Source: an uncultured Bryobacterales bacterium (GTDB lineage: Bacteria; Acidobacteriota; Terriglobia; Bryobacterales; UBA6623). Taken from it: a stretch of DNA of 64,000 nt. Both the position numbers and the translations under genes were made by a program. A model generated the notes under the pieces. That model had not been told where the DNA came from. It worked only from the letters and a program-made list of their open reading frames with translations, and ran no database searches. Below, in pieces: positions 1 through 64,000 of this stretch. The stretch's first letter is position 1. Each line of letters begins with the position of its first letter. The stretch lies in the NCBI GenBank assembly GCA_958295955.1, contig OY282420.1:400236-464235 (forward strand), given 5' to 3'.

Positions 1-224
1 GCGGTTCTCCGTTTGTCACTCTCTCGCCAGGAGGGCCGGGCGAGCAAACGGAATACGCCGAACAACAAGCCGTTGAACCCGGCGCCCTCCCCCAAGGGCG
101 CGTCATGAGCCCGATTGACGATAACGGCCGCGATCTCGGCATAATCTCCTGCCTGCGCTTCCCTGACTACTCGCGCCACCCATGCGGGCGCCTTCAGGCT
201 GTCGATCGGCAGTCCGACCGCCAA
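1..224 (-). CDS. N-terminal part of a protein running off the left edge, possibly formyltransferase-like
   Basis: A minus-strand frame stays open from about 260 to position 1 without a stop and reads a plausible N terminus: 'LAVGLPIDSLKAPAWVARVV' followed by 'YAEIAAVIVN'. The short beta-strand, helix ('..W...VV.E...'), 'AEI..VI.N' pattern is reminiscent of the N termini of formyltransferase / glycosyltransferase-like enzymes of the glucosamine-inositolphosphorylceramide transferase type, but only about 75 residues are visible, so this is weak. The start is uncertain: no ATG or GTG lies in frame; a TTG at 222-224 is the first usable codon, about 25 bp after the stop of the radical SAM gene, which suggests one operon reading leftwards. 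Confidence 0.45.
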   Translation of the reverse strand, partial: MAVGLPIDSLKAPAWVARVVREAQAGDYAEIAAVIVNRAHDAPLGEGAGFNGLLFGVFRLLARPSWRESDKRRT

Positions 225-249
225 GGGCTTGCGCGGGGATGCCTCTGCG

Positions 250-1821
250 TCACGATGTCCCGAACAGGCGGCGTCCGAGGATGCGCTTGGAATACCACGC
301 CGCGCGCGAGCGGAGGAAATGCAACAGCATGGACTTCATTCGATGCAAGTCCCGATGGAGAAGTATCAGCGACAGCCTGCGCCATCGGCTGCGGCTGTTC
401 TTGCGCGCGACCAGCGAGGCCGCCTCCCGGACAAGTTCCTTGAAACGGTCCGGCGGGATAAAGGCGGTGAAGCAGCTTTTCGGGCTCTGGTGGTTGTGAA
501 TCGCGATATCGAAGTCGTCGTCCACCACCCCGAGTTCCTTGCATACCTGGAAGAGTTCGGAGCCCGGATAGGGAGTGAAGATGCCCAGCATGATCGTATC
601 GGCGTGAATCCGTTCGATGGCCGTCAGCGTATCTCTCAACGTCTCTTCCGTTTCCTCGGGAAAACCAACCATGAAGAACGCGCCGACTTCGACGCCCTTC
701 CGCCGACAGATGTCCATCGCCGCATACGCCTTCTCGATGGTATGCCCCTTCTTCACGCCGCGCAGGATGCGGTTGTTGCCGGACTCGACTCCGATGTTGA
801 CCCGCACGCAGCCCGAACGGCGCATGTGTTCGATCGACCGCTCCTTGACGACGCCGACCGTGATCTCGCAGCCCCATTTGAGTCCGGAACACTCGGTTTC
901 GATCAAGCCGCACAACTCCTCGATATAACGCGGGTCGATCCCGAAGGTGTCATCGTCGAAGTAAACGTACTTGACATCCCGGTCCATCAACGCCTTGAGT
1001 TCGCTCACGACGTTGGCCGGCGAGCGCCAACGGGTCTTTTGCGTCCAGATGGCTTTGGACTCGCAGAACGTGCAACTGTAAGGGCAGCCGCGAGCCGAGA
1101 AGACGTACCCGAAGGCTTCAGCCGGATAGCGCTCGTAGTCCCGGAGAACCCGCGGCGCCGCTTCCGCCGGGAAAGGCAACTCGTCGAGGTCGGGAATGTT
1201 GGCGCGCGGCGGCGTGAACGCCGTCCGGCCGTCCCGGCGGTAGGCAAGCCCCGCCACCTCGCTCAGCGGCGCGCCGCCTTGCCGCGCCTTGAGCAACTCG
1301 ACCAGCGTCGTCTCCCCTTCGCCCAACACCGCCGCGTCGATATCCGGGCAGTCCAACGCAGTCTCCGTGGACAAGGTGGCGTGGGGGCCGCCCAAGACGA
1401 CCAGCGTGCCGCCGTTGTGCTCCTTGGCGATGCGCGCAACCCTCATCGCGGACGGGAAGTCCTGAGTCTTGGAGCTCAAGCCGACGACGTCCGGATCGAA
1501 CTCCGTGATAGCCGACCGTATTTCTGTCCAGATCGGCGCCGCCGGGTCTTCCAGCGTCCGCAGGTAACGGTCCATGCCATCTCTGATGCGGGTGGTGTTG
1601 TCGAGCGTGATAGCGGCCTTCTTCGGATTGAAATCGGCGTTGTATGCTTGGACCTCCCAATTCGTCCACTTCAGAACCGCGCCCGATAGATAGCCAAGCG
1701 CCAAGGGGAACTTCACCTGCGAGAAGTTGTCGTGGTAGAGCCGATTGAAAGGCGGGGCGATGATCATGACCCGCTTGTGGGGGGGGGACATTTCGACCTG
1801 CTGCGACTGCCGCATTCCCAT
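250..1821 (-). CDS. B12-binding-domain radical SAM protein
   Basis: Predicted cobalamin-dependent radical SAM enzyme of about 523 residues. Residues about 15-200 look like a B12-binding Rossmann domain ('FPLALGYLSGAVLK', 'DPDVVGLSS', 'VLGGPHATL', 'AAVLGEGE'). The radical SAM core follows with the [4Fe-4S] ligands C246, C250 and C253 in 'ARGCPYSCTFCESK', then 'YVYFDDDTFG' and 'GVESGNNRILRGVKKGHT', and a GFP-like 'VGFPEETEET'. Such proteins act as methyltransferases or cyclases on unreactive carbons, often in lipid or secondary-metabolite pathways; the substrate cannot be read from the sequence. The basic C-terminal tail is unusual. Starts: ATG at 1821, 1815 and 1791 are all in frame; the last is followed directly by a run of nine C residues on the coding strand. 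It probably forms an operon with the methyltransferase upstream and the partial gene downstream. Confidence 0.85.
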   Translation of the reverse strand: MGMRQSQQVEMSPPHKRVMIIAPPFNRLYHDNFSQVKFPLALGYLSGAVLKWTNWEVQAYNADFNPKKAAITLDNTTRIRDGMDRYLRTLEDPAAPIWTEIRSAITEFDPDVVGLSSKTQDFPSAMRVARIAKEHNGGTLVVLGGPHATLSTETALDCPDIDAAVLGEGETTLVELLKARQGGAPLSEVAGLAYRRDGRTAFTPPRANIPDLDELPFPAEAAPRVLRDYERYPAEAFGYVFSARGCPYSCTFCESKAIWTQKTRWRSPANVVSELKALMDRDVKYVYFDDDTFGIDPRYIEELCGLIETECSGLKWGCEITVGVVKERSIEHMRRSGCVRVNIGVESGNNRILRGVKKGHTIEKAYAAMDICRRKGVEVGAFFMVGFPEETEETLRDTLTAIERIHADTIMLGIFTPYPGSELFQVCKELGVVDDDFDIAIHNHQSPKSCFTAFIPPDRFKELVREAASLVARKNSRSRWRRLSLILLHRDLHRMKSMLLHFLRSRAAWYSKRILGRRLFGTS

Positions 1822-1858
1822 AATTTCTATAGCATATCAGAGAGCGGTTCGCCGTTTG

Positions 1859-2743
1859 TCATTCTCTCGCCAGGAGCGCCAGGCTGGTGAGTCGGTTCGA
1901 ACCGCCGGGCGCGGTCGGCCAGGGCAGCGCGCCCAGGGGCAAGGCGGCGATGCCGGCGCCTTCCGAGCGCAGGCGGCGCAGCGCAAGATGGGGTCCCGGC
2001 GCCGCGACGCCGCCCGGATGCAGAGGTTTCCCGTCGGGATAATAGGCGTCCATTAGCAATTGCCCGCCCGGACGCAATGCCGCGAGCGCCGGCGGAAGCT
2101 CCCGGTAAACAATATCCGCGGAGGCGGCGTGATCCACAAAGATGAAATCGAACTCATCCTCGCGTCCGGGGAGATAGTCCAGGGACGAGGCGGTGACGAA
2201 CTCGACCAGGTCGGCGCAGTCCAGCCGCTGCAGCATTTCCCGGGGCGAGGCGGAGACGCCGTGGCGCATCCACGGGCGCCCGGCGGGGTCGTTGACGTCG
2301 TTCAGATCCACGGTGACCAGGGAGGGCGCGTTCGCCTGGCCGCACGCCTTCAGCGCCATGGCGATATGCACGGTGGAGGCCCCGATGAGCGTGCCGATCT
2401 CCAGGACCGACCGCGGCCGCCAACGGCGAATCAGATACCAGAGCGCCCGCCGAACGCCCACATCGACGGCCTGCCATTTGTTCTCGTAGGGGAAGACTTC
2501 CCCGATGCGCCGCCGCGCCCGTTCCCATTCGCCGGCAAGGCCGTCGCCTGCGAACAACTCCGATAACGAGATATCCTCCAGCTTCGGCAGCTTGGAAACG
2601 TCCGCCTCCCGCGCGGGCTCGCGGCTCAGCCGCCTGGCCTGAAGCGCCCGCCGGAGCGCATTGTCCACCGGCGCGGGGAGGAACCGGCGGACCGTCCTTT
2701 TCAAGGCGCGGCTTGAAACGCGCAGGGGAAATGGGGAAGTCAC
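1859..2743 (-). CDS. class I SAM-dependent methyltransferase
   Basis: 294-residue methyltransferase of the Methyltransf_24 / O-methyltransferase-like kind. The glycine-rich SAM-binding loop is 'VLEIGTLIGASTVHIA' at about residues 116-131, followed by an acidic strand end 'LVTVDLND' and 'DEFDFIFVDHAAS', then 'LPPALAALRPGGQLLMDAYY'. This order (motif I, post I, II, III) is the expected one. The N-terminal roughly 100 residues are basic and have no recognised domain. It ends 38 bp before the first possible start of the radical SAM gene and is probably co-transcribed with it. Substrate unknown; a small molecule or glycolipid is a guess from its neighbours. The last 33 bp of this region (1845-1877) are repeated at 1-33. 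Confidence 0.8.
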   Translation of the reverse strand: MTSPFPLRVSSRALKRTVRRFLPAPVDNALRRALQARRLSREPAREADVSKLPKLEDISLSELFAGDGLAGEWERARRRIGEVFPYENKWQAVDVGVRRALWYLIRRWRPRSVLEIGTLIGASTVHIAMALKACGQANAPSLVTVDLNDVNDPAGRPWMRHGVSASPREMLQRLDCADLVEFVTASSLDYLPGREDEFDFIFVDHAASADIVYRELPPALAALRPGGQLLMDAYYPDGKPLHPGGVAAPGPHLALRRLRSEGAGIAALPLGALPWPTAPGGSNRLTSLALLARE

Positions 2744-2975
2744 CGGTTTTGCTTTTCATTTCCGGACGATGCCGGCCGGGATGGCGATCGACTCATCGCA
2801 TCCTTTTTCCATTGCGGTCATGCGCTGCGGAGAGGCCGTGTCGGCTGCGCTCAACAAACGCAGCCGGTAATGCGTTTCACGCGCCTCACTTGCGCGCGAT
2901 GCCGTACTTGCCGCTGAAGTCCGCGAAACTCCCGGCTTCTTGGCCGGCGCCCGAAGCCGTATTGTACGATAAAGC

Positions 2976-3785
2976 GTGTCCACTCAGGCGCCGGCGGCTC
3001 TTTTGCTCTGCGCGGGATTGCTGGCTGCGCAGCAACTCTACCGCGGGGCGCCCTTCCCGCCCTTGCCGCCGGCGGTCGCGGAACCGGCGGACGGCGAACG
3101 GCCGGCCGAATTTTCCATGGCGCGCATGGCCTATTCCGACCGCTACTCGGGGCTCCAACTCGCATTTCGATTCCACGGCGAAGTCGAGCGGCCGTGGCAA
3201 ATCGACACGCCGGCCTCCGAACGGCACTTTCTGCAAGGAGCGCGGCGCCTGTCGGCGGTGAACGCGCGGTCGAAAGAAGTTTACGTTCACCCCGGCGACG
3301 AAGAATTCTTCGACTACCCGTTTCTTTACGTCGTCGAACCGGGCCACTGGCAATTGACGGAACTGGAAGTCGCGAAAATTCGGGAATACCTGCTGCGCGG
3401 CGGATTCATCGTGTTCGACGACTTCCACGGCTCGGAAGAGTGGGAATTTTTCATGCGCGGCATCCGCCGCATCTTTCCCGAGCGCCCAATCGAAGACCTC
3501 GCCGCGGACGACGAGATTTTTCACGTGCTCTACGACATGGAGCATCGCGAGCAGATTCCCGGCCTGCAGGCGGTCTTCAGCCGCCGCACCTACGAGCGCG
3601 ACGGAAAAGTGCCGCATTGGCGCGGCATCCGCGACGACAACGGCCGGTTGATGGCGATGATCAACCACAACATGGACCTGGGCGACGCCTGGGAGCATGC
3701 CGATTGGCCGGCGTACCCCGAGAGATTCACCGCGATGGCCTACCGGCTGGGGATCAACTACATCATCTATGCAATGACCCATTAG
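2976..3785 (+). CDS. DUF4159 domain secreted protein
   Basis: 269-residue protein starting at GTG, with a short hydrophobic leader ('APAALLLCAGLLAAQQ'), so probably exported. The body matches the DUF4159 pattern: 'FSMARMAYSDRYSG', 'PWQIDTPASERHFLQGARRL', 'FDYPFLYVVEPGHWQLTELE', 'LLRGGFIVFDDFHGSEEW', 'GRLMAMINHNMDLGDAWE'. DUF4159 proteins have a glutamine-amidotransferase-like fold and in myxobacteria and Acidobacteria often lie beside MoxR ATPase and vWA-domain genes; those partners are absent here, so the gene stands alone. Function unknown. Confidence 0.85.
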   Translation: MSTQAPAALLLCAGLLAAQQLYRGAPFPPLPPAVAEPADGERPAEFSMARMAYSDRYSGLQLAFRFHGEVERPWQIDTPASERHFLQGARRLSAVNARSKEVYVHPGDEEFFDYPFLYVVEPGHWQLTELEVAKIREYLLRGGFIVFDDFHGSEEWEFFMRGIRRIFPERPIEDLAADDEIFHVLYDMEHREQIPGLQAVFSRRTYERDGKVPHWRGIRDDNGRLMAMINHNMDLGDAWEHADWPAYPERFTAMAYRLGINYIIYAMTH

Positions 3786-3826
3786 ACGGCATTCTTTAGC
3801 AAAAATATTCGCCGCAAGCGATGTTT

Positions 3827-6532
3827 TCAGTTCGATCCCTCGACCATATCCAATACCACTCTTTGTTTTCCAAAGTCGAATCGAATGCGCATTCTATCGC
3901 CGGAACCGGCGCCTGCATGACGGATAAATTGATTGTATCCCCAGCTTGCTCCATTCTCGGCAACGCACACGCTGCCGCACAAGAGGCCGTCTTTGAACTC
4001 GGCGCTGAATCTCTGCCCCGATACGCAGTCACGGATCGAAGCCGGGATGCCGATTACGAGGGCGCCAAGCTCTTCCGGCAAAACCGCTTCTATTGTCAGG
4101 CTGCTCTCAGTGTGGCTAACGAAACTGACGGTACGCCTGTTGCGTCTCGGTTGAGTAGCGTCTTCAATAGATCCGATCACTTCAGGACTGTACCGGTATC
4201 CGCAAAGCCCCCAAATTCCCGTTGCAAGATTCTGCAGCATGGGGCTCCCGCCAAGAAGTGCGCTGAAGGCTGCGTCCCCGGACATCCCGTTCGCTTTGCA
4301 TTCTCGATACAATTCGTTGCGCCGCGCAATGTTGTCTTGTCTATCGAGCAAAGTTTGAACGACAATCTTTTCGTTGCCGGATAATTCAGCTCGGTAGTCA
4401 AGCTTCTCGAGCGAAGAAACTCGCTCGCCGTCAAATTCGAATTCGGGATGAGCAGCTACAAATGCGGATAGCAACGTTTTCTCCGGGGAAGTTATCCGCC
4501 AAGTTCTCCGGCCGCGACTCTGTCGATTCTTGTAGTGGCGGCGCACGCCATTCAGAATTTGGTCAATTTCGATTGGCCGCCCTAGCGACAACATCTTGCG
4601 GATAACATTTCGCAAGCGATTCCTCTCCGGCCTCAGACCGGGCGCCCAAAACCAATCCCCGATCAAAAACCGGACATGCGGGCGCAGAATTCGCCGGACA
4701 AATTCAGGGTCGGCAGCAGCACTCGATCGCTCTGCCTCGGCGACGACTTCCCGGATGCTGCTCACGCCGGACGCTCCGGCTTGCCGTTTCGCCAACGACA
4801 GGAATTCATTCACTCGATTCGATTCCGGGCGGTGCGCTTGAACGAGCAGCACATCGTCCGCAACCGAACGTTCTTCAAGCTGTAAATTACGGTGCAAATC
4901 GGAAGCTGCCTGCAGAATGCTTCTTGCTTCCCAAGGGCGATCCGCAAGGCCGGAACGACAGAGGGCTTCTCCGGCATCCGCAAGGGAAAGCGGGCAACTT
5001 TCGGCAAGAAAATCCAATGCGCGGTCCAACGCCGGCATGAATACGGGATGCGCAGGTATCCGGGGGCGGACTTTTTTCTCGATTTGTCTGATTCGTTCCC
5101 TCGTTACGTTCAAAACTTTACCGGCTTGCTCCAGCGTACGCTGCTCCGACCCGGTCCAGCCGAAGCGCACGCCCATTGCCTCTGCTTGTTTCGCATCCCC
5201 TTCACACAAAAGCGTAAGGTAGTCCCGGAGAGAGCTTTCAAGGGAAAGCGCCTCTATGCTGCGCATCCGTTGCTCAATCTGGGGGACTGCGGCCAGCAAG
5301 CTGCGAATTCGAAGCGCACGGTTCTCCTGATCATCCTCTATGAGTGTGCTATTGATCCGATTCAAGACTGTTTCCTTACCTCGAAAAGGCAAGACATCGT
5401 GAAACCTCAAGTCAAGCGGACTCACTTGAGAAACCCAAGCTTTGTCCATGAGGGCATGAAATTCATCTAATTCATCTTTACGAAGCTCCTCAAATGGCTG
5501 AGAAAAACCGATCGCCGGAGTCCCTGAATCACCCGGAAGAAAACCTTCCAAGACATTCAAAATACCGATTACCGAAACGAAACCCATGTTTTCCAGAGAG
5601 GCCAAATCTCCCATTGTCGTTTCCCATAGAGTTTTGGAGTCATTTAATAATCCTGCTCTCTCAAAAATGTTCCTCGTTCGCTTGCTCCATGGTAAAGAAC
5701 GAGGATCGATTTGAGAAGCGAACACCCCGTTAGATATTTTTCTATCGGCAATCTTCCGAATTTTTGTGCGGAGCATACTGGATGTCCAATTGATCAGATC
5801 TTTTCTGAGCAAAGCATTCGGCCAAATACCGGACTTCCACAAATCTTCCCCTGTCGCTCCGGGTTGCAGTTCGAGCGCAGCAGCAATTTGGCGCGGCAGC
5901 TTGGCCGGACCCCAAACATCGAACAAGGCTTCGGGCAGCGGCGGTCTCGCTTTTCTTTTTTCATGGGCCTGTTCGTTTTCTTGCCGGCTCAGGGAAATTT
6001 TGAAGCGCGACTTCCCGCCGCCTTCTTGCGGAGCTTCCGTACTCTCTGCACGCTGCCGTAACAACTCGGCCGCTGCTTCTGCCGTTGCCGTCGCATCGAG
6101 GATCGAAAGAATCCCCATATGGCGAATCCGTAACAGATCTGCAAAAGCCAGTCCGGCAAACTCTTGCGGACTATCGATCAGCCCTGCGGAAACAAGGCAA
6201 TTCATAGTCCGCATACGCCATGGAACAAGTCGCGGGGAAAGGCGTTCCGGCCAGTTGAATGGGAATGCCGGAAACTTTTTGATTTTGCTGCGGCGAATAC
6301 TAAATTCGTATGCCAACCATCTTTGAAGTCTATCCGTAAATTGTATGGGGTCGCTCAGCGATTCCGGACCAAGCTCCACGAATGTCGCCTTCTCCGGTAG
6401 ATTCAGAGCTGCAACAACCCACTGCGGCACTCTCTCGAGTTGCCAGCACTCGCGCAACAAACGCGGCAACAAGGGCGTTCCGGGTTCTCCCCAAGCCGAG
6501 AAACCGCTGTATTCGAATGGAGTTTCCACCAT
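3827..6532 (-). CDS. large DNA-binding-like protein: two alpha-CTD-like modules plus sigma region 4-like HTH
   Basis: 901 residues, not assigned to a named family. Residues about 35-150 and 212-330 are an internal duplication. Each ends in a helix-hairpin-helix unit like the RNA polymerase alpha C-terminal domain ('PWRMRTMNCLVSAGLIDS..LLRIRHMG' and 'PWSKRTRNIFERAGLLND..LASLENMG'). Residues about 455-490 form a sigma-70 region 4-like helix-turn-helix ('RTLEQAGKVLNVTRERIRQIEKKV' split: 'TLEQAGKVLNVT', 'RERIRQIEKKV'). Residues 500-780 look like several winged-helix units, and 800-897 are beta-rich. Base composition is visibly lower in GC than both neighbours and codon use differs, suggesting horizontal acquisition. 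No core sigma region 2 is present, so it is not a sigma factor. A role as regulator, silencer or defence-associated DNA-binding protein is a guess. Confidence 0.75.
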   Translation of the reverse strand: MVETPFEYSGFSAWGEPGTPLLPRLLRECWQLERVPQWVVAALNLPEKATFVELGPESLSDPIQFTDRLQRWLAYEFSIRRSKIKKFPAFPFNWPERLSPRLVPWRMRTMNCLVSAGLIDSPQEFAGLAFADLLRIRHMGILSILDATATAEAAAELLRQRAESTEAPQEGGGKSRFKISLSRQENEQAHEKRKARPPLPEALFDVWGPAKLPRQIAAALELQPGATGEDLWKSGIWPNALLRKDLINWTSSMLRTKIRKIADRKISNGVFASQIDPRSLPWSKRTRNIFERAGLLNDSKTLWETTMGDLASLENMGFVSVIGILNVLEGFLPGDSGTPAIGFSQPFEELRKDELDEFHALMDKAWVSQVSPLDLRFHDVLPFRGKETVLNRINSTLIEDDQENRALRIRSLLAAVPQIEQRMRSIEALSLESSLRDYLTLLCEGDAKQAEAMGVRFGWTGSEQRTLEQAGKVLNVTRERIRQIEKKVRPRIPAHPVFMPALDRALDFLAESCPLSLADAGEALCRSGLADRPWEARSILQAASDLHRNLQLEERSVADDVLLVQAHRPESNRVNEFLSLAKRQAGASGVSSIREVVAEAERSSAAADPEFVRRILRPHVRFLIGDWFWAPGLRPERNRLRNVIRKMLSLGRPIEIDQILNGVRRHYKNRQSRGRRTWRITSPEKTLLSAFVAAHPEFEFDGERVSSLEKLDYRAELSGNEKIVVQTLLDRQDNIARRNELYRECKANGMSGDAAFSALLGGSPMLQNLATGIWGLCGYRYSPEVIGSIEDATQPRRNRRTVSFVSHTESSLTIEAVLPEELGALVIGIPASIRDCVSGQRFSAEFKDGLLCGSVCVAENGASWGYNQFIRHAGAGSGDRMRIRFDFGKQRVVLDMVEGSN

Positions 6533-6595
6533 CGCAGTTACCTATGGTACAATGAGAAATGCGCGGAGTAGAACAAAGAACCGAGCGGAAGCCCG

Positions 6596-9076
6596 CTATC
6601 TGCCGAACAGTTGGCGGCGCAAGTTCCTTTGCCGCGCGGGCGACCGGCTGCCGACCGCGTCGATGACCACCTCGGGCCGCAGACTGCCCGGAATCGATAC
6701 CGTCAGCCGGTTGGGTCCCGGAGCCGAAGCAAGGGTCCACTCGACCACGGCAAATCCGAACTCGTCCGTCAGCACGCTGCTTGCCGAAACGCGGCCGTCT
6801 CCGGACGCTTCGAAGCGGACTTCGACGTTGCCGATCGGCAGCAAGTTTTCATCGGAGACATACATGAAGATCGCGTACGGCAGCGGCTGACCCGCTTCGC
6901 CGGTGCGCAAGCGCTCGCGCGAATCCCCGAAGAGTATCTCCAGCAGCAAGATGCGCGCCGCCCCCAGCGAGGCGGTCGATTCGTGTACCCGAATCGCGCT
7001 GCGGGCCGTCTCGAAATCGCCGCCCGCCGATCCCTCGATCCTGGCGATTCCGCCAGCGGCGGCCTCGACGGGGAACAGCGCAAAGGCGCTCCCTGCCGGA
7101 ATCGCCACCTGCTCCGGCAACGCAACCGCGTTCGTATCCGCTTGCAGGGCGACCGTGACGGGAGCGTCCGCCGGCGCCGCGCGGAACACGGCGATATCCG
7201 CGGAGCCGCCCTGCAGCATGCCGGTCGCCGGCCAGGAAGAAAACGCCAGCTCCTGCTGCAATGCGGTTTCGGCGTTGCCGCGGCGCCCGGTCATCTCGTC
7301 GAAAAAGTCGTCGAACGCCGCGCGCAGCCTTTCCATCTTGGCCAGAGATTCCGCCGCCGGCGGCCGGCCCTCGCGATGCATCAGCAGAAAGGCGTAGCGA
7401 AAGTTCCGCTGCGCGATGGAGGCATCCGGTATCCGCCGCCCGTGCGCATCGATGATATCCGCAATCGAAATATCGACCCGCTCGCCATTGAAAAAAACGC
7501 CGGCCAGCGGCTCGTGCGCCGGCGAAAACAAAGTGTCCTCGATGTCGGCATTGCGCACGAAAAACGTATCCGCCACATCTTGCGCGGGGAGCAGCCCCAT
7601 CAGATACAGGTCGAACGGGCTAAACCCCTCGACCGTTCCCACGGTCTCGAAGCGGAACTCCCCCGCGCCGTGATCGACGATGCGGTTGCCTTCCAGCAAC
7701 GACGCCTCGGAGTTCAGAAAATAGCTCCAGTGGCTCAGTTGGCGGCCCAGCAACTCCGTCGAAAAGGCGCCTCGGTCATAGTCGATGAACAGCGTGCGCG
7801 CCAGGAAGCGATGGCCCGCCTCATGAGCCAGGATCGTCAGCGGCGTATTCAAGCCCAAGCCGAAGCGGGCATCGATGCGCGCGAACGGATCGCCGGGGTA
7901 CTTGTCCAGCAGCCCCATGTACATCAGGCCCTGCAGGCGGCGCGGCGATCCCAACAGTTCGCCGATGTCGGTCAGATTCCTCGCTTCCAGGGGCGGCGGC
8001 CACAAGCCGATGCCCAAGACCGCGTTGCGCACCGGAAGATAGAAGGCGAAGGCATCGGTCTCGAATCCGAGATCGAAGTCGTGAAAGACGATCAGAAAGT
8101 CGTAAGCGTCTTCGAACCCGCGGTAGAAACTTTGCGCGATCGCGCCCAGATCGAGCACGGCGTCCTGGAAGATCTCCAGCACGGAACCGCTGAAGACGTC
8201 TTCTGCGGGGTCGCTGAAGTCCGCGGCCTGCGCCTCGCCGCCGTCTCCCGCTCCCAAGCCGACGACCGCCGAGGTCAAGTTCGCCTGCGCATACGAAAAC
8301 TCGATCGCCCCGCCGGCGAAAAGCGCCGCCTGGAAGGTCTGCGGGGCGCCGTCCCCGTCCGGGTCGTAGGGAGGGACGGATGCCCAGGTGACAACCAGCC
8401 GATCGGCGGCGCTATAGGCATGGACGGCCGCATCGGGAACGCTCGGATCCAGATCGGCGAACAGCGGACAAATCCGCGGACCGCCCGCCAAGACCCTGGC
8501 GGCGTCGCGCGCGCCAAGCGAGGCGTCCGGGCCGTCGAACGTCAGGTTTCCGTCGGAATTGAGCCAGACTTCGTTGAACGGCCGCCCAAAAAACGGAAAG
8601 TCGAAATCCAGCGGGATCGCCTGCGAATCGTCGTCGCCCAAATGGACTCTCTCGCCCAAATCCGCGTGGAGCATGAGCGGGGCGGCCGAGAGCGTATAGC
8701 CGCCCGCTTCCGCAACCGGCGCGAATTTGACGGTCAGCCCATTCAGGTCGAAGGGGAATTCCTGCTGAAAGAGGCCGCCGCTCGTATCGAGAACGGCAAT
8801 GTCGCCGTGCCGCGCCGCAGCCGGCCGCGGCGCCCGCTGCCGGACGCCGGGCAGCTTCGCCGCGCCGGGCCGCATCTCCTGCTGCCGGTTCAGCAGCCGG
8901 AAGGTCAGGGGATCGAGGACATCCGCTTTCCCCAAAGATTCGCCCGCCGCCGGGTTCCAGGCGAAGCTCAGCACAGCGGCCGCAGCGACCGCAAACGCGC
9001 ACCCTTTCAACCCCTGCAAACGCACCGTTGACAATATGATACGAAAAGGCCGCGGCGCCCGGCGAGGCGGCGGCAT
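6596..9076 (-). CDS. secreted metalloprotease-like protein with Ig-like tail
   Basis: About 826 residues from the ATG at 9076; a GTG about 60 bp further in would leave a cleaner signal peptide ('GCAFAVAAAAVLSFAWNPAAG'). The N-terminal third resembles a nidogen-like extracellular beta domain ('DFPFFGRPFNEVWLNSDGNL', 'GGPRICPLFADLDPS', 'VVTWASVPPYD'). The middle has a zinc-protease motif 'LAHEAGHRFLA' (HExxH) with a downstream 'GFSPFDLYLMGLL', a combination seen in secreted acidobacterial metalloprotease-like proteins. The C terminus has a bacterial Ig-like (Big_1-type) unit 'VEVRFEASGDGRV..LTDEFGFAVVEWTL'. Likely acts outside the cytoplasm on proteins or surface material. It is divergent from argS and shares an 83-bp intergenic region with it. 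The upstream open frame that reaches into argS has only a TTG start and is rejected. Confidence 0.7.
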   Translation of the reverse strand: MPPPRRAPRPFRIILSTVRLQGLKGCAFAVAAAAVLSFAWNPAAGESLGKADVLDPLTFRLLNRQQEMRPGAAKLPGVRQRAPRPAAARHGDIAVLDTSGGLFQQEFPFDLNGLTVKFAPVAEAGGYTLSAAPLMLHADLGERVHLGDDDSQAIPLDFDFPFFGRPFNEVWLNSDGNLTFDGPDASLGARDAARVLAGGPRICPLFADLDPSVPDAAVHAYSAADRLVVTWASVPPYDPDGDGAPQTFQAALFAGGAIEFSYAQANLTSAVVGLGAGDGGEAQAADFSDPAEDVFSGSVLEIFQDAVLDLGAIAQSFYRGFEDAYDFLIVFHDFDLGFETDAFAFYLPVRNAVLGIGLWPPPLEARNLTDIGELLGSPRRLQGLMYMGLLDKYPGDPFARIDARFGLGLNTPLTILAHEAGHRFLARTLFIDYDRGAFSTELLGRQLSHWSYFLNSEASLLEGNRIVDHGAGEFRFETVGTVEGFSPFDLYLMGLLPAQDVADTFFVRNADIEDTLFSPAHEPLAGVFFNGERVDISIADIIDAHGRRIPDASIAQRNFRYAFLLMHREGRPPAAESLAKMERLRAAFDDFFDEMTGRRGNAETALQQELAFSSWPATGMLQGGSADIAVFRAAPADAPVTVALQADTNAVALPEQVAIPAGSAFALFPVEAAAGGIARIEGSAGGDFETARSAIRVHESTASLGAARILLLEILFGDSRERLRTGEAGQPLPYAIFMYVSDENLLPIGNVEVRFEASGDGRVSASSVLTDEFGFAVVEWTLASAPGPNRLTVSIPGSLRPEVVIDAVGSRSPARQRNLRRQLFGR

Positions 9077-9159
9077 GATAAACTTGCCCGAGGGGAGGCC
9101 CAACGCCGTTCCGCCGTTTCCGCCGGCCGCCCCGAGCTCCTCGCAAAGGTATCCGCCCC

Positions 9160-11181
9160 GTGTTCCTCGCACTCGAAGAACGTCTTCGCGAATCCGTAGC
9201 GAGCTACGTTTCCGCAAAGTACGGCAGCGGCGCGCCGGTCGTCGTCGAGCTTCCCCGCCGGCCGGAGTTCGGCGAGCTTGCCCTGCCGCTGTGCTTCGGT
9301 TTGGCGAAACGTCTCAGGCGCGAGCCGCGGAAAATCGCCGAAGAGCTGGCGGCGAACCTGCCCGCTATCGCGGGGATCCGCTCGATAGAAGCCGCGGGCG
9401 GCGGCTATCTCAACGTCCGCTTCGACCGCGGCGCCTACGCGCTTGCCGCGCTGTCGCCGGCGGCGGCCGCCGCCGACAAAGCCAAGATCGCCGACAAAGC
9501 CAAGATCATCGTCGAGCACACCAACATCAACCCCAATAAAGCGGCGCATATCGGGCACTTGAGAAACGCCGTGCTGGGCGACACGCTGGTGCGCATGCTG
9601 CGCGCCCTCGGGCGCGAGGTGGAAGCGCAGAACTACATCGACAACACGGGCGTCCAGGTCGCCGACGTCGCCGCCGCGTTTCACTTTCTGGAGCGCCGCA
9701 GCCCCCAGGCCGTCGCCGCCCTGGCGGCCGACCCCGACATCGCGTTCGACCGTTACTGTTGGGATCTCTACGCAGCCGTTTCCCGGCGCTACGCCGAGCG
9801 CCCCCAGTCGCTCTCCTGGCGGACGCAGGCCCTATCCGCCATCGAATCCGGGACGGGTGAACTCGCCGCCCTCGGCCGGGTCGTATCCGACGCCATCGTC
9901 GATCGCCATCTCGACACGATGCTGCGCATCGGCGTGGAGTACGACGTGCTCCCCCGGGAAAGCGAAATCCTCGGTCTCGAGTTCTGGGCCGCGGCGTTCG
10001 CCTTGCTGAAGCAGCGCAAGGCGGTTTATCTCGAAACCGCGGGCAAGAACGCCGGCTGCTGGGTCATGCCCGCCGAAAATTTCCGCGATGCGCCCGCCGG
10101 CGCGAGACCCGACCGAGAGCGGCCGCTGGACGAAGAGGCCGCAGCGAGCGCTTCCAAGGTCATCGTGCGTTCCAACGGAACCGTTACCTACGTCGGCAAG
10201 GATATTGCCTATCAACTCTGGAAATTCGGCCTGCTTCCTGGAAAGGACTTCCATTACGCGCCTCTCCGCCGCTACCCGAGCGGACGGCAAGCGTGGGTCT
10301 CGACCGCCGATGCAGGCGCTTCCGCAGCGGACGCCGCGGCTCCCGCGTTCGGTTCCGGCGCCGAGGCGTACAACGTCATCGACGCGCGGCAGGCGTATCT
10401 GCAAGACGTTGTCCGCGCCGCGCTGCGTCTGCTGGGGTACGAGCGGCAGGCCGCGCGGTCGATACATTTTTCATACGAAATGGTTGCCCTGTCGCCGCGC
10501 TGCTGCGCGGAGCTCGGCATCGAGCTCGCCGAGGAAGACCGTAAGCGGCCCTACGTCGAAGTCTCGGGACGCAAGGGCCTCGGCGTCAAGGCGGACGACC
10601 TGATCGACCGGCTGATCGACACGGCCTACGAAGAGGTCAGAGACCGCCACGAAGACCTCAGCGAGGCCGCATGCCGCGAAATAGCCGAGCAGATCGCCGT
10701 GGGCGCGCTGCGCTACTTCATGCTGCGCTTCACAAGAACCACCGTGATCGCCTTCGACTTCGCGGAGGCGCTCGCTTTCGAGGGCGAAACCGGACCCTAT
10801 CTGCAGTACGCGGCCGTCAGGGCGAAAAACATTCTGCGCAAGTTCGAAGAGACCGCCGGCGCGCCGCCCGATTTCTCGACCGCGCTCTCGCCGCAAGCAT
10901 GGTCCCGGCATCTGGACGAGAATCTCTGGCAATTGCTGCTGACGGCTTCGCGTTCGCGATGGGCGATTTCCCGCGCCGCCGCCGCAGGCGAACCGGCGCA
11001 ACTGGCCCGCCACGCCTTCGAGTTGGCGCGGACGTTCAGTAATTTCTACCACCAATACCCCGTCCTCAAGGAAGCGGACCGCGAGCGGCAAACGGTGCTG
11101 CTGAGCATCGCCCGTTACGTGCTGGACGAGTTGAAGTCGCTGCTGGCGGTGATGGGCATCCCTGCCCCGGACGCGATGTAG
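9160..11181 (+). CDS. argS: arginyl-tRNA synthetase
   Basis: Charges tRNA-Arg with arginine in the cytoplasm. 673 residues, start GTG. An N-terminal Arg-specific additional domain ('RRPEFGELALPLCFGLAKRL') precedes the class I signature 'EHTNINPNKAAHIGHLRNA' with a perfect HIGH at residues 130-133. Further family blocks are 'NYIDNTGVQVADV', 'VTYVGKDIAYQLWKFG', and the KMSK-equivalent region 'VSGRKGLGVKADDL', which lacks a canonical KMSK as in many ArgRS. The C-terminal DALR anticodon-binding domain contains 'GETGPYLQYAAVRAKNILRK'. Residues about 105-116 contain a perfect 18-bp tandem repeat (9472-9507) coding 'ADKAKI' twice. Followed 48 bp later by alr in the same direction. Confidence 0.95.
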   Translation: MFLALEERLRESVASYVSAKYGSGAPVVVELPRRPEFGELALPLCFGLAKRLRREPRKIAEELAANLPAIAGIRSIEAAGGGYLNVRFDRGAYALAALSPAAAAADKAKIADKAKIIVEHTNINPNKAAHIGHLRNAVLGDTLVRMLRALGREVEAQNYIDNTGVQVADVAAAFHFLERRSPQAVAALAADPDIAFDRYCWDLYAAVSRRYAERPQSLSWRTQALSAIESGTGELAALGRVVSDAIVDRHLDTMLRIGVEYDVLPRESEILGLEFWAAAFALLKQRKAVYLETAGKNAGCWVMPAENFRDAPAGARPDRERPLDEEAAASASKVIVRSNGTVTYVGKDIAYQLWKFGLLPGKDFHYAPLRRYPSGRQAWVSTADAGASAADAAAPAFGSGAEAYNVIDARQAYLQDVVRAALRLLGYERQAARSIHFSYEMVALSPRCCAELGIELAEEDRKRPYVEVSGRKGLGVKADDLIDRLIDTAYEEVRDRHEDLSEAACREIAEQIAVGALRYFMLRFTRTTVIAFDFAEALAFEGETGPYLQYAAVRAKNILRKFEETAGAPPDFSTALSPQAWSRHLDENLWQLLLTASRSRWAISRAAAAGEPAQLARHAFELARTFSNFYHQYPVLKEADRERQTVLLSIARYVLDELKSLLAVMGIPAPDAM

Positions 11182-11229
11182 GGCGGAACCGCCGCCCCCG
11201 CAGCGGGCCGTGATAGATTCGGAGAAACG

Positions 11230-12399
11230 ATGCGCTCCTGGGCGGTGATCGACCTCGACCGGCTCGTTGCCAACTACCGGGCGGTCTCCAGGGCGGCCGG
11301 TCCCGCGGTCACGCTGCTCAACGTAATCAAAGCCGACGCATACGGCCACGGGAGCGCCGCGGTCTGCCGCGCGCTCGAGGCCGCGGGCGCGGCTCACTTC
11401 GCCGTCTCGAATCTGGACGAAGCCGCCGCGCTCCGCAACGCAGGCAGCAAGGCGGCGCTGGTTGTCTTGAACGGCCTCGAGCAGAGAGAAGCGCCCGCCG
11501 CCGCCGCCTTGGGCGCGCAGCCCTTTCTCAACACCAAACAGCAACTCGATCAATGGAGCGCGCACGGCCGAAAGCTGGGGCGGCGGCTTCCCTGCCATCT
11601 CAAGCTGAACACGGGGATGAACCGCTCGGGTTTCGATTTCGATCCCGCCTGCCCTACGCGGAAAGCGAGTTTCCTGAACATGCTGCACGAGGCCGCGGGC
11701 ATCGCCGCGGCGGGGGTCGCCACCCACTTTGCTTCGGCCGAAAACTTCGCGTCTCCGGCGGCCGCAGAACAGCTAGACTTGTTTGCGCAACAAGTCGCGG
11801 CGCTCGCCTCGAGCGGCATTCGCCCGCGCTACGTCCACGCCGCGAACAGCGCCGCGTTGGCCTATCGGCGGGACGAGCCGGCGGCGGCCGGCCTGCAATG
11901 CACGATGGCGCGGCCCGGTCTCGCGCTGTACGGCTACCTCATCGACAGCGCGCCGCGCGGGCGCAAGGCCGCGTTCGCCGTCAGCCCGATCCTGCAATGG
12001 AAAACCCGCCTGCTCGAAATCCGGCGCGTGCGGGCCGGCGCCGCCGTGGGCTACGGAGTGGCGTACCGCGCCGCGCGGGACATGCAGATCGGCGTAGCCG
12101 CCGCGGGCTACGCGGACGGCTTCCGCCGCGCCTTGTCGAACCGCGGCGCGGTTGCCGTCCGCGGCGCGCGCTGCAACGTCATCGGCTCGGTCAGCATGGA
12201 CCTGACCCTTGTCGATCTATCGGCGGCGCCCGCGGCCCGCATCGGGGACGAAATCACGCTCCTCGGACCCGGCGCCGGCGACGCCAAGACCATCGCCGGC
12301 CGCATCGGAACCATTCCCTACGAGGTTCTGTGCGGCATATCGGAGCGGGTCGAGCGCAGATACGAGGCCGCTGCGCCGCCGGTGGAGAGTGAAGAGTAG
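11230..12399 (+). CDS. alr: alanine racemase
   Basis: PLP enzyme that interconverts L- and D-alanine for peptidoglycan. 389 residues, ATG start with 'ggagaa' just upstream. The PLP-binding lysine lies in 'LNVIKADAYGHGS' (residues about 32-45) and the catalytic tyrosine region is 'GAAVGYGVAYRAARDM', followed by 'GYADGFRRALSNRG' and the conserved 'VIGSVSMDLTLVDL'. The C-terminal beta domain ends with 'TIPYEVLCGISERVERRY'. All family landmarks are in order and the length is normal. Probably co-transcribed with argS. Confidence 0.95.
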   Translation: MRSWAVIDLDRLVANYRAVSRAAGPAVTLLNVIKADAYGHGSAAVCRALEAAGAAHFAVSNLDEAAALRNAGSKAALVVLNGLEQREAPAAAALGAQPFLNTKQQLDQWSAHGRKLGRRLPCHLKLNTGMNRSGFDFDPACPTRKASFLNMLHEAAGIAAAGVATHFASAENFASPAAAEQLDLFAQQVAALASSGIRPRYVHAANSAALAYRRDEPAAAGLQCTMARPGLALYGYLIDSAPRGRKAAFAVSPILQWKTRLLEIRRVRAGAAVGYGVAYRAARDMQIGVAAAGYADGFRRALSNRGAVAVRGARCNVIGSVSMDLTLVDLSAAPAARIGDEITLLGPGAGDAKTIAGRIGTIPYEVLCGISERVERRYEAAAPPVESEE

Positions 12400-12450
12400 G
12401 TCTCCGGCCGTTGCGCCCGAGCGCCTTGCGCGACTCCGCCGCGCAAGCGG

Positions 12451-14460
12451 CTACGGCTCGATGACCAGTCGGGCCGCGTTGCTGCCCACGCCGTCGGCGT
12501 AGATTCGCAGCACGCCGACGCCGACGGCCGCGGTCGGCGGCAATGCGGCTTCGACGACGTACGTTCCGACGTAGCCGCCCGCAAGCCGCGCCGAGATCAC
12601 GCTGAGCGCAGCGCCGTTCAACGATGCGCCGATCTCGGCGGCCGGCCTCGGCGGCTCGACGAACGGCGCCGCAAGGCCGGCGGGCCAGTCGGGAACGACC
12701 CGGCCCAACCCCGTCGCCAGAATCAGCAGCCGCGCGCCCGGCCGCGCCGGTCGATTGCGGCCGACGATTGCGCCGCTGCCCGCGTCGAGAATCAACGGCT
12801 CGCCGTCCTCGATAAAGATCGCCGGCGAGACCCTCGCCAACGGCATCGACAACTCGAACTTGCGCAGTCCCGCCCACAGGGTCAGGCCCAGCGACCGGCC
12901 GGCTTGGTTGAAAGGCACTTGCAGTTGCGTCTCGCGCCGCCCCCGCGACAAGATCGGGGCGCGCGCATTTCCGGCTTCGGCGCGGTCCGCGGCCATCCCC
13001 CGAATCGTCAGCAGGCTGCCCGGCGCCGCCGGCCGGCGCGACAGGTCGGCGGCGTTCAACGCCCGGATCGCTTCCTCCACGACGGGCGCCCGGGCGCGGT
13101 AAACGCCGTATCCCGCTTGGGCGGCATACAGCCGGCCGGCGGCGAAATCCACGGTCAAGTCGTCCACGGCTTGCGCAGGCAAATTGCCGTTAAGGCGGCG
13201 CCAGACTCCGGGCGGCCCCGGTTTGTCGAGATCGACCCGGCTGTAGAACACGCCCTCCTCGCCCGCGACATAGACGGCGCGCGCGTCCGGGTGCCCGACA
13301 ACCGCCTGCCATGCGCCCGCGGGCAGATTGCTGCCGACGTCGTCCCAAAAGGCGCCGCCGTTCGTCGAGCGCAGCACCCGCGCGCCGGCGACCGCCAGCG
13401 CGGCGGCGGCGTTTTCCGGATCGACCCAGATTCTCAGAATTCGCCGCTCCTCCGCGTCGCGAAAAGACAACCGCCAGTCCTCTCCGCCGTTGCGCGAAAC
13501 CCAGATGCGGCCGTCGGAGGTCCCCGCCCAGAGACGCCCGTTGTTCTCCAGCGCGGTCAGGTAATGCCGCCGGGGAGCCTGACATGGCGCAACGGCGCAG
13601 GCCGTCAGGTCCGGCGAAATCGGCGCTCCGTCTTCCCAGACTCGGTAAGAGACCGCGAATCCCGGCGGCAAGATCGGCGGCTTGGGCGAACGCCGCGCGT
13701 CGTCTTCGCCGCCCCATCCCGCCGGCGGCCGCGCCGGGCGCCGGCGCAACTGCCGGAAAGCGGCCGCGCCGGAGAGTTCCAACTCGCCCATGGCATCGGC
13801 CCTGATGCGCAGGCCGCCCGGACCGTTCATGGGCAGGAACGCAACCCGCGGAAAGTTCGGCAACGTGCGATTGAGACTGCTCCAGGTGATTCCGCGATCG
13901 ACCGACTTCCACAAGCCCAGCGAGTTGCCGACGACGACCAGATCGGGATCCTGCGGGGAAAAGGCAATATCGACTTGCCGCTCGCCGATGACGGAGCCCG
14001 CGCCGCCGTTCGTCAAATTCGTCCAACTCCGGCCCCCGTCGCGCGAGCGCAGCAGGTCGCGGCCCAAAAAGTATTGCACGGCGGGACCGAAAGGATCGCG
14101 CACGATCCGCCCCGCCGCCCCGCCGCCGGCCGGCCTGTCCGCAAACCGGGCCGCGCGGTCGGCTTGCGCAAGCGCATCCTCGCTGCGCCAGGTCTGCCCC
14201 AGGTCGGCGGTCGACCACGCGGCGCCGGAGCGCAGCAAGACGTACAGCGCGCCGCCGTCGGGGGAAAACCACGTCTCGGAGACGGCCGCGCCGGCCGGTC
14301 CCGCCAAGCCCAATTCGATCCCGCCCCGGCCCACGGGCTTCCAGCGGGTATCCTGCCCGAAAACGGGAAGACACAGCGCCGCGGCCAATGCGGCAACCGA
14401 CGCTCCGACCGGAAGTTGTCCACTCAGACGCACTCCATTCACCCTACTATGGGGACGCAC
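12451..14460 (-). CDS. secreted BNR-repeat (sialidase/photosystem-stability-like) protein with C-terminal TIGR03437-type domain
   Basis: 669 residues from a GTG at 14460; a second GTG at 14442 would also place the signal peptide ('VAALAAALCLPVFGQD') well. The body carries Asp-box (BNR) repeats: 'SRDGGRSWTNL', 'SVDRGITWSSL', 'SRNGGEDWRLSF', 'STNGGAFWDDV', spaced as in beta-propellers. The C-terminal about 200 residues match the Solibacter-type TIGR03437 domain ('LLILATGLGRVVPD', 'GGYVGTYVVEAALP', 'VGVLRIYADGV'). Catalytic sialidase residues could not be identified, so enzyme activity is not claimed; it may be a binding or sensing surface protein. Convergent with alr (52 bp apart). Confidence 0.75.
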   Translation of the reverse strand: MRPHSRVNGVRLSGQLPVGASVAALAAALCLPVFGQDTRWKPVGRGGIELGLAGPAGAAVSETWFSPDGGALYVLLRSGAAWSTADLGQTWRSEDALAQADRAARFADRPAGGGAAGRIVRDPFGPAVQYFLGRDLLRSRDGGRSWTNLTNGGAGSVIGERQVDIAFSPQDPDLVVVGNSLGLWKSVDRGITWSSLNRTLPNFPRVAFLPMNGPGGLRIRADAMGELELSGAAAFRQLRRRPARPPAGWGGEDDARRSPKPPILPPGFAVSYRVWEDGAPISPDLTACAVAPCQAPRRHYLTALENNGRLWAGTSDGRIWVSRNGGEDWRLSFRDAEERRILRIWVDPENAAAALAVAGARVLRSTNGGAFWDDVGSNLPAGAWQAVVGHPDARAVYVAGEEGVFYSRVDLDKPGPPGVWRRLNGNLPAQAVDDLTVDFAAGRLYAAQAGYGVYRARAPVVEEAIRALNAADLSRRPAAPGSLLTIRGMAADRAEAGNARAPILSRGRRETQLQVPFNQAGRSLGLTLWAGLRKFELSMPLARVSPAIFIEDGEPLILDAGSGAIVGRNRPARPGARLLILATGLGRVVPDWPAGLAAPFVEPPRPAAEIGASLNGAALSVISARLAGGYVGTYVVEAALPPTAAVGVGVLRIYADGVGSNAARLVIEP

Positions 14461-14603
14461 CCATCTTCAAACGAGCGGAGAGCGGACAGTTGGGGGGGCA
14501 GCCGGCGGGCCGCGGGTTTTACGCCGGCGGCCGGACCCCCTACCATTGAAGCTCCGCTTTAGGTTACGATATCTGTTACGCCTCGATTGCGGAGACAGAA
14601 AAG

Positions 14604-16238
14604 TTGCCCGATAAGAACGCTTTAGCCCTCGGATTGGACTTTGGCACGGAATCGGTCCGCGCGTTGCTGGTCGACCTCGACGGCGCCGAGCGCGGCGCGG
14701 CAAGCGCCAAGTACAGGCACGGCCAAATTACGCAGACGCTGCCGGGCCGCGACGAGCCGCTTCCCGCCGACTACGCGCTGCAGCACCCCGAAGACTGGCT
14801 CGAAGCCGCCGCGAAGGCCGTGCGCCGGGCGCTGCGGCAGTCCGCCGGGGCGGGTCAGCGGATCATCGGCATCGGCGTCGACTTCACCAGTTGCACCATG
14901 CTTCCGGCCCTGCGCGACGGGACCCCGCTCTGCCTGTTGCCGGAGTTCCACGAAAATCCCCTGGCCTGGCCCAAGCTGTGGAAACACCACGGCGCCAAGA
15001 AACAGACCGAGCGCATCAACCGCATCGCCCGCGAGCGCGACGAAGATTTTCTCAAGCAGTACGGCGGCAAGGTGGGGCTCGAGTGGTTCTTCCCCAAAAT
15101 GCTCGAAACCCTGGAAGAAGCGCCGGAAATCTACCATGCCGCCGAGGTCTGGGTGGAAGCGGGCGATTGGCTCGTCTGGCGCCTGGTCGGCTGCGCGGCC
15201 GACGAGATGGCGCGCTCGACTTGCCAAGCCGGCTACAAAGGCATGTGGTCGGCGCGGGACGGCTTCCCCTCCAAGCCTTTTCTGCGTGCGCTGCATCCCG
15301 ACGTCGTCGATGTGGTCAAGGCGAAGATGCCCGGACGGATGATGTCCCCGGGGCAGTCCGCGGGCGGCTTGTCGGCCCAATCGGCCAAGAGCTTCGGGTT
15401 GGCCGCAGGCGTCCCCGTCAGCACGGCGATCATCGACGCGCACGCCGGAGTTCCGGGAGTCGGCGCGGCGGACCCGGGCATCCTGGTAATGGTTTGCGGC
15501 ACCAGTTCGTGCCACATGCTCAACGCGGCCGAATACCGCTATGTCCCCGGCGTCGCCGGAGTGGTCAGCGACGGCATCCTGCCCGGCATGTACGGCTACG
15601 AGACCGGACAGGCGGCGGTGGGAGACGCTTTCGATTGGCTGCGCAGGCTGACCGGCAAGAGAACTTTCGCCAAGCTCGCCGACGACGCGGCCCGCCTCGA
15701 GCCCGGCGCCGAGGGCGCGCTCTGCGTCGATTGGTTCAACGGCTGCCGCACGCCGCTCATGGACGGCAATCTGCGCGGCGCGCTCTCCGGCCTGACGCTG
15801 AGCCACGGCCCCGAGCACCTCTACCGGGCTCTGCTGGAAGCCTCGGCTTTCGGCCTGCGCTGGATCGTCGAGATGCTGCGCGAGCACGGCGTGCCGGTCA
15901 AGAAGTTCATCGCCACCGGCGGCCTGCCCCATCACAATCCGCTCTTTGTCGAGGTTTACGCGGACGTGCTCGGCGAAAGCATCCTGATCCACCCGTCGCA
16001 ACAGGGTCCGGCGCTCGGCGCAGCCGTCTTGGGCGCGATCGCCGCCGGCAAGCGCGCCGGAGGCTTCAGCTCGGTGCGCTCCGCGGTGCGCACGATGGGC
16101 GGCGTCAAGAAGGGCGTGCCCGCAAGAGAAGGCCGTCTGATCGCCCCCAACCGCCGCAACACGCGCGCCTACGAGCCGATCTACCGCCGCTACCGCGAAA
16201 CGGCTTCGTTCCTGAACGGAGAGCGTTCCCGCGAATGA
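14604..16238 (+). CDS. araB: ribulokinase (FGGY carbohydrate kinase)
   Basis: Phosphorylates L-ribulose (or a related ketose) with ATP in pentose catabolism. 544 residues, TTG start with 'GGAG' 10 bases upstream. The N-terminal phosphate loop 'LGLDFGTESVRALLVD' and 'GIGVDFTSCTMLPA' are those of AraB-type FGGY kinases, as are 'PEFHENPLAWPKLWKHHGA' and 'EWFFPKMLETLEE'. The C-terminal actin-like half has 'MVCGTSSCHML', 'YGYETGQAAVGDAFDW', 'GLRWIVEML' and 'IATGGLPHHNPLFVEVYADV'. Length fits the family. The stop overlaps the next gene's ATG (ATGA). No araA, araD or arabinose transporter lies nearby. Confidence 0.88.
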   Translation: MPDKNALALGLDFGTESVRALLVDLDGAERGAASAKYRHGQITQTLPGRDEPLPADYALQHPEDWLEAAAKAVRRALRQSAGAGQRIIGIGVDFTSCTMLPALRDGTPLCLLPEFHENPLAWPKLWKHHGAKKQTERINRIARERDEDFLKQYGGKVGLEWFFPKMLETLEEAPEIYHAAEVWVEAGDWLVWRLVGCAADEMARSTCQAGYKGMWSARDGFPSKPFLRALHPDVVDVVKAKMPGRMMSPGQSAGGLSAQSAKSFGLAAGVPVSTAIIDAHAGVPGVGAADPGILVMVCGTSSCHMLNAAEYRYVPGVAGVVSDGILPGMYGYETGQAAVGDAFDWLRRLTGKRTFAKLADDAARLEPGAEGALCVDWFNGCRTPLMDGNLRGALSGLTLSHGPEHLYRALLEASAFGLRWIVEMLREHGVPVKKFIATGGLPHHNPLFVEVYADVLGESILIHPSQQGPALGAAVLGAIAAGKRAGGFSSVRSAVRTMGGVKKGVPAREGRLIAPNRRNTRAYEPIYRRYRETASFLNGERSRE

Positions 16239-16684
16239 CCCGCTATTTCGAGGATTTCGTAATCGACGCAAGCGCCGAATCGCCGCGGCGGACGATCGCC
16301 GAGGCCGACCTCGTTCTGTTCGCGGGATTGTCGGGCGACCATAACCCGCACCATACCGACGAGTTGTTCGCCCGCGAGTCGGGCTACGGCAAGCGCATCG
16401 CCCACGGCGCTCTGATCTTCGGCATTTCGACCGGACTGGCGGTGCGCATGTCCCCGCCGAATCCTGCCGTGGTGGCTTTTTACGGCGTCGACCGCCTGCG
16501 CTTTACGCGCCCCGTCTTCATCGGCGATACGATTCAGGTCGTCAAGCGCGTTGCCGAGAAAGAGGAAAGAGGCGGCAAGCGCGGCGTGGTTACCTTCGAG
16601 ACCACGGTGCGCAACCAGCACGGAAACGCCGTTCTGGTCTATTGGGACAAGACGCTGTTCCTGCGCCGGCCGGCGCAGAGTTGA
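16235..16684 (+). CDS. MaoC-like hot-dog dehydratase
   Basis: 149-residue protein with the MaoC/(R)-specific enoyl-CoA hydratase signature: 'FAGLSGDHNPHHTDELFA' carries the catalytic Asp-His pair and the hydratase-2 motif, followed by 'RIAHGALIFGISTGL' and 'RFTRPVFIGDTI'. Hydrates enoyl-CoA or related thioesters. The ATG overlaps the araB stop (ATGA), so it is translated with the kinase, an unexpected pairing. Its reading frame is open far upstream through araB, but the araB frame is the coding one and the true start is here. Confidence 0.85.
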   Translation: MTRYFEDFVIDASAESPRRTIAEADLVLFAGLSGDHNPHHTDELFARESGYGKRIAHGALIFGISTGLAVRMSPPNPAVVAFYGVDRLRFTRPVFIGDTIQVVKRVAEKEERGGKRGVVTFETTVRNQHGNAVLVYWDKTLFLRRPAQS

Positions 16685-16708
16685 TGCTCCCTGCCCCGTT
16701 GCGCGGGG

Positions 16709-17734
16709 CTACATGCCGGAAGCGGCGATGACCGCCTCCTGAACGAGCAGGTCTTCGCGCTCGGTCACGGCGATCTGCGCCTCGCCGCGAACGGCCGCGG
16801 CAAACTCCTGCATATCGCCGACGTAGCGCGTGTAAGCGGGCAGGGCAACCGTGTGCGGGCCTTGCGGATAGGGGCCGGCGGCCGCGGCCAGATCGACTTC
16901 GAGCGTCGGGTTGTCGATGGAGCCGATGGACATCGTTCCTCCGGTTCCGTAAACCACGAACTCCCTGTAGCGTCCCGAATTGGGCTGCAGCGACGTGCCT
17001 GTCACGATGCCCAGCGCCTGCGGGAATTCGAAGACGGCGGCCGCGGTATCGGCCATGTTGTCGTCGAAATCGCCGAGCTTCTTGAGAAAAGGCGTGACCC
17101 GCTCGGGCCTACCCAGCAAACGGATCAGGGGGTCGATCACGTGCGGCGCAAGCTCGAACATGTGGCCGCCGCGGAACTCCGCCCACTCGATGCGGGCGGC
17201 GGCGCCGAGGGTCTTGTTCATCTCGGCGCGAACCATGTACACCTCGCCCAGCCAACGCTTGCGCGCGGCCTCGAAGACGCGCAGAAAAGCGGGATGGTGG
17301 CGCCACATGTAGCCCATCTGCAAGACCAGATTCCGTTCGCGGGCGGCGTTTTGAATGGCGCGGAACGACTCGACGTCGAGCGCGGGCGGCTTTTCCAGGT
17401 GCAAATGCTTTCCGGCCCGCACCGCCTGCAAGCCCTGCCGGGCATGTTCGCGCACGGCCGACTCGACGAAGACCGCCTCGACCGCCGGATCGCGCAGCAA
17501 CTCATCCTCCGCGACGAAGCGCACGCCGAGCGCCGCGTACTTCCTGCACAGCGCGGCGTCGGGCTCGACCGCCGCAACCAGCTCGTAATCGGGCGAAGTC
17601 AGCGCGATGCGCAGCTTCTTGTCCGCATGGGAATGGCTGACGCCCAGAAAGCCGACCTTGACCGGGCCGCCCGTTCCGCGGGCCGCCGCAAGCGGCAACG
17701 CCGCGGCGCCCGCAAGCAATGTTCTCCGTCTCAT
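16709..17734 (-). CDS. Gfo/Idh/MocA family oxidoreductase, Tat-exported
   Basis: 341-residue NAD(P)-dependent sugar or inositol dehydrogenase-like protein. It starts with 'MRRRTLLAGAAALPLAAARG', which looks like a twin-arginine or Sec leader. The Rossmann region contains 'VGFLGVSHSHADKKLRIAL', the EKP motif is 'GKHLHLEKPPALD' and the conserved 'GGHMFELAPHVIDPLIRLLG' lies in the C-terminal alpha/beta domain. Many acidobacterial and planctomycete members are exported with sugar substrates unknown. It faces the PQQ-propeller gene head to tail; co-transcription is likely (71-bp gap). Confidence 0.85.
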   Translation of the reverse strand: MRRRTLLAGAAALPLAAARGTGGPVKVGFLGVSHSHADKKLRIALTSPDYELVAAVEPDAALCRKYAALGVRFVAEDELLRDPAVEAVFVESAVREHARQGLQAVRAGKHLHLEKPPALDVESFRAIQNAARERNLVLQMGYMWRHHPAFLRVFEAARKRWLGEVYMVRAEMNKTLGAAARIEWAEFRGGHMFELAPHVIDPLIRLLGRPERVTPFLKKLGDFDDNMADTAAAVFEFPQALGIVTGTSLQPNSGRYREFVVYGTGGTMSIGSIDNPTLEVDLAAAAGPYPQGPHTVALPAYTRYVGDMQEFAAAVRGEAQIAVTEREDLLVQEAVIAASGM

Positions 17735-17805
17735 CGTTCGATCCTCCTCAAGAATTGTACTTCCCCGCAGGCGCGGCGCCGGGCGCCCGGGCGGAAGCGC
17801 GCAGG

Positions 17806-19047
17806 CTACCTCTGCTCGATGCAGGCGAGGCGGCGGCCGAAGCGGAGGAGCAGCCTGCCCTCGTCCACCGCGACCCCGTAGAGGCGCGATTCTTCCGACA
17901 GCCGGTTCTCGGCTACTTTTTCCGCCTTGTCCGCAGCCCGATAGACCTCGACCGCGCCGTCAACCCCGAAGAAATAAACGAAATCCCCGCAGGCGATCGA
18001 CGACGCCCAACAGCCGCCCTGCAGCCGTTGGAGCCACAGTTGCTCGCCGCTGTCGCGGTGCAGGCAGAAGGCGACTCCGCTCTTGTTGACCATGTACGCG
18101 CGCGAGCGGTACGCCAACGGCGAACTGAAATAGGACGCGGCTTCCTTGGCGCGCCAAATCACTTGCGGAGTCGAGCGCGCTTCCGGCCCGAAGCGGATCG
18201 CGGCCGTTTGCCCCTTGTTGCCGGAACCGATAATCGCGCCCCCGGCAAGCGGCGTGGGCGACGCGATGAAGGCGCCTTCGAAGCCGTCGAGAGTCCAGGC
18301 CAACGAGCCGTCCTCGGTGTCGTAAGCGTCGACGCGGTCTCCGCCGCTGACCAGCGCCAACTCGCGGCCGGCGTGCCGCACCACCGCGGGAGTGCTCCAG
18401 GAAACCCCCGGCGGCCGGTCCGCTTTCCAGATTGTCTCGCCGGTAGCTCGATCGAGGCAGAGCAGATACGACGGGCGGTCGTGGGCGACCAACGCCATGA
18501 CGCCCGAGCGGCAGAGCCGCAGCGAACTGCCGATGCCGTGGCGGCCGCCGAACTCGCCGAACTCCTCGGTCAAGCGGCGCTCCCAGCGCAGTCGGCCGGC
18601 GTGGCTCAGGGCCGCGACGTTGCCGGTTTCGAAAAAGACATAGACGCCGCCGGCATCGACCGCGGGCGTCGGCGCCGCCTTGCTGACCATGTCCGAGTCC
18701 TCGATCGACTGCGCGGGCGAACCCCGGTGCGTCCACAGTCTCGCGCCGTCGGCCAGGGAGAACGCCGTGAGCAGCAACTCTTCCTTGTTGGCGCCGGAGA
18801 CGCCGGTGACGAGCGCGCGCCCCTTGTAAACGACCGGACTCGACTGCCCGTAGCCGGGAGGGACAGCGCTCCAGGACAGATTTTTCTCATCCGACCATTC
18901 GAGCGGCAAGCTCTCGCCGGACGCGGCCGCGCCGGAGTCGCCGCCGCGGAACTCGGTCCAAGACGCGGCGGGGAAAGCGGCGGGAGCGGCGAACGCTCCG
19001 AGAAAGCCGCGGCGGCTGAGTGTCGGCAGGGAAGCGGCAAGACGCAT
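17806..19047 (-). CDS. PQQ-binding-like beta-propeller repeat protein (BamB-like)
   Basis: 413 residues with a twin-arginine-like leader 'LSRRGFLGAFAAPAAFPAASW'. The body is an eight-bladed PQQ-like propeller: 'SSPVVYKGRALVTGVSGA', 'GARLWTHRGSP', 'TPAVDAGGVYVFFETGNV', 'TGETIWKADRPPG', 'DGSLAWTLDGFEG', 'SGEQLWLQRLQGG'. Such proteins are usually periplasmic binding or scaffold proteins in Solibacteres; dehydrogenase cofactor residues were not identified, so catalysis is not claimed. It is upstream of and in line with the Gfo/Idh gene, suggesting a shared transcript. Confidence 0.85.
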   Translation of the reverse strand: MRLAASLPTLSRRGFLGAFAAPAAFPAASWTEFRGGDSGAAASGESLPLEWSDEKNLSWSAVPPGYGQSSPVVYKGRALVTGVSGANKEELLLTAFSLADGARLWTHRGSPAQSIEDSDMVSKAAPTPAVDAGGVYVFFETGNVAALSHAGRLRWERRLTEEFGEFGGRHGIGSSLRLCRSGVMALVAHDRPSYLLCLDRATGETIWKADRPPGVSWSTPAVVRHAGRELALVSGGDRVDAYDTEDGSLAWTLDGFEGAFIASPTPLAGGAIIGSGNKGQTAAIRFGPEARSTPQVIWRAKEAASYFSSPLAYRSRAYMVNKSGVAFCLHRDSGEQLWLQRLQGGCWASSIACGDFVYFFGVDGAVEVYRAADKAEKVAENRLSEESRLYGVAVDEGRLLLRFGRRLACIEQR

Positions 19048-19090
19048 GGCGGCGGTCTCCTTGAGGTTATGCGACGGCTTGCAAAGCGCG

Positions 19091-19306
19091 TTACACGGGC
19101 AAATGCGGCGAATCGATGCCGCCGGCTTGACGGAACAACTCGAAGTTTGCCGCGCTGTCGTTCGCCGGCGCCACGAACCGCAGGTATTGTTCGTCGTTCA
19201 GGGCAATCGTGGTCACGCCGAGTTGGACATGGACGCTCCCTGGCAAGCAGCGATAAACGGAGCCGAATCGTTGCCGGCGGGCAAACATGGTCGATTCATG
19301 CGGCAT
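19091..19306 (-). CDS. small hypothetical protein next to TonB receptor
   Basis: 71 residues, ATG at 19306 with a strong 'AGGAG' seven bases upstream, immediately after the TonB-receptor gene on the same strand. It has one Cys and a 'CLPGSVHVQLGVTTIALNDE' centre that resembles short proteins of unknown function ('C.G.VHL..G...L....F') that occur beside outer-membrane receptors. Likely co-expressed with the receptor; no function assigned. A longer frame exists upstream but it overlaps the receptor coding sequence, so the short start with its good ribosome site is preferred. Confidence 0.6.
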   Translation of the reverse strand: MPHESTMFARRQRFGSVYRCLPGSVHVQLGVTTIALNDEQYLRFVAPANDSAANFELFRQAGGIDSPHLPV

Positions 19307-19350
19307 GGCGTTTCTCCTGAAAAAATTCTTCGGCGTTGCGGACGGACTGC

Positions 19351-21612
19351 TCACTCCACTCCGAAGCTCCAGCGCAGCCCGATGCGGAAGGTGCGGCCGG
19401 GGTCGGCCCGGAAAAAGGTGGGCCGGTCGCCGGTCAAATTCGAGTCCGTCGAATCGAACAGATTGTCCACGGAGGCGTAAAGCTCCGTTCCGGCCGCGAT
19501 CGGCTTGGCCGCGTACCAGTCCCAGATCTGATATCCGTCGCCGATGAACGATCCTGCGCGTCCCGCGATGGGCCATTTGCTGAAGTAGGTTCCGCGGAAG
19601 TTGACGCGCAGCCCTCCCCAACGGTCGGCGCTCCACCAAACGCGGAAGTTGCCGTTGTGGCGGTGGCGCTGACTGAGAAACGCTGACGTTTGCTTATCGC
19701 GGGCGTCGAGATAGGTATAGCCCGAGGAAACGATCAGGTTGCGGGTCAAATTGACCTCGACCTTGGCTTCCAGTCCCGTCGTGTAAACGTTTTCGATATT
19801 GCGGTAGAGGAAAAACAACCGGTTCAGTCCCGGATTGAAGCTCGAATCGATGTCGAACGCCCGGAGCAGGCCGCGGAGTTGCTCCGGCGTGCTCGGCCTG
19901 CCGACAAAATCGGCTTGGATCAGATTCTTGATGTCGTTGCGGAAGTACGTACTGCCGAAACGGACGCGCTTCAGGCGGTAGTCAAAGCCGACCTGCACCG
20001 TCGTCGACGTCTCCGGCGCCAGATGCGGGTTGCCGATGACCTGGTAGAAGTTCGTCGGGTTGAGGAAACGGAAGTAGAGCTGCCCCAGGTCGGGCGCGCG
20101 GAAGCCCTGCCCCCAATTGGCCCGCAGCCTGAGATTTTCGGCCGCGCGGAAAAGCAGTCCCGCGCGGGGGACGAGGTTCGTGCCGTAAAGCGAATGGTTG
20201 TTGAGCCGGCCGCCGAGCGTCAGGCTGAGCCGCGGGTGCGCCTGGATGCGGTCGTTGAACCAGGCGTCGCCCATGCGGATCTGTTGGCCGGCGTTGTCGC
20301 CGACGACGCGGTTGAAGCCGCGGTATTCGTTTTGCGTCCATTCGAAGCCGCCTTGCAGCAACTGGCGCGACCCGACGATCCGCGAGAGGCCGGACTCCAG
20401 CCGGTAAAGCCGCTCATTGAGATTGGCGGTCTCGTCGATGAGGCCGCCGCGGCCCAGCAGGTCGATCGCCGAGCCTTCGTCGTACTTGCCGTAGTAGGCG
20501 CGGGCTTGCAGTTGCGTCAGCGGCGTCAACCCGGCATTCAGCGTGACGCCGTAGTTCTGCGCGCTGTCGTTGGTCGTGGTGGTCGTCGGGCCGAGCTCGC
20601 CGATGAAGTTGCCGCGGTCGCGGTTGTCGAAGGCGTTGGCCAGGAAGCTGAGCTTGAGATTTTCAGAGAAATCGCGGCTGAGCTTGCCCAGATAGTCGTA
20701 GCGGCGAAAACCGGCCGCGGTCGAGTCCACCGTGGCCGGGGTCAGGTCGTAAGGATTGCGCTTGTGACGCTCGATGCCGAAGAAACCGGCCCAGCGGTTG
20801 AGCAGAAAGCCGGCGTCCCCGCGCGCGTCGAAGGTTCCCAGACTCCCCGCCGCGGTGGTCAGGTTCGCGTCGAAGCGCCGGCGCGGCTCGCGCGTGATCA
20901 TGTTGATCACCCCGCCGATGGCGTCCGAGCCGTACAGGGCCGACGAGGCGCCCTTGACAATCTCGACGCGGTCCAGCCGGTTGGTCGATTGCCTGTCCAT
21001 GTTGAGGATGCCGCGTTTGACGCCGCGGGCGCCGACGAGCGGATAGCCGTCGAGCAAGATCAGCGACTGACGCGAGTCGATGCCCTGAATCTGCGTCTCG
21101 GAGCGGCTGCCCGAGGAGCCGCTGCGCACGATAATGCCCGGCTCCTCGGCGAGGATGTCGCTGACCCGCTCGTAGCCCGTGTCGCGAAGCTGCGCGCGGG
21201 AAATCATATCGACTTTGGCGACCGAATTTTCGATGAGCTGCCGCTCTCGCGAACCCGAAACCACGACCGACTGCGTGAGGGCGGCCGGCGCGAGGCGCAA
21301 AGTCACGCCGCCTGCGCCCGCGGCGGTCAACTCCACGGTCTCGGACGCCGTTGCGAACTCCGGTCGGGCAGCCGAAACGCGGTAACGCCCCGGATGGAGC
21401 GCGAAGGCGAAAGCGCCTCCCGCGTCGGCGCGGGCGGACGTTTCCAGACCGGTCGCCAGATTGCGGACGAAAACATCGGCGCCCGGCAGCGCCCCGCCCG
21501 ACGAATCGACGACCCGCCCGTCAAGCGTTGCGCGGGATTGGGCGGCCGCGGCCGCACAGGCCGGCGATAGCATCGCCAACATCGCCAAGCCCTTGCACAA
21601 GATAACTTTCAT
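19351..21612 (-). CDS. TonB-dependent outer-membrane receptor with carboxypeptidase-regulatory-like domain
   Basis: About 753 residues from the ATG at 21612, preceded by 'GGAGG' at the right distance. Signal peptide 'ILCKGLAMLAMLSPACAAAA', then a CarboxypepD_reg-like beta domain ('LDGRVVDSSGGALPGADVFV') and a plug domain ('SVAKVDMISRAQLRDTGYE', 'IQGIDSRQSLILLDGYPLV', 'VEIVKGASSALYGSDAIGGV'). The barrel follows and ends in the usual aromatic 'FRIGLRWSFGVE'. Imports a ligand across the outer membrane using TonB energy. The DUF3386 gene and PepSY membrane protein next to it argue for an iron-siderophore or other metal complex, by context only. Confidence 0.9.
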   Translation of the reverse strand: MKVILCKGLAMLAMLSPACAAAAAQSRATLDGRVVDSSGGALPGADVFVRNLATGLETSARADAGGAFAFALHPGRYRVSAARPEFATASETVELTAAGAGGVTLRLAPAALTQSVVVSGSRERQLIENSVAKVDMISRAQLRDTGYERVSDILAEEPGIIVRSGSSGSRSETQIQGIDSRQSLILLDGYPLVGARGVKRGILNMDRQSTNRLDRVEIVKGASSALYGSDAIGGVINMITREPRRRFDANLTTAAGSLGTFDARGDAGFLLNRWAGFFGIERHKRNPYDLTPATVDSTAAGFRRYDYLGKLSRDFSENLKLSFLANAFDNRDRGNFIGELGPTTTTTNDSAQNYGVTLNAGLTPLTQLQARAYYGKYDEGSAIDLLGRGGLIDETANLNERLYRLESGLSRIVGSRQLLQGGFEWTQNEYRGFNRVVGDNAGQQIRMGDAWFNDRIQAHPRLSLTLGGRLNNHSLYGTNLVPRAGLLFRAAENLRLRANWGQGFRAPDLGQLYFRFLNPTNFYQVIGNPHLAPETSTTVQVGFDYRLKRVRFGSTYFRNDIKNLIQADFVGRPSTPEQLRGLLRAFDIDSSFNPGLNRLFFLYRNIENVYTTGLEAKVEVNLTRNLIVSSGYTYLDARDKQTSAFLSQRHRHNGNFRVWWSADRWGGLRVNFRGTYFSKWPIAGRAGSFIGDGYQIWDWYAAKPIAAGTELYASVDNLFDSTDSNLTGDRPTFFRADPGRTFRIGLRWSFGVE

Positions 21613-21771
21613 GAAATCCTCCAGTTGGTTTTTCGGTTGGAAGCGCCGCGTTGCAGTGCCTACGCCGGCACGGCCCCGCCTTGCTGCGCGGGAGGCGACG
21701 GATCGCCCGACCGTCAAGTTGTTGTCTCCGGGGGCGGGATGCAACGGCAGAGCCCGCGCCCGCATTGCTTG

Positions 21772-22596
21772 CTAATCGCCGCTCGACGGCTTCAGCAGTT
21801 CGATTTCTTCCCACTCCACGAGGAACGTCTCAGTACCCCCGTCCTTCGTGGCGATAATGCGCCGCGAGCGCGGCAAGTACTCGCCGCCGACTCGCTGGTA
21901 AACGTCGGTATAGACCGAAGCGCTCTTGACCGCGCCCGATTCCCGATCGAACACGGTCACGAAAAACCGGGTCGGCAAGTACTTGCCCGATGCCGTAGTC
22001 TCGGTCTCCAGGACGCTGATCACCAGCCGCGATTCCTTCATCTTGCGGTCGACCTCGAGAATTCGCCTATCGCGGATGCGGTAGCTTGAGTCGTACTTGT
22101 CGCCGAGCAAGACCCGCCGCCCCAGCGGATGACGGTCGTCCTTCTCCGCCGGACGCAGATTTTCTTGCGGCGAACCGTCCGCGCGCATGCGGTGCGACAG
22201 CAGCGAGCGAACGGCGCTCTTGACGTTCTTGCGAACGTTCTTGTCGCCCAACTCGATCGCCGGCGTGACCGGCGGCCGGAACAGCATCGTCCCCCTGTGC
22301 TCCTGCCCGTCCACATGGACCGTCAGCTTGCTGCGGAAGCCGGGGAAGTCGTCCGACAGGACTTCGCGGTTTGCGCGAGTGAGTTGCAAAAGATCCGTGC
22401 CGTCAGCCAAAGCCGCGGCCCCGGATTCTTCGCCCTGAATCGGGCACAAGACTCCAAGAATCAATACTATGAAACAGACTCCCGGCTTGATCCGCCGCGG
22501 GGAAGGCGCGGCTGAACTGCATTGCGCATTCAGGTTTCCCGTTCTCCATGCGGCTGCCGCCGATTCGTGCGGCGCCCTGCGTAATTTACTCATCAT
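21772..22596 (-). CDS. DUF3386-like exported protein
   Basis: About 275 residues. Starting at the ATG-ATG pair at 22596/22593 it has a late hydrophobic stretch 'VCFIVLILGVLCPIQG' that should act as export signal or anchor. The mature part fits DUF3386: 'LTRANREVLSDDFPGFRSKL', 'VDGQEHRGTMLFRPPVTP', 'DDRHPLGRRVLLGDKYDSSY', 'RLVISVLETETTASGKYLP', 'VYTDVYQRVGGEYLPRSRRI'. DUF3386 proteins in cyanobacteria and others often sit next to TonB receptors or metal-uptake genes; the function is not known. A further upstream start (22773) would extend the protein by 59 residues with low-GC, unlikely sequence. Confidence 0.7.
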   Translation of the reverse strand: MMSKLRRAPHESAAAAWRTGNLNAQCSSAAPSPRRIKPGVCFIVLILGVLCPIQGEESGAAALADGTDLLQLTRANREVLSDDFPGFRSKLTVHVDGQEHRGTMLFRPPVTPAIELGDKNVRKNVKSAVRSLLSHRMRADGSPQENLRPAEKDDRHPLGRRVLLGDKYDSSYRIRDRRILEVDRKMKESRLVISVLETETTASGKYLPTRFFVTVFDRESGAVKSASVYTDVYQRVGGEYLPRSRRIIATKDGGTETFLVEWEEIELLKPSSGD

Positions 22597-22863
22597 CCAA
22601 GTGTTTTTGCCTTTCTTCGGGAGACGCGGCCTTGCCTGACAAGGCGGCGTCGATTCCTCAATCGTAGGTAACTTGCAATTGAATAGCAAATAAGTTTTTC
22701 CCGTGAGCAGTGCCGAAATGTAAAACTTTTGTATTATGCTGATTTTTCTCTCTATCCGCGCCTCGCGAACCAAATCCTATTTGACATTGAAATGCAATGT
22801 CCATCATGCTGGAGCTTTCCCCCGGCGCCGCCGCAAGCGCCCTGCTGAAAGGAGCAGTCCGTC
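22597..22863. promoter_or_regulatory. AT-rich divergent intergenic region
   Basis: This 267-bp gap between the divergent DUF3386 and PepSY genes is much richer in A and T than the surroundings (for example 22675-22770) and is the natural promoter region for both directions. A 'TTGACA' hexamer lies at about 22782 pointing right, but no convincing -10 at 16-18 bp follows. No clear Fur-type 19-bp palindrome could be found by eye. Confidence 0.4.
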
Positions 22864-23997
22864 GTGCAGTTCTTCAGAAAAGTGATTTTTTGGCTTCATC
22901 TCGCCTGCGGCGTAACCGTCGGCCTGGTGGTCTTCATCATGTCCATCACCGGCGTCGCGCTCACCTACGAAAAGCAAATGCTCCGCTGGGCAGACGGTTT
23001 TCATATCGACCCGCCGGCCGGCGAGGCGCGGCGGCTCGACCCGGCGGCGCTGCTCGAGCAAGCGCAGGCCGAGACGGGGAAGGCGCCTGGCGCAGTGCTC
23101 TTTCGCTCGGACCCGCGCGCGCCGGCCAGGCTCTATTTCGGACGCGAATCTTTCGCCGTCAATCCGTACACCGGCGAGCGGTTGGGCGAGGGCGCCGTCG
23201 GACTGCGGCGGTTCTTCCGCACGATGATCGTCTGGCACCGTTGGCTGGGGCAAGAAGGCGAGGGCCGCGCAGTGGGCAAGGCCGTTACCGGGGCATGCAA
23301 TCTTGCTTTTCTGTTCATCGTCGTCTCCGGGTGCTACTTATGGTGGCCGAAGGAGTGGACGTGGAAACAATTGCGGCCGGTCGTCTTTTTTCGCGGCGGC
23401 TTGCAAGGGAAAGCCCGCGACTTCAACTGGCACAACGTTTTCGGACTGTGGTGCGCCGCGCCTCTGTTCCTGGTCGTCGGAACGGCCGCCTTCTTCTCGT
23501 ACTCCTGGCCGAGCGGCATCCTGTACGCCTTGACCGGCGAGGAAAAGCCGCGGTCAAGCGCAAGGGGAGGCGGCGGCAGCCGGGAAAAACCCGCCGCGCC
23601 GGCGAGCTTCGCAGGCTTGAACGACTTGTGGGAAAAAGCCGCGGCCAGCGCGCCCGGCTGGAAGAGCATTACCCTGCGCCTCTCCGAGAAGCCGGGAGCG
23701 CCGGTTACATTCTCGCTGGACCGGGGCAACGGCGCGCGTCCGGACCTGCGCTCCACGCTGACGCTCGACCGCAAGAGCGGCGCGGTCGTGCGCCTGGAGA
23801 CGCCCGCCGACATCGGCGCCGCGCGCAACGCCCGTTCCTGGATACGCTGGCTGCACACCGGCGAGGCCGGAGGATTCGCGGGTCAGACGCTTGCGGGCGC
23901 CGCTTCGCTGGCCGCCTGCCTGCTGGTTTATACGGGCTGGATGCTGAGTTGGCGGCGGTTCCGGGCATGGCGGGAGAGAACGCGCCGGAAAATCTAG
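22864..23997 (+). CDS. PepSY-associated TM domain protein
   Basis: 377 residues, GTG start with 'AAAGGAG' upstream. Transmembrane segments are visible at 'VIFWLHLACGVTVGLVVFIM', 'NLAFLFIVVSGCYLWW', 'VFGLWCAAPLFLVVGTAAFF' and near the C terminus ('LAGAASLAACLLVYTGWML'). The 'HRWLG' and 'WHNVFGLW' histidines are typical of PepSY_TM proteins, which are thought to be heme-binding inner-membrane reductases or helpers in siderophore-iron release. Positioned divergently from the DUF3386/TonB genes, so the group may form one uptake regulon. Confidence 0.85.
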   Translation: MQFFRKVIFWLHLACGVTVGLVVFIMSITGVALTYEKQMLRWADGFHIDPPAGEARRLDPAALLEQAQAETGKAPGAVLFRSDPRAPARLYFGRESFAVNPYTGERLGEGAVGLRRFFRTMIVWHRWLGQEGEGRAVGKAVTGACNLAFLFIVVSGCYLWWPKEWTWKQLRPVVFFRGGLQGKARDFNWHNVFGLWCAAPLFLVVGTAAFFSYSWPSGILYALTGEEKPRSSARGGGGSREKPAAPASFAGLNDLWEKAAASAPGWKSITLRLSEKPGAPVTFSLDRGNGARPDLRSTLTLDRKSGAVVRLETPADIGAARNARSWIRWLHTGEAGGFAGQTLAGAASLAACLLVYTGWMLSWRRFRAWRERTRRKI

Positions 23998-24025
23998 TGG
24001 AGAGCAAGACGCGGGAGCGCCGTCT

Positions 24026-24889
24026 TCACTCCGCCCCGTCTTCGATGCCGAGGATCATGCGCACGAGCCGCTCGAAGTCGGGCGCAAGCGGGGGAGGCTG
24101 CAACTCGACGCCGTGCGACAGAGAGTCCACGATGTGGGAGATGGTGGTCAACCGAGCGTATTTCTTGTCGTTCGCCGGGATCACGGTCCACGGAATCGCC
24201 TCGGTAGAGGTCAGCCGCAGCATGTCTTCGACCGCCGTTTCGTATTCCGCCCAGCGGGCGCGGTTGCGCAGGTCTTCCTCGCAGAGCTTCCAGCGCTTGA
24301 GCGGATGCTTGAAGCGGGCGCGGAAACGGGCCATCTGCTCGTCCTTGGTGATGTGCAGGAAGATCTTCACCACGCGGACGCCGTCGTCGAACAGCATGCG
24401 CTCGAATTCGTTGATCTCCTCGTAGGCGCGGCGCCATGCCGCCTCGGAAGCGAAATTCTCGACGCGCTCGACGAGCACGCGCCCGTACCACGAGCGGTCG
24501 AAAGCGACCAACTCCCCTGCTGCCGGCAGGCGGTTCCAGAAACGTTGCAGATAATGCTGCGCGAACTCCTGCGGGGTAGGCGCGGCGATGGAGCAGACCT
24601 TGAACATGCGCGGGTCCAGCGTCCAGTTCATGCGCCGGATGACGCCGCCCTTGCCCGCGGTGTCCCAGCCCTCAAAGACGATGACGGCGCGGCGTTTCTG
24701 AATCCAGTACGCCGTGGTCGCCTCTTTGAGTTGAAGCTGCAGCACGGCGAGCCTCTTCTCGTATTTGTCCCAACCGACGCGCGGCGTCATGTCCAATCCG
24801 GCGAGTGTCGGCGGATCGGCTTGCAGGCGGATGGGCGAGCGTTCGGGGGCGGCGGGAGCGCTCCGCTGCTTCAACGGGGTCGGACTCAT
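24026..24889 (-). CDS. polyphosphate kinase 2
   Basis: 287 residues from ATG at 24889 (a GTG at 24904 is also possible). Transfers phosphate between polyphosphate and nucleotides. It has the PPK2 Walker A '[19 protein letters not shown]', the lid region 'PTPQEFAQHYLQRFWNRLP', Walker B 'VAFDRSWYGRVLVERVENF', and 'KIFLHITKDEQMARF'. All catalytic blocks are intact, so this is the functional copy; two broken copies of a related gene lie at about 28.3-28.7 kb and 37.9-38.1 kb. Class (I-III) cannot be told reliably by eye. Confidence 0.92.
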   Translation of the reverse strand: MSPTPLKQRSAPAAPERSPIRLQADPPTLAGLDMTPRVGWDKYEKRLAVLQLQLKEATTAYWIQKRRAVIVFEGWDTAGKGGVIRRMNWTLDPRMFKVCSIAAPTPQEFAQHYLQRFWNRLPAAGELVAFDRSWYGRVLVERVENFASEAAWRRAYEEINEFERMLFDDGVRVVKIFLHITKDEQMARFRARFKHPLKRWKLCEEDLRNRARWAEYETAVEDMLRLTSTEAIPWTVIPANDKKYARLTTISHIVDSLSHGVELQPPPLAPDFERLVRMILGIEDGAE

Positions 24890-25066
24890 GGCGGGGTCAA
24901 ACACCTAGTTTAGCCTTGTTTGGGAATGGTTTTGCCGGAGACCGCGGACGCTGCGCGCCGCGAGCGGGCGACGCCGGCGCAATGGGCGCGGTCGGGCGAT
25001 CGACGAAAAAGCCGCAAGCGCCCGCGGGTGTAAAATAGCAAGCAAGACATACTTCCGGCAGAGCGC

Positions 25067-25543
25067 ATGCAAACGAAGGAAACGAGTGTCGAAGGCCGGA
25101 GGAAATGGCTGTTGCGCGGCATGGCTTCCGCCGTCGCCGCCTCTTTCGGCGCATTGACCGGCTTTGCCTTTGCCTTCCTGCTGCCCCGGCGGGAGCGCGC
25201 GGTCGAGCAGCGCATTTTCCTGGGCTTCGCCTCGGCGCTCGGCGCCGGAGAGAGCCGTCTGCTCACGCTGCCGTCCGGCGAGCGGATGGTTCTCGCCAAC
25301 ACCGGGCGCAGCGGCGGGGCCGGGGAGACTTTTCAGGCGTTTTCGAGCCGCTGCCCGCATCTCGGCTGCCAGGTCCATTATGAGGCCGGCGAAGACCGCT
25401 ACCTGTGCCCCTGCCATCAGGGCGTCTTCGACAAGGACGGCAAGGCGGTCTCCGGCCCTCCGGCAAAGGCGGGGCAGCAGCTTGCCGCCTACCGCATCGA
25501 AGCGGACGGCAACTCTTTGTACGCCGTCATCGACCTGCTATGA
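25067..25543 (+). CDS. Rieske [2Fe-2S] iron-sulfur protein of a cytochrome bc-type complex
   Basis: 158 residues with an uncleaved N-terminal anchor ('GMASAVAASFGALTGFAFAF', preceded by 'RRKWLLRG', Tat-like). The two cluster-binding loops are 'SRCPHLGCQVHY' and 'CPCHQGVFDKDG', including the Cys and His ligands. Its stop overlaps the ATG of the cytochrome b gene (ATGA). Takes electrons from quinol and passes them to a c-type acceptor, here presumably the octaheme cytochrome encoded two genes on. Confidence 0.93.
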   Translation: MQTKETSVEGRRKWLLRGMASAVAASFGALTGFAFAFLLPRRERAVEQRIFLGFASALGAGESRLLTLPSGERMVLANTGRSGGAGETFQAFSSRCPHLGCQVHYEAGEDRYLCPCHQGVFDKDGKAVSGPPAKAGQQLAAYRIEADGNSLYAVIDLL

Positions 25544-26595
25544 GCGCGGAGAACCGCAGCGCAGGCGCATGGCTCCGCTCGCGGATTCCGGTGGACGAGC
25601 AAGCGCTCACGGCTATCGGCAGCGAGCCGATTCCGGGCCATCTCAAGCGCTGGTGGTGGTGCATCGGCGGGACTCCGGCCTACCTGTTTCTGGTGCAGGT
25701 CGCCGGCGGCATCCTGCTGACCTTCTACTACGTGCCCAGCCAGGAGCTCGCTTACGAGAGCGTCGCGGCAATCGGCGAGCAAGTCCGCTTCGGCTGGTAT
25801 CTGCGCAGCGTTCACAAGTGGGCCTCTCACTTGATGATCGCCACGCTGCTGCTGCACATGATGCGGGTTTTCTTTACCGGCGCCTACCGCGCGCCGCGGG
25901 AACTGAATTGGATGGTCGGCTGCGCCCTGCTGATCTTGACCTTGGGGGCGGGCTTCACCGGCTACTCGCTCGTCTGGGAGCAGCTTTCGTACTGGGGCGC
26001 GACCGTGGCCGCCAACCTGTCGGCGGCCGTGCCCTTCGTCGGCGAACGGCTGGCGGAATTTCTGCGCGGCGGCCCGACCGTGGGGCAGAACATGCTGACG
26101 CGGCTCTTCGTGCTGCACGTCGGCGCGATTCCCACGCTGACGATGGGCTGCATCGCCATCCACATCTACCTGGTTCGGGCGCACGGGGTGACCGAACTCG
26201 ACCTGCCGAAGAAAGAGAGAAAGACGTTCCCTTTCTTCCCGGACCATTTTCTTACTGAACTGGCGCTGGCGCTCTTCCTGATGTTCCTGCTCACGTGCCT
26301 GGCGCTGATCTTTCCGGCCGGCCTGTCGGAGAAGGCGAACCCGCTGGAGACGCCGGAGCACATCAAGCCCGAGTGGTATTTCCTGTGGGCCTTTCGTTGG
26401 CTCAAGCTGATGACCGAGCGGACGGCCATCGTCACGCAGGGCATCTTCCTGGCCGCGATCGTTTTCTGGCCCTTCGTGGACAAATGGCTGCGCCGCCGCA
26501 ATCCGCGAAGCGAGGCGAGCGTTGCCTTCGGCGCCGCGGGAGTGGCGCTGCTGCTGGCGCTGACCGTGTGGGAGGCGTTCGATTCGATTCCGTAA
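25540..26595 (+). CDS. cytochrome b of a Rieske/cytochrome b complex
   Basis: 351 residues. Heme-ligand histidines are seen in 'SVHKWASHLMIATLLLHMMRVF' (split here: 'VHKWASHLMI', 'LLLHMMRVF') and in 'LFVLHVGAIPTLTMGCIAIHIYL'; the Qo-site motif PEWY is present in 'HIKPEWYFLWAFRWLK'. The N-terminal half corresponds to cytochrome b6-like and the C-terminal half to a short subunit-IV-like part, fused in one chain. The frame is open upstream through the Rieske gene, but the overlapping ATG at 25540 is the credible start. Operon with the Rieske and octaheme genes (13 bp to the next). Confidence 0.93.
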   Translation: MSAENRSAGAWLRSRIPVDEQALTAIGSEPIPGHLKRWWWCIGGTPAYLFLVQVAGGILLTFYYVPSQELAYESVAAIGEQVRFGWYLRSVHKWASHLMIATLLLHMMRVFFTGAYRAPRELNWMVGCALLILTLGAGFTGYSLVWEQLSYWGATVAANLSAAVPFVGERLAEFLRGGPTVGQNMLTRLFVLHVGAIPTLTMGCIAIHIYLVRAHGVTELDLPKKERKTFPFFPDHFLTELALALFLMFLLTCLALIFPAGLSEKANPLETPEHIKPEWYFLWAFRWLKLMTERTAIVTQGIFLAAIVFWPFVDKWLRRRNPRSEASVAFGAAGVALLLALTVWEAFDSIP

Positions 26596-26608
26596 TGAGG
26601 AGGCGATT

Positions 26609-28084
26609 ATGACTCTTGAGAAAAAACAGACCGTGATCATCGCTCTCGCCGGCCTGTTCATGCTTTCGCTGCTGCTCGTCGCTTGGGTCGAAGGGGGCCG
26701 CCGGCGCGTGCTGCGCGCTCCCGATGCGGTGGTCACCGCGGAGAACGCCGATTGCGTGGACTGCCATAACGTGAAGTCTGCGGGCATCGTGCGCCAGTGG
26801 GAAATCAGCGAACACGCCCGGACGGGAATCGGCTGCCTTCAGTGCCATGCCGCGGAGCCCGGCGACGCGGACGGCTACATGCACGAGGGAACGCTGATCG
26901 CCACCATCGTCACGCCGCAGGACTGCGGGACGTGCCATGCACGGGAAACGGCCGAGTTCGAGGCCAGCCACCATGCCAAGGGCGGAGAGATTCTGGGCAG
27001 CCTGGACAACGTTCTTGCCGAAGTCGTCGAAGGATTTACCCGTTTCGACGCGCAGGGCAACAAGGTCGAGACGTCCGCGGCCGCGGTGAGCGGCTGCCTG
27101 CAATGCCACGGCTCAGAGGTGCGCGTGCTGGAGGACGGCAAGTTGGACCCCGCAACCTGGCCCAATACCGGCATCGGACGGATCAACCCGGACGGCTCGC
27201 GCGGCTCTTGCACGGCCTGCCACTTGCGGCACAGCTTCTCCCGGGCGCAGGCTCGCGCGCCGGAAAACTGCGGCCGCTGCCATCTCGGCCCGGACCATCC
27301 CCAACTGGAGGTTTACCAATCTTCCAAGCACGGCATCGCATTCGAAGCCAACCGCGCGCGGTTCGAGCCGCTGATGGAAGAGAAGGAATGGGTTCCGGGA
27401 CGCGATTTCGAGCAGGGCCCCACCTGCACGACATGCCATATGAGCGCGACCCGCACCCTGCCGTTGACTCACGACGTGGGCGAGCGCATCTCCTGGACCT
27501 TGCGGCCGGCCGTATCCGAGAAGATCGACGCGGCGGCGGCCAAGCAGGGCAAGAGCGTGAAGAGTTGGCAGGACCGCCGCGGCGACATGCAGGAAGTATG
27601 CGCAAGCTGCCATGCGCCGGAATGGGTCGGGAACTGGTACGAGCAGTTCGACAACCTGGTCAACCTGTACAACGACAAGTTCGGACGGCCCGCGAGCGCA
27701 CTGTTCCAACAGGCCCGCGCCGACGGGCTGCTGACCCCGGTCGAATTCGACGAAGAGCTGGAGTTCACCTATTTCTTCCTGTGGCATCACGAGGGGCGGC
27801 GCGCCCGGCACGGCGCGGCGATGATGGGTTCGGACTACACCCAGTGGCACGGCATGTACGAGGTCGCCCACCGCTTTTACATGGAATTCGTTCCCCAGTT
27901 GCGGGAGTTGATCGCGCATCACCGCGGCGGCGGCAAGGCGCCCGCCGCCCGCCGGCTCGCCGCCGCCCTGGACGAAACGCTCAACTCGGAGATGCACCGC
28001 TGGTTCCTGGGAAAAACGAGCAGCGCGGAGTCGGCCGCCCGCGCCGCGGCCGCGGCGGAGTTCAAGAAGCGCTACTCGCAGTGA
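26609..28084 (+). CDS. octaheme c-type cytochrome, HAO-like
   Basis: 491 residues, ATG with 'AGGAGG' 8 bases upstream. A single N-terminal hydrophobic helix ('VIIALAGLFMLSLLLVAW') exports or anchors it. Eight CxxCH heme-binding motifs occur at residues about 49, 76, 106, 163, 201, 221, 273 and 331. The late block 'HHEGRRARHGAAMMGSDYTQ' and 'WHGMYEVAHRFYMEF' is characteristic of hydroxylamine-oxidoreductase-like octaheme cytochromes. Some HAO-family members oxidise hydroxylamine, others reduce nitrite, and only experiment can tell. Encoded with Rieske and cytochrome b, so it may be the electron-exchanging partner of that quinol complex. Confidence 0.88.
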   Translation: MTLEKKQTVIIALAGLFMLSLLLVAWVEGGRRRVLRAPDAVVTAENADCVDCHNVKSAGIVRQWEISEHARTGIGCLQCHAAEPGDADGYMHEGTLIATIVTPQDCGTCHARETAEFEASHHAKGGEILGSLDNVLAEVVEGFTRFDAQGNKVETSAAAVSGCLQCHGSEVRVLEDGKLDPATWPNTGIGRINPDGSRGSCTACHLRHSFSRAQARAPENCGRCHLGPDHPQLEVYQSSKHGIAFEANRARFEPLMEEKEWVPGRDFEQGPTCTTCHMSATRTLPLTHDVGERISWTLRPAVSEKIDAAAAKQGKSVKSWQDRRGDMQEVCASCHAPEWVGNWYEQFDNLVNLYNDKFGRPASALFQQARADGLLTPVEFDEELEFTYFFLWHHEGRRARHGAAMMGSDYTQWHGMYEVAHRFYMEFVPQLRELIAHHRGGGKAPAARRLAAALDETLNSEMHRWFLGKTSSAESAARAAAAAEFKKRYSQ

Positions 28085-28224
28085 CCCCAACGTTGACAAC
28101 GGAACAGCGGCGGCGGTAGCTCCGCAAGCGGCATGCCCCGCAACGTCAATCGACGCGAAGCGTTCGAGCGCCTGCCCGGTTTCTTGCTCGCTCCCCCGCT
28201 GCTGCTCGCGGCCGAAAAGCCCGG
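28080..28224 (+). repeat. direct repeat, left copy: upstream region and 5' end of the alpha-hydroxy-acid oxidase gene
   Basis: Directly after the octaheme cytochrome stop the sequence is highly similar (roughly 85-90 percent by eye) to 39376-39525. Shared blocks include 'acgttgacaacgg', 'cgcaagcggcatg' and 'cgcgaagcgttcgagcgcct'. Homology ends at about 28224, in 'gccgaaaagcccg'. The right copy continues into the complete gene at 39428. Confidence 0.8.
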
Positions 28225-28225
28225 C
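28132..28225 (+). pseudogene. truncated 5' fragment of alpha-hydroxy-acid oxidase gene
   Basis: Reads MPRNVNRREAFERL... followed by 'PGFLLAPPLLLAAEKP', against 'SVNRREAFERLAGFLLASP' of the intact gene at 39428. Only about 31 codons survive; the sequence then diverges to unrelated DNA (28226-28305, nothing recognised), which leads into a PPK2 remnant on the other strand. Marks the left end of the 11-kb block described in the findings. Confidence 0.75.
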
Positions 28226-28305
28226 TACCCGTTCTTCGCTGTCCGTCGGCAACGGTAAGGTTGTAGGAGAAATGCTCGGTTGCCGCGCCGGCTGGAAGAG
28301 CATCG

Positions 28306-28720
28306 GTGGAAATCGCAGCCGGCCGGGCGTACCTCTTGTCGTTCGCCGAGATCGCGTTCCAGGGGATCGTGTCGATGGAGGTCAGCCGCAGCATGTCCTC
28401 CGTCGCCGTTGCGTATTCCGCCCACCGCGAGCAATTACGCAGATTTCCCTCGCAGAGCTTCCGGCGCCTGAAACGGTCTCGGCAGCGAGTCATCCGCTCA
28501 TCCTTCACGATGCGCATGCCTCTGTCGAAGAGCATGCGTTCGAACTCGTCGATCTCTCCGTAGGCGCGGCGCTTCCGGAGCCGGTAGGCCGCGGCCACTT
28601 CCTTGAGGCGAAGTTGGAGCCGAGACAGTTCCTTTTCGTACGCGCCTCGGTCGGCGCGCGGCGTCATGTCCGATCCGGCGAGTTGCGAGCCTTCGGCGTG
28701 GTATGACAGCAGCGGCAAGC
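28306..28720 (-). pseudogene. broken polyphosphate kinase 2 gene
   Basis: Reading leftwards, '[19 protein letters not shown]', '[10 protein letters not shown]' then jumps straight to 'YGEIDEFERMLFD', 'RRKLCEGNLRNCSRWAEYAT' and 'IPWNAISANDKRYARP'. Compared with the intact PPK2 at 24026-24889, about 90 codons from just after 'KRRA' to just before 'YEEINEFERM' are missing, which removes Walker A, the lid and Walker B. A second short loss removes the 'IFLHIT' strand. The 3' end is lost too. It cannot be active. It is much closer to the fragment at 37888-38094 than to the intact gene. Confidence 0.8.
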
Positions 28721-29170
28721 GCAACGGTCGCCGCCGTCTCGCCGGCGTTTTTCAACTGGGTCAACAACGCCGACGGGCGCAACCCGCTGATGGCGCTGCA
28801 CGGCGGCGGCCCCGACCTGGTCGGCGCGCCCGGCCTGCTGCCCGGAGCCGAGTTCACGCCGGCCGCGCCCGGCGAGGTCGTCACGCTGTACGGGACGGGT
28901 TTCGGGCCGACCGAGCCGGCTATCGCTGCGGGTCGCATCCCGGTCGCGGCGGCCAATCTGACGAACGCGGTCGCCTTTACCGTGGGCGGCATCGCCGTTG
29001 CCGCGCAAGACGTGCTCTACGCCGGCGCGTCGCCCTGCTGCGCCGGCCTCTATCAATTCACGGTGCGCCTGCCCGCCGACGTCCCCGACGGCGACGCAAC
29101 CGTCACCGCCGTCGTGCAGGGCGTCTCCACGCCCGAAGGACCGTACCTCACCGTCCGCCGCCCGCAGTGA
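28703..29170 (+). pseudogene. truncated TIGR03437-type C-terminal domain (remnant of a third NHL gene)
   Basis: A 155-codon open frame that begins inside the domain: 'ASATVAAVSPAFFNWVNNAD', 'GAPGLLPGAEFTPAAPGEVV', 'TLYGTGFGPTEPAIAAGRIP', ending 'STPEGPYLTVRRPQ'. It corresponds to the last part of the two complete NHL genes that follow, without signal peptide or NHL repeats. The left junction fuses it back to back with the PPK2 remnant at about 28700. The ATG at 28703 lies in PPK2-derived sequence and is probably accidental. Its first 30 bases match 35473-35500 in gene 3 more closely than gene 2, evidence of mosaic exchange. Confidence 0.75.
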
Positions 29171-29304
29171 CCGCGCAAATCGTCGCCTTGCTCGACGAGC
29201 AAATCGCCCGCGGGCGCAGCACGCCGGGAGCGAAGCCGCCAAACGACGTTCCCGAGGTCGCAGTGCATCGCAACGCGCGGCCCTGCTCAAGCGGTAGCGG
29301 TTGA
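29167..29304 (+). pseudogene. possible sulfatase C-terminal tail (45 codons), copy A
   Basis: A GTG overlaps the preceding stop (GTGA) and opens a 45-codon frame whose 'DEQIARGRSTPGAKPPNDVP' resembles the last residues of arylsulfatase-like proteins ('..GRSTPG...ND..V'). No sulfatase body is present. It may be a relic fused behind the NHL gene during duplication, or a short translated ORF; it is conserved in copy B (32517-32654), where two amino acids differ. Confidence 0.4.
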
Positions 29305-29413
29305 ATATTCAGCAGACGCGGGGCGTTTCATTTTAGGGGAAATTTCATCGCATTTTATTGGGGATTTTACAGCCCCGCAGGCCGCGAAGAATTCCGGGCC
29401 GCGCGTTTTGCCG

Positions 29414-29440
29414 TTGACAGGGCGTTGGCGGATAGAATAC
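29414..29440 (+). promoter_or_regulatory. putative sigma-70-type promoter of NHL gene 2
   Basis: TTGACA at 29414-29419 and GAATAC at 29435-29440 are separated by 15 bp, 12 bp ahead of the ATG at 29452. The -35 hexamer is perfect and is kept in copy B (32764) although the spacer has changed, which supports it. The spacing is short and the distance to the ATG leaves almost no 5' leader. Confidence 0.4.
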
Positions 29441-29451
29441 CTTTGTCGCAC

Positions 29452-32400
29452 ATGAGCGGCACGCAGCACAATAATTTTCTTTCGATGCAAAAAGATTGGC
29501 GCGAGAGCTCGACTCCGCGCCCGGATAATCTTAGCGCGGGCCGCGCGTTTTCCGCTCTTCTCTCTCCCTTCCCGGACTCGGTTCTCTTCGCTCTCTTCTT
29601 CAGGTTCTCCGCTCTTGCCGCCCCGCTCAGGCGGTCTTGCTCTGCGCTGACCCTTGCCGCGCTGTCTGTAGCGGTTGCCGGTGCGCAGCCCGCGGGCGAT
29701 TGGACCATCGAGACGGTCGCAGGGGGCGGCAGCTCCCTCGGGGACGGGGACAACGTCGCGGCTGTGGCGGCGCTACTGAACGACCCCACCGGCGTGGCGC
29801 TGGACGGCGCGGGCAACCTGTACATCGCCGATGCCGAAAACCACCGCATCCGCAAGGTGGACGCTGCGGGGGTGATCTCCACGGTGGCGGGCGCCGGGAC
29901 GGAAGGCTACAACGGGGACGGCGGCGCGGCTACGGCGGCGCAACTGAACTACCCCGTAGGCGTGGCGGTGGACGGCTCGGGCAACCTGTACATCGCCGAT
30001 TTGGGCAACCACCGCATCCGCAAGGTGGACTCTGCGGGGGGGATCTCCACGGTGGCGGGCGCCGGGAGCACCGGGGAGTCCGGCGGCGGCTTCGGCGGGG
30101 ACGGCGGCCCGGCTACGGCGGCGCAACTGCGCAGCCCCGCCGGCGTGGCGCTGGACGGCGCGGGCAACCTGTACATCGCCGATGCTTTGAACAACCGCAT
30201 CCGCAAGGTGGACTCTGCGGGGACGATCACCACGGTGGCGGGCGCCGGGACGGAAGGCTTCAGCGGGGACGGCGGCCCGGCTACGGCGGCGCAACTGTAC
30301 CGGCCCGCCGGCGTGGCGCTGGACGGAGCGGGCAACCTGTACATCGCCGATTTTGGCAACAACCGCATCCGCAAGGTGGACGCTGCGGGGGTGATCTCCA
30401 CGGTGGCGGGCGCCGGGAGCACCGGGGAGTCCGGCGGCGGCTTCGGCGGGGACGGCGGCCCGGCCACTGCGGCGCGGCTGTACCTCCCCAGGGGCGTGGC
30501 GCTGGACGGCGCGGGCAACCTGTACATCGCCGATCTGCTCAACCACCGCATCCGCAAGGTGGACGCTGCGGGGGTGATCTCCACGGTGGCGGGCGCCGGG
30601 AGCACCGGGGAGTCCGGCGGCGGCTTCGGCGGGGACGGCGGCCCGGCCGTTGCGGCGCGACTGAACTTCCCCGTAGGCGTGGCGGTGGACGGCTCGGGCA
30701 ACCTGTACATCGCCGATACGGACAACGACCGCATCCGCAAGGTGGACGCTGCGGGGGTGATCTCCACGGTGGCGGGAGGAGGCTACGGCGGGGACGGCGG
30801 CCCGGCTGTGGCGGCGCAACTGGACTGGCCCTTCGACGTGGCGCTGGACGGAGCGGGCAACCTGTACATCGCCGATTGGCTCCACAACCGCATCCGCAAG
30901 GTGGACGCTGCGGGGGTGATCTCCACGGTGGCGGGAGGTGGGTCGTCATTGGGGGACGGCGGCCCGGCTACGGCGGCGCAACTGAACTTCCCCGAAGGCG
31001 TGGCGCCGGACGGAGCCGGCAACCTGTACATCGCCGATACATACAACAACCGCATCCGCAAGGTGGACGCTGCGGGGGTGATCTCCACGGTGGCGGGAGG
31101 TGGGTCGTCATTGGGGGACGGCGGCCCGGCTACGGCGGCGCAACTGAGCGGACCCAGTGGCGTGGCGGTGGACGGAGCGGGCAACCTGTACATCGCCGAT
31201 AGGGGCAACCGGCGCATCCGCAAGGTGGACGCTGCGGGGGTGATCTCCACGGTGGCGGGAGGTGGGTCGTCATTGGGGGACGGCGGCCCGGCTACGGCGG
31301 CGCGACTGAACTTCCCCGTAGGCGTGGCGCTGGACGGCTCGGGCAACCTGTACATCGCCGATACGGACAACAACCGCATCCGCAAGGTGGACGCTGCGGG
31401 GGTGATCTCCACGGTGGCGGGCGACGGGACATGTTGCTACAGCGGGGACGGCGGCCCGGCCGTGGAGGCGCAACTGAGCGGACCCAGTGGCGTGGCGGTG
31501 GACGCCGCGGGCAACCTGTACATCGCCGATACGGAAAACGAACGCATCCGCAAAGTGGACGCTGCGGGGGTGATCTCCACGGTGGCGGGCGACGGGACGC
31601 ATGGCTTCGGCGGGGACGGCGGCGCGGCTACGGCGGCGCAACTGCGCAGACCCCGTGGCGTGGCGCCGGACGGAGCGGGCAACCTCTACATCGCCGATAC
31701 TTGGAACGATCGCATCCGCCGCTTGACGCCGCCCGCCATGCCCACGCCCAGCATCTCTGCGGGCGGCGTCGTGCTGGCCAGCGGAACCCCGCTGGTGAGC
31801 CGCATCTCGCCCAACGCGATCATTTCCGTCTTCGGACAGGGTTTCGCCGGGACGCGGACGCTGAACCCCGTCATCGACGCCGACGGCGGCATTGCCGTCA
31901 ACCTGGCCGCTACCTGCCTGCAGATCGGCGGCAAGCGCGCCCCGCTGTTCATAGTGACTCCGGGGCAGATCAACGCCCAGGTTCCGCACGACCTGGCGCC
32001 GGGAGAGGCGGCGTTGACCGTCACCCGCGGCTGCGGAACGACGAACGCACAGCGCAGCCCGGCGGAAACGGTTGCGGTCCGTACAGTCTCGCCGGCCTTC
32101 TTCAACTTCGTGAGCAACCCCGACGGGCGCAACCCGGTCGTGGCGCTGCACGGCGGAGGGCCGGGCTTTGTGGGAGCGCCCGGCCTGCTTCCCGGCGTAG
32201 AGTTCACGCCCGCCGCGCCGGGCGAGGTCGTCACGCTGTACGGGACCGGTTTCGGGGCGACCGAACCGGCCCTGGAAACGGGCGAGATACCGTCCCGTGC
32301 GGTCGATCTGGCGAACGCGGTCTTGTTTACCTTCGGCGGCATTGCGGTTCCTCCGGCGGACATCCTGTACAAGGGCGCGGCGCCCGGCCTCGCCGGGGTC

Positions 32401-32520
32401 TATCAGTTTGCGGTGCGCCTGCCGTCCAACCTCCCCGCCGGCAACGCAACCGTCACGGCCACAGTGCAGGGCGTCTCCACGCCCGAAGGACCGTACCTCA
32501 CCGTCCGCCGCCCGCAGTGA
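29452..32520 (+). CDS. secreted NHL-repeat protein with TIGR03437-type C-terminal domain (1022 aa)
   Basis: ATG chosen because the same start is conserved in the following paralogue. A long n-region leads to the signal sequence 'LTLAALSVAVAGAQPAGDW'. Twelve NHL repeats follow (about 54-63 residues each, residues about 110-760), each with 'GVALDGAGNLYIAD', two variable residues, 'N.RIRKVDAAG' and 'VISTVAG'. The dipeptides after YIAD run AE, LG, AL, FG, LL, TD, WL, TY, RG, TD, TE, TW. Repeats are almost identical as DNA outside those codons. The C-terminal about 230 residues are the Solibacter-type domain ('ISPNAIISVFGQGF', 'APLFIVTPGQINAQVPHDLA', 'VVTLYGTGFGATEPA'). Twelve repeats suggest two six-bladed propellers that bind ligands outside the cell. 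No catalytic residues recognised. Confidence 0.88.
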   Translation: MSGTQHNNFLSMQKDWRESSTPRPDNLSAGRAFSALLSPFPDSVLFALFFRFSALAAPLRRSCSALTLAALSVAVAGAQPAGDWTIETVAGGGSSLGDGDNVAAVAALLNDPTGVALDGAGNLYIADAENHRIRKVDAAGVISTVAGAGTEGYNGDGGAATAAQLNYPVGVAVDGSGNLYIADLGNHRIRKVDSAGGISTVAGAGSTGESGGGFGGDGGPATAAQLRSPAGVALDGAGNLYIADALNNRIRKVDSAGTITTVAGAGTEGFSGDGGPATAAQLYRPAGVALDGAGNLYIADFGNNRIRKVDAAGVISTVAGAGSTGESGGGFGGDGGPATAARLYLPRGVALDGAGNLYIADLLNHRIRKVDAAGVISTVAGAGSTGESGGGFGGDGGPAVAARLNFPVGVAVDGSGNLYIADTDNDRIRKVDAAGVISTVAGGGYGGDGGPAVAAQLDWPFDVALDGAGNLYIADWLHNRIRKVDAAGVISTVAGGGSSLGDGGPATAAQLNFPEGVAPDGAGNLYIADTYNNRIRKVDAAGVISTVAGGGSSLGDGGPATAAQLSGPSGVAVDGAGNLYIADRGNRRIRKVDAAGVISTVAGGGSSLGDGGPATAARLNFPVGVALDGSGNLYIADTDNNRIRKVDAAGVISTVAGDGTCCYSGDGGPAVEAQLSGPSGVAVDAAGNLYIADTENERIRKVDAAGVISTVAGDGTHGFGGDGGAATAAQLRRPRGVAPDGAGNLYIADTWNDRIRRLTPPAMPTPSISAGGVVLASGTPLVSRISPNAIISVFGQGFAGTRTLNPVIDADGGIAVNLAATCLQIGGKRAPLFIVTPGQINAQVPHDLAPGEAALTVTRGCGTTNAQRSPAETVAVRTVSPAFFNFVSNPDGRNPVVALHGGGPGFVGAPGLLPGVEFTPAAPGEVVTLYGTGFGATEPALETGEIPSRAVDLANAVLFTFGGIAVPPADILYKGAAPGLAGVYQFAVRLPSNLPAGNATVTATVQGVSTPEGPYLTVRRPQ

Positions 32521-32654
32521 CCGCGCAAATCGTCGCCTTGCTCGACGAGCAAATCGCCCGCGGGCGCAGCACTCCGGGAGCGAAGCTGCCAAACGACGTT
32601 CCCGAGGTCGCAGCGCATCGCAACGCGCGGCCCTGCTCAAGCGGTAGCGGTTGA
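32517..32654 (+). pseudogene. possible sulfatase C-terminal tail (45 codons), copy B
   Basis: Second copy of the 45-codon frame that overlaps the NHL-gene stop as GTGA. Reads 'RGRSTPGAKLPNDVPEVAAH'; only two residues differ from copy A (P to L, V to A). See copy A for interpretation. Confidence 0.4.
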
Positions 32655-32763
32655 ATATTCAGCAGACGCGGGGCGTTTCATTTTAGGTGAAATTTCACCG
32701 CATTTTATTGGGGATTTTACAGCCCCCGCAGGCCACGAAAAATTCCGGGCCGCGCGTTTTGCC

Positions 32764-32790
32764 TTGACAAGGCGCCGGCGGATGGAATAC
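32764..32790 (+). promoter_or_regulatory. putative promoter of NHL gene 3
   Basis: TTGACA at 32764-32769 and GAATAC at 32785-32790 with the same 15-bp spacing as in copy A, 11 bp before the ATG at 32802. Conservation of both hexamers over a changed spacer is the main support. Confidence 0.4.
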
Positions 32791-32801
32791 CTTTGTCGCA
32801 C

Positions 32802-35800
32802 ATGAGCGGCACGCAGCACAATAATTTTCTTTCGATGCAAAAAGAATTGGCGCGAGAGCCTGCTCCGTGCCCGGATAATCTTAGCGCGGGCCGCGCGTTT
32901 TCCGCTCTTCTCTCTCCCTTCCCGGACTCGGTTCTCTTCGCTCTCTTCTTCAGGTTCTCCGCTCTTGCCGCCCCGCTCAGGCGGTCTTGCGCTGCGCTGG
33001 TCCTCGCCGCGCTGTCTGTAGCGGTTGCCGGGGCGCAGCCCGCGGGCGATTGGATCATCGAGACGGTCGCAGGGAGCGGCAGCTCCCTCGGGGACGGGGA
33101 CAACGGCGCGGCTGTGGCGGCGCTACTGGACAACCCCTCCGGCGTGGCGGTGGACGGAGCGGGCAACCTGTACATCGCCGATAGGGGCAACCACCGCATC
33201 CGCAAGGTGGACGCTGCGGGGGTGATCTCCACGGTGGCGGGCGACGGGACGCAAAGCTACGGCGGGGACGGCGGCCCGGCTACGGCGGCGCAACTCAGCT
33301 CCCCCGCAGGCGTGGCGCTGGACGGAGCGGGCAACCTGTACATCGCCGATAGGTCCAACCACCGCATCCGCAAGGTGGACGCTGCGGGGGTGATCACCAC
33401 GGTCGCGGGCGACGGGACGCAAGGCGGCGGCGGCTACGGCGTCTTCGGCGGGGACGGCGGCCCGGCTACGGCGGCGCAACTGAACTTCCCCCAAGGCGTG
33501 GCGCTGGACGGAGCGGGCAACCTGTACATCGCCGATTACTTCAACCACCGCATCCGCAAGGTGGACGCTGCGGGGGTGATCTCCACGGTGGCGGGCGACG
33601 GGACGCAAAGCTACGGCGGGGACGGCGGGGACGGCGGCCCGGCTACGGCGGCGCAACTGAACTTCCCCCAAGGCGTGGCGCTGGACGGCGCGGGCAACCT
33701 GTACATCGCCGGCAACGGCCGCATCCGCAAGGTGGACGCTGCGGGAGTGATCACCACGGTGGCGGGAGGTGGGTCGTCATTGGGGGACGGCGGCCCGGCC
33801 GTTGCGGCGCTACTGAGCGGACCCTACGGCGTGGCGCTGGACGGAGCGGGCAACCTTTACATCGCCGATAGGAACAACCACCGCATCCGCAAGGTGGACG
33901 CTGCGGGGGTGATCTCCACGGTGGCGGGCGACGGGACCTACGGCTTCGGCGGGGACGGCGGCCCGGCTGTGGCGGCGCAACTGGACACACCCTATGGCGT
34001 GGCGGTGGACGGAGCGGGCAACCTGTACATCGCCGATAGAAACAACCACCGCATCCGCAAGGTGGATTCTGCGGGGGCGATCTCCACTGTGGCGGGCGGA
34101 GGACCAATAGGGGACGGCGGCGCGGCCGTGGCGGCGCAACTGTACTCCCCCCAAGGCGTGGCGCCGGACGGCGCGGGCAACCTGTACATCGCCGATTTGG
34201 GCAACCGGCGCATCCGCAAGGTGGACGCTGCGGGGGTGATCTCCACGGTGGCGGGCGCCGGCACGCGCGGTTACGGCGGGGACGGCGGCGCGGCTACGGA
34301 GGCGCAACTGGGACCCCGCGGCGTGGCGTTGGACGGAGCGGGCAACCTGTACATCGCCGATACTTCCAACCACCGCATCCGCAAGGTGGACGCTGCGGGG
34401 GTGATCTCCACGGTGGCGGGCGACGGGACGCGCGGCTCCGGCGGGGACGGCGGCCCGGCCGTTGCGGCGCAACTGGACCTCCCCAATGGCGTGGCGCTGG
34501 ACGGCTTGGGCAACCTGTACATCGCCGATACGGGCAACCACCGCATCCGCAAGGTGGACGCTGCGGGGGTGATCTCCACGGTGGCGGGCGACGGCGAGGT
34601 CGGCTTCGGCGCGGGCGGTTACGGCGGGGACGGCGGCCCGGCTACGGCGGCGCAACTCAGCTTCCCCGAAGGCGTGGCGGCGGACGGAGCGGGCAACCTG
34701 TACATCGCCGATAGAAGCAACCACCGCATCCGCAAGGTGGACGCTGCGGGGGTGATCTCCACGGTGGCGGGCAGCGGCGAGGTCGGCTTCGGCGAGGGCG
34801 GCTACGGCGGGGACGGCGGCCCGGCCGTTGCGGCGCAACTGGACTGGCCCATCGGCGTGGCGCTGGACGGAGCGGGCAACCTGTACATCGCCGATTATTT
34901 GAACCACCGCATCCGCAAGGTGGACGCTGCGGGGGTGATCTCCACGGTGGCGGGCGACGGGACGCGCGGCTACGGCGAGGTCGGCTTCGGCGAGGTCGGC
35001 TTCGGCGAGGGCGGCTTCGGCGGGGACGGCGGCCCGGCCGTTGCGGCGCAACTGAACCGGCCCGCCGGCGTGGCGCTGGACGGCGCGGGCAACCTGTACA
35101 TCGCCGATTCCGGAAATGATCGCATCCGCCGCTTGACGCCGGCGGCCATGCACAGCATTTCCCCGGACGGCATCGTGCTGGCCACCGCAACCCCGCGGGT
35201 AAACCGCATCTCCCCCAACGCCATCATCTCCGTCTTCGGCCAAGACTTGGCCCCGCCGGGAACGCTCGCCACCGCCACTCTCAACCCCGCAGGCCGGGTT
35301 GCCGCCAACCTGGCCGCTACCTGCCTGGAGATCGGCGGCAAGCGCGCCCCGCTGTTCTATGTCGATCCCACTCAGATCAACGCCCAGGTTCCGCACGACC
35401 TGGCCCCGGGAGAGGCGGCGTTGATCGCCATTCGCGGCTGCGGAACGGCCAACGAACAGCGCAGCGCAGCGGCAAGCGCAACGGTCGCCGCCGTCTCGCC
35501 GGCGTTCTTCAACTTCGTGAGCAACCCCAACGGGCGCAACCCGGTCGTGGCGCTGCACGGCGGAGGGCCGGCGCTGATCGGCGCGCCCGGCCTGCTTCCC
35601 GGCGCGGAGTTCACGCCGGCCGCGCCCGGCGAGGTCGTCACGCTGTACGGGACCGGTTTCGGGGCGACCGAACCGGCCCTGGAAACGGGCGAGATACCGT
35701 CCCGTGCGGTCGATCTGGCGAACGCGGTCTTGTTTACCTTCGGCGGCATTGCGGTTCCTCCGGCGGACATCCTGTACAAGGGCGCGGCGCCCGGCCTCGC

Positions 35801-37403
35801 CGGGGTCTATCAGTTTGCGGTGCGCCTGCCGTCCAACCTCCCCGACGGCAACGCGGGCGTCGTGGCGACTGTCAACGGCGTTCCCACGCCCTCAGGGCCC
35901 TTCCTCACCGTCCGCGTTGCCGGCGGGGGCGGGACGACGACGGACGATCACGGCGACACGCCCGCCGAGGCGACCGCTCTGTCTCCAGGATCCCCTGCGC
36001 AGGGCCGCATCGAAACCGGCCGCGACGTGGACTATTTCCGGCTGCGGACCACCGCGGAGAGCAACGTCGAGATCTATACCAGCGGCTCCCTCGATACGAC
36101 GGGCTCGCTGCACGATTCCGCGAACAACAGAATCGTCGAGAACGACGATGGCGGGACGGGTAGCAATTTCCGCATTGCGAGGCGGCTTTCCGCGGGCGTG
36201 TATTACATCGCAGTAAGAAGCTCCGGCTCCCGCACGGGAAGCTACACCCTGCACGCGAGGGTTACCGACGCCCCGCCGCCGTCGAACCGCGCCGGCGGCC
36301 CGCTCACGCCCGGACAGCCCGCTAATTTCCGCTTGGGGCCGGTTGACAACCCGACGATCTTTCGCGGAGATTACTCATACCGGCTGGAGGTCCCTGAAAA
36401 TGCCTCCCGCGTAACCTTCGCCCTGAACTCCGCCGACCCCGATGTGGACGTGGATTTGTTCGTCCGTTTCGGAGAGGACAACGTTCTTCGAGATAGGAGA
36501 GTTGTTTCGGACTATTCTTCCGAGACGACATCCGGCAACGAGCGGATCGTCATTACCCGCTCCTCCGATCCCCCGCTCCGCCCCGGAACCTACTATGCCT
36601 CGCTGGCGCTATTCGACACGGGCGTCGTTGCCGAAGGCACGCTCACGGCAACCATAGAAACCGGCGGGGGCGGGACGACGACGGACGATCACGGCGACAC
36701 GCCCGCCGAGGCGACCGCTCTGTCTCCAGGATCCCCTGCGCAGGGCCGCATCGAAACCGGCCGCGACGTGGACTATTTCCGGCTGCGGACCACCGCGGAG
36801 AGCAACGTCGAGATCTATACCAGCGGCTCCCTCGATACGAGGGGCTCGCTGCACGATTCCGCGAACAACAGAATCGTCGAGAACGACGATGGCGGGACGG
36901 GTTCGAATTTCCGCATTGCGAGGCGGCTTTCCGCTGGCGTGTATTACATCGCAGTAAGCAGCTTCGGCTCCCGCACGGGAAGCTACACCCTGCACGCGAG
37001 GGTTACCGCCGCCCCGCCGCCGTCGAACCGCGCCGGCGGCCCGCTCACGCCCGGACAGCCCGCTAATTTCCGCTTGGGGCCGGTTGACAACCCGGCGCTC
37101 TTTCGCGGAGATTACTCATACCGGCTGGAGGTCCCCGCCAACGCCTCCCGCGTAACCTTCGTCCTGAACTCCGCCGACCCCGATGTGGACGCGGATTTGT
37201 ATGTCCGTTTCGGAGAGGACAACGTTGTTCGAGATGGGAGAGTTGTTTCGGACTATTCTTCCGTGACGACATCCGGCAACGAGCGGATCGTCATTACCCG
37301 CTCTTCCGATCCCCCGCTCCGCGCCGGAACCTACTATGTCTCGCTGTCGCTATTCGATACGGGCGTCGTTGCCGAAGGCACGCTCACGGCAACCGTGCAG
37401 TGA
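32802..37403 (+). CDS. giant secreted NHL-repeat protein with TIGR03437-type domain and duplicated PPC modules (1533 aa)
   Basis: Same leader and signal peptide as the preceding gene. Twelve NHL repeats (residues about 110-775); the dipeptides after YIAD are RG, RS, YF, a shortened repeat with 'YIAGNGRIRK', then RN, RN, LG, TS, TG, RS, YL, SG. The inter-blade loops also vary in length, with runs such as 'GEVGFGEVGFGEGGFGG'. The TIGR03437-type domain follows, with over 200 bases identical to gene 2. The C terminus has two copies of a 247-residue unit, each with two pre-peptidase C-terminal (PPC)-like domains: 'DVDYFRLRTTAESNVEIYTS', 'AGVYYIAVRSSGSRTGSYTL' and 'YSYRLEVPENASRVTFAL', 'PDVDVDLFVRFGEDNV'. 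Likely a cell-surface or secreted binding protein. Confidence 0.88.
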   Translation: MSGTQHNNFLSMQKELAREPAPCPDNLSAGRAFSALLSPFPDSVLFALFFRFSALAAPLRRSCAALVLAALSVAVAGAQPAGDWIIETVAGSGSSLGDGDNGAAVAALLDNPSGVAVDGAGNLYIADRGNHRIRKVDAAGVISTVAGDGTQSYGGDGGPATAAQLSSPAGVALDGAGNLYIADRSNHRIRKVDAAGVITTVAGDGTQGGGGYGVFGGDGGPATAAQLNFPQGVALDGAGNLYIADYFNHRIRKVDAAGVISTVAGDGTQSYGGDGGDGGPATAAQLNFPQGVALDGAGNLYIAGNGRIRKVDAAGVITTVAGGGSSLGDGGPAVAALLSGPYGVALDGAGNLYIADRNNHRIRKVDAAGVISTVAGDGTYGFGGDGGPAVAAQLDTPYGVAVDGAGNLYIADRNNHRIRKVDSAGAISTVAGGGPIGDGGAAVAAQLYSPQGVAPDGAGNLYIADLGNRRIRKVDAAGVISTVAGAGTRGYGGDGGAATEAQLGPRGVALDGAGNLYIADTSNHRIRKVDAAGVISTVAGDGTRGSGGDGGPAVAAQLDLPNGVALDGLGNLYIADTGNHRIRKVDAAGVISTVAGDGEVGFGAGGYGGDGGPATAAQLSFPEGVAADGAGNLYIADRSNHRIRKVDAAGVISTVAGSGEVGFGEGGYGGDGGPAVAAQLDWPIGVALDGAGNLYIADYLNHRIRKVDAAGVISTVAGDGTRGYGEVGFGEVGFGEGGFGGDGGPAVAAQLNRPAGVALDGAGNLYIADSGNDRIRRLTPAAMHSISPDGIVLATATPRVNRISPNAIISVFGQDLAPPGTLATATLNPAGRVAANLAATCLEIGGKRAPLFYVDPTQINAQVPHDLAPGEAALIAIRGCGTANEQRSAAASATVAAVSPAFFNFVSNPNGRNPVVALHGGGPALIGAPGLLPGAEFTPAAPGEVVTLYGTGFGATEPALETGEIPSRAVDLANAVLFTFGGIAVPPADILYKGAAPGLAGVYQFAVRLPSNLPDGNAGVVATVNGVPTPSGPFLTVRVAGGGGTTTDDHGDTPAEATALSPGSPAQGRIETGRDVDYFRLRTTAESNVEIYTSGSLDTTGSLHDSANNRIVENDDGGTGSNFRIARRLSAGVYYIAVRSSGSRTGSYTLHARVTDAPPPSNRAGGPLTPGQPANFRLGPVDNPTIFRGDYSYRLEVPENASRVTFALNSADPDVDVDLFVRFGEDNVLRDRRVVSDYSSETTSGNERIVITRSSDPPLRPGTYYASLALFDTGVVAEGTLTATIETGGGGTTTDDHGDTPAEATALSPGSPAQGRIETGRDVDYFRLRTTAESNVEIYTSGSLDTRGSLHDSANNRIVENDDGGTGSNFRIARRLSAGVYYIAVSSFGSRTGSYTLHARVTAAPPPSNRAGGPLTPGQPANFRLGPVDNPALFRGDYSYRLEVPANASRVTFVLNSADPDVDADLYVRFGEDNVVRDGRVVSDYSSVTTSGNERIVITRSSDPPLRAGTYYVSLSLFDTGVVAEGTLTATVQ
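35921..36661 (+). repeat. 741-bp in-frame tandem repeat of the PPC module, unit 1
   Basis: Begins with 'cggcgggggcgggacgacga' and is followed directly by a near-identical second unit. Codes for 247 residues made of two PPC-like beta domains and a short Gly/Thr linker. Long stretches (for example the DDHGDTPAEATA region) have no base differences from unit 2. Confidence 0.85.
36662..37402 (+). repeat. 741-bp in-frame tandem repeat of the PPC module, unit 2
   Basis: Second copy, ending at the stop codon of the gene. Differences from unit 1 are few (for example DTT to DTR, PTI to PAL, VDVDLF to VDADLY), so the duplication is recent or homogenised. Confidence 0.85.
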
Positions 37404-37650
37404 TGTTTGCGGCTGCGTCCGTCCGGGGAAAGGGGAAGCGAACGATGACGAACGCAAGCAAGGGCGGCGCTTGCGTTGCTCGCCCCTCGATTCCCGCTGG
37501 ACCGTTCTCGACTGTCCGCCTAAGAGGATGAAGCTGCAATCCCGTCTCGATCATGGAGAGCGTCGGCATTGTCATGATCGCGGGGACCGGCGAGAGCGAA
37601 TTGCGCGGCGACGGCGGGCTGCCGGGCGCCGAAATGGGTAGGCGACCGGC
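37404..37650. other. intergenic remnant DNA, no gene recognised
   Basis: No credible gene. On the minus strand a frame reads 'SLSPVPAIMTMPTLSMIETG' and 'LQLHPL', which may be a very decayed version of the PPK2 C-terminal end ('IPANDKK...VELQPPPL' in the intact gene), but the similarity is too weak to call. Confidence 0.3.
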
Positions 37651-37890
37651 ATGAACAGTTGGAAGGATGCCCACAGCTACATGAGTTGGTTGAGCCGGAA
37701 GACGGGAAAACAGTACCGCTTGTTGAGCGAGGCGGAGTGGGAGTACGCCGCGCGAGCGGGGACACGGACGCGGTACAGCTTCGGGGACGAGATAACGCCG
37801 AGCGATGCGAATTACGGCTGGAATACAAGAAAGACGCAGCCGGTAGGGAGCTATGAGGCAAACGGGTTTGGGCTGTACGACATGCACGGT
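37651..37890 (+). pseudogene. fragment of a formylglycine-generating enzyme (SUMF1/FGE) family gene
   Basis: About 80 codons match the middle of FGE-sulfatase domain proteins: '[20 protein letters not shown]', '[16 protein letters not shown]', '[16 protein letters not shown]', '[18 protein letters not shown]'. Both the N terminus with the start of the domain and the C-terminal part after 'LYDMHG' are absent; at about 37890 the sequence switches to PPK2 DNA on the opposite strand. A TAG stop sits in frame just upstream of the ATG. Not functional. Confidence 0.8.
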
Positions 37891-38094
37891 GCGTCGGATG
37901 ACGCCGCCCTTGCCCGCAGCGTCCCAGCCTTCGAACACGACGACGGCGCGGCGCTTCCGGAGCCGGTAGGCCGCGGCCACTTCCTTGAGGCGAAGTTGGA
38001 GCCGAGACAGTTCCTTCTCGTACGCGCCTCGGTCGGCGCGCAGCGTCATGTCCGATCCGGCGAGTTGCGAGCCTTCGGCATGGCATGACAGCAG
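37888..38094 (-). pseudogene. 5' fragment of polyphosphate kinase 2 gene
   Basis: Reading leftwards, '[20 protein letters not shown]', '[20 protein letters not shown]', '[19 protein letters not shown]' and 'VIRRT', then the frame runs into the FGE fragment. Walker A is kept, but everything after it is lost. It is nearly identical to the 5' part of the pseudogene at 28306-28720, and both end outward at the same 'atgacagcag' boundary, so the two come from one duplicated locus. Confidence 0.8.
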
Positions 38095-38168
38095 CGCGGG
38101 CGGAACGCTGCGATCAAGGCTGAGAGCAAGCTCCAGGGCTGACACGGCCCCTGCCGTTGCGCTATTTT

Positions 38169-39359
38169 ATGGCGATGGCTCTTGGAAACAGCATTCGCAG
38201 ATCAGCTTGGACGGCCGCCGCAGCGCAGCTACTCATCCTGCTCGGCAGTGCGGACATCCTCGCCGAAACCCGAAACCACAAGGGCGACGTCTCGGACGTC
38301 CGCGTTGTGCGGCGCGTCGAACAACACCCCTACGCCTGGCGCGTCTGGCAGCCCTTCATCGTCCAAGGGGAGCGGGAGCGCGAGCTCATCGTTGCTTACG
38401 GCGCGATGGTCAACGGCAAGAAAGACATGGGCGACATTCTGGCCGTCATCTCGCGGGACGACGGCGGCGCCTGGTCGGAACCGGTGCCGATATTCAATCA
38501 CCGCGAGCGGCAGGGCGCCGTCCAATTTGCGTACGCCAATCCGGTGCTCTACCGCGCGCCCGGGCAGGATGTCATCTGGTGTTTTGCGATGCGCTGCCCC
38601 ATCTCCTATGAGAACAGCGAGGAATCACGGCTCGTCGGCGCCTTTACCGCCGACGGCGGCTGGAGCTGGACGCAGGTCGAGTTGAACATGAAATACAGCG
38701 GCCCGCTCATTACCAACGCGGCGCCGGCGCAGACCGAGATCGACGGCCGGAAAGTCTTCCTGCTGCCGGCTCATCGCAATACGCTTCAGAACGACCCGCG
38801 GGGGACGCGCGACCACTTCATCCTCTCGAGCACGAGCCTGCTCGAGTGGAAGCTCGAAGCGTATATCCCCCAGCCGACCACGGCCCGCGTGTTTCTGCAT
38901 GAGGGCAACATGGCCCCGGGCGACAACCCCGGCGAACTCAAGATCGTGATGCGCACCGCGGACTATGACAACTCCGCCTTGACCACGAATCCGCCGCGCG
39001 CCTATTCGAGCGTCAGCGCCGACGGCGGCCATACCTGGAGCGTCGCCAAGGAGGAGCCGGACCTGCACAACGCCAAGTCGAAGGCATACTTCGGTCAGGC
39101 AACCGACGGCACGCACATCTACGTTTACAACGACGGTCCGGCGCAAAGCGAAGGCGGACGAATGGCGCTGCGCTACAAGACCAAAGCTCCCGGCGGCGCC
39201 TGGAGCGAACAGCAGACCTTCTATGACGCGGGCATCAAGAACTCATACCCGACGCTGATCGAAGTCGCGCCCGGCGACTTCCGGGCGGTGTGGGACAGCG
39301 GAACCGCTACCAGGGCGCGTACGCACATCCATTTCGGAAAGCTCAAGCTGAAGCCGTGA
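38169..39359 (+). CDS. exported sialidase-like (BNR) protein
   Basis: 396 residues from ATG at 38169 with a signal peptide ('SAWTAAAAQLLILLGSADIL'). The fold looks like an exo-alpha-sialidase/BNR six-bladed propeller: 'ISRDDGGAWSEPVPIFNHRE', 'FTADGGWSWTQVELNM', 'SSVSADGGHTWSVAKEEPDL', 'FYDAGIKNSYPTLIEVAPGD'. Related acidobacterial and planctomycete proteins are annotated as sialidase family members, but the arginine triad of true sialidases was not verified. It is the last gene inside the 11-kb block between the oxidase direct repeats. Confidence 0.8.
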   Translation: MAMALGNSIRRSAWTAAAAQLLILLGSADILAETRNHKGDVSDVRVVRRVEQHPYAWRVWQPFIVQGERERELIVAYGAMVNGKKDMGDILAVISRDDGGAWSEPVPIFNHRERQGAVQFAYANPVLYRAPGQDVIWCFAMRCPISYENSEESRLVGAFTADGGWSWTQVELNMKYSGPLITNAAPAQTEIDGRKVFLLPAHRNTLQNDPRGTRDHFILSSTSLLEWKLEAYIPQPTTARVFLHEGNMAPGDNPGELKIVMRTADYDNSALTTNPPRAYSSVSADGGHTWSVAKEEPDLHNAKSKAYFGQATDGTHIYVYNDGPAQSEGGRMALRYKTKAPGGAWSEQQTFYDAGIKNSYPTLIEVAPGDFRAVWDSGTATRARTHIHFGKLKLKP

Positions 39360-39375
39360 CCCCTGCGGAGCAACA

Positions 39376-39525
39376 GTGACCCAAACGTTGACAACGGGCC
39401 GCCGTTGGCGATAGCATCGCAAGCGGCATGTCTCGCAGCGTCAACCGGCGCGAAGCGTTCGAGCGCCTGGCCGGTTTCTTGCTCGCTTCCCCGCTGCTGC
39501 TCGGGGCGGAAAAGCCCGAGCTCGC
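39376..39525 (+). repeat. direct repeat, right copy (5' end of the intact alpha-hydroxy-acid oxidase gene)
   Basis: Right partner of 28080-28224, covering about 50 bp of upstream DNA and the first 32 codons of the gene at 39428. The two copies enclose 11.15 kb. Confidence 0.8.
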
Positions 39526-40636
39526 CGACTCCACGAAGCTGGCCAACGTCTTCGACTTCCGCGAGTTGGCAAAATCGCTGCTCGACCCGGTCGCTTTCGA
39601 CTACATGGACGAAGGCGGCAAGGACGAAATTTCGCTCAAGGAAAACCGGCTGGCCTTCAACCGCATCATTCTGCGTCCGCGCTTCCTGACCGACGTTCAC
39701 CAGATCGACCTGACAACGGAATTGCTGGGCAAGAAGCTCGACTACCCGCTCTTCGTCTGTCCGGCGGGCGGCAAGAACTGCTTTTTCAGAAACGGCGAGG
39801 AAGAGACCGCGCGCGGCGCCGCCGCGGCCGGCGCCATGTTCGTCACCAACGGCGGCATCGACGACTACCTCGCCTCGGGGAACGGCCCCGGTCACTGGTG
39901 GCGGTACACCACCGGCGGGCAGTTCCGCACGGAAAACACGATGCTCGACTTCGTGGAGGGGCTCGAAGATACCGACTGCACGGGCATCTGCTTCACGGTG
40001 GACAACATGCTCGTTTCGCACCGCGAGCGCTCGATTCACAACGGCCTCGTGCGCGGTTGGTGCAACCTGGACCGCATCCCCCGCGACAGCGCCGGCAACC
40101 TGATCTACAGCGCAGGCGACCGCACCTGGACAACCGGCGAGTACCCGAGCCGGCCGTTCCCGACGCCGACCTGGGATACGGTGAAGCGGTTGCGCGACGC
40201 AACCGAGCTGAAGATCATGCTCAAGGGGATCATGATCGGCGAAGACGTCGAGAAGGCCGTCGGGGCGGGCGCGGACGCCGTCGTGGTCTCCAACCACGGA
40301 GCGCGTCAACTCGACCACACCGGCTCGACGATCGAAGCGCTGCCCGAATGCGTCCAGGCGGCGGCGGGGAAAATGCCGGTGCTGATCGACGGCGGCTTTC
40401 GGCGCGGCACGGATATTCTGAAGGCGCTGGCTCTGGGCGCCGCCGCCGTCGGCGTGGCGCGGCCCTACCTTTGGGGGCTGACCTGTTTCGGCCGGGAGGG
40501 CGTGGCCAGGGTTTTGCAGCTTCTGAAAACCGAGTTGGCGCTCGATATGGGCATGTCCGGCGTCGCCAAGGTCGCCGACATCGACCGCACCTTGGCAAGA
40601 ATTCGCAATTGGGGATATACGGGAGGACGTTTATGA
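39428..40636 (+). CDS. FMN-dependent alpha-hydroxy-acid oxidase/dehydrogenase
   Basis: 402-residue member of the lactate oxidase / glycolate oxidase / L-lactate dehydrogenase family: oxidises an alpha-hydroxy acid to the keto acid via FMN. N-terminal leader 'RREAFERLAGFLLASPLLLG' suggests Tat export. Active-site block is 'GADAVVVSNHGARQLDHTGS' with the catalytic His and Arg, followed by the FMN-phosphate site 'VLIDGGFRRGTDILKALALG' and 'AAAVGVARPYLWGL'. The expected upstream lysine region 'ELKIMLKGIM' is present. Its stop overlaps the next ATG (ATGA), so it is translationally coupled to the propeller protein and probably to the tetraheme cytochrome. Confidence 0.92.
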   Translation: MSRSVNRREAFERLAGFLLASPLLLGAEKPELADSTKLANVFDFRELAKSLLDPVAFDYMDEGGKDEISLKENRLAFNRIILRPRFLTDVHQIDLTTELLGKKLDYPLFVCPAGGKNCFFRNGEEETARGAAAAGAMFVTNGGIDDYLASGNGPGHWWRYTTGGQFRTENTMLDFVEGLEDTDCTGICFTVDNMLVSHRERSIHNGLVRGWCNLDRIPRDSAGNLIYSAGDRTWTTGEYPSRPFPTPTWDTVKRLRDATELKIMLKGIMIGEDVEKAVGAGADAVVVSNHGARQLDHTGSTIEALPECVQAAAGKMPVLIDGGFRRGTDILKALALGAAAVGVARPYLWGLTCFGREGVARVLQLLKTELALDMGMSGVAKVADIDRTLARIRNWGYTGGRL

Positions 40637-41433
40637 CACGACGGGAATTTTCGATGCTGCCGGCCGCCGCCGGACTTGTTTCGGCAACGGGCTTGGCGAA
40701 GACGATCGCGGGCGAGAACTATCCGCTGCGGCGGCGGCGCAAGGTCGAAGTCTTGTTCCAATCGCCGGAGGGGCATCCCAACGGCCTGGAAGCAACCGAG
40801 GACGGCCTGTGGGTCGGCGAGCAGGTGACGGACCGCGTCCACTTGCTCGATTGGGAAAGCGGCAGGCCGCTGGTTTCGTACGAGACGCAGTCCTCGAACA
40901 CGAGCGGGATAGCGGCCGGCAACGGCTTGGTCTTCGTGGCGGCCAACGGCCCGGGCAAACTGCGCCCGCGGCGGCCGCGCGACGTCACGCGAGGCGGCCG
41001 CATCGTCAAAATGAACGCCAAGACGGGCGAGCACATTCAGAACTTCCAGACTCCGAGCGGCGGCGGACTGCACGGCCTGCTGTGGGCCAAGGATTTTCTG
41101 TGGATCACGCAGTTCAACCCCCGGAAGATCGTCAAGGCCGACGCGGACATCAACGTTTTCCACGACTTCGACACCCCGCTGCCGCGCGCCCACGGCCTGG
41201 GCTGGGACGGCGAGTTCATCTGGTGCATGTTCTCGAACGACTTCCGCATTCTGCGCTTCGACGCGCGCACCGGGCGTATTCTCGAAGGCATTCAACTCGA
41301 CAGCAGCGACCCCGACCCGCACGGCATGACCTGGTGGCAGGGGAACCTGTACTATTGCGACGCCGGCATCGCGCCGGGCCACCGGGACAACAAGAGCCCC
41401 TACGCCGGGGCGATCTGCCGCATTCATGTTTAG
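40633..41433 (+). CDS. Tat-exported beta-propeller protein (NHL/SMP-30-like)
   Basis: 266 residues with a twin-arginine leader 'MTRREFSMLPAAAGLVSATG'. Repeated strands 'GHPNGLEATEDGLWVGEQVT', 'GGLHGLLWAKDFLWITQFNP', 'RAHGLGWDGEFIWCMFSNDF' and 'DPHGMTWWQGNLYYCDAGIA' show a propeller of gluconolactonase/NHL style. The pattern is unlike the island proteins: repeats are divergent, not homogenised. Located between the hydroxy-acid oxidase and the tetraheme cytochrome with overlapping ends (ATGA at the front; 8-bp overlap at the back), so probably a periplasmic partner of both. Confidence 0.8.
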   Translation: MTRREFSMLPAAAGLVSATGLAKTIAGENYPLRRRRKVEVLFQSPEGHPNGLEATEDGLWVGEQVTDRVHLLDWESGRPLVSYETQSSNTSGIAAGNGLVFVAANGPGKLRPRRPRDVTRGGRIVKMNAKTGEHIQNFQTPSGGGLHGLLWAKDFLWITQFNPRKIVKADADINVFHDFDTPLPRAHGLGWDGEFIWCMFSNDFRILRFDARTGRILEGIQLDSSDPDPHGMTWWQGNLYYCDAGIAPGHRDNKSPYAGAICRIHV

Positions 41434-41989
41434 AGCGGTTTGCGCGCTCTGCGCGCTCCCGGCGCTCGCGGCGCCCATGTTTTCCGCCGAGCCGGCCGGC
41501 AAAATCGTGCGGCCGGCCGCCGGCTCGTGGTTGCGCGCGGGCAAGATCGACATCGCGGCGGCGGCGCCGGGCGGCCGGCTGCTGCTCGACGGCGTCGCGC
41601 TCGACGCCGAAGAGCCGTTCCCCAACGTTTTTCGGGCGCCCATCGACGCGGCGCCCGGGGAACACGTGATTACTCTCGAATGGCCCGGCGGCAAACGGGA
41701 AGCGCGCATCCACGTAGGCCCCTCGGCGCCGCAGGGGTTCCGGGAATTCGTTGCGCATCCGCCCGCCGCCGCAGCCTGCGCAAGCTGCCACGCGCTGAGC
41801 CGCCGCGGCCGCTTCCGCTTCAGCGGCGGCTGCTTCGGCTGCCATGCCAAAGCGGAATTCGCAAAAGTCCACAGCCACGAGCCGCATGTGCTTGAAAGCT
41901 GCGGCCTCTGCCACAACGCCCACGGCTCGACGGCGGCGAAGCACTTGCTCTTGTCCAGGGAACAGGCCTGCAAGCAATGCCATAATTAG
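41426..41989 (+). CDS. tetraheme c-type cytochrome with N-terminal beta domain
   Basis: 187 residues, signal peptide 'FRAVCALCALPALAAPMFSA'. An Ig-like or cadherin-like domain (residues about 25-100, 'GGRLLLDGVALDAEEPF') is followed by four CxxCH motifs: 'CASCHAL', 'CFGCHAK', 'CGLCHNAHGS' (the doubled-CXXCH signature) and 'CKQCHN' at the very end. Translationally coupled to the propeller gene, it likely accepts electrons from the hydroxy-acid oxidase. Confidence 0.88.
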   Translation: MFRAVCALCALPALAAPMFSAEPAGKIVRPAAGSWLRAGKIDIAAAAPGGRLLLDGVALDAEEPFPNVFRAPIDAAPGEHVITLEWPGGKREARIHVGPSAPQGFREFVAHPPAAAACASCHALSRRGRFRFSGGCFGCHAKAEFAKVHSHEPHVLESCGLCHNAHGSTAAKHLLLSREQACKQCHN

Positions 41990-42021
41990 CGGCGTGCGCT
42001 AAACCGGCTTAACCTGCGAAC

Positions 42022-42954
42022 ATGCCCGACACCGCTTCCAAACTTCTTTACGGTCTTTCCTTGACCGCGCTTGCATTGGCCTCCGCCGTTCTGACGTGGA
42101 CGCTTGGAGACTTCGCGACGGCCGCCCGGCGCGACAACGAACCGGGCACCGAAGCCCCGGCCGTTCAGGAAGCCGAGCGCGAACGTCTCGCCAAGATAGG
42201 CTTGGCCGCGCTCGACCGCTTTCAGGAAACCTGGAATACGCGCGACACGGCGGTTTGGTCGCAATCGCTGCACTTTCCGCATGTCCGGCCGTCCGCCGGC
42301 AATTTCGGCCTTGCGCCGACCCGGGCGGATTACATGCGCAATCAGAGCGGCGTCTTCGAGCGGGTCCTCGCCGCCGGTTGGCATCGCAGCCAATGGAACA
42401 GCCGCCGCGTGCTCCACGTTTCCAGTGACAAGATGCACATCGCGGGCCGATACAGCCGCTACCGCGAGAACGGCGAAATCATCTCTTCGCAGCAGGTTAC
42501 CTACGTCGTTACGCGGCAGGGCGAGCAGTGGGGCATTCAGGCGCGTTTCGGGACGGGCTTCCTGGCGAGCGGCGAGCAGGCGGCGGACATGAGCGAGGCC
42601 GCGCGAACGGCCGTGCAAACCTACTTCGCTGCGTTGAACTCGCTCGACCCCGAACGCTGGGCCGATACGCTGCACTTCCCGCAAGCGCGGCTCGATTCTT
42701 CCGGGCTCGATTTCCGGCAGACGCGGGCGGACTTCCTGTCCGGCACGGCGCCCGGGCGGCAAAGAACCTGGCCCGAAACCCGAATCGATGCGATGGAGGT
42801 CTATCAAACAGGGCCGAGCGGGGCCAATCTGAACGTGCGCTACAGCAGGTTGAACGCGGACGGCGAGGCGCTGTCCGCCTACGATGCCGTGTTTCTGGCG
42901 ACCCTGCGCGACGGCCGTTGGGCGGTGCAAGCCCATTCGACTTACGGACCGTAG
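42022..42954 (+). CDS. exported protein with two NTF2/SnoaL-like domains
   Basis: 310 residues with an N-terminal membrane helix ('LSLTALALASAVLTWTLG'). Two similar halves: 'RFQETWNTRDTAVWSQSLHF' followed by 'QWGIQARFG', and 'YFAALNSLDPERWADTLHF' followed by 'RWAVQAHSTYG', which is the cone-shaped NTF2-like fold pattern repeated in tandem ('LHFPH' / 'LHFPQ'). Binding or isomerase activity is possible; no catalytic residues claimed. It follows the cytochrome gene by 32 bp. Confidence 0.65.
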   Translation: MPDTASKLLYGLSLTALALASAVLTWTLGDFATAARRDNEPGTEAPAVQEAERERLAKIGLAALDRFQETWNTRDTAVWSQSLHFPHVRPSAGNFGLAPTRADYMRNQSGVFERVLAAGWHRSQWNSRRVLHVSSDKMHIAGRYSRYRENGEIISSQQVTYVVTRQGEQWGIQARFGTGFLASGEQAADMSEAARTAVQTYFAALNSLDPERWADTLHFPQARLDSSGLDFRQTRADFLSGTAPGRQRTWPETRIDAMEVYQTGPSGANLNVRYSRLNADGEALSAYDAVFLATLRDGRWAVQAHSTYGP

Positions 42955-42959
42955 CGGCC

Positions 42960-44243
42960 TCAGCGGTAAAAAAACTCCACCAGGCTGAGCGGGACCGCCG
43001 GGAAATACGTCGTCAGCAGCAGCACAAGCGCCAGCACGCCGACGAATGCCGCGTTCACGCGGCTGACGTCCCAGATATCGGCTTTCGCGATCGAGCAGGC
43101 CGTGACCAGCACGCTCGCCACGGGAGGCGTCTGCTGGCCGATGCCCAGGTTGAGCGTCACCACCAAGCCGAAATGCACCGGGTCGATTCCGGCCGCCTCG
43201 ACCAGCGGCATGACGATCGGCACCACCAGGATAATCGCCGCGGACGAATGCAGGAACAGCCCGACCAGCAGAAAGAAAACGTTGAGCAGCCCCAGAATCG
43301 CCCAACGGTTGTCAGTCAATTCGAGCAGTGACGAAGCAACCGACTGCGGAACCTGCATGGCCGTCAGGTGCTCGCCGAGCAAGGCGGAAGCGGAGACGAG
43401 CAGCATGACCACCGCCGTTTGCGCCCCTCCCTCCAGAACGGCCCGCCGCAAGGACACGAGGTTCAACTCGCGGTAAACGAGACCGCCGATCGCGGCTGCG
43501 GCGGCCACGGCCAGACCGGCGCCCTCCGTGGCCGTGACCCATCCCGAAAAAATGCCGCCGAGGACGATGACCGGCAGCAAGAACGCCCAGGCGGCCTCGC
43601 GGAACGTCTCCGCCACGCGCTTCCACAGAAACCGCTGCTCGGCGGGATAGCCCCGTTTCACGGCGATGCGGTGCGCCGCCAACATCATCAGCGCGGCGCC
43701 GATGACGCCGGGAATAATGCCCGCAACGAACAGCTCGACAACCGAAGCCCCGGCCATCACCGCGTACAGGATCATGGGAATCGACGGGGGGATAATCACG
43801 GCCAGGGTCGAAGCCGACGAGGTCACCGCGGCGGCGAAGTCGGCCGAATATCCCGAGCGTTTCATTGCCGGGATGAGAATCGATCCCAAAGCGGCGACAT
43901 CGGCGACGGCCGACCCCGAGATTTCCGCGAAAAAGAGCGACGCGCCGATGGTGACCATCGACAAGCCGCCGCGCACGAAGCCGATCAGCGCCGAGGTGAA
44001 CGCGATCAGCCGGCGCGAAATGCCCGTGGCGTTCATCACCGCGCCCGCCAGAATAAACAACGGAATGGCGATCAGCGAGAATTTCGTCGCGCCCTCGTGC
44101 AGCGTGAGCGGGATGTTCGGCAGGTCGCGGAGACCCGTCTCGAAGATCATCGCGCCCACGGCGGTCAAGCCCAACGCAATCGCAATGGGAACGTCGATCA
44201 GGATCAAGGCGACAAGGCCCAGAACGATCGCCGCCAGCGTCAT
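42960..44243 (-). CDS. dctM: TRAP transporter large permease DctM
   Basis: 427 residues from ATG at 44243, whose start overlaps the DctQ stop. About twelve membrane segments (for example 'IVLGLVALILIDVPIAIALG', 'FSLIAIPLFILAGAVMNATG', 'GLLNVFFLLVGLFLHSSAA'). Family blocks 'AVADVAALGSILIPAMKRSG', 'IPPSIPMILYAVMAGASVVE' and 'VTLNLGIGQQTPPVASVL' are present. Forms the ion-coupled membrane channel of a tripartite transporter for organic acids or sugar acids. Last gene of the minus-strand operon. Confidence 0.93.
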   Translation of the reverse strand: MTLAAIVLGLVALILIDVPIAIALGLTAVGAMIFETGLRDLPNIPLTLHEGATKFSLIAIPLFILAGAVMNATGISRRLIAFTSALIGFVRGGLSMVTIGASLFFAEISGSAVADVAALGSILIPAMKRSGYSADFAAAVTSSASTLAVIIPPSIPMILYAVMAGASVVELFVAGIIPGVIGAALMMLAAHRIAVKRGYPAEQRFLWKRVAETFREAAWAFLLPVIVLGGIFSGWVTATEGAGLAVAAAAAIGGLVYRELNLVSLRRAVLEGGAQTAVVMLLVSASALLGEHLTAMQVPQSVASSLLELTDNRWAILGLLNVFFLLVGLFLHSSAAIILVVPIVMPLVEAAGIDPVHFGLVVTLNLGIGQQTPPVASVLVTACSIAKADIWDVSRVNAAFVGVLALVLLLTTYFPAVPLSLVEFFYR

Positions 44244-44788
44244 GAGCGCTCGCCCTGCGCCGGGAGCGGCGGGAGAAGCTCCGCCAGCACGAACAAAACC
44301 GCCCCGGCGGGGATCGCCGAATACACGACTCGCGCCGGCAGCCACGGCAAGCTGACCAGAAAGGTTCCGCCGAGCACGGTCATCATTTTCATGCCCATCC
44401 ACGCGGTCAGCGCGAAAAAACCGATGACGAGAGCCTTGCGCAGCAGGAACAAGGCGCGGCGGGGCCGGCCGTCGAGCCGCTCGACGAGCTTGGGAAACCC
44501 GATGTGCGCGCGATGCAACGCCGCCAGCGCCGCGCCGTAAAAGGTAAGCCAGGCCAGCAGCACCGCGGCCACTTCGTCGTACCAGACCAGCGAGTAGCCG
44601 ATCTTGCGCAAGACGGCGGCAACGACGACCAGAATCGACAGCGCAGCAACGATGGCGATGACGACCGCTTCCAGGAAACGCCGAACGGCATCGCGCAGTT
44701 GACGGAGGGATGGCAAGAGTTCGTTCTGCGGGAAGCGGCCGCGCCCGCTCGGTTCAATAGTATCGGCGCTATTCGGCGGCGGAGGCAA
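44240..44788 (-). CDS. dctQ: TRAP transporter small permease DctQ
   Basis: 182 residues, TTG start overlapping the dctP end by about 20 bases. Four membrane helices: 'AVVIAIVAALSILVVVAAVL', 'VLLAWLTFYGAALAAL', 'ALVIGFFALTAWMGMKMM' and 'IPAGAVLFVLAELLPPL'. The 'WYDEVAAVLLAWLTFYGAA' and 'RAHIGFPKL' motifs are typical of DctQ. Works as the membrane partner of DctM. Confidence 0.9.
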   Translation of the reverse strand: MPPPPNSADTIEPSGRGRFPQNELLPSLRQLRDAVRRFLEAVVIAIVAALSILVVVAAVLRKIGYSLVWYDEVAAVLLAWLTFYGAALAALHRAHIGFPKLVERLDGRPRRALFLLRKALVIGFFALTAWMGMKMMTVLGGTFLVSLPWLPARVVYSAIPAGAVLFVLAELLPPLPAQGERS

Positions 44789-45764
44789 GCGCGGCTTCGA
44801 TCATCTCGCTTCCGCCGGGAACCTCGGCGCCGAACTGCGCGAATATCGGGGCGCCCGCGGCGACGAAACGATCGCGGTCCGCGCGGTTGACCGCGATGCC
44901 CGAAGCCTCCAGATCGGCGAGGAGCCGCTTTTCGAGCTTTGCGGCCTGCGCGTACACGTAAGGTTGCAGGTCTTGCGCCGTGCGCTCCAGAACTTCCTGC
45001 ATGCCGCGCGGCAGCGCGCGCCAGCGGGCGGCGCCGGCCAACAGATACGCGGGCGTATAAACGTGTCCGGTCAGGCTGAGATACTTTTGCACTTCGTGGA
45101 ACTTCTGACTGTGGATCTGACTCAGCGGATTCTCCTGCCCGTCGATCACTCCGGTCTGCAAGGCCATGAAGGTTTCCGAGAGCGACATGGGCGTGGGATT
45201 CGCTCCCAGGCTTTGGAACAGGCGCACGCGCCAGCGGCCGCGGGGCGTGCGCAGCTTGATGCCCGCCAAGTCTTCGGGGCCGGCGATCGGCCGCCGGCTG
45301 TTGGTGATATGGCGGAAGCCGTTCTCCCAAACGGCGAGCAGCTTGAATCCGCGCTGCGCGGCGTCCGGGGCCAAACGCGGCCTGACGATGCGCCGCTCGA
45401 TGGCGGCCATGTGGGCGCGGTCTTTGACCAGATAGGGCATCTCGAAAAGCCCGAAGGATTCGACGGCGGAGGACATGATCGTCGAGGGGATCGAGAAATC
45501 CACCGTGCCCAATTTCAGCTTGATCAGCAGGGTCTCGTCGTCGCCGAGCTGGCTTGAGCCGAAGACATGCACCGCGGCGCGTCCGGCCAGCCGCGCATTG
45601 GCCCGCCGCGCGAACTCCTCCGCGGACAGCGCCACCAGCGAGCCCGGCGAGGCGACGTGCGCCAAGCGCAACTCCGGAATGCCGCTGCGCTCGCGGCAGC
45701 CGAGCAGCGAACACGCGAGCAGCGCGGGCGCGAGGCCCCGCACGGCTCTGCGCGGCGCTACCAA
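44769..45764 (-). CDS. dctP: TRAP transporter solute-binding protein DctP, lipoprotein
   Basis: 331 residues from TTG at 45764 (GTG at 45743 is an alternative). N-terminal lipoprotein leader 'LAPALLACSLLGC' with a lipobox Cys. Mature part has DctP hallmarks: 'ELRLAHVASPGSLVALSAEE', 'DFSIPSTIMSSAVESFGLFE', 'RPIAGPEDLAGIKLRTPR' and 'ETFMALQTGVIDGQENPLSQ'. Captures the substrate in the periplasm. It overlaps the aldolase gene by 7 bp upstream and dctQ downstream, so aldolase and transporter are one operon. Ligand not predictable, though aldolase linkage points to a sugar-acid-like or dicarboxylic compound. Confidence 0.9.
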   Translation of the reverse strand: MVAPRRAVRGLAPALLACSLLGCRERSGIPELRLAHVASPGSLVALSAEEFARRANARLAGRAAVHVFGSSQLGDDETLLIKLKLGTVDFSIPSTIMSSAVESFGLFEMPYLVKDRAHMAAIERRIVRPRLAPDAAQRGFKLLAVWENGFRHITNSRRPIAGPEDLAGIKLRTPRGRWRVRLFQSLGANPTPMSLSETFMALQTGVIDGQENPLSQIHSQKFHEVQKYLSLTGHVYTPAYLLAGAARWRALPRGMQEVLERTAQDLQPYVYAQAAKLEKRLLADLEASGIAVNRADRDRFVAAGAPIFAQFGAEVPGGSEMIEAALASAAE

Positions 45765-46711
45765 GGCATCTCGCGCTTGGTGTAACGCCGGCCTTTTTCC
45801 GCGGTCGCCTGCGAAGCGCCGGAGCAGATGCGCACGCCCTCGTCGATCATGTCCGTAACGTCGTCTTCGCGCACGGTATTCAAAAAGGCAATTTTGTTTT
45901 TCCTGCAGGCGTTGAACACCGTGGCCCGCGCCTCGCGCATTTTCGGGTGCAGCCGCGCGTTGGCTACGTGGCCGTCGGGCAGGTCCAGCGAAAGCCCCAT
46001 GTCGCCCGGCCCCCACTCGGCAAAGCCGATGCCGGGCACCGCGGTCGAGCGCTCGGCATTCTTCAGCGCGTGGCGGTCTTCGATCTTGAGCCCAAGCAGG
46101 AATTCGCCTTCGGGATTCAGCGGCCACGGGTCTGCCTTGCGCCGATACTCGTCGCGGGAGACGCCCCAGATTTCGGACGGATAGCCCTGACTCCCGTTGC
46201 CCAGCAGACCTTCGCCCAACTCGGGCGCGACCGGCTTCGCGTTGGGATAGCGGGCCGCCCGCACCATCCATTTGATCGCTTCGGGCTCCCGCGCGTGGCA
46301 GAGCAAGACGCCGTGGATGCCGCACAGGAGCGCCTGCTGCACGACCCAGAAATTCGCCCGCATGTGCATCTCGTCAATGCCCAGCACGGGCAGCGTGGCG
46401 ATGACGGCCGGCGTGCGGTGGCCGCTGCGCGTCGGGCCGCTGTCAGCCAGACCGCGCATGAAGGCGCGCAGCGCGCTGAAATCCAGCGAGCCGTGCTCCA
46501 TCTCGTAGTTGATGTAGTCGGCGTAGGCGCCCGTCGCCTTGACGCCCTCGGCGTAGCCGCCGCTGCCGCCGGTGTAATAGATCGGCTGGTCGGCGGCGAG
46601 CAACTCGATCGCGCGGTTGATCCGCTTCGCCTTGTAGCCGTTCGAACCGACGGGCGCGGCTCCGGCGGCGGCGGCCATCAGGGGACTTGCCAGGAACTGT
46701 TTGCGTGTCAT
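45758..46711 (-). CDS. HpcH/HpaI family aldolase-like protein
   Basis: 317 residues from the ATG at 46711, with an exported-type leader 'MTRKQFLASPLMAAAAGAAP'. TIM-barrel of the HpcH/HpaI (2-dehydro-3-deoxy aldarate or hydroxy-oxoheptanedioate aldolase) family: 'VIATLPVLGIDEMHMRANFW' replaces the usual arg/his region, then 'VVQQALLCGIHGVLLCHARE', 'GFAEWGPGDMGLSLDL'. Catalyses retro-aldol cleavage, usually giving pyruvate and an aldehyde. An exported aldolase is odd, but many Solibacteres carry this form. Upstream of dctP in the same operon. Confidence 0.8.
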   Translation of the reverse strand: MTRKQFLASPLMAAAAGAAPVGSNGYKAKRINRAIELLAADQPIYYTGGSGGYAEGVKATGAYADYINYEMEHGSLDFSALRAFMRGLADSGPTRSGHRTPAVIATLPVLGIDEMHMRANFWVVQQALLCGIHGVLLCHAREPEAIKWMVRAARYPNAKPVAPELGEGLLGNGSQGYPSEIWGVSRDEYRRKADPWPLNPEGEFLLGLKIEDRHALKNAERSTAVPGIGFAEWGPGDMGLSLDLPDGHVANARLHPKMREARATVFNACRKNKIAFLNTVREDDVTDMIDEGVRICSGASQATAEKGRRYTKREMPW

Positions 46712-46768
46712 GGCTGCACGATAGCGCCGCAACCGTGTTTGCGTCAAGCCGCAAGGCGCCCGAAGCGA

Positions 46769-47734
46769 TCAGCGGTTATAGCGAGGCGTCGGGCCGCGCA
46801 GCTTTTCCCAGACCGCATCGCACGAGGCCGACGCCTCGGCGGGCAGCGCGCCGCCGTTGCAGGCCGCCAGATTGGCCGTCAGATGATCGAATTGCGAAGC
46901 GCCGACGATCAGGCAATCCGCGCGATGCGCCAACCAACGGAGGGCGAGCTCGACCAACGAAATCCCGAAGCGGGCGGCAACGGCGCGCAGCGCCTCCACC
47001 GCCTCGAAGTAGGCGGGATGCCAGAAGCGCTTGCGATACATCGCGTTGAAGTCGAAACGGGTGCCCGCAAGAGGCCCCGAAGCGAACGACTGCTTGCCGC
47101 TCAACAGGCCGCCGGCCAGCGGGTTGTAGCAGACGTTCGCGATGCCGTAGCGCTTGGTGAACGGCAGGTATTCCTGCTCGATCCCGCGCGCCAGACAGTT
47201 GTACATCGGCTGCGCGACGGTCGGCGCCTGAAATCCCCTGCGCGCGGAAATCGCGGCGATCTCGGCCATTTGCCAAGCGGCGTAATTCGACGTTGCGACA
47301 AAGCGTATCTTGCCTTCGCGGCGCAACTCGTCCATCGCGCCCAGGGTTTCTTCGATCTCCACGGCGTAATCGGGCTGGTGCAGATAGTAGATGTCGATGT
47401 AGTCAGTATCCAAGCGCCGCAGGCTCTCTTCCGCCGCATGGCGGAGCGCTTGCGGCGAGAGCCCGCCGTATTCCCGCGGCGTCTTCATGCGGCCGCGCGC
47501 CTTGGTCGCCAGCACGACCGCGGAGCGCTTTTGCTTCAGCGCCCGGCCGGTAATTTCCTCTGAAGCGCCCTGATTGTAAACGTTCGCCGTATCGAAAAAA
47601 TTCACGCCCCGCTCCAGGGCGTAATCGACCATGCGCCGCGCCTCGTCCGGGCCGACCTGGGAACCGAAGGTCATCGTCCCCAAGCAAGCTTTGGAAACGG
47701 TAAGACCGGTCTTTCCCAACGCAACCGTCTTCAT
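46769..47734 (-). CDS. aldo/keto reductase
   Basis: 321 residues from ATG at 47734. NADPH-dependent carbonyl reductase barrel: catalytic tetrad residues lie in 'FFDTANVYNQ' (Asp, Tyr), 'VVLATKARGRM' (Lys) and 'YYLHQPDYAV' (His). The start 'KTVALGKTGLTVSKACLGTM' and C-terminal 'LVELALRWLAHRADCLIVGA' are typical. Likely reduces an aldehyde or ketose derived from the operon's substrate. Lies 58 bp upstream of the aldolase gene on the same strand. Confidence 0.92.
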   Translation of the reverse strand: MKTVALGKTGLTVSKACLGTMTFGSQVGPDEARRMVDYALERGVNFFDTANVYNQGASEEITGRALKQKRSAVVLATKARGRMKTPREYGGLSPQALRHAAEESLRRLDTDYIDIYYLHQPDYAVEIEETLGAMDELRREGKIRFVATSNYAAWQMAEIAAISARRGFQAPTVAQPMYNCLARGIEQEYLPFTKRYGIANVCYNPLAGGLLSGKQSFASGPLAGTRFDFNAMYRKRFWHPAYFEAVEALRAVAARFGISLVELALRWLAHRADCLIVGASQFDHLTANLAACNGGALPAEASASCDAVWEKLRGPTPRYNR

Positions 47735-47772
47735 CGGCCGGCTCCCGCCGCGCTCCATGCTACCACCGGCGC

Positions 47773-48603
47773 CTACCGGTCGGGAGGCAGCAGCTTCACG
47801 CCCTTCTCGATGGAAAAGATATTGGGGGCGAGCGCGGCGTTAACGCGGTAGGAGTTGGCGAAAAGTTCGAAAACCTTGTCGCCGTCGCGCTCGCGGCGGA
47901 TGATCCAGGGCAGCAGCGCGGCGCCGACTTCGCGGTAGCGGCCGAAAACGGAACGCTCTTCGTAAGGAATGCGCGTTTTGGGATCCCGCCGCAGGTAAAC
48001 CTGGCTCAGCGGCAGCCCGTCCGATTGGCGCAGGTAAAGCGTAATCGCCTCGCCTTCGGCGTCGGTAATATCCACTGCGTCGCAAGGGGTGTTGTCGATG
48101 ATTTCGGTTCCCGTGTAGTAGTAATAGAGGCCGGGTTCGTTCAGGCGGTAGCGCATGAAATAGAAGATGTCCCGGCGGCTGGCGAGACGGTAGCGCCGCA
48201 TGTAGTCTTCGGGCTGCGGGGCGGCCCCGCGGTAAGTGACTTCGTAGCCCTTGCCGTTCAGAAAAAGCGCATAGTAATCGCCCTTTTCCGTATAGGCTTC
48301 TCGGCGGCTGAGGGGCAGCCAATCGGTGCCGGCGTCCGGCTTGAGCTCCTCGAAGCGGTCGTAAATCGTAATCCGCGCCAAGCCGCGGACCTGGCGGTTG
48401 TAGAAGGAATAGGCGCGCCCCGCGCGCACCGAATTGCGCATCTCCAGAAAAGCGTCTCCGCCGACCGCATCGAGCGCCTGCTCGATCAGCCGTTTTCCTT
48501 TTTCCTGGCGCGTCTCCGCGAACAGCCGCCGCGGCGCCGCGGCGAGCGGCGCAAGCGCCCCGGCGAACCCGCGGCGAGTGATCGTCGCTGACTCTTCAAG
48601 CAT
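47773..48603 (-). CDS. exported hypothetical protein (outer-membrane lipoprotein-sorting-like)
   Basis: 276 residues with a Tat leader 'TRRGFAGALAPLAAAPRRLF'. The body, 'LIEQALDAVGGDAFLEMRNS', 'EAYTEKGDYYALFLNGKGYE', 'FYFMRYRLNEPGLYYYYTG', 'DAVDITDAEGEAITLYLRQS', has the beta-strand succession of LolA/LolB-like or DUF4292-like proteins common in Acidobacteria. Role unknown. It shares the strand and spacing (38 bp) of the reductase and is divergent from glnE. Confidence 0.6.
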   Translation of the reverse strand: MLEESATITRRGFAGALAPLAAAPRRLFAETRQEKGKRLIEQALDAVGGDAFLEMRNSVRAGRAYSFYNRQVRGLARITIYDRFEELKPDAGTDWLPLSRREAYTEKGDYYALFLNGKGYEVTYRGAAPQPEDYMRRYRLASRRDIFYFMRYRLNEPGLYYYYTGTEIIDNTPCDAVDITDAEGEAITLYLRQSDGLPLSQVYLRRDPKTRIPYEERSVFGRYREVGAALLPWIIRRERDGDKVFELFANSYRVNAALAPNIFSIEKGVKLLPPDR

Positions 48604-48700
48604 CCCTGTAATGATATTGTTTCACGCTGGCGGCCTGCGGCGGAAGCGCCCCGCGGGCAAGCCCGCCATTTCCGCCGGGAGCTGCGGTATTCTGCAAGCG

Positions 48701-51700
48701 GTGGCCCCCGACGAACGCCCATCCGCCGGCCGGGCGGCAGCGGAAGACCCTCGCTTGGCGCCGCTGCTCGCAGCGTTGGCAAAGAAAATCCCGAGCGAGG
48801 CGGCGGCCGGGATTCCGCCCCTGCTGGCGGACGTTGCAGACCGCGCCGCGGCGCTGCAGCGGCTCGACCGCTTCTTTGCGGCGATTCCCTGGACGCTGCA
48901 TGCCGACGACTACTCCCGCGATGCCCTGCGCGCCGCGCTCGCCATATTCGGCAACAGCGCATTCCTGTCAGAATTCCTGCTGCGCTATCCGGGGCTGCTG
49001 CGCTGGGCGCTCGATCCTTGGAATCTCCACCGCCCGATCCCCAGCGGGGAACTGCGCGCCGATATCGGCTCCATTCGCGTCGATGCCGACGAGGCCGAGG
49101 CCGCGCAACTGCTCGCGCGCTTCAAGCACAAGCACATGCTGCGCATCGGCTTGCGGGACTTCCTGGGCATCGCTTCATTGGCCGAGACGACCCTGGAGCT
49201 GTCGAACCTTGCCGACGCCGTGCTGCAAGCCGCGCACGACCACGTGCGCTATCAACTCATCTACCGTTTCGGACGCCCCTTGTGCGCAGCCGATACCGGC
49301 CCGATCAGTTGCTACTTCGTCGTGCTCGCGCTGGGCAAGCTGGGCGGCGCGGAGTTGAACTACAGCTCCGACATCGATCTGATGTACCTGCACACCGGCG
49401 ACGGCCATACCTGCGGGCCGGTCGTCACGACGAATCACGACTTCAACAGGCAGACCGCCGTCAAGCTGACGAAGTTGTTGTCGATGATGACGCCGGAGGG
49501 CTTCAACTTTCGAGTCGATCTGCGCCTGCGGCCGGAAGGCGGCGCGGGCGAGCTCGTCGTGCCGATGGATTACGCCGCGGATTATTACTTCAACCGGGCG
49601 CGCGACTGGGAACTGCAGATGCTCATCAAGTCTCGGCCGGTCGCCGGCGACCGCCGCCTCGGACGGCATTTTCTCAATATGGTGACTCCCCGGATTTATC
49701 GCACCACCACCGATTTCTCGCAAATCGAAAAACTGGCGGAGTCCAGAGACCGCATCCGCAAACAACGCGCGCGGAACGGCGGCGCCGGGATTAACGTCAA
49801 GCTGGACCCGGGCGGCATCCGCGACATCGAATTTCTGGTGCAGTGCCTGCAGCGGCTGCACGGCGGCCGCGATCCGTCGCTGCGCAGCGGCGGCACGCTC
49901 TTCGCCCTGCAGCGGCTCAGGCAAAAGGAGTATATCGCCGCAGCGGACTACGACCGCCTTGCTTCCGCCTACCGCTACCTGCGCAAGGTCGAGCATCGGC
50001 TCCAGCTTCAGGGCAACAAGCAAACGCACACGCTGCCGGCGCAAGCCGATGAACTGCGCCGGCTCGCGTTTCAGATCCACGGCGCCGGCGAAGAGCAGCG
50101 GCCGGCGGACACCGTAAGAAAACATTTTCAAGTCGTTACCGCGATTTACGACCGTGTGATCCAAAGTCAGCAGCCGCGCCCGACGGCGGCTCCGCCGGCG
50201 GCCAAACCGGAGCCTTCGGGGCCGCGGGCGGTCGATACGGGCGAGGACGAATCCGCAAATACGCGGAGCGGCGCCCCGCAAGACCGCCGGCGCGAGCATT
50301 TGGCGCGCTTTCAACAACTGTCGCCGGACCTCGGCCGCGCGCTTGCCGCGCTCGACCTCCGCCGCGGCGGCCGCGAGTTCGAACGCCTCCTCGACAGCGT
50401 GGCCGCGCAACCCGCCGCGCTCGACTGTCTGCGGCAGCGCCCGGCCCTGCTCGATTGCATCGCCGACCTGGTAGAGCACAGCCCCTACCTCGCCGGTTAC
50501 ATGGCGCGGTTCCCCGAAGACCTGGCGGAAATCGCAGCTATCGCCGAGCAGCCCTGCAGCAAATCGGAGAACGCGGTAGGCGAATACGCGCCGCGCACGG
50601 TCCACCCTTACATCGAGTGGCTCCTGAGCTCCGCGGCGAGCGCGGACGAAGCCACGGACGGCATGCGTCGTTTTTACCGCCGCCAGATGTTTCGCATACA
50701 GGCGCGCAGCGTGTTTTGGAGCGAGCCCATCTTCACGACGCTGCTGCGGTCGAGCGATCTGGCGGCGTGGATGATCCAGGCGGCCTACACGCTCGCCGCA
50801 CGGGAATTCCCCACCGGCGGGGCCGACGGCCGCGGTATGCGCATCATCGCTCTCGGCAGACTCGGCATGCGGGAATTCGACCTCGACTCGGACGCCGATA
50901 TCGTCTTCGTAATTCCCGAAGACGAAGCGCCGCGCGCGGCCCGTTGGACAAAGGTCGCCAACCGCGTCATCGACATCGTGAGCAGCCCCAGCGCCGCCGG
51001 ACGGATGTTCAGCATGGACCCGCGGCTGCGCCCGCTGGGCCGCGACGGCGAGCTGGTGCAGACGGAGCAGCAGTTCTTGAGCTACTTCGCCCACAAAGCC
51101 GAAGCCTGGGAAGCCCTGACCTACATGAAGGCGAGGACGATCGCCGGCGACGCCGTCGCGGTCAAGCGCTTCCTCTCGGAACTGCAAGACGTCGCCTGGC
51201 GCCGCTTCGGCCTCAGCGACGACCTGCCTCCCCTGTTGGTCGAAATGCGCAAGAGGATCGAAAAAGACCAGGGGGACAAACGGCCCATCAAGTCCGGCCC
51301 CGGCGGATATTACGACATCGACTTCATCCTGATGTCGTTGCGTCTCAAGCGGGCGGAGATGTTCTTCGAATCGCTCAACACGCTCCAGCGCATCGAGATC
51401 ATTCACGCCACGGGGCTGCTCGACGATAGCGACCGCAATTCCCTGTTGGACGCGGCTACGTTCTTCCGCGCCCTGGATCATGCCATTCGCGTGGCCACGG
51501 GATCGTCGTCGAGCGCGCTTCCGGCCGACCGGCGAATACTGGATATGCTCGGCGAGCTCGTCGAACGCTGGAGTCCCATCCGCCCGCAAGGACAATCGCC
51601 GGCCTCTCTGCTGGACGAGGTGCGGACATCGACCAGGGCGACGTTCAACCGGATATTCGCCGCGAGACGGCCTCCCTCCTCTTCCGATGAAAGCGCATGC

Positions 51701-51724
51701 GGCCCCGCGGCGGCAGCGCCGTAG
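48701..51724 (+). CDS. glnE: bifunctional glutamine-synthetase adenylyltransferase/adenylyl-removing enzyme
   Basis: 1007 residues from GTG at 48701 (in-frame ATG at 48611 also possible). Two nucleotidyltransferase halves: the first has 'VLALGKLGGAELNYSSDIDL' at residues about 206-230 and the second 'IALGRLGMREFDLDSDADIV' at about 714-735, each with the catalytic Asp pair (DID / DAD). The surrounding GlnE blocks 'TPEGFNFRVDLRLRPEGGAG', 'LDPGGIRDIEFLVQCLQRLH', 'FSMDPRLRPLGRDGELVQTE' and 'GPGGYYDIDFILMSL' are clear. A low-complexity linker around residue 500 joins the halves. Controls glutamine synthetase by reversible adenylylation. Confidence 0.93.
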   Translation: MAPDERPSAGRAAAEDPRLAPLLAALAKKIPSEAAAGIPPLLADVADRAAALQRLDRFFAAIPWTLHADDYSRDALRAALAIFGNSAFLSEFLLRYPGLLRWALDPWNLHRPIPSGELRADIGSIRVDADEAEAAQLLARFKHKHMLRIGLRDFLGIASLAETTLELSNLADAVLQAAHDHVRYQLIYRFGRPLCAADTGPISCYFVVLALGKLGGAELNYSSDIDLMYLHTGDGHTCGPVVTTNHDFNRQTAVKLTKLLSMMTPEGFNFRVDLRLRPEGGAGELVVPMDYAADYYFNRARDWELQMLIKSRPVAGDRRLGRHFLNMVTPRIYRTTTDFSQIEKLAESRDRIRKQRARNGGAGINVKLDPGGIRDIEFLVQCLQRLHGGRDPSLRSGGTLFALQRLRQKEYIAAADYDRLASAYRYLRKVEHRLQLQGNKQTHTLPAQADELRRLAFQIHGAGEEQRPADTVRKHFQVVTAIYDRVIQSQQPRPTAAPPAAKPEPSGPRAVDTGEDESANTRSGAPQDRRREHLARFQQLSPDLGRALAALDLRRGGREFERLLDSVAAQPAALDCLRQRPALLDCIADLVEHSPYLAGYMARFPEDLAEIAAIAEQPCSKSENAVGEYAPRTVHPYIEWLLSSAASADEATDGMRRFYRRQMFRIQARSVFWSEPIFTTLLRSSDLAAWMIQAAYTLAAREFPTGGADGRGMRIIALGRLGMREFDLDSDADIVFVIPEDEAPRAARWTKVANRVIDIVSSPSAAGRMFSMDPRLRPLGRDGELVQTEQQFLSYFAHKAEAWEALTYMKARTIAGDAVAVKRFLSELQDVAWRRFGLSDDLPPLLVEMRKRIEKDQGDKRPIKSGPGGYYDIDFILMSLRLKRAEMFFESLNTLQRIEIIHATGLLDDSDRNSLLDAATFFRALDHAIRVATGSSSSALPADRRILDMLGELVERWSPIRPQGQSPASLLDEVRTSTRATFNRIFAARRPPSSSDESACGPAAAAP

Positions 51725-51753
51725 GCGGCGCCGCGGGCTGCTAGTCTGAAAGC

Positions 51754-54309
51754 TTGGCTGCCCGCAACTCATGGCGTCCGGCCGCGAAGATCGCTTGGCG
51801 CGAGGCGCGGGCATCCACGGGCAAGTTCGTTTTCGTCGTGCTCGCGGTGGCGCTCGGCGTAGGCGTGCTCAGCGGGGTTCGCGGCTTTTGCGCGGCGTTT
51901 CGACAGATGCTGCTGCGCGACGCCCGCATCCTGATGGCCGCGGACATCAGCGCGCGCATCTTCCACGAGCCCGGCCCCGACGAGCGGCAGGCGCTCGACG
52001 ATCTGGTTTCGCGCGGAGCGGCGCTTACCCGCGTCATCGAAACGCCGTCGATGATGAGCAGTCCGGCCGCGCCGCGCCCGTTGCTGGTCTCGGTCAAGGC
52101 CGTTGACCCGTCTCGCTACCCTTTCTACGGAGAGATCGAGCTCGCTCCGCCGCAGGAATTGCGCGCGGCTCTGACCGCCGCAAGCGTCGTCGTTTCGGAC
52201 GACTTGCTGCTGCGGCTGGGCGTCGAGGTCGGCGATGCCGTGCGCCTGGGCAACGAAGAGTTCCGCATCGCGGGAGTTCTGACCGTCGAGCCCGACCGCA
52301 TGACGGGCAGCATGAACGTAGGGCCGCGAGTCATGCTTTCAGCAGAGGCGCTCGACCGCACGGGCCTGATGCAACCGGGCAGCCGCGCTTCGCAGCGGTT
52401 CCTGTTCAAGCTGCCGGCCGAGGGCCTCTCGGTCGAGGAAACGCGGCAGGCGCTGCGCGAGGGCCTGCCCGGAGCGCGGGTCGCGGACTTTCGCGAGACG
52501 CATCCGACCATCCGCCGCGGCCTTGACCGCGCCGTCAACTTCCTCAGCCTGGTCAGCCTGATCGCCATGATCGTCGGCGGCCTCGGGGTGGCGACGGCAA
52601 TGCACGCGCACATCCAGCAAAGGCTCGACACGATCGCCATCATGAAGTGCGTCGGCGCGCAGTCCCGGCAGATCGTGCGTATTTTTGCGCTGCAAGCCTT
52701 GGCGCTGGGAACGTTCGGCAGTCTGCTCGGCGTCGCTCTGGGGTTGATCGTGCAGGGCGTCGCCCCGGTATTCGTCGCGCAGTATTTTCCAGGCGCGCCC
52801 GCGCTCGAATGGCAGCCCTGGCCGGCAATCCAGGCCGGTTCCATCGGCATGCTGACTACGCTCCTGTTCTCGCTGCCGACGCTGCTCGGCGTACGCAACG
52901 TCCAGCCGGCGCTGATCTTTCGCAGGGACATGCAAGAGCCGGCCCGTTCCTGGAAAAGCCGGCGGCGGCAATGGCGGGCGTCCCTGACGGTCGGGGCCGG
53001 AATCACCGCGGCGATGGCCGCGGTCGCCGCGTGGCTCGGCGATTCGTGGGAACTCGGCGGCTGGTTCGCGGCGGGGCTCGCCGGCAGCCTCGCGGTCATG
53101 AGCCTGACGGCATGGGCGCTTCTGCGGGCGTTGAAATCGCTGCCCAGGCTCTCGCTGATGCGCTTGCCCGTCCCGCTGCGGCACGGGATCGCCAATCTCT
53201 ACCGTCCGGGATCCCACGCCGGAGCCGTTCTCGTGGCCTTGGGCATCGGCGTAACCTTTACGCTTTCGGTCTATCTGCTGCAGACCACCGTCTTGTCGCA
53301 ACTCATCCGCAGCGCCCCGCCGGACATGCCCAATGTTTTCCTGATCAATATCACCGAGGAGGAACGCGGCCCGTTGGAGGAGTTGCTGCGCAGCCACCCG
53401 GGCATCGAAGGCGGAGCGGAGTTGCTGCCGTCCGTGGCGGCGCGGCTGCTGGCCATTGACGGCGTGAGCCTGGAAGAGCTTCCCTTACAGGGATGGAACC
53501 GGCGCTTCCGAGCCGCCAGGGCAATCACCTGGGCCGAGCGGCAGCCCGAAGAAATCGAAATCGTCTCGGGTCGGTGGTGGAGCGGCGATCCCGCCGAAAA
53601 TGCCGTTTCCGTCCGGGAAGGCGCGGCCGAGGTGCTGGCCATCCGCCCCGGCTCGACCTTGCAGTGGCGGGTCGGCGGGAAGGAAGTCTCGGCGCGGGTC
53701 GCCGCGACGCACCGCGTGGAAGGCATCCGCCCCGGGTCGAGCAACGACTTCGTATTGAACCGTCGGGCGCTCGAAGGCTTGCCCACGATTTATTTCGGCG
53801 GAGTCCGCGTAGCTCCCGATCAAGCGGTGGAGTTGCAGCGCAAGGCATTCGAGCTTTTCCCGTCCGTCAGCGTGATCAACGCGGCCGACGTGCTGGCCAT
53901 CGTGCGCGAAGTCGTTGACCAGATCGCCGTGGTCATCCGCTTCGTCTCCGCGTTCTCCATCCTGGCGGGAGTGATCATTCTGATGTCGAGCGTCGCCGCG
54001 ACCCGCTTCCGGCGGATCCGCGAAGTCGTCGTGCTCAAGACGCTGGGCGCGACACGATCCATAGTCGCGCGGATTTTCTCGGTCGAGTTCCTGATTCTCG
54101 GAGCGGTCGCGGGACTGATGGGCAGTTTTCTGGCAACGGGCTTCTCGTTCCTGCTGCTGGAGCAGGTGCTGGAAGCGGAGGCAACCATCGACTGGCTGCC
54201 CAACGTCGTTACCGTGGCGGCCGCGGCGGCGATCGCCAACGCCGCGGGTTGGGGCGCCGGTTTTCGCATCCTGGGCCAAAAACCCTGGGAAGTCCTGCGC
54301 GGCGAGTAG
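51754..54309 (+). CDS. ABC-type permease of the FtsX/MacB fold
   Basis: 851 residues, TTG start, 29 bp after glnE. It has the architecture of large FtsX-like permeases: an N-terminal helix ('KFVFVVLAVALGVGVLSGVR'), an external MacB periplasmic-core domain, three helices ('FLSLVSLIAMIVGGLGVATA', 'ALALGTFGSLLGVALGLIV'), a central helix pair ('ITAAMAAVAAWL', 'FAAGLAGSLAVMSLTAWALL'), a second extracellular domain, and a C-terminal FtsX block ('SILAGVIILMSSVAATRFRR', 'VVLKTLGATRSIVARIFSVE'). Members transport lipoproteins, peptides or lipids together with an ATPase. No ATP-binding subunit gene lies next to it, so the partner is elsewhere. Confidence 0.85.
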   Translation: MAARNSWRPAAKIAWREARASTGKFVFVVLAVALGVGVLSGVRGFCAAFRQMLLRDARILMAADISARIFHEPGPDERQALDDLVSRGAALTRVIETPSMMSSPAAPRPLLVSVKAVDPSRYPFYGEIELAPPQELRAALTAASVVVSDDLLLRLGVEVGDAVRLGNEEFRIAGVLTVEPDRMTGSMNVGPRVMLSAEALDRTGLMQPGSRASQRFLFKLPAEGLSVEETRQALREGLPGARVADFRETHPTIRRGLDRAVNFLSLVSLIAMIVGGLGVATAMHAHIQQRLDTIAIMKCVGAQSRQIVRIFALQALALGTFGSLLGVALGLIVQGVAPVFVAQYFPGAPALEWQPWPAIQAGSIGMLTTLLFSLPTLLGVRNVQPALIFRRDMQEPARSWKSRRRQWRASLTVGAGITAAMAAVAAWLGDSWELGGWFAAGLAGSLAVMSLTAWALLRALKSLPRLSLMRLPVPLRHGIANLYRPGSHAGAVLVALGIGVTFTLSVYLLQTTVLSQLIRSAPPDMPNVFLINITEEERGPLEELLRSHPGIEGGAELLPSVAARLLAIDGVSLEELPLQGWNRRFRAARAITWAERQPEEIEIVSGRWWSGDPAENAVSVREGAAEVLAIRPGSTLQWRVGGKEVSARVAATHRVEGIRPGSSNDFVLNRRALEGLPTIYFGGVRVAPDQAVELQRKAFELFPSVSVINAADVLAIVREVVDQIAVVIRFVSAFSILAGVIILMSSVAATRFRRIREVVVLKTLGATRSIVARIFSVEFLILGAVAGLMGSFLATGFSFLLLEQVLEAEATIDWLPNVVTVAAAAAIANAAGWGAGFRILGQKPWEVLRGE

Positions 54310-54378
54310 CCGGGACAAGCGGACGCGGCGGCAGCCCGGCGCGATGCTACAATAGGCTTCTTCTTTCTTTCACCGAAC

Positions 54379-54750
54379 ATGCTTCCGAACTTCTTATTTC
54401 CAGAAACCACCGTTGCGCAAAGCGGTTCCGGCGAGGCTTTCGAGATCGGCGGGGGCAACGGCTTGCTGCTGCTCACGCTGGGCATCGGCGAGGTAGTCGA
54501 GCAGGAAAGTCTCGACGTGCAGATCATGGGCTCCGCCGACGGCGAAGAATGGCCCGCGCAGCCGCTGCGCAGCTTCCCGCAGAAGTTTTACCGCGGCGTT
54601 TCTCAAATCCTGCTCGACCTGAGCGCGGCGCCCGAGGTCAAGCACCTGCGGGTGGACTACCGGACGGCGCGCTGGGGAGTCGGCTTCAAGACGCCGAAGT
54701 TCAAGTTTTACGTCTTCGCCGAGCCCTTTTCCGAAGCGAAATCGGCATAG
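54379..54750 (+). CDS. hypothetical protein, 123 aa
   Basis: ATG start, no signal peptide. Beta-rich sequence: 'FEIGGGNGLLLLTLGIGEVV', 'QESLDVQIMGSADGEEWPAQ', 'PLRSFPQKFYRGVSQILLDL', 'PKFKFYVFAEPFSE'. The pattern 'LD.S......V..LRV.Y....W' looks like a small jelly-roll or carbohydrate-binding-like beta-sandwich of unknown function seen in Acidobacteria. Convergent with the esterase gene. Confidence 0.6.
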   Translation: MLPNFLFPETTVAQSGSGEAFEIGGGNGLLLLTLGIGEVVEQESLDVQIMGSADGEEWPAQPLRSFPQKFYRGVSQILLDLSAAPEVKHLRVDYRTARWGVGFKTPKFKFYVFAEPFSEAKSA

Positions 54751-54775
54751 TCTCTGGGGCGGCGGCCGCCGCGGG

Positions 54776-56641
54776 TCAGCGCGAGTTTCTCTCCAGGAAC
54801 TGCAGCACGCGCTCGGTGCTTTCGTCCCCCGGAACGCCGAGGTAGGCGTTGAGCGGGCCGTGGCCCCTGCCCTCGGCCTCGAACCATTCCGCTTCGACGC
54901 CGGCGGCTTGCAGCCTTGCGGCAAACGGAATCGGCTGGACGGCGGCCTCGCGGCGCCCGTCCGAGATGAGCAGCAGAAACGGGGGTATGCCCTTGCCGCG
55001 GGCGACGTGGCGCCACGGCGAAACCGGCGCCCAGTGCGCGGGGTCGCTGCCGAACGCCTCGCGGTGAACCCGGCCGGCGGTTTTCATCTGCGGCGGAACG
55101 TTGTACATGATCGTATCCAGCGGGATGACGCCGGCCAGATCATGGAGTGAAGCGCCGGCCTTCTCCAGGAAGACTTCGTTGGTTCCCACCGCGGCCACGA
55201 GGTGGGCGCCGGCCGAGTGGCCCATGAGAAAGATCTTGCCGCCGTCGCCGCCGTATTTGTCGGCGTTCCGCTTGAGCCAGGCGGCGGCTGCGGCGACGTC
55301 CTGCGCCATCTCTACGAGCGTGGCATCCGGCCGAAAACGGTAGTTCATCGAGGCGAAAAGATAGCCGGCGGGGACGAAGCGGGCCGGTTTGAACAAGGCG
55401 CTGCGCTTGCCGCCCCGCACCCATCCGCCGCCGTGAGCGAAAAGGATGACCGGAGCGCCTTTGAGGTCGTCTTGCGTGTAAACGTCGAGACTGAGGCGTT
55501 CCGGGGCGACGCCGGGCTTCCGGTCGTAAGGCAGATCGGCGATGCGCGCCACGCCGCGCGCGCGGCGAAGCTCGTCGGCGCGGCGCAGCAACGAGGCGGC
55601 GTTCGACCCCGCATCGGACGGCCAATAGACGATTGCGTCCTGCCGATCGTCGCGGCGCTCGCCGTCCGCGTCGAGCCGCTGCGCATCGGACGGCCAATAG
55701 GGGAACGGCTTGAAGCCCATCTCCTTGAGCCGCTCGGCGCGGTTGGCGCGGAACTGCGTTACGGCCGGCTCGGGTGCGGCGGGCTGCTCCAGATAGCGCG
55801 CCAGGAAACGGAAGCGGTTCAGTGACCGTTCCTCCAGGGAGCCGCCGATGTGGTCGGCCCAGCGCACCAAGCGGTATTCGTGCGGAATGCGCAGACGCCA
55901 GAGCGTGCGGTGCAGGAACTCGTTGCCGTCCTGAAAGCCCAAGCCGTCTTCGTCGCCGCACTCGAAATAGATGGCCAGGTCTTTCAGCCGCGCGGGGTCG
56001 GCGGCGGCGATCGACGCCGGATTGGCGGCCTGCCAGCGCAACTCGTCGAAGGGGTCGCCGAAAAGATTGGCGCGGCTTGCGGCGCGGCGGATTTTGTTCT
56101 GAGCGGGCGTCTCGTCCCAATAAAGCCCCGGCCAGACGCCGGGTTCCATCGCGGCCACCGCGCCGAAGGTTTCGGGGTATTTGAAAGCAAGACGCAGCCC
56201 GCCGAGCCCGCCCATCGAAATGCCCGTGACCATCGTCGTCTTGCGCTCGCGGCCGGCGTGGAACCGCCGGCGCAGGTAAGGGAGAAACTCCTTCATCAGG
56301 AATGTCTCCCACTGCGCGCTGCCGTCGTAGCTGTCCAGATAGATCGTGCCCGCGGGGACCGACGGCGTGGCGACAACCATCTCGGGCAGCCCGCCTTCGC
56401 GCCAGAGCCGCTCGATCTGCGGCTGCCGGCGCGCGATTTCTTCGCGGTCGCGGCTCGAGCCGTGGAGCATCAGCAACAGGGGAAGAGGCTCGCCTTGGCC
56501 GTCGTACCCGTCGGGCAGCAGGGCGGCGTATTCGACCGGAGACGGGACCAGCGAGGTCTCGACGACATCGCGAACGATTTGAGAAGCCGGCGCGCTCGAG
56601 GCGGCGAGGAGCGCGCAAGCGGAAAGCGGCGGGAGGCGCAT
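54776..56641 (-). CDS. secreted bimodular esterase (two alpha/beta-hydrolase domains)
   Basis: 621 residues from ATG at 56641, signal peptide 'LPPLSACALLAASSAPA'. N-terminal module (residues about 25-300) is a feruloyl-esterase/esterase-D-like hydrolase: 'LLLMLHGSSRDREE', nucleophile elbow 'VTGISMGGLGGLRLA', 'DEDGLGFQDG'. The C-terminal module (about 380-620) is a BD-FAE/carboxylesterase-like hydrolase with oxyanion motif 'ILFAHGGGWVRGGKRSALFK', nucleophile 'FLMGHSAGAHLVAAV' and catalytic His 'AEGRGHGPLNAYLG'. A linker contains the repeated 'YWPSDA' peptide. Two esterase modules in one chain suggest polymer or plant-ester breakdown. Confidence 0.85.
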   Translation of the reverse strand: MRLPPLSACALLAASSAPASQIVRDVVETSLVPSPVEYAALLPDGYDGQGEPLPLLLMLHGSSRDREEIARRQPQIERLWREGGLPEMVVATPSVPAGTIYLDSYDGSAQWETFLMKEFLPYLRRRFHAGRERKTTMVTGISMGGLGGLRLAFKYPETFGAVAAMEPGVWPGLYWDETPAQNKIRRAASRANLFGDPFDELRWQAANPASIAAADPARLKDLAIYFECGDEDGLGFQDGNEFLHRTLWRLRIPHEYRLVRWADHIGGSLEERSLNRFRFLARYLEQPAAPEPAVTQFRANRAERLKEMGFKPFPYWPSDAQRLDADGERRDDRQDAIVYWPSDAGSNAASLLRRADELRRARGVARIADLPYDRKPGVAPERLSLDVYTQDDLKGAPVILFAHGGGWVRGGKRSALFKPARFVPAGYLFASMNYRFRPDATLVEMAQDVAAAAAWLKRNADKYGGDGGKIFLMGHSAGAHLVAAVGTNEVFLEKAGASLHDLAGVIPLDTIMYNVPPQMKTAGRVHREAFGSDPAHWAPVSPWRHVARGKGIPPFLLLISDGRREAAVQPIPFAARLQAAGVEAEWFEAEGRGHGPLNAYLGVPGDESTERVLQFLERNSR

Positions 56642-56683
56642 AGCGCACTCATCATACGGCATGAGCGCCGCGCCGCCGAAGAC

Positions 56684-57628
56684 TCAAACGTCGCAGAGCT
56701 TGACGGCGGCGGCCAGACCTTCTTCGGGAGTTCGGGTCGGAATGAACTCGTGCCCGACATAGCCTTCGTAGCCGATCTCGACCAGCGCTTCCATCACCGC
56801 GGGGTAGTTGATTTCCGAGCGCAAATGGAGCTCGCCCCGCCCCGGATTGCCGGCGGTATGAATGTGGCCGATCAGGTCTTTCATCTCGTGGATGCGGCGA
56901 ATGACGTCGCCGTTCATGATCTGTACGTGATAGACGTCGAAGAGCAGCTTCACGCGGGGCGAGTTCACCTCGCGGATCATGTCGGCGCAGTAGTCGATGT
57001 CGTCTCCTTGAAAGCCGGGATGGCCTTTCATGGGGTGCGTGCCGTCGCGGGTGTTGAGCATCTCCAGATTGACCGTGACGCCTTTCTCCTCGGCATAAGA
57101 GGCGAGCTCGCGCAGGCCGGCGACGGTGTTCCGGGCGCCCTCTTCGCGGGAAATTTCGCCGCTCGACGGATCTTCGGCGTCGTTCCATTTGAAGCCGGTG
57201 AAGGCGATCGTGCTCGGAATTCCCTCGGCGGCGCAGGCGTCGATCGTCTTTTTGGTCGTGTCGATGACCGTTTGTCGATAACGCGGGTTGTTCAGTCCCT
57301 TCATGAAAGGCGGGTCGGGCATGCCGTTGTTGGCGATGGCGCAGGCGAGTCCGTGTTGTTTCGCGGTCGGCCACTGCTCGGGGTCGAGCAACTCGACGCT
57401 CTTCATGCCTAGCGCGGCAGCCTCGCGGCAAAGCTTATCGAGACTCCAATTCCACTCCGAGACGTTGAAGCACCAAAAACATACGGAGTGCTGGATGCGC
57501 CCGTTGACGGCTTTGGTCCACGTCTCCTGCCCGCCGGGCGCCGTGTTCGACGCGCACGCTCCGAGAGTTGCGGCCGCGGCGGCCGCGGACGATTGCAGCA
57601 GAGTCCTGCGTGTCGGTCGGTTATTCAT
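56684..57628 (-). CDS. hydroxypyruvate-isomerase-like TIM-barrel protein
   Basis: 314 residues from ATG at 57628. Leader 'RPTRRTLLQSSAAAAAATLG' plus a Cys suggests Tat export and a lipoprotein. The AP-endonuclease-2-like sugar isomerase/epimerase barrel shows metal-site residues in 'VTVNLEMLNTRDG', 'LLFDVYHVQIMNGDVIRRIH', 'IGHIHTAGNPGRGELH' and 'EGYVGHEFIPTRTPEEGL'; these match hydroxypyruvate isomerases. Acts on a small hydroxy-acid or ketose. Divergent from the sugar-acid dehydratase gene 71 bp away, so possibly the same pathway. Confidence 0.85.
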   Translation of the reverse strand: MNNRPTRRTLLQSSAAAAAATLGACASNTAPGGQETWTKAVNGRIQHSVCFWCFNVSEWNWSLDKLCREAAALGMKSVELLDPEQWPTAKQHGLACAIANNGMPDPPFMKGLNNPRYRQTVIDTTKKTIDACAAEGIPSTIAFTGFKWNDAEDPSSGEISREEGARNTVAGLRELASYAEEKGVTVNLEMLNTRDGTHPMKGHPGFQGDDIDYCADMIREVNSPRVKLLFDVYHVQIMNGDVIRRIHEMKDLIGHIHTAGNPGRGELHLRSEINYPAVMEALVEIGYEGYVGHEFIPTRTPEEGLAAAVKLCDV

Positions 57629-57699
57629 GGCGTTCGATCCTCCGCCCACGATGGTAACGGATTGGCGCGGAAGGCGGGCCGTGCGGCAAACTGGTTGGG

Positions 57700-59652
57700 A
57701 TGACTCACTTGTTCAGCGCGGACGATCCTGCGATCTACGAGATTCAAACGAAAGCGCCGGGGCCCAAAGGGTTCCTGCCGCTTACCCCCGACATGCTGCG
57801 GACGCGGCCGAGCGGCGACATCTTCGGCTGGACGCAAGACGCGGGCATGGGTTGGAATCCGGCGGAGCTCGGCCGCGACGAGTATCTGATCCTCGGCACG
57901 CAGGGCGGCCTGCGCAGCGAAGACGGAACGCCCATCGCGCTCGGCTACCACACGGGGCACTTCGAGATCGGCTTGCTGATGGTCGAAGCGGCGCATGAGA
58001 TTCGGCGGCTGGGCGGCATCCCCTTCGCGGGCTTCTGCTCGGACCCCTGCGACGGGCGCACGCAAGGCACTCCGGGGATGATGGATTCCCTGCCCTACCG
58101 CAACGACGCCGCGCAGGTGATGCGGCGGCTGATCCGTTCGCTGCCGACCCGCCGGGGCGTCATCGGCGCCGCGACCTGCGACAAGGGGCTGCCGGCCATG
58201 ATGATGGCGCTGGCGTCGATGCGCGGCCTGCCTTGCGTGCTCGTGCCGGGCGGCGTGACCCTGCCCCCTACCGACGGCGAAGACGCCGGCAAGGCGCAGA
58301 CCATCGGAACCCGTTTTTCGCGCGGCGAATTGACCCTCGAAGACGCCCAAGCGTTGGGCTGCAAAGCCTGCGGAAGCCCCGGAGGCGGCTGCCAGTTTCT
58401 CGGCACCGCAGCGACATCCCAAGTCGTCGCCGAGGCGCTCGGGCTGGCGCTGCCGCATACGGCATTGGCGCCGTCGGGACAGGCGGTTTGGAAGGATGCC
58501 GCCAAGCGGTCGGCGGCCGCGGTCGCGGCGCAGAAAGCCGCGGGCCTCGCTGTCGACGACATCGTGACCGGCGCGGCGGTGCGCAACGCGATGGTCGTTC
58601 ATGCGGCGTTCGGGGGATCGACGAACCTGCTGCTGCACTTGCCGGCCGTGGCCTTCTGCGCCGGGATCGAGCGGCCCGGCGTCGAGACTTGGGCCGAGGT
58701 GAACCGCCGCACGCCGCGCCTGGTCGATGTCCTGCCGAACGGACCCGTCGGGCATCCCACGGTGCGCGTGTTCCTGGCGGGCGGCGTGCCGGAAACGATG
58801 CTGCACTTGCGCGAGCTCGGCCTGCTGGATACCTCGGCTCTGACCGCGGCGGGCATAAGCCTCGACGAAGCACTCGACGCCTGGCAGGGGTCCGCGCGGC
58901 GGCGGCGGTTCAGGCGGTTGCTGGTCGAGCGCGACGGCGTCGATCCGGACGACGTCATCCTGTCCCCCGGCGCGGCGGCGCAGCGCGGATTGACCGGCAC
59001 GACCGCTTTCTGCCGCGGGAACCTTGCGCCGGAGGGTTCCGTCGTCAAGAGCACGGCGATCGACCCAACGGTGGTCGACGACGACGGCGTTTACCGCAAG
59101 CGCGGACCGATACGGGTGTTTACGCGCGAGGCGGAGGCGATCGAAGCCATCCGCTCGGGCGCGGTCGAACCGGGCGACATCATGGCGCTGATCTGCTGCG
59201 GGCCGCTGGGTTCGGGCATGGAAGAGATTTACCAGATCACCTCGGCACTGAAACACCTCTCCTACGGCAAGCGGATCGCCGTCATTACCGACGCGCGGTT
59301 TTCAGGCGTTTCGACCGGCGCCTGCATCGGCCACGTCGGCCCGGAGGCGCTGGCCGGCGGACCGATCGGCAAGTTGCGCGACGGCGACGTTGTTTCGCTG
59401 GAAATCGACCGCAACCGGCTGCAAGGGTCGCTCGACCTGACGGGCAGCCGCGGGGAGTCCTTCGACGCCGAGGAAGGCGCGCGGCGGCTTGCGGCCCGCG
59501 CGCCGCGCGAGGATCTCGCGGCGAATCCCGGCCTGCCCGACGACACCCGGCTCTGGGCGGCGCTGCAAGCCCACAGCGGCGGGACCTGGAGCGGTTGCGT
59601 TTACGACGTCGACGCCATCGTCGGGGCGCTGGAACGGGCCGGCGGGGCATGA
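57700..59652 (+). CDS. YjhG/YagF-type sugar-acid dehydratase (D-xylonate-like)
   Basis: 650-residue member of the IlvD/Edd superfamily that removes water from a sugar acid to give a 2-keto-3-deoxy acid. The full length and '[20 protein letters not shown]' fit the YjhG/YagF group. Metal or Fe-S cysteines lie in 'CSDPCDG', '[15 protein letters not shown]' and '[19 protein letters not shown]'. Further blocks are '[20 protein letters not shown]' and '[20 protein letters not shown]'. D-xylonate is the known substrate for E. coli YjhG/YagF; here it is inferred only. The AKR/aldolase/TRAP operon some 10 kb away could handle related intermediates. Confidence 0.9.
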
Positions 59653-59717
59653 CCGCAGTTTCTCTTTTCCGCGGCCGAATATGCTCGGCGCGCGCCGAGA
59701 GTGGTATAACGGTGAGC

Positions 59718-60503
59718 ATGGACCGCCGTAATTTTCTCGCCGGATCTTCCGCCGCCGGACTGGCGGCCGCGTCCGCCTCGGCCGCTCAGCATGAAACGGA
59801 CGACAATCAAATTTACGAGTTGCGCTGCTATTGGATGCGCAATTCGAAGACCGACCAGTACGGTCGGCTGACCGCGTTCCTGGAAGCCGAGCACCTGCCC
59901 ATGACGAAACGCACGGGCATCGAGGCTCAAGGGTATTTCCGCGTCACGCTCGGCGAACATACGCCGCGGGTCTTCACGCTGTCGGCATTCGATTCGCTGG
60001 CGGATATGGGCGAGAAGCTCCGGGCGCGCGCAGCCGATAAGCAGTGGATGCAGGCCGACGACGATTTCGGCGCGCAGGATTATCCGCAGTACGACCGCGT
60101 CGAAAGCCGGCTGCTGCGCGCCTTCGACGGGATGAAAACGATCGAGACGCCCGGCAAGGCCGACAAGCCGCGGGTATTCGACTTGCGCATTTACGAGCAG
60201 GAAACGTTCCGCGACACGCGCGAGAAGACGCGGATGTTCAACGAGGAAGAGATTCAGATTTTCCGCGACTGCGGCATCCACCCGTTGTTCTTCGCGGAGA
60301 CGATCGTCGGCTCGCGCATGCCGAACATCACCTACATGACCTATTACGCGGACATGGACGCCCGCGGCAAGGCTTGGCGCGCATTCGCCTCGAGCGACGA
60401 CTGGAATCGGATCAAGAAGGTTCCGAAATGGGCGAACGCCGAAGTCGTCTCGACGGTCTCGAACACGCACATGGCGGGACTGCCCTTCTCGCCGATCAAG
60501 TAG
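59718..60503 (+). CDS. exported NIPSNAP family protein
   Basis: 261 residues from ATG at 59718 (a GTG six bases upstream is possible), Tat leader 'MDRRNFLAGSSAAGLAAASA'. Two NIPSNAP-like ferredoxin-fold units: 'QIYELRCYWMRNSKTDQYG' and 'PRVFDLRIYEQETFRDTREK', the latter followed by 'MFNEEEIQIFRDCGIHPLFF' and 'NITYMTYYADMDARGKAWRA'. Function unknown; Solibacteres encode several exported members. 65 bp after the dehydratase gene, so likely in its operon. The frame is open upstream within the dehydratase gene; that extension is not coding. Confidence 0.85.
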   Translation: MDRRNFLAGSSAAGLAAASASAAQHETDDNQIYELRCYWMRNSKTDQYGRLTAFLEAEHLPMTKRTGIEAQGYFRVTLGEHTPRVFTLSAFDSLADMGEKLRARAADKQWMQADDDFGAQDYPQYDRVESRLLRAFDGMKTIETPGKADKPRVFDLRIYEQETFRDTREKTRMFNEEEIQIFRDCGIHPLFFAETIVGSRMPNITYMTYYADMDARGKAWRAFASSDDWNRIKKVPKWANAEVVSTVSNTHMAGLPFSPIK

Positions 60504-60535
60504 GGGCCTGGAACGGACGTTTCAGGAGCATTGAA

Positions 60536-60564
60536 GCGCCGTTAAACGGCCGTTGAAACGGCGC
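60536..60564. terminator. hairpin between convergent genes, possible terminator
   Basis: GCGCCGTT ... AACGGCGC forms an 8-bp stem around a 13-base loop that itself holds the palindrome ACGGCCGT. It lies 33 bp past the NIPSNAP stop and before the convergent HepT gene. No T-tract follows, so if it terminates transcription it is not a classical intrinsic terminator. The rest of 60565-60688 shows nothing. Confidence 0.4.
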
Positions 60565-60688
60565 TGGGGAATTCGCGGCGAAGGGGCCGCCCGTTGCTGT
60601 CGATTCCGTCTTTTACCGTTCCCCCCTACAAGCTCAAAAAAATTGACCGCTGTTGCCAAGCGTCCGGCTTCGGAACGGTGCGCAATCC

Positions 60689-61042
60689 TTATTCCGCTTC
60701 CGGGTTCTCAAGGCCGCACCGCATTCGCTCCACGGCCGCCTTCAACGGCTTGAGGTCTTTTCGGCATGTCTCCCACAAAACCGACGCATGAATCCTGTGA
60801 TACTCGTGCCGGAGAACATTGCCAATCCCAGCGACCGCATCCCATGGGATGTCCCGTTCCTTGTCCTTCAACGCCTGAGGCAGACGCCGGCTGGCTTCCG
60901 AAATGATCTCCAGATTCCGTTCGACAAGCTGACAGACCCGCCGGTCGGCTCGGAAGCTCTCAATGTCATGGTTTGCGATATCGGCCTCTATATTAGCGAT
61001 CGCCTCGATAATATGGTCGGCGTGGACTGTCAGTGACTTCAC
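60689..61042 (-). CDS. HepT-like toxin (DUF86)
   Basis: 117 residues, GTG start two bases past the stop of the MNT gene. Helical HEPN protein with the conserved C-terminal RNase signature 'GIGNVLRHEYHRIHASVLW' (R-x4-HxY type) and 'QLVERNLEIISEASRRLP'. In the HepT/MntA system the toxin cleaves RNA and is inactivated when the MNT partner adenylylates its tyrosine near the active site; that Tyr is present ('HEYHR'). The two genes are a tight pair on the minus strand. Confidence 0.88.
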   Translation of the reverse strand: MKSLTVHADHIIEAIANIEADIANHDIESFRADRRVCQLVERNLEIISEASRRLPQALKDKERDIPWDAVAGIGNVLRHEYHRIHASVLWETCRKDLKPLKAAVERMRCGLENPEAE

Positions 61043-61044
61043 AG

Positions 61045-61494
61045 TTAAAACACGGATTCCGCCTCGCTGACCACGCTGTCGCGCATCGCGGACTCGATCC
61101 CGCGCCGCGTCACGACATCGACCTCGCGGCCCAAACGGTTTTCGAGGAAGAGCTTCACCGAGACGAGATCGATCAAGCTGAAGCTCGCCTTCGGATCGAT
61201 ATCTACGAGCACATCGATATCGCTGTCGGCGCGCTCCTGACCGCGCACGGTCGAACCGAACAAGGCGAGCGACGTGATTCCCCGTTCGCGAAGCGGTTTC
61301 TCCAGGGCAGCCAATTCGGCCCCGATGTCTTTTTTCGTCGGTAGCTCTTTTCGTTCGGTCTCCGTGCGGGCGCTATCGCGTTCGACCATGAGACCGAGTG
61401 CATGGCGGAAAACTTCGCCGGCATTGTTGTAAAGCCCCGAGGCGACCTTGCGCCGAACAAATTGTTCCAGCTTTGGCGTAAGCGAGATGTCCAT
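61045..61494 (-). CDS. ParD-like ribbon-helix-helix fused to MNT-type nucleotidyltransferase antitoxin
   Basis: 149 residues. Residues about 1-45 read as a ParD/RHH DNA-binding domain ('DISLTPKLEQFVRRKVASGL', 'YNNAGEVFRHALGLMVERD'). After a charged linker (about 45-60) an MNT-domain nucleotidyltransferase follows: 'GITSLALFGSTVRGQERADS', 'DIDVLVDIDPKASFSL', with the GSxxRG and DxD catalytic features, and 'ENRLGREVDVVTRRGIESAM'. The MNT part should silence HepT by AMPylation; the RHH part should repress the operon. The start is chosen at ATG 61494. The fusion is unusual for this system. Confidence 0.85.
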   Translation of the reverse strand: MDISLTPKLEQFVRRKVASGLYNNAGEVFRHALGLMVERDSARTETERKELPTKKDIGAELAALEKPLRERGITSLALFGSTVRGQERADSDIDVLVDIDPKASFSLIDLVSVKLFLENRLGREVDVVTRRGIESAMRDSVVSEAESVF

Positions 61495-61671
61495 CGCATG
61501 CTCTCCTCTATGGCAATCGGCTCGCTCGGCGCTGCTCTGCGGTTAAGCGGCGGCGGATTCAGCCCATGCCCTTTCTACGATCGTTATTATACGGAGCTTG
61601 CCGGCCGCAGGCGCTACACTGTAGTAGCGTCTGCCCTCCAGCGGCAAGGCGCGGTATTGGAGACCCGAACC

Positions 61672-62418
61672 ATGAAATGTTTTTTTTCGCTTGCGGCGCT
61701 GCTCGCCGTCCTTGCGCCGATTCTGGCGGCGCAACCCCAGTTCAAAACCCAGGAAGAGTTCGACGGCTTCGTTGCGATTCAGAACGCGGCGTCCCTCGAC
61801 GAACGCATCGAGGCCGGAACGGCGTTCATGGCCAACTTCCCCGACAGCGACGCCAAGGGGCTGGCGGCCTATATGCTGATGCTCAGCTATCAGGGCAAGA
61901 ACGACTTTGAGAACATGATGATCTACGGCGACGAGACGCTCGCTGCCACTACCGACCCGGGCGTCACTGTGGGCGTGCTGGTTTCGCTCTCGAACGCCAT
62001 CCCCAACCGCACGCGCGAGTTCGACCTGGACAAGGAAGAGAAGCTGTCCAAGGCCGAGGATTACGCCAAACGCGCCATTACGATGATTCCAATGCTCCAG
62101 AAAGTCGATCCCAACCTCAGCGACGACGACTGGCTGATGACGAAGAAGAACTTCATGTCTCAATGCCACGAGTCCATCGGGCTGGTCGCCGTCAAACGGC
62201 AAGACTTTCCCGCTGCCGAGGAGTCGCTGCGCAAATCGCTCGACCTGTCGACGGATCCGCTGCCGTCAACCTTGTACAATCTCGGTCTCGCGCTCCACCG
62301 TCAAGGCAAGAAAGACGAGGCGATCAATATTGCCGACCGCTGCATGACCGCGGGAGGCTACAAGCTCGCCGACGGCACCGACCTGTGCAGCAAGCTCAAA
62401 GTCGATGCCGGCCGCTAG
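61672..62418 (+). CDS. secreted TPR-like protein
   Basis: 248 residues from ATG at 61672, with GGAG 11 bases upstream and a signal peptide 'FFSLAALLAVLAPILAAQ'. Helical repeats: 'SDAKGLAAYMLMLSYQGKND', 'EKLSKAEDYAKRAITMIPML', 'AVKRQDFPAAEESLRKSLDL' and 'YNLGLALHRQGKKDEAINIA' are TPR-type. Typical of acidobacterial exported proteins of unknown role. An open frame reaches further upstream, but it overlaps the MNT gene on the other strand and has no leader. Confidence 0.75.
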   Translation: MKCFFSLAALLAVLAPILAAQPQFKTQEEFDGFVAIQNAASLDERIEAGTAFMANFPDSDAKGLAAYMLMLSYQGKNDFENMMIYGDETLAATTDPGVTVGVLVSLSNAIPNRTREFDLDKEEKLSKAEDYAKRAITMIPMLQKVDPNLSDDDWLMTKKNFMSQCHESIGLVAVKRQDFPAAEESLRKSLDLSTDPLPSTLYNLGLALHRQGKKDEAINIADRCMTAGGYKLADGTDLCSKLKVDAGR

Positions 62419-62494
62419 AGGCGGGGGCGGCGCCTGAGAAATTTTCAAAGCCGCCGCGCGGGCCGCTTCAGGATTGGCCGCAAGGCGGGAATCC

Positions 62495-63943
62495 ATGACA
62501 ACGATTCGCGAAATCAGCGCCCCGGGCTTAGCCGAGCGGCAAGCCGCGGTTTCTCGCAAGCAGTCGAAACGGGCGAAACGCGATGAGTTGCAGCGACGCT
62601 TCGCAGACCGCCTGGTCGTACGGGAAGAACTCTCCCGTAAATTCGTTTCGTATCAGGGCAACAAGACCCAACCCGGACTGCGCTGGCTGCGCTACAAGGA
62701 AGGTTTTTCCGCCGATCTTGTCCGCGATGCGCTCAACAAGGCGGACGGCGCGGTACTCGACCCGTTTGCCGGGATCGGCACGACGCCCCTGATCGCGGGC
62801 GGCGCCGGCCGCGAGGCCGCGGGCATCGAGATCATGCCGGTGGGAATACATGCCGCGCGCGCAATCTCTCTGGCGGCCAACGGCGTCAAGGCCGAGACCG
62901 TAGAGGCCGCCGGCGGGGCCTTGATCGAAGCCGCGCGGAACGGCGCAACCGCCGGCGCTTTCCGCTTTCCGCACGTGCCGATCACCAGCCGCGCCTTCCC
63001 GGAAAAAACCGAAGACGAGATTGCCGGAGCGCGGCGTTTTCTGGCTGAATCGGACGACGACAATACTCGCGCGATCCTCGATTTCGCTTGCATGAGCGTC
63101 CTGGAAGAGGCGAGCTACACGCGAAAAGACGGGCAATACCTTCGTTGGGACAATCGTTGCCGGCGGAACCTCCGCGGCGGCATGGACAAGGGGCCCATTC
63201 CCAGTTTTACCGCAGCGCTGAGAAAACGGCTGAACGAAATCCTGGAGGACATCCCCAAGCTGGAGGAAATTTACGGCGGAAAGCCCCCCCGCCTGCTGCA
63301 AGGCTCGGCTCTGGAGAAACTCGCCGCCATGCCCGACCGTTCAATCGGCCTGACGGTCACCTCGCCGCCCTATGCGAACCGCTACGATTACACGCGCACG
63401 TACGCACTGGAACTCGCTTGGTTGAACTTCAGTAAGGCCGACTTCGGCGAACTGCGTCAAGCCCTGATTAGCGCAACCGTGGAAAATCGCTCGAAAGTCA
63501 ATATCCTGAATTGGAAATACCCGAGGGAGAGCACGTTGATTCAGGCGAAGACCGCGTTTCGGGAGCAGGCCGCTCTGCAAGAAGTCCTGGACTCTTTGAA
63601 TCTGCAGAAGTCGGAGTTGAGCAACCCGCACGTCATCCGCCTGGTCGAAAACCATTGCTTCGAAATGGCCCTCGTAGTCGCCGAACCGGCAAGAATCACG
63701 AAGCCCGGAGGGAGAGTCGTGATGGTCAACGACAACGTCCAATATCACGGAGAGGAAGTGCCCGTGGACCTCATTCTGTCGGACATTGCGGAAACCTGCG
63801 GGTTCGACTGCGAAGAAATCAGCGTATTGCCTCGGGGCAAGGGTAATGCAAGCCAGCAGATGGGCCGTTTCGGGCGGCGGGAATTGCGCAAGTGCATCTA
63901 CTACCGGCATATGCCGAAATTTTCCACGGCACCTTGCGCATAG
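62495..63943 (+). CDS. DNA methyltransferase, N4/N6 type (TSPPY)
   Basis: 482 residues. SAM-binding motif I is 'AVLDPFAGIGTTPLIAGG' near residue 85, and the catalytic motif IV is 'VTSPPYANRYDYTRTY' near residue 290, which points to an amino-methyltransferase of the N4-cytosine type with the SAM-binding motif ahead of the catalytic one. A large specificity or target-recognition part lies between and after ('KIEE...' absent; helical region 'LRKRLNEILEDIPKLEEIYG'). The end 'RKCIYYRHMPKFST' is complete. Start ATG 62495 with a weak GGCGGGA upstream. An ATG at 63993 may begin the next gene; a restriction partner could lie beyond the edge. Confidence 0.85.
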   Translation: MTTIREISAPGLAERQAAVSRKQSKRAKRDELQRRFADRLVVREELSRKFVSYQGNKTQPGLRWLRYKEGFSADLVRDALNKADGAVLDPFAGIGTTPLIAGGAGREAAGIEIMPVGIHAARAISLAANGVKAETVEAAGGALIEAARNGATAGAFRFPHVPITSRAFPEKTEDEIAGARRFLAESDDDNTRAILDFACMSVLEEASYTRKDGQYLRWDNRCRRNLRGGMDKGPIPSFTAALRKRLNEILEDIPKLEEIYGGKPPRLLQGSALEKLAAMPDRSIGLTVTSPPYANRYDYTRTYALELAWLNFSKADFGELRQALISATVENRSKVNILNWKYPRESTLIQAKTAFREQAALQEVLDSLNLQKSELSNPHVIRLVENHCFEMALVVAEPARITKPGGRVVMVNDNVQYHGEEVPVDLILSDIAETCGFDCEEISVLPRGKGNASQQMGRFGRRELRKCIYYRHMPKFSTAPCA

Positions 63944-64000
63944 CGCCCGACTTACGGGGAAAGACCAGGGCCGGCAAGATTCCCGCGGCGTCATGAGCAA

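Follow-up and report, generated by a model that had tools for sequence, protein, structure and literature searches.

A 901-residue protein joining duplicated alpha-CTD-type domains, sigma region 4 and winged helices in an uncultured Bryobacterales bacterium, a possible promoter-reading silencer

The window (the whole 64,000-nucleotide stretch that was analysed) contains a gene for a 901-aa protein in which two copies of a module ending in an alpha-CTD-type domain are joined to sigma region 4 and tandem winged helices. The results established this domain content, the duplication, the conservation of DNA-contacting residues, a family of relatives and a composition compatible with transfer. Based on these results, we put forward, with confidence evenly divided for and against, that the protein is a horizontally acquired, non-catalytic accessory DNA-binding protein which reads the upstream half of promoters and is likely to be a silencer or repressor. 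The domains themselves are known; the family and the combination are undescribed. If the proposal is true, detached promoter-recognition domains in one chain would provide a simple, sequence-based recognition of active or foreign genes.

The gene and its locus

3827..6532, minus strand: whole gene for an accessory multi-domain DNA-binding protein of 901 aa (open reading frame, composition)

The ORF begins with ATG and is intact, with no internal stops. Its GC content is 0.534 and its GC3 is 0.547, whereas the GC3 of all seven neighbouring genes is 0.79-0.85. A GC3 so far below that of the neighbours fits recent acquisition, and thus supports the recent transfer that the initial annotation had suggested from a composition unlike that of both sides. 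The gene is flanked by genes for a radical SAM enzyme, a methyltransferase, a DUF4159 protein and a nidogen (NIDO)/Ig-like protein; argS and alr, identified by reading the ORF sequences, are also among its neighbours. No plausible effector or defence gene was present among the flanking genes, in agreement with the earlier remark that no companion effector is visible here. Terminator-like hairpins, which are consensus matches only, occur immediately past the upstream gene and past the 901-aa gene; with a hairpin on each side, the gene is probably transcribed alone as a single unit. In an empty-site comparison, the DUF4159 gene was common to the relatives and the gene beyond it differed, so the insertion boundary could not be placed.

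Elsewhere in the window, an N-terminal stretch, LSHMSGTQHNNFLSMQK, is common to two tandem large ORFs (29425-32520 and 32793-37403). Two similar short ORFs on the opposite strand (28146-28724 and 37384-38145) bracket the pair, and a duplication is likely.

Sigma region 4

5048..5242, minus strand: sigma region 4, residues 431-495 (Pfam, NCBIfam, PDB sequence, AF2, fold match)
5072..5104, minus strand: T477-RERIRQIEKK-487, the -35 recognition helix, with almost no variation among family members (family alignments)

The sigma region 4 assignment is statistically secure and beyond doubt, as the initial annotation had read it from the helix-turn-helix (HTH). Pfam Sigma70_r4 (PF04545) matched residues 448-488 with an E value of 1.7e-7, over the curated cut-off, and PDB sigma4 chains matched both in sequence (E 1.6e-7) and in fold comparison with the model (TM 0.61-0.74, identity 39-44%). 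NCBIfam sigma models matched around region 4 only, save for one weak, stretched ECF match. No sigma region 2 was detected by Pfam at E up to 1, and no catalytic domain by Pfam, NCBIfam or PADLOC; both had been described as missing. The protein was therefore rejected as a true sigma-70 factor, since region 4 is present and region 2 (-10 recognition, core binding) is absent.

The TRER(I/V/A)RQ(I/V) helix was identical or nearly so in the window protein, 12 relatives, 3 sister proteins and the genuine sigma factors of the phylum, and E479, R480, R482 and Q483 were invariant throughout the core family. Since this helix is almost unchanged in proteins that are only ca. 21% identical outside it, the function kept in the family is suggested, from these alignments, to be the reading of -35-like DNA. 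The sigma4 fold also serves as a generic HTH in MzaA, BrxL and DndH, so it need not confer -35 specificity. BrxL and large DndH variants carry a sigma-factor-like HTH as an extra DNA-binding domain joined to ATPases or nucleases (PMC12839542, PMC10853773), unlike the window protein, which has no enzyme. MzaA, the sigma-like protein of the MZA anti-phage system, has sigma region 4 in ca. 700 aa without being a full sigma factor, and was the best NCBIfam match to the window protein (40.8 bits, residues 399-488 only). Membership was rejected because the family cut-off is 800 bits and the likeness does not extend beyond sigma4 and a few residues next to it; no MzaB-E partners were found among the adjacent genes.

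The duplicated module and its alpha-CTD-type domains

6038..6475, minus strand: module copy 1, residues ~20-165 (self-alignment)
5498..5944, minus strand: module copy 2, residues ~197-345 (self-alignment)
6053..6250, minus strand: alpha-CTD-type domain of copy 1, residues ~95-160 (Pfam E 0.0064, alignment, bridge via L119)
5519..5719, minus strand: alpha-CTD-type domain of copy 2, residues ~272-338 (bridging relative, profile comparison)

The duplication of an alpha-CTD-like module, claimed in the initial annotation, was confirmed by self-alignment, in which residues ~20-165 and ~197-345 gave a BLOSUM score of 129 as against 30.4 ± 5.1 for shuffled sequences (0 of 1000 reached 129). The duplicated module spans ca. 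120 residues and ends in an alpha-CTD-type domain. Pfam PF03118 scored the window protein at 13.5-16.6 bits, under the gathering score of 23.8, with sub-threshold E values of 0.059 for the whole protein and 0.0064 for the N-terminal 350 aa. In profile-profile comparison, the two copies scored 25.1 against the RpoA CTDs of relatives (best of 200 column-shuffled decoys, 17.3) and 46.7 against accessory alpha-CTDs (probability 95.5%, E 1.4e-8; best decoy, 21.2), and the accessory alpha-CTDs matched the RpoA CTDs with E 2.8e-12. The homology is thus transitive, through the accessory proteins L119, L131 and L133. L119 was similar to the two copies with scores of 69 and 44, compared with ca. 25 for shuffled sequences, and it is this bridging relative which secures an assignment that is weak by Pfam alone. 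Taken together, the profile comparisons support an alpha-CTD-type domain at the end of both copies. When the copies were aligned directly to the alpha-CTD in another relative, L064, significance was not reached (27/500 and 76/500 shuffles).

R265, N268, G296, K298 and S299 belong to the DNA-binding determinant of E. coli alpha, and their counterparts were placed from the alignment and the sequence. Copy 1 has R108, N111, C112, G140 and S143 at the positions of R265, N268, C269, G296 and S299, with L142 in place of K298, and copy 2 has R285, N288, G317 and S320 at those of R265, N268, G296 and S299. The counterpart of K298 is missing from both copies.

Linker, winged helices and C-terminal region

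5243..5479, minus strand: helical linker, residues ~352-430 (alignment; weak, P 0.0065)
4823..5035, minus strand: winged helix 1, residues ~500-570 (AF2 pLDDT ~80, H-H-H-E-E)
4637..4816, minus strand: winged helix 2, residues ~573-632, conserved W-FW motif (alignment, AF2)
4403..4630, minus strand: winged helix 3, residues ~635-710, conserved RNRL....K motif (alignment, AF2)
4193..4396, minus strand: winged helix 4, residues ~713-780, conserved SP motif (alignment, AF2)
3830..4135, minus strand: C-terminal beta-rich region, residues ~800-901 (alignments; low-confidence model)

AF2, supplied with an alignment of the window protein and four chromosomal relatives, modelled residues 430-770 as sigma4 followed by four winged-helix units with a pLDDT of about 80; the units fall between residues 500 and 775 (pLDDT ~70-90) and bear out the several winged-helix-like units read earlier. 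Structure prediction per domain, which had been proposed as a check, therefore served for sigma4 and the winged helices; the alpha-CTD module alone reached a pLDDT of 46, gave no usable model, and returned no Foldseek matches with that low-confidence model. Foldseek with this modelled part found the tandem winged-helix proteins UFL1/DDRGK1 and SelB WH2-4, a likeness that is only suggestive at these modest E values (best 5.9e-3). A HARE-HTH domain was not matched in the window protein by Pfam at E up to 1. The linker is partly alignable with betaproteobacterial plasmid relatives (..W[VI]xxLxxxDxRF..), and the C-terminal beta-rich region is common to L032, L035, L036 and L067; its alignment with L119 covers 30 columns and is weak.

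A rare and patchy core family

We define the core family by a sigma4 and, after it, winged helices of ca. 300 residues in total that can be aligned from end to end. The core profile matched the window protein, itself part of the profile, with E 1.6e-102, and three members left out of the profile with E 8e-24 to 5e-42. The core aligns with plasmid proteins of Pseudomonas (megaplasmids), Diaphorobacter, Variovorax, Rhodoferax and Piscinibacter, and with proteins from four genomes in the same order as the window. Profile searches placed it in 5 of the 250 genomes of the order, the window's own counted, and in 4 of the 237 genomes of a neighbouring family, with one marginal extra match in 247 phylum genomes; the family is thus rare and patchy. 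A search of the phylum with the whole protein had returned housekeeping sigma factors only, and it was redone with protein pieces and profiles. The N-terminal 350 aa gave no tblastn match in plasmids. Candidates for close relatives on viral contigs, and DNA-pattern scan matches in viral and genome contigs, were unrelated when checked with the core profile.

This family is unnamed and undescribed and has no Pfam model beyond sigma4; building one would improve annotation. Plasmid entries named 'sigma factor-like helix-turn-helix DNA-binding protein' (WP_166312422.1, WP_068684742.1) are homologous to the window protein in sigma4, the winged helices and the C-terminal region (identity 21-25%, E to 8.6e-14), but their N-terminal halves differ and have no clear alpha-CTD; that of the Rhodoferax plasmid protein carries XRE HTHs. 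L064 (genome G614) has a clear alpha-CTD (Pfam E 3.6e-11), a weak sigma4 and the same core, so the order alpha-CTD, sigma4, winged helix is not unique to the window. The L064 gene (L064:3-3713), cut by the contig end, encodes at least 1237 aa, including an extra C-terminal part of ca. 600 residues without a Pfam match.

Replication clusters and lone genes

On four Pseudomonas megaplasmids, the family gene lies inside a conserved dnaQ-dnaB-dnaE-(hyp)-gene-dnaG-DEAD cluster, and its products are 49-64% identical, comparable to the replication neighbours. The initial annotation had set its reading against homologues that are invariably single housekeeping genes, and half of that picture was found, the gene being a conserved core gene on these megaplasmids. 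For the burkholderial plasmid copies of Diaphorobacter and Variovorax, RepL/ParB or a replication initiator is encoded no more than ca. 8 kb away. These placements are consistent with a replicon-maintenance factor, controlling plasmid or megaplasmid replication or silencing genes there and captured by the window genome. However, no replication initiator was found within 9 kb of the Rhodoferax and Piscinibacter copies, no replication genes near the chromosomal members, and no alpha-CTD modules in the short megaplasmid members, and we consider this explanation improbable.

Four chromosomal relatives (L061-L064) are single genes. LysR-type regulators (L061:10181-11173, L062:8794-9774) adjoin two of these, in differing gene order.

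A sister protein in a phosphorothioation operon

The locus of L119, a protein of the window's own taxonomic family, is a DNA-phosphorothioation (Pbe/Dnd) defence island. L119 has 712 residues with an alpha-CTD (E 1.6e-4) and sigma4 (E 4.8e-7), and is the first gene of an operon in genome G400 (L119:6388-10655, L134:871-6869). A PbeA-type helicase gene starts three bases past it (PADLOC 493 bits; TIGR04095 E 1.4e-92), followed in turn by one for a PbeC/DndD-type ATPase; the operon adjoins genes for a PT-DNA restriction endonuclease, a Dnd-associated methyltransferase and a cysteine desulfurase. PbeABCD-type systems comprise the HKD nuclease-helicase PbeA, the small protein PbeB, the ABC ATPase PbeC and PbeD, a DndE, and the portion of that account devoted to them names no alpha-CTD and sigma4 component (PMC10853773). 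The L119-type protein is a possible unrecognised component of phosphorothioation systems. Its alpha-CTD, sigma4 and C-terminal region are ordered as in the window protein, from which it differs in having one alpha-CTD instead of two, a separate clade and a defence operon.

A second likeness is to PglW of type-2 BREX, in which an alpha-CTD is followed by three winged helices (PMC12839542). An example, L115, scored 1369 bits with the PADLOC PglW model and E 1.5e-11 with the Pfam alpha-CTD. Both proteins place an alpha-CTD-type domain before several winged helices in a single chain, but a NERD nuclease, two kinase domains and a C-terminal iSTAND are found in PglW alone, and a genuine sigma4 and a pair of alpha-CTDs in the window protein alone. 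PglW membership was rejected, as no NERD nuclease or kinase matched.

L119, PglW and the Actinobacterial plasmid relatives (L129:7848-16641, L127, L128), which have DUF499/DUF1156/helicase genes or, on plasmids of 14-17 kb, UvrD/PD-(D/E)XK/DUF4011 genes alongside, point to the main rival explanation. Here the protein would be the DNA-recognition subunit, now orphaned, of a system directed against invaders, finding foreign DNA with its promoter-reading domains, the nuclease or helicase being encoded elsewhere or lost. This evidence is indirect. The proposed survey of homologue neighbourhoods for enzyme partners found them with L119 and the Actinobacterial relatives; no defence genes were found near the window gene, L061-L064 or the Pseudomonas members. 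Genes of the PbeA/PbeC/DndE type are absent from the flanks of the window gene and were found only beside L119. Moreover, L119 belongs to a sister clade that a long branch in the tree separates from the window's, and L131, its closest relative, is a lone gene. Since most relatives on the window's own branch are lone or in plasmid replication regions, we regard the DNA-recognition role in defence envisaged in the initial annotation as rather unlikely for this protein.

Proposed function

The placement in megaplasmid replication clusters and the sister in a defence operon suggest roles other than transcription control. The neighbourhood of the 901-aa gene itself favours silencing over replicon control or defence recognition, though L119 and PglW leave some probability for defence. 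For silencing, we infer the following course of binding, occlusion and regulation. Sigma4 would recognise a -35-like sequence, and the paired alpha-CTD-type domains would bind next to it, in the minor groove of A/T-rich, UP-element-like DNA; further contacts with DNA or a partner may come from the tandem winged helices and the beta domain at the C-terminus. The protein would thereby occupy promoter-like DNA and silence or repress accessory genes, or mark that DNA. Since the protein has no sigma2, promoter melting would be impossible, and promoter occupancy as a silencer or repressor is the most likely outcome. In favour of the silencer we counted the conserved sigma4 helix, the kept alpha residues, the lack of sigma2 and of an enzyme, the patchy spread, the GC3 and the lone gene; against it we counted the loss of alpha K298, the use of sigma4 as a generic HTH elsewhere and the low-confidence AlphaFold result for the alpha-CTD modules.

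Because the protein carries copies of RNA polymerase parts, it might instead be a decoy that sequesters sigma- or alpha-interacting surfaces. Such sequestering, which the initial annotation had entertained, gained no specific support: the conserved residues are those contacting DNA, and short family members have no alpha-CTD. We consider it very improbable.

More broadly, the protein may represent an undescribed 'promoter-reader' family, in which UP-element and -35 domains derived from RNA polymerase generally find or silence foreign or accessory DNA across megaplasmids, lone genes and phosphorothioation/BREX systems; we hold this generalisation to be doubtful. That a lone mobile gene, megaplasmid replication clusters, a phosphorothioation operon and PglW all contain these parts leads to one question, namely whether promoters are targeted.

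Smaller proteins with related parts were also observed. In genome G430, L116:4893-5609 and L117:5503-6147 encode proteins of ca. 215-240 aa that represent the alpha-CTD and sigma4 combination in minimal form, with a weak sigma4-like HTH and an alpha-CTD-type domain (E ~3e-7). L132:8259-9131 and L133:290-1162 (genomes G404 and G426) have an alpha-CTD-like domain and a degenerate sigma4-like stretch; both have the same two neighbours, one resembling proS, and the arrangement looks vertically conserved.

Follow-up and report, generated by a model that had tools for sequence, protein, structure and literature searches.

The window, a 64,000-nucleotide stretch of a Bryobacterales contig, carries two tandem genes (A and B) and the remnant of a third unit, all on the forward strand. 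The frame of gene A (29425..32520) opens at a TTG (29425), and by eye translation more probably starts at the ATG of 29452 or 29485. Its leader (29452..29682) has a hydrophobic, signal-like segment ending in ...SVAVAGAQ, as judged by eye rather than by a signal-peptide program, followed by an array of 12 NHL blades (29758..31722; delimited by repeat alignment and by an AlphaFold2 model with its strand map) and a Soli_cterm (TIGR03437) domain (31780..32508; E = 7.5e-47, 160 bits, cut-off 29.05). A spacer (32521..32792), which duplicates the spacer upstream of A, leads to gene B (32793..37403). Gene B likewise encodes a leader, a 12-blade array defined by repeat alignment (33108..35132) and Soli_cterm (35184..35915; E = 3e-48, 164.5 bits, cut-off 29.05), and ends in a C-terminal extension (35920..37349; repeat family D5) with a PPC match (PF04151). 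Within this extension, 300-nt copies at 35920-36219 and 36661-36960 are 98% identical, and the best PPC stretch lies at 37119-37349 (E = 4.9e-17). An earlier note on this DNA had covered the region from the A leader to the last B blade; gene B extends to 37403. The NHL profile (PF01436) scored 265.6 bits in A and 269.8 bits in B (cut-off 20). Neither gene gave a Pfam match to a kinase domain, to NACHT or NB-ARC (NOD) or to an effector domain, and with the latter two missing A and B are not classed as NLRs. Large antisense ORFs span both blade arrays.

The upstream unit (28703..29304) was recognized by DNA identity to the A and B tails as a 3' remnant that retains a Soli_cterm-type tail and a spacer and has no blades. 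Positions 28736-29450 match the tail and spacer of gene A at 86.9% identity, and 28709-29158 match the tail of gene B at 80.1%. The remnant tail falls in repeat family D4 of the window, and its ORF (28603-29304) had no Pfam match in a profile search.

Blades were located with the anchor GNLYIA, which gave 12 in A and 12 in B, as the earlier note had counted, and the 24 were compared column by column. Six columns proved hypervariable (hereafter hot): 8, 9 and 11 in LxxPxG, with 6, 10 and 11 kinds of residue, and 26, 27 and 29 in YIADxxNxR, with 8, 9 and 6. In blade 1 of A these codons occupy 29779-29784, 29788-29790, 29833-29838 and 29842-29844. The codons around them are nearly frozen: G19, N20, Y22, I23 and A24 are each written with one identical codon in 24/24 blades, as are R30, I31 and R32 and the CCC between two hot codons, while D25 is GAT in 23/23 blades and L21 is CTG in 22/24. 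The shared codons claimed for GNLYIAD and RIRKVDAAG were thus found, with exceptions at L21, in blade B4, which lacks D25, and in the last blade of each gene, where RIRRLTPxA replaces RIRKVDAAG. Codon bias was rejected as the cause, since synonymous choice is specific to the column (Asp is GAT at column 25, but GAC at column 16 and in nearly all blades at column 35). As a second ground, two recent pairs of paralogues in this genome that have kept blade register (the simple pairs) show a pS in blades close to that outside them (0.050 and 0.071 in L014/L015, 0.100 and 0.096 in L017/L018).

The pair of codons after YIAD differs nearly every time, as previously listed, with few pairs used twice (TD in A; RN and RS in B). 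Where two or three variable codons per blade had been claimed, columns 26, 27 and 29 stand and columns 8, 9 and 11 are to be added; the claimed near-identity elsewhere holds for most codons but not for columns 1, 3, 6 and 15, which vary moderately (2, 2, 3 and 4 residues). Loops outside the cup described below hardly vary between the blades of A and B. Blade B8 lacks one codon of LxxP, and blade B4 is two codons short across the B-C variable site; that B4 tolerates a deletion there counts against selection on the cup. The earlier note had proposed aligning the 24 repeats and computing substitution rates, and this gave a between-blade pN of 0.598 at hot codons and 0.061 at cold codons, with a cold pS of 0.089 (pN hot/pS cold 5.4-9.1 in a bootstrap over blades).

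In the AlphaFold2 model of A (pLDDT 82.6, pTM 0.60), by its strand map, the D-A loop holds columns 8 and 9, column 11 is the second residue of strand A, and the B-C turn holds columns 26, 27 and 29. In NHL propellers, the B-C and D-A loops form a cup that is commonly the binding site, according to the available part of PMC6107167. In the predicted model the hot columns therefore lie in or beside the loops of the cup face, which is what the mapping proposed earlier had sought. The broader picture of a uniform background with variation concentrated at one face was supported by the 24-blade columns, pN/pS, register and this mapping. Residues 16-366 of the model align to the propeller of NHLRC2 (Z 43.3, rmsd 1.9, 318 aligned), which the same partial source describes as six-bladed, and the predicted model of A has this six-bladed fold. 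A single 12-bladed ring is not favoured by the alignment ranges (16..366 with NHLRC2, 6..683 in most Pizza rows). As far as these ranges go, blades 1-6 are predicted to form one ring and blades 7-12 another, which the N-terminal strand would close.

A and B belong to a larger family, with at least 21 ORFs of this genome carrying five or more blades. In the 19 ORFs with six or more, the highest mean difference falls at the same six columns, and in 84 foreign ORFs the five most variable columns are all among these six, with column 29 in tenth place. The blade type occurs in loci whose titles span many phyla, so that a test of the hot columns would extend beyond this genome. Blade counts cluster at 6, 12 and 18 in this genome and in the foreign ORFs, pointing to tandem six-bladed propellers. 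Among the hot sextets, 180/188 are distinct. Tyr, Trp and Phe make up 151/881 residues at columns 8, 9, 11, 26 and 27 vs 11/1380 at eight cold columns that vary, counting a single gene from each simple pair, and these five hot columns are also rich in Arg, Asn and Ser. Loops outside the cup are not frozen throughout the family: columns 17, 18, 36 and 37 have mean differences of 0.35-0.41 among the paralogues, and the same loops vary in the foreign ORFs, an observation that counts against selection on the cup.

Evidence for blade turnover came from register. The cold diagonal was best or co-best for 11/12 and 7/12 blades in the simple pairs and for 3/12 between A and B; for the hot diagonal the figures were 12/12 and 10/12 vs 1/12. 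Register has thus been lost between A and B, so blade turnover contributes. Across four 12-blade paralogues, the nearest blade lay in another gene at another index for 19/48 blades, at the same index for 15 and in the own gene for 5, with 9 ties; across eight ORFs it lay exclusively in another gene for 67/89 blades, which is partly expected from duplication alone. The spacer and leader of A and B are 94.5% identical, and because this 5.5% divergence is similar to that of the cold codons (5.9%), synonymous levels alone do not show homogenization. The register loss indicates recombination that would homogenize the blades, as the earlier note had suggested, but does not separate it from re-amplification. 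In blade 1, A and B differ at 8/18 hot bases vs 24/581 around the blade (8 of the 24, in 146 positions, lie before the ATG at 29452), and these differences could come from import of other blades. Cassette copying is not favoured as the chief origin of hot-codon changes in the simple pairs: 3/27 changed half-sites had a verbatim copy elsewhere. Genome-wide, identical half-sites exceeded shuffles in the D-A loop (14 pairs vs 4.8) and the B-C loop (32 vs 12.0), and columns 11 and 26 taken together showed no excess (27 vs 32.1). Within the window genes there were 3 for the D-A half-site (0.16 shuffled) and 0 for B-C (0.41 shuffled).

Diversifying selection, as the earlier note proposed, is supported for the hot codons in the two recent paralogue pairs but not between species. 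The ratio of pN hot to pS was 2.77 in L014/L015 (codon bootstrap 1.60-4.41) and 1.86 in L017/L018 (1.16-2.70). NG86 counts are rough at saturated codons, and the GC3 of cold codons (0.88) means that pS may understate neutral change. A flank comparison avoids this problem, and in L017/L018 pN hot was 0.18 vs 0.051 in the flanks, the downstream part of which seems by eye to include a small open frame. The 'outside' pS values of L009/A and L020/B were not used: with 41% and 29% of the residues differing, the alignment there is doubtful. Among the 30 relatives listed for this genome, none is of the same genus. Between species, a repetitive array in five related genomes had a hot pN of 0.11-0.31, above cold pN and below a pS of 0.24-0.50 in 10/10 pairs, and L099/L096 behaved likewise. 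In conserved NHL orthologues, hot pN (0-0.023) was lower than cold pN (0.005-0.087) in 24/25 pairs.

The values of the five-genome array are in line with a first alternative, in which recent blade amplification is followed by faster drift of free loop residues with no selection for diversity. Many propeller families include highly repetitive members (PMC9218822), and in L014/L015 cold pN is raised as well (0.070 vs a cold pS of 0.050), so part of the signal may be relaxed constraint. Drift does not readily account for a hot pN above pS in two recent pairs and above flank divergence in the one tested, for the aromatic enrichment, for the near-invariance of the other-face loops in A and B, or for the distinctness of nearly all hot sextets, and we regard it as unlikely, if the strongest of the alternatives. 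A second alternative, in which each paralogue specialised once after duplication, its cup fitted to one fixed ligand, with no continuing race, shares the binding-face reading with the explanation we prefer. The five-genome array keeps 49-75% of hot residues and two other NHL orthologue sets keep 94-100%, as this alternative would have it, but A and B have lost register while their spacers differ by about 5%, which suggests continuing turnover, and we consider this alternative improbable. Targeted mutagenesis, for example by a diversity-generating retroelement, could write codon-scale change beside invariant codons and multi-base changes (21/46 changed hot codons vs 69/284 other changed codons), but it is close to refuted and scarcely credible here, which strengthens the view of the earlier note that it is not indicated: a profile search found no RVT_1 match in the genome (3/14 control genomes gave one), changes are not limited to adenine, and hot columns occur in many dispersed ORFs.

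The explanation we prefer, at a probability of roughly 0.58, is that the A/B family comprises diversifying twin-propeller cups with blade turnover. A and B would be members of a large paralogous family, probably exported, in which 12 NHL blades form two six-bladed propellers followed by Soli_cterm. Recombination among blades would keep the backbone uniform and turn blades over, and selection would favour change of cup residues. The cup would then bind a variable extracellular ligand, either a protein or a glycan, from competitors, hosts, prey, phage or kin, in the manner of the WD40 repeats of the fungal HET-D/E/R receptors and without a NOD or effector domain. A role in surface recognition is suggested by the signal-like leader, the cup-face mapping and the residue make-up, and export of the family proteins is probable from sequence. 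If so, a bacterial lineage would use a secreted-propeller family as a changeable binding repertoire, under a regime known from fungal non-self receptors, and specificity could be read directly from the six hot columns of each blade, which could also be swapped and put to the test. More tentatively, and at less than even odds, the family may be an exported twin NHL-propeller repertoire that gains new faces as near-identical blades turn over and as selection changes the six cup codons of each blade, a form of bacterial extracellular variable recognition. With 12 blades, a protein of this repertoire would offer as many as 72 variable residues for self/non-self, prey, phage or glycan recognition without reverse transcriptase or NLR signalling.

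The neighbourhood was compared with that of relatives. A neighbouring multihaem cytochrome is 80.7-83.0% identical in four relatives, in whose stretches none of six downstream ORF queries matched. Upstream, the ORF at 25489-26787 matched at 49% in two relatives' stretches, where PPK2 and two other ORFs had no match, and no blade was found in the six neighbourhood stretches. A literature search returned no account joining NHL repeat, positive selection and bacterial propeller, and TIGR03437 was not mentioned in the 10 papers listed of 874 matching TIGR03437 or Solibacter. The available part of PMC6344855 does not mention NHL; that of PMC5524777 counts NHL among eukaryotic-like domains, with none in its acidobacterial bin. 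No tie of the window to a sponge was found.

Several known systems share features with A and B. The TIGR03437 model, clear at both C-termini, calls the domain uncharacterised and is silent on propellers. The best PDB sequence match is the NHL domain of a teneurin-like protein (9ifo, 9pt5), which we take to be a YD-repeat protein; it has the same blade type (GDGGPATxAQL..P.. LYIAD..N.RIR) but is part of longer chains (2144 and 2237 residues). The PknD NHL sensor domain (1rwl) and the designed Pizza protein (3ww9) have the six-bladed NHL fold of the A model (Z 34-37). Pizza variants in print differ at two columns that correspond to hot columns 11 and 26, and also at column 22, which is cold in A and B; neither protein is a hypervariable gene family, and the kinase of PknD has no counterpart in A or B. 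Known recently amplified propeller arrays share with the A/B family few synonymous differences and tandem propellers from one array, but their main description does not name NHL, and here variation sits at fixed cup codons family-wide. Closest are the fungal nwd genes (HET-D, HET-E and HET-R; PMC4986451), whose WD40 repeats are near-identical, as the blades of A and B are. The nwd repeats also exchange within and between paralogues, of which A and B give indications, and are diversified at few surface positions per repeat, for which two paralogue pairs here give support. The nwd proteins combine WD40 with NOD and effector domains and are reported to vary at four positions per repeat, whereas A and B are bacterial, probably exported NHL proteins with six positions and neither domain, and selection of the nwd kind is not upheld between species here. 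High identity among repeats, a mark of HET-E, is found in A and B, and the regime suggested here for a bacterial NHL family, probably exported, resembles by analogy that of the WD40 receptors of the HET-E type.

The two tandem NHL genes, A (29425-32520) and B (32793-37403), both lie on the forward strand of the window, which spans C1 positions 400236-464235 of a 4.58 Mb genome in 3 contigs. Each encodes a leader, then 12 NHL blades, then a Soli_cterm domain (TIGR03437); B extends further into a C-terminal region that contains repeats and matches PPC. Judged by eye, each leader contains a hydrophobic signal-like stretch, and these proteins are probably exported. The C-terminal extension of B contains 300-base copies at 35920-36219 and 36661-36960 that are 98% identical, and in-frame glycine-rich expansions with GEVGF units lie between its last blades (34590-35030).

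We aligned the 24 blades of A and B at 45 codons per blade. The codons that the earlier note had singled out after YIAD and in NxR (columns 26, 27 and 29) hold 8, 9 and 6 different residues, and three further hypervariable columns (8, 9 and 11) hold 6, 10 and 11, giving six "hot" columns in the context LxxPxG ... YIADxxNxR. The uniform background reported there was likewise borne out: most other ("cold") codons barely change, even synonymously, and between the hot codons CCC is found in 24/24 blades and AAC in 22/24. Columns 1, 3, 6 and 15 vary moderately. Between blades, nonsynonymous difference (pN; NG86 counts) was 0.598 at hot codons against 0.061 at cold ones, with a cold synonymous difference (pS) of 0.089 and a hot pN to cold pS ratio of 5.4-9.1 (bootstrap); pS at hot codons was likewise high (0.50), as expected for saturated codons under NG86 counting. 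Such between-blade differences are a mixture of age, exchange and selection.

When the variable codons were mapped on an AlphaFold2 model of A, as the earlier note had proposed (945 residues modelled from an alignment of 18 sequences; mean pLDDT 82.6, pTM 0.60), columns 26, 27 and 29 fell in the predicted B-C turn, columns 8 and 9 in the D-A loop, and column 11 at the second residue of strand A, each in 12/12 blades. In PMC6107167 the cup of the propeller, commonly the binding site, is described as made up of the B-C and D-A loops. Aromatic residues (Y/W/F) make up 17% at columns 8, 9, 11, 26 and 27 versus 0.8% at eight variable cold columns, and the cup may bind a ligand. Among Foldseek candidates the best structural matches were NHL propellers, namely NHLRC2 (Z 43.3 over 318 residues), a teneurin-like protein (42.4), Pizza (up to 37.1) and PknD (34.1).

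Of 291 candidates from an NHL search of this genome, 150 were scored and every one of these matched, so family counts are lower bounds. The window and 23 stretches around NHL places hold at least 26 ORFs with 214 blades; at least 21 ORFs carry 5 or more blades, and among these 21 we found a Soli_cterm-like tail in 17 and exactly 6, 12 or 18 blades in 15. The latter numbers recur in 64 of 84 foreign ORFs with 6 or more blades; these come from the named genome collection, where we used the best 80 of 292 related loci. Mean difference peaked at the six hot columns (0.68-0.89; next 0.58) across the 19 ORFs in this genome that have at least 6 blades; in the 84 foreign ones, columns 11, 9, 26, 27 and 8 took the first five ranks in that order and column 29 the tenth. 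Hot pN exceeded cold pS in 21/21 ORFs, though the smallest excess was only 1.08-fold. The array of A ranks with the most uniform ones (cold pS 0.074): in this genome only L011, with 5 blades, is lower (0.052), and the lowest foreign value is 0.159. Among the best 80 of 292 loci, the match continued past query residue 1000 in eight (L115, L119, L120, L128, L133, L135, L142 and L149), whose titles include Bryobacterales, Solibacter, Sulfopaludibacter and Terriglobia; these are Acidobacteriota names, in keeping with the phylum given in the earlier note, though no proof of it. The locus L097 has a very long NHL open frame of 3289 residues, with 35 blades in the 3050 residues examined. In two relatives (L081, L082), orthologous repetitive NHL arrays are decaying copies, broken up into separate frames, while in others they are open.

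Two recent paralogue pairs, L014/L015 and L017/L018, keep blade register, with each blade corresponding to the one of equal index in the partner gene (diagonal best or co-best at cold codons in 11/12 and 7/12, at hot codons in 12/12 and 10/12). A and B have lost it (cold 3/12, hot 1/12), and their leader and spacer are nonetheless 94.5% identical; B and the paralogue L020 gave 5/12 on both. In eight ORFs, the nearest blade on cold codons lay exclusively in another gene for 67/89 blades, much of which is expected from gene duplication alone. Among the 48 blades of four 12-blade paralogues, the nearest was in another gene at a different index for 19, at the same index for 15 and in the same gene for 5, with 9 ties. 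Identical half-sites exceeded shuffles in both loops; columns 11 and 26, across loops, did not. We infer that blades turn over in the A/B group by recombination, which would also homogenise them; re-amplification may instead lie behind this turnover. Point changes predominate in the less uniform pairs, where 3/27 changed half-sites have an exact copy elsewhere. The RVT_1 (reverse transcriptase) profile had no match in this genome.

The cleanest tests of selection are recent gene pairs in register. In L014/L015, hot nonsynonymous differences were 29.2/167.3 sites versus 53.8/856.7 for other synonymous ones (ratio 2.77, bootstrap 1.60-4.41); here cold pN (0.070) was above cold pS (0.050) as well, which points to a possible contribution of relaxed constraint. 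In L017/L018 the counts were 32.2/176.3 versus 86.5/883.5 (ratio 1.86, 1.16-2.70), and the hot excess persisted against the flanks (31/606 bases differ), although part of the downstream flank resembles a small open frame. Hot columns thus change fast in two gene pairs. In blade 1, A and B differ at 8/18 hot bases versus 24/581 surrounding ones, of which 8 fall in the 146 bases preceding ATG 29452. Repetitive-array orthologues from five related genomes (hot pN 0.11-0.31, cold pN 0.03-0.14, overall pS 0.24-0.50) count against selection, since hot pN exceeded cold pN yet stayed below pS in 10/10 pairs; the L099/L096 pair showed the same pattern. Two control sets of orthologous six-bladed NHL proteins, from six and five genomes, showed 0-2 differences among 36 hot residues in each of their 25 pairs, with hot pN below cold pN in 24/25 (exception L090/L091, 0.023 versus 0.014). 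Some NHL proteins thus conserve the very face that changes fast in others. Continuing selection may act on the hot columns.

Upstream of A lies the remnant of a third tandem unit (28703-29304, +), which has no propeller; its Soli_cterm-type tail and its spacer share 86.9% identity with their counterparts in A. Adjoining the NHL genes is a multihaem cytochrome gene (26609-28084, +) whose counterparts in four relatives are about 81-83% identical; in the stretches around them, six downstream ORF queries had no match. There is also a PPK2 gene (24026-24904, -; 282.5 bits); beyond the NHL genes, an ORF (37384-38145, -) that matches PPK2 over a short part only (45.5 bits) is possibly a broken copy.

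Repetitive propellers occur in many families (PMC9218822, whose main text lacks the word NHL), and in the open-licence literature we came across no report of diversifying selection acting on NHL propellers of bacteria. The evolutionary regime of A and B resembles that of fungal nwd/HET genes, as described in an excerpt of PMC4986451; the proteins themselves fall outside that class, since their Pfam matches include neither a NOD nor an effector domain. Among propellers of known structure, three Pizza sequences differ at the equivalents of column 11 (Asn or Ser) and column 26 (His or Lys), and also at column 22 (Tyr or Trp), which is cold in A and B; several Pizza entries, by title alone, contain metal ions or polyoxometalates.
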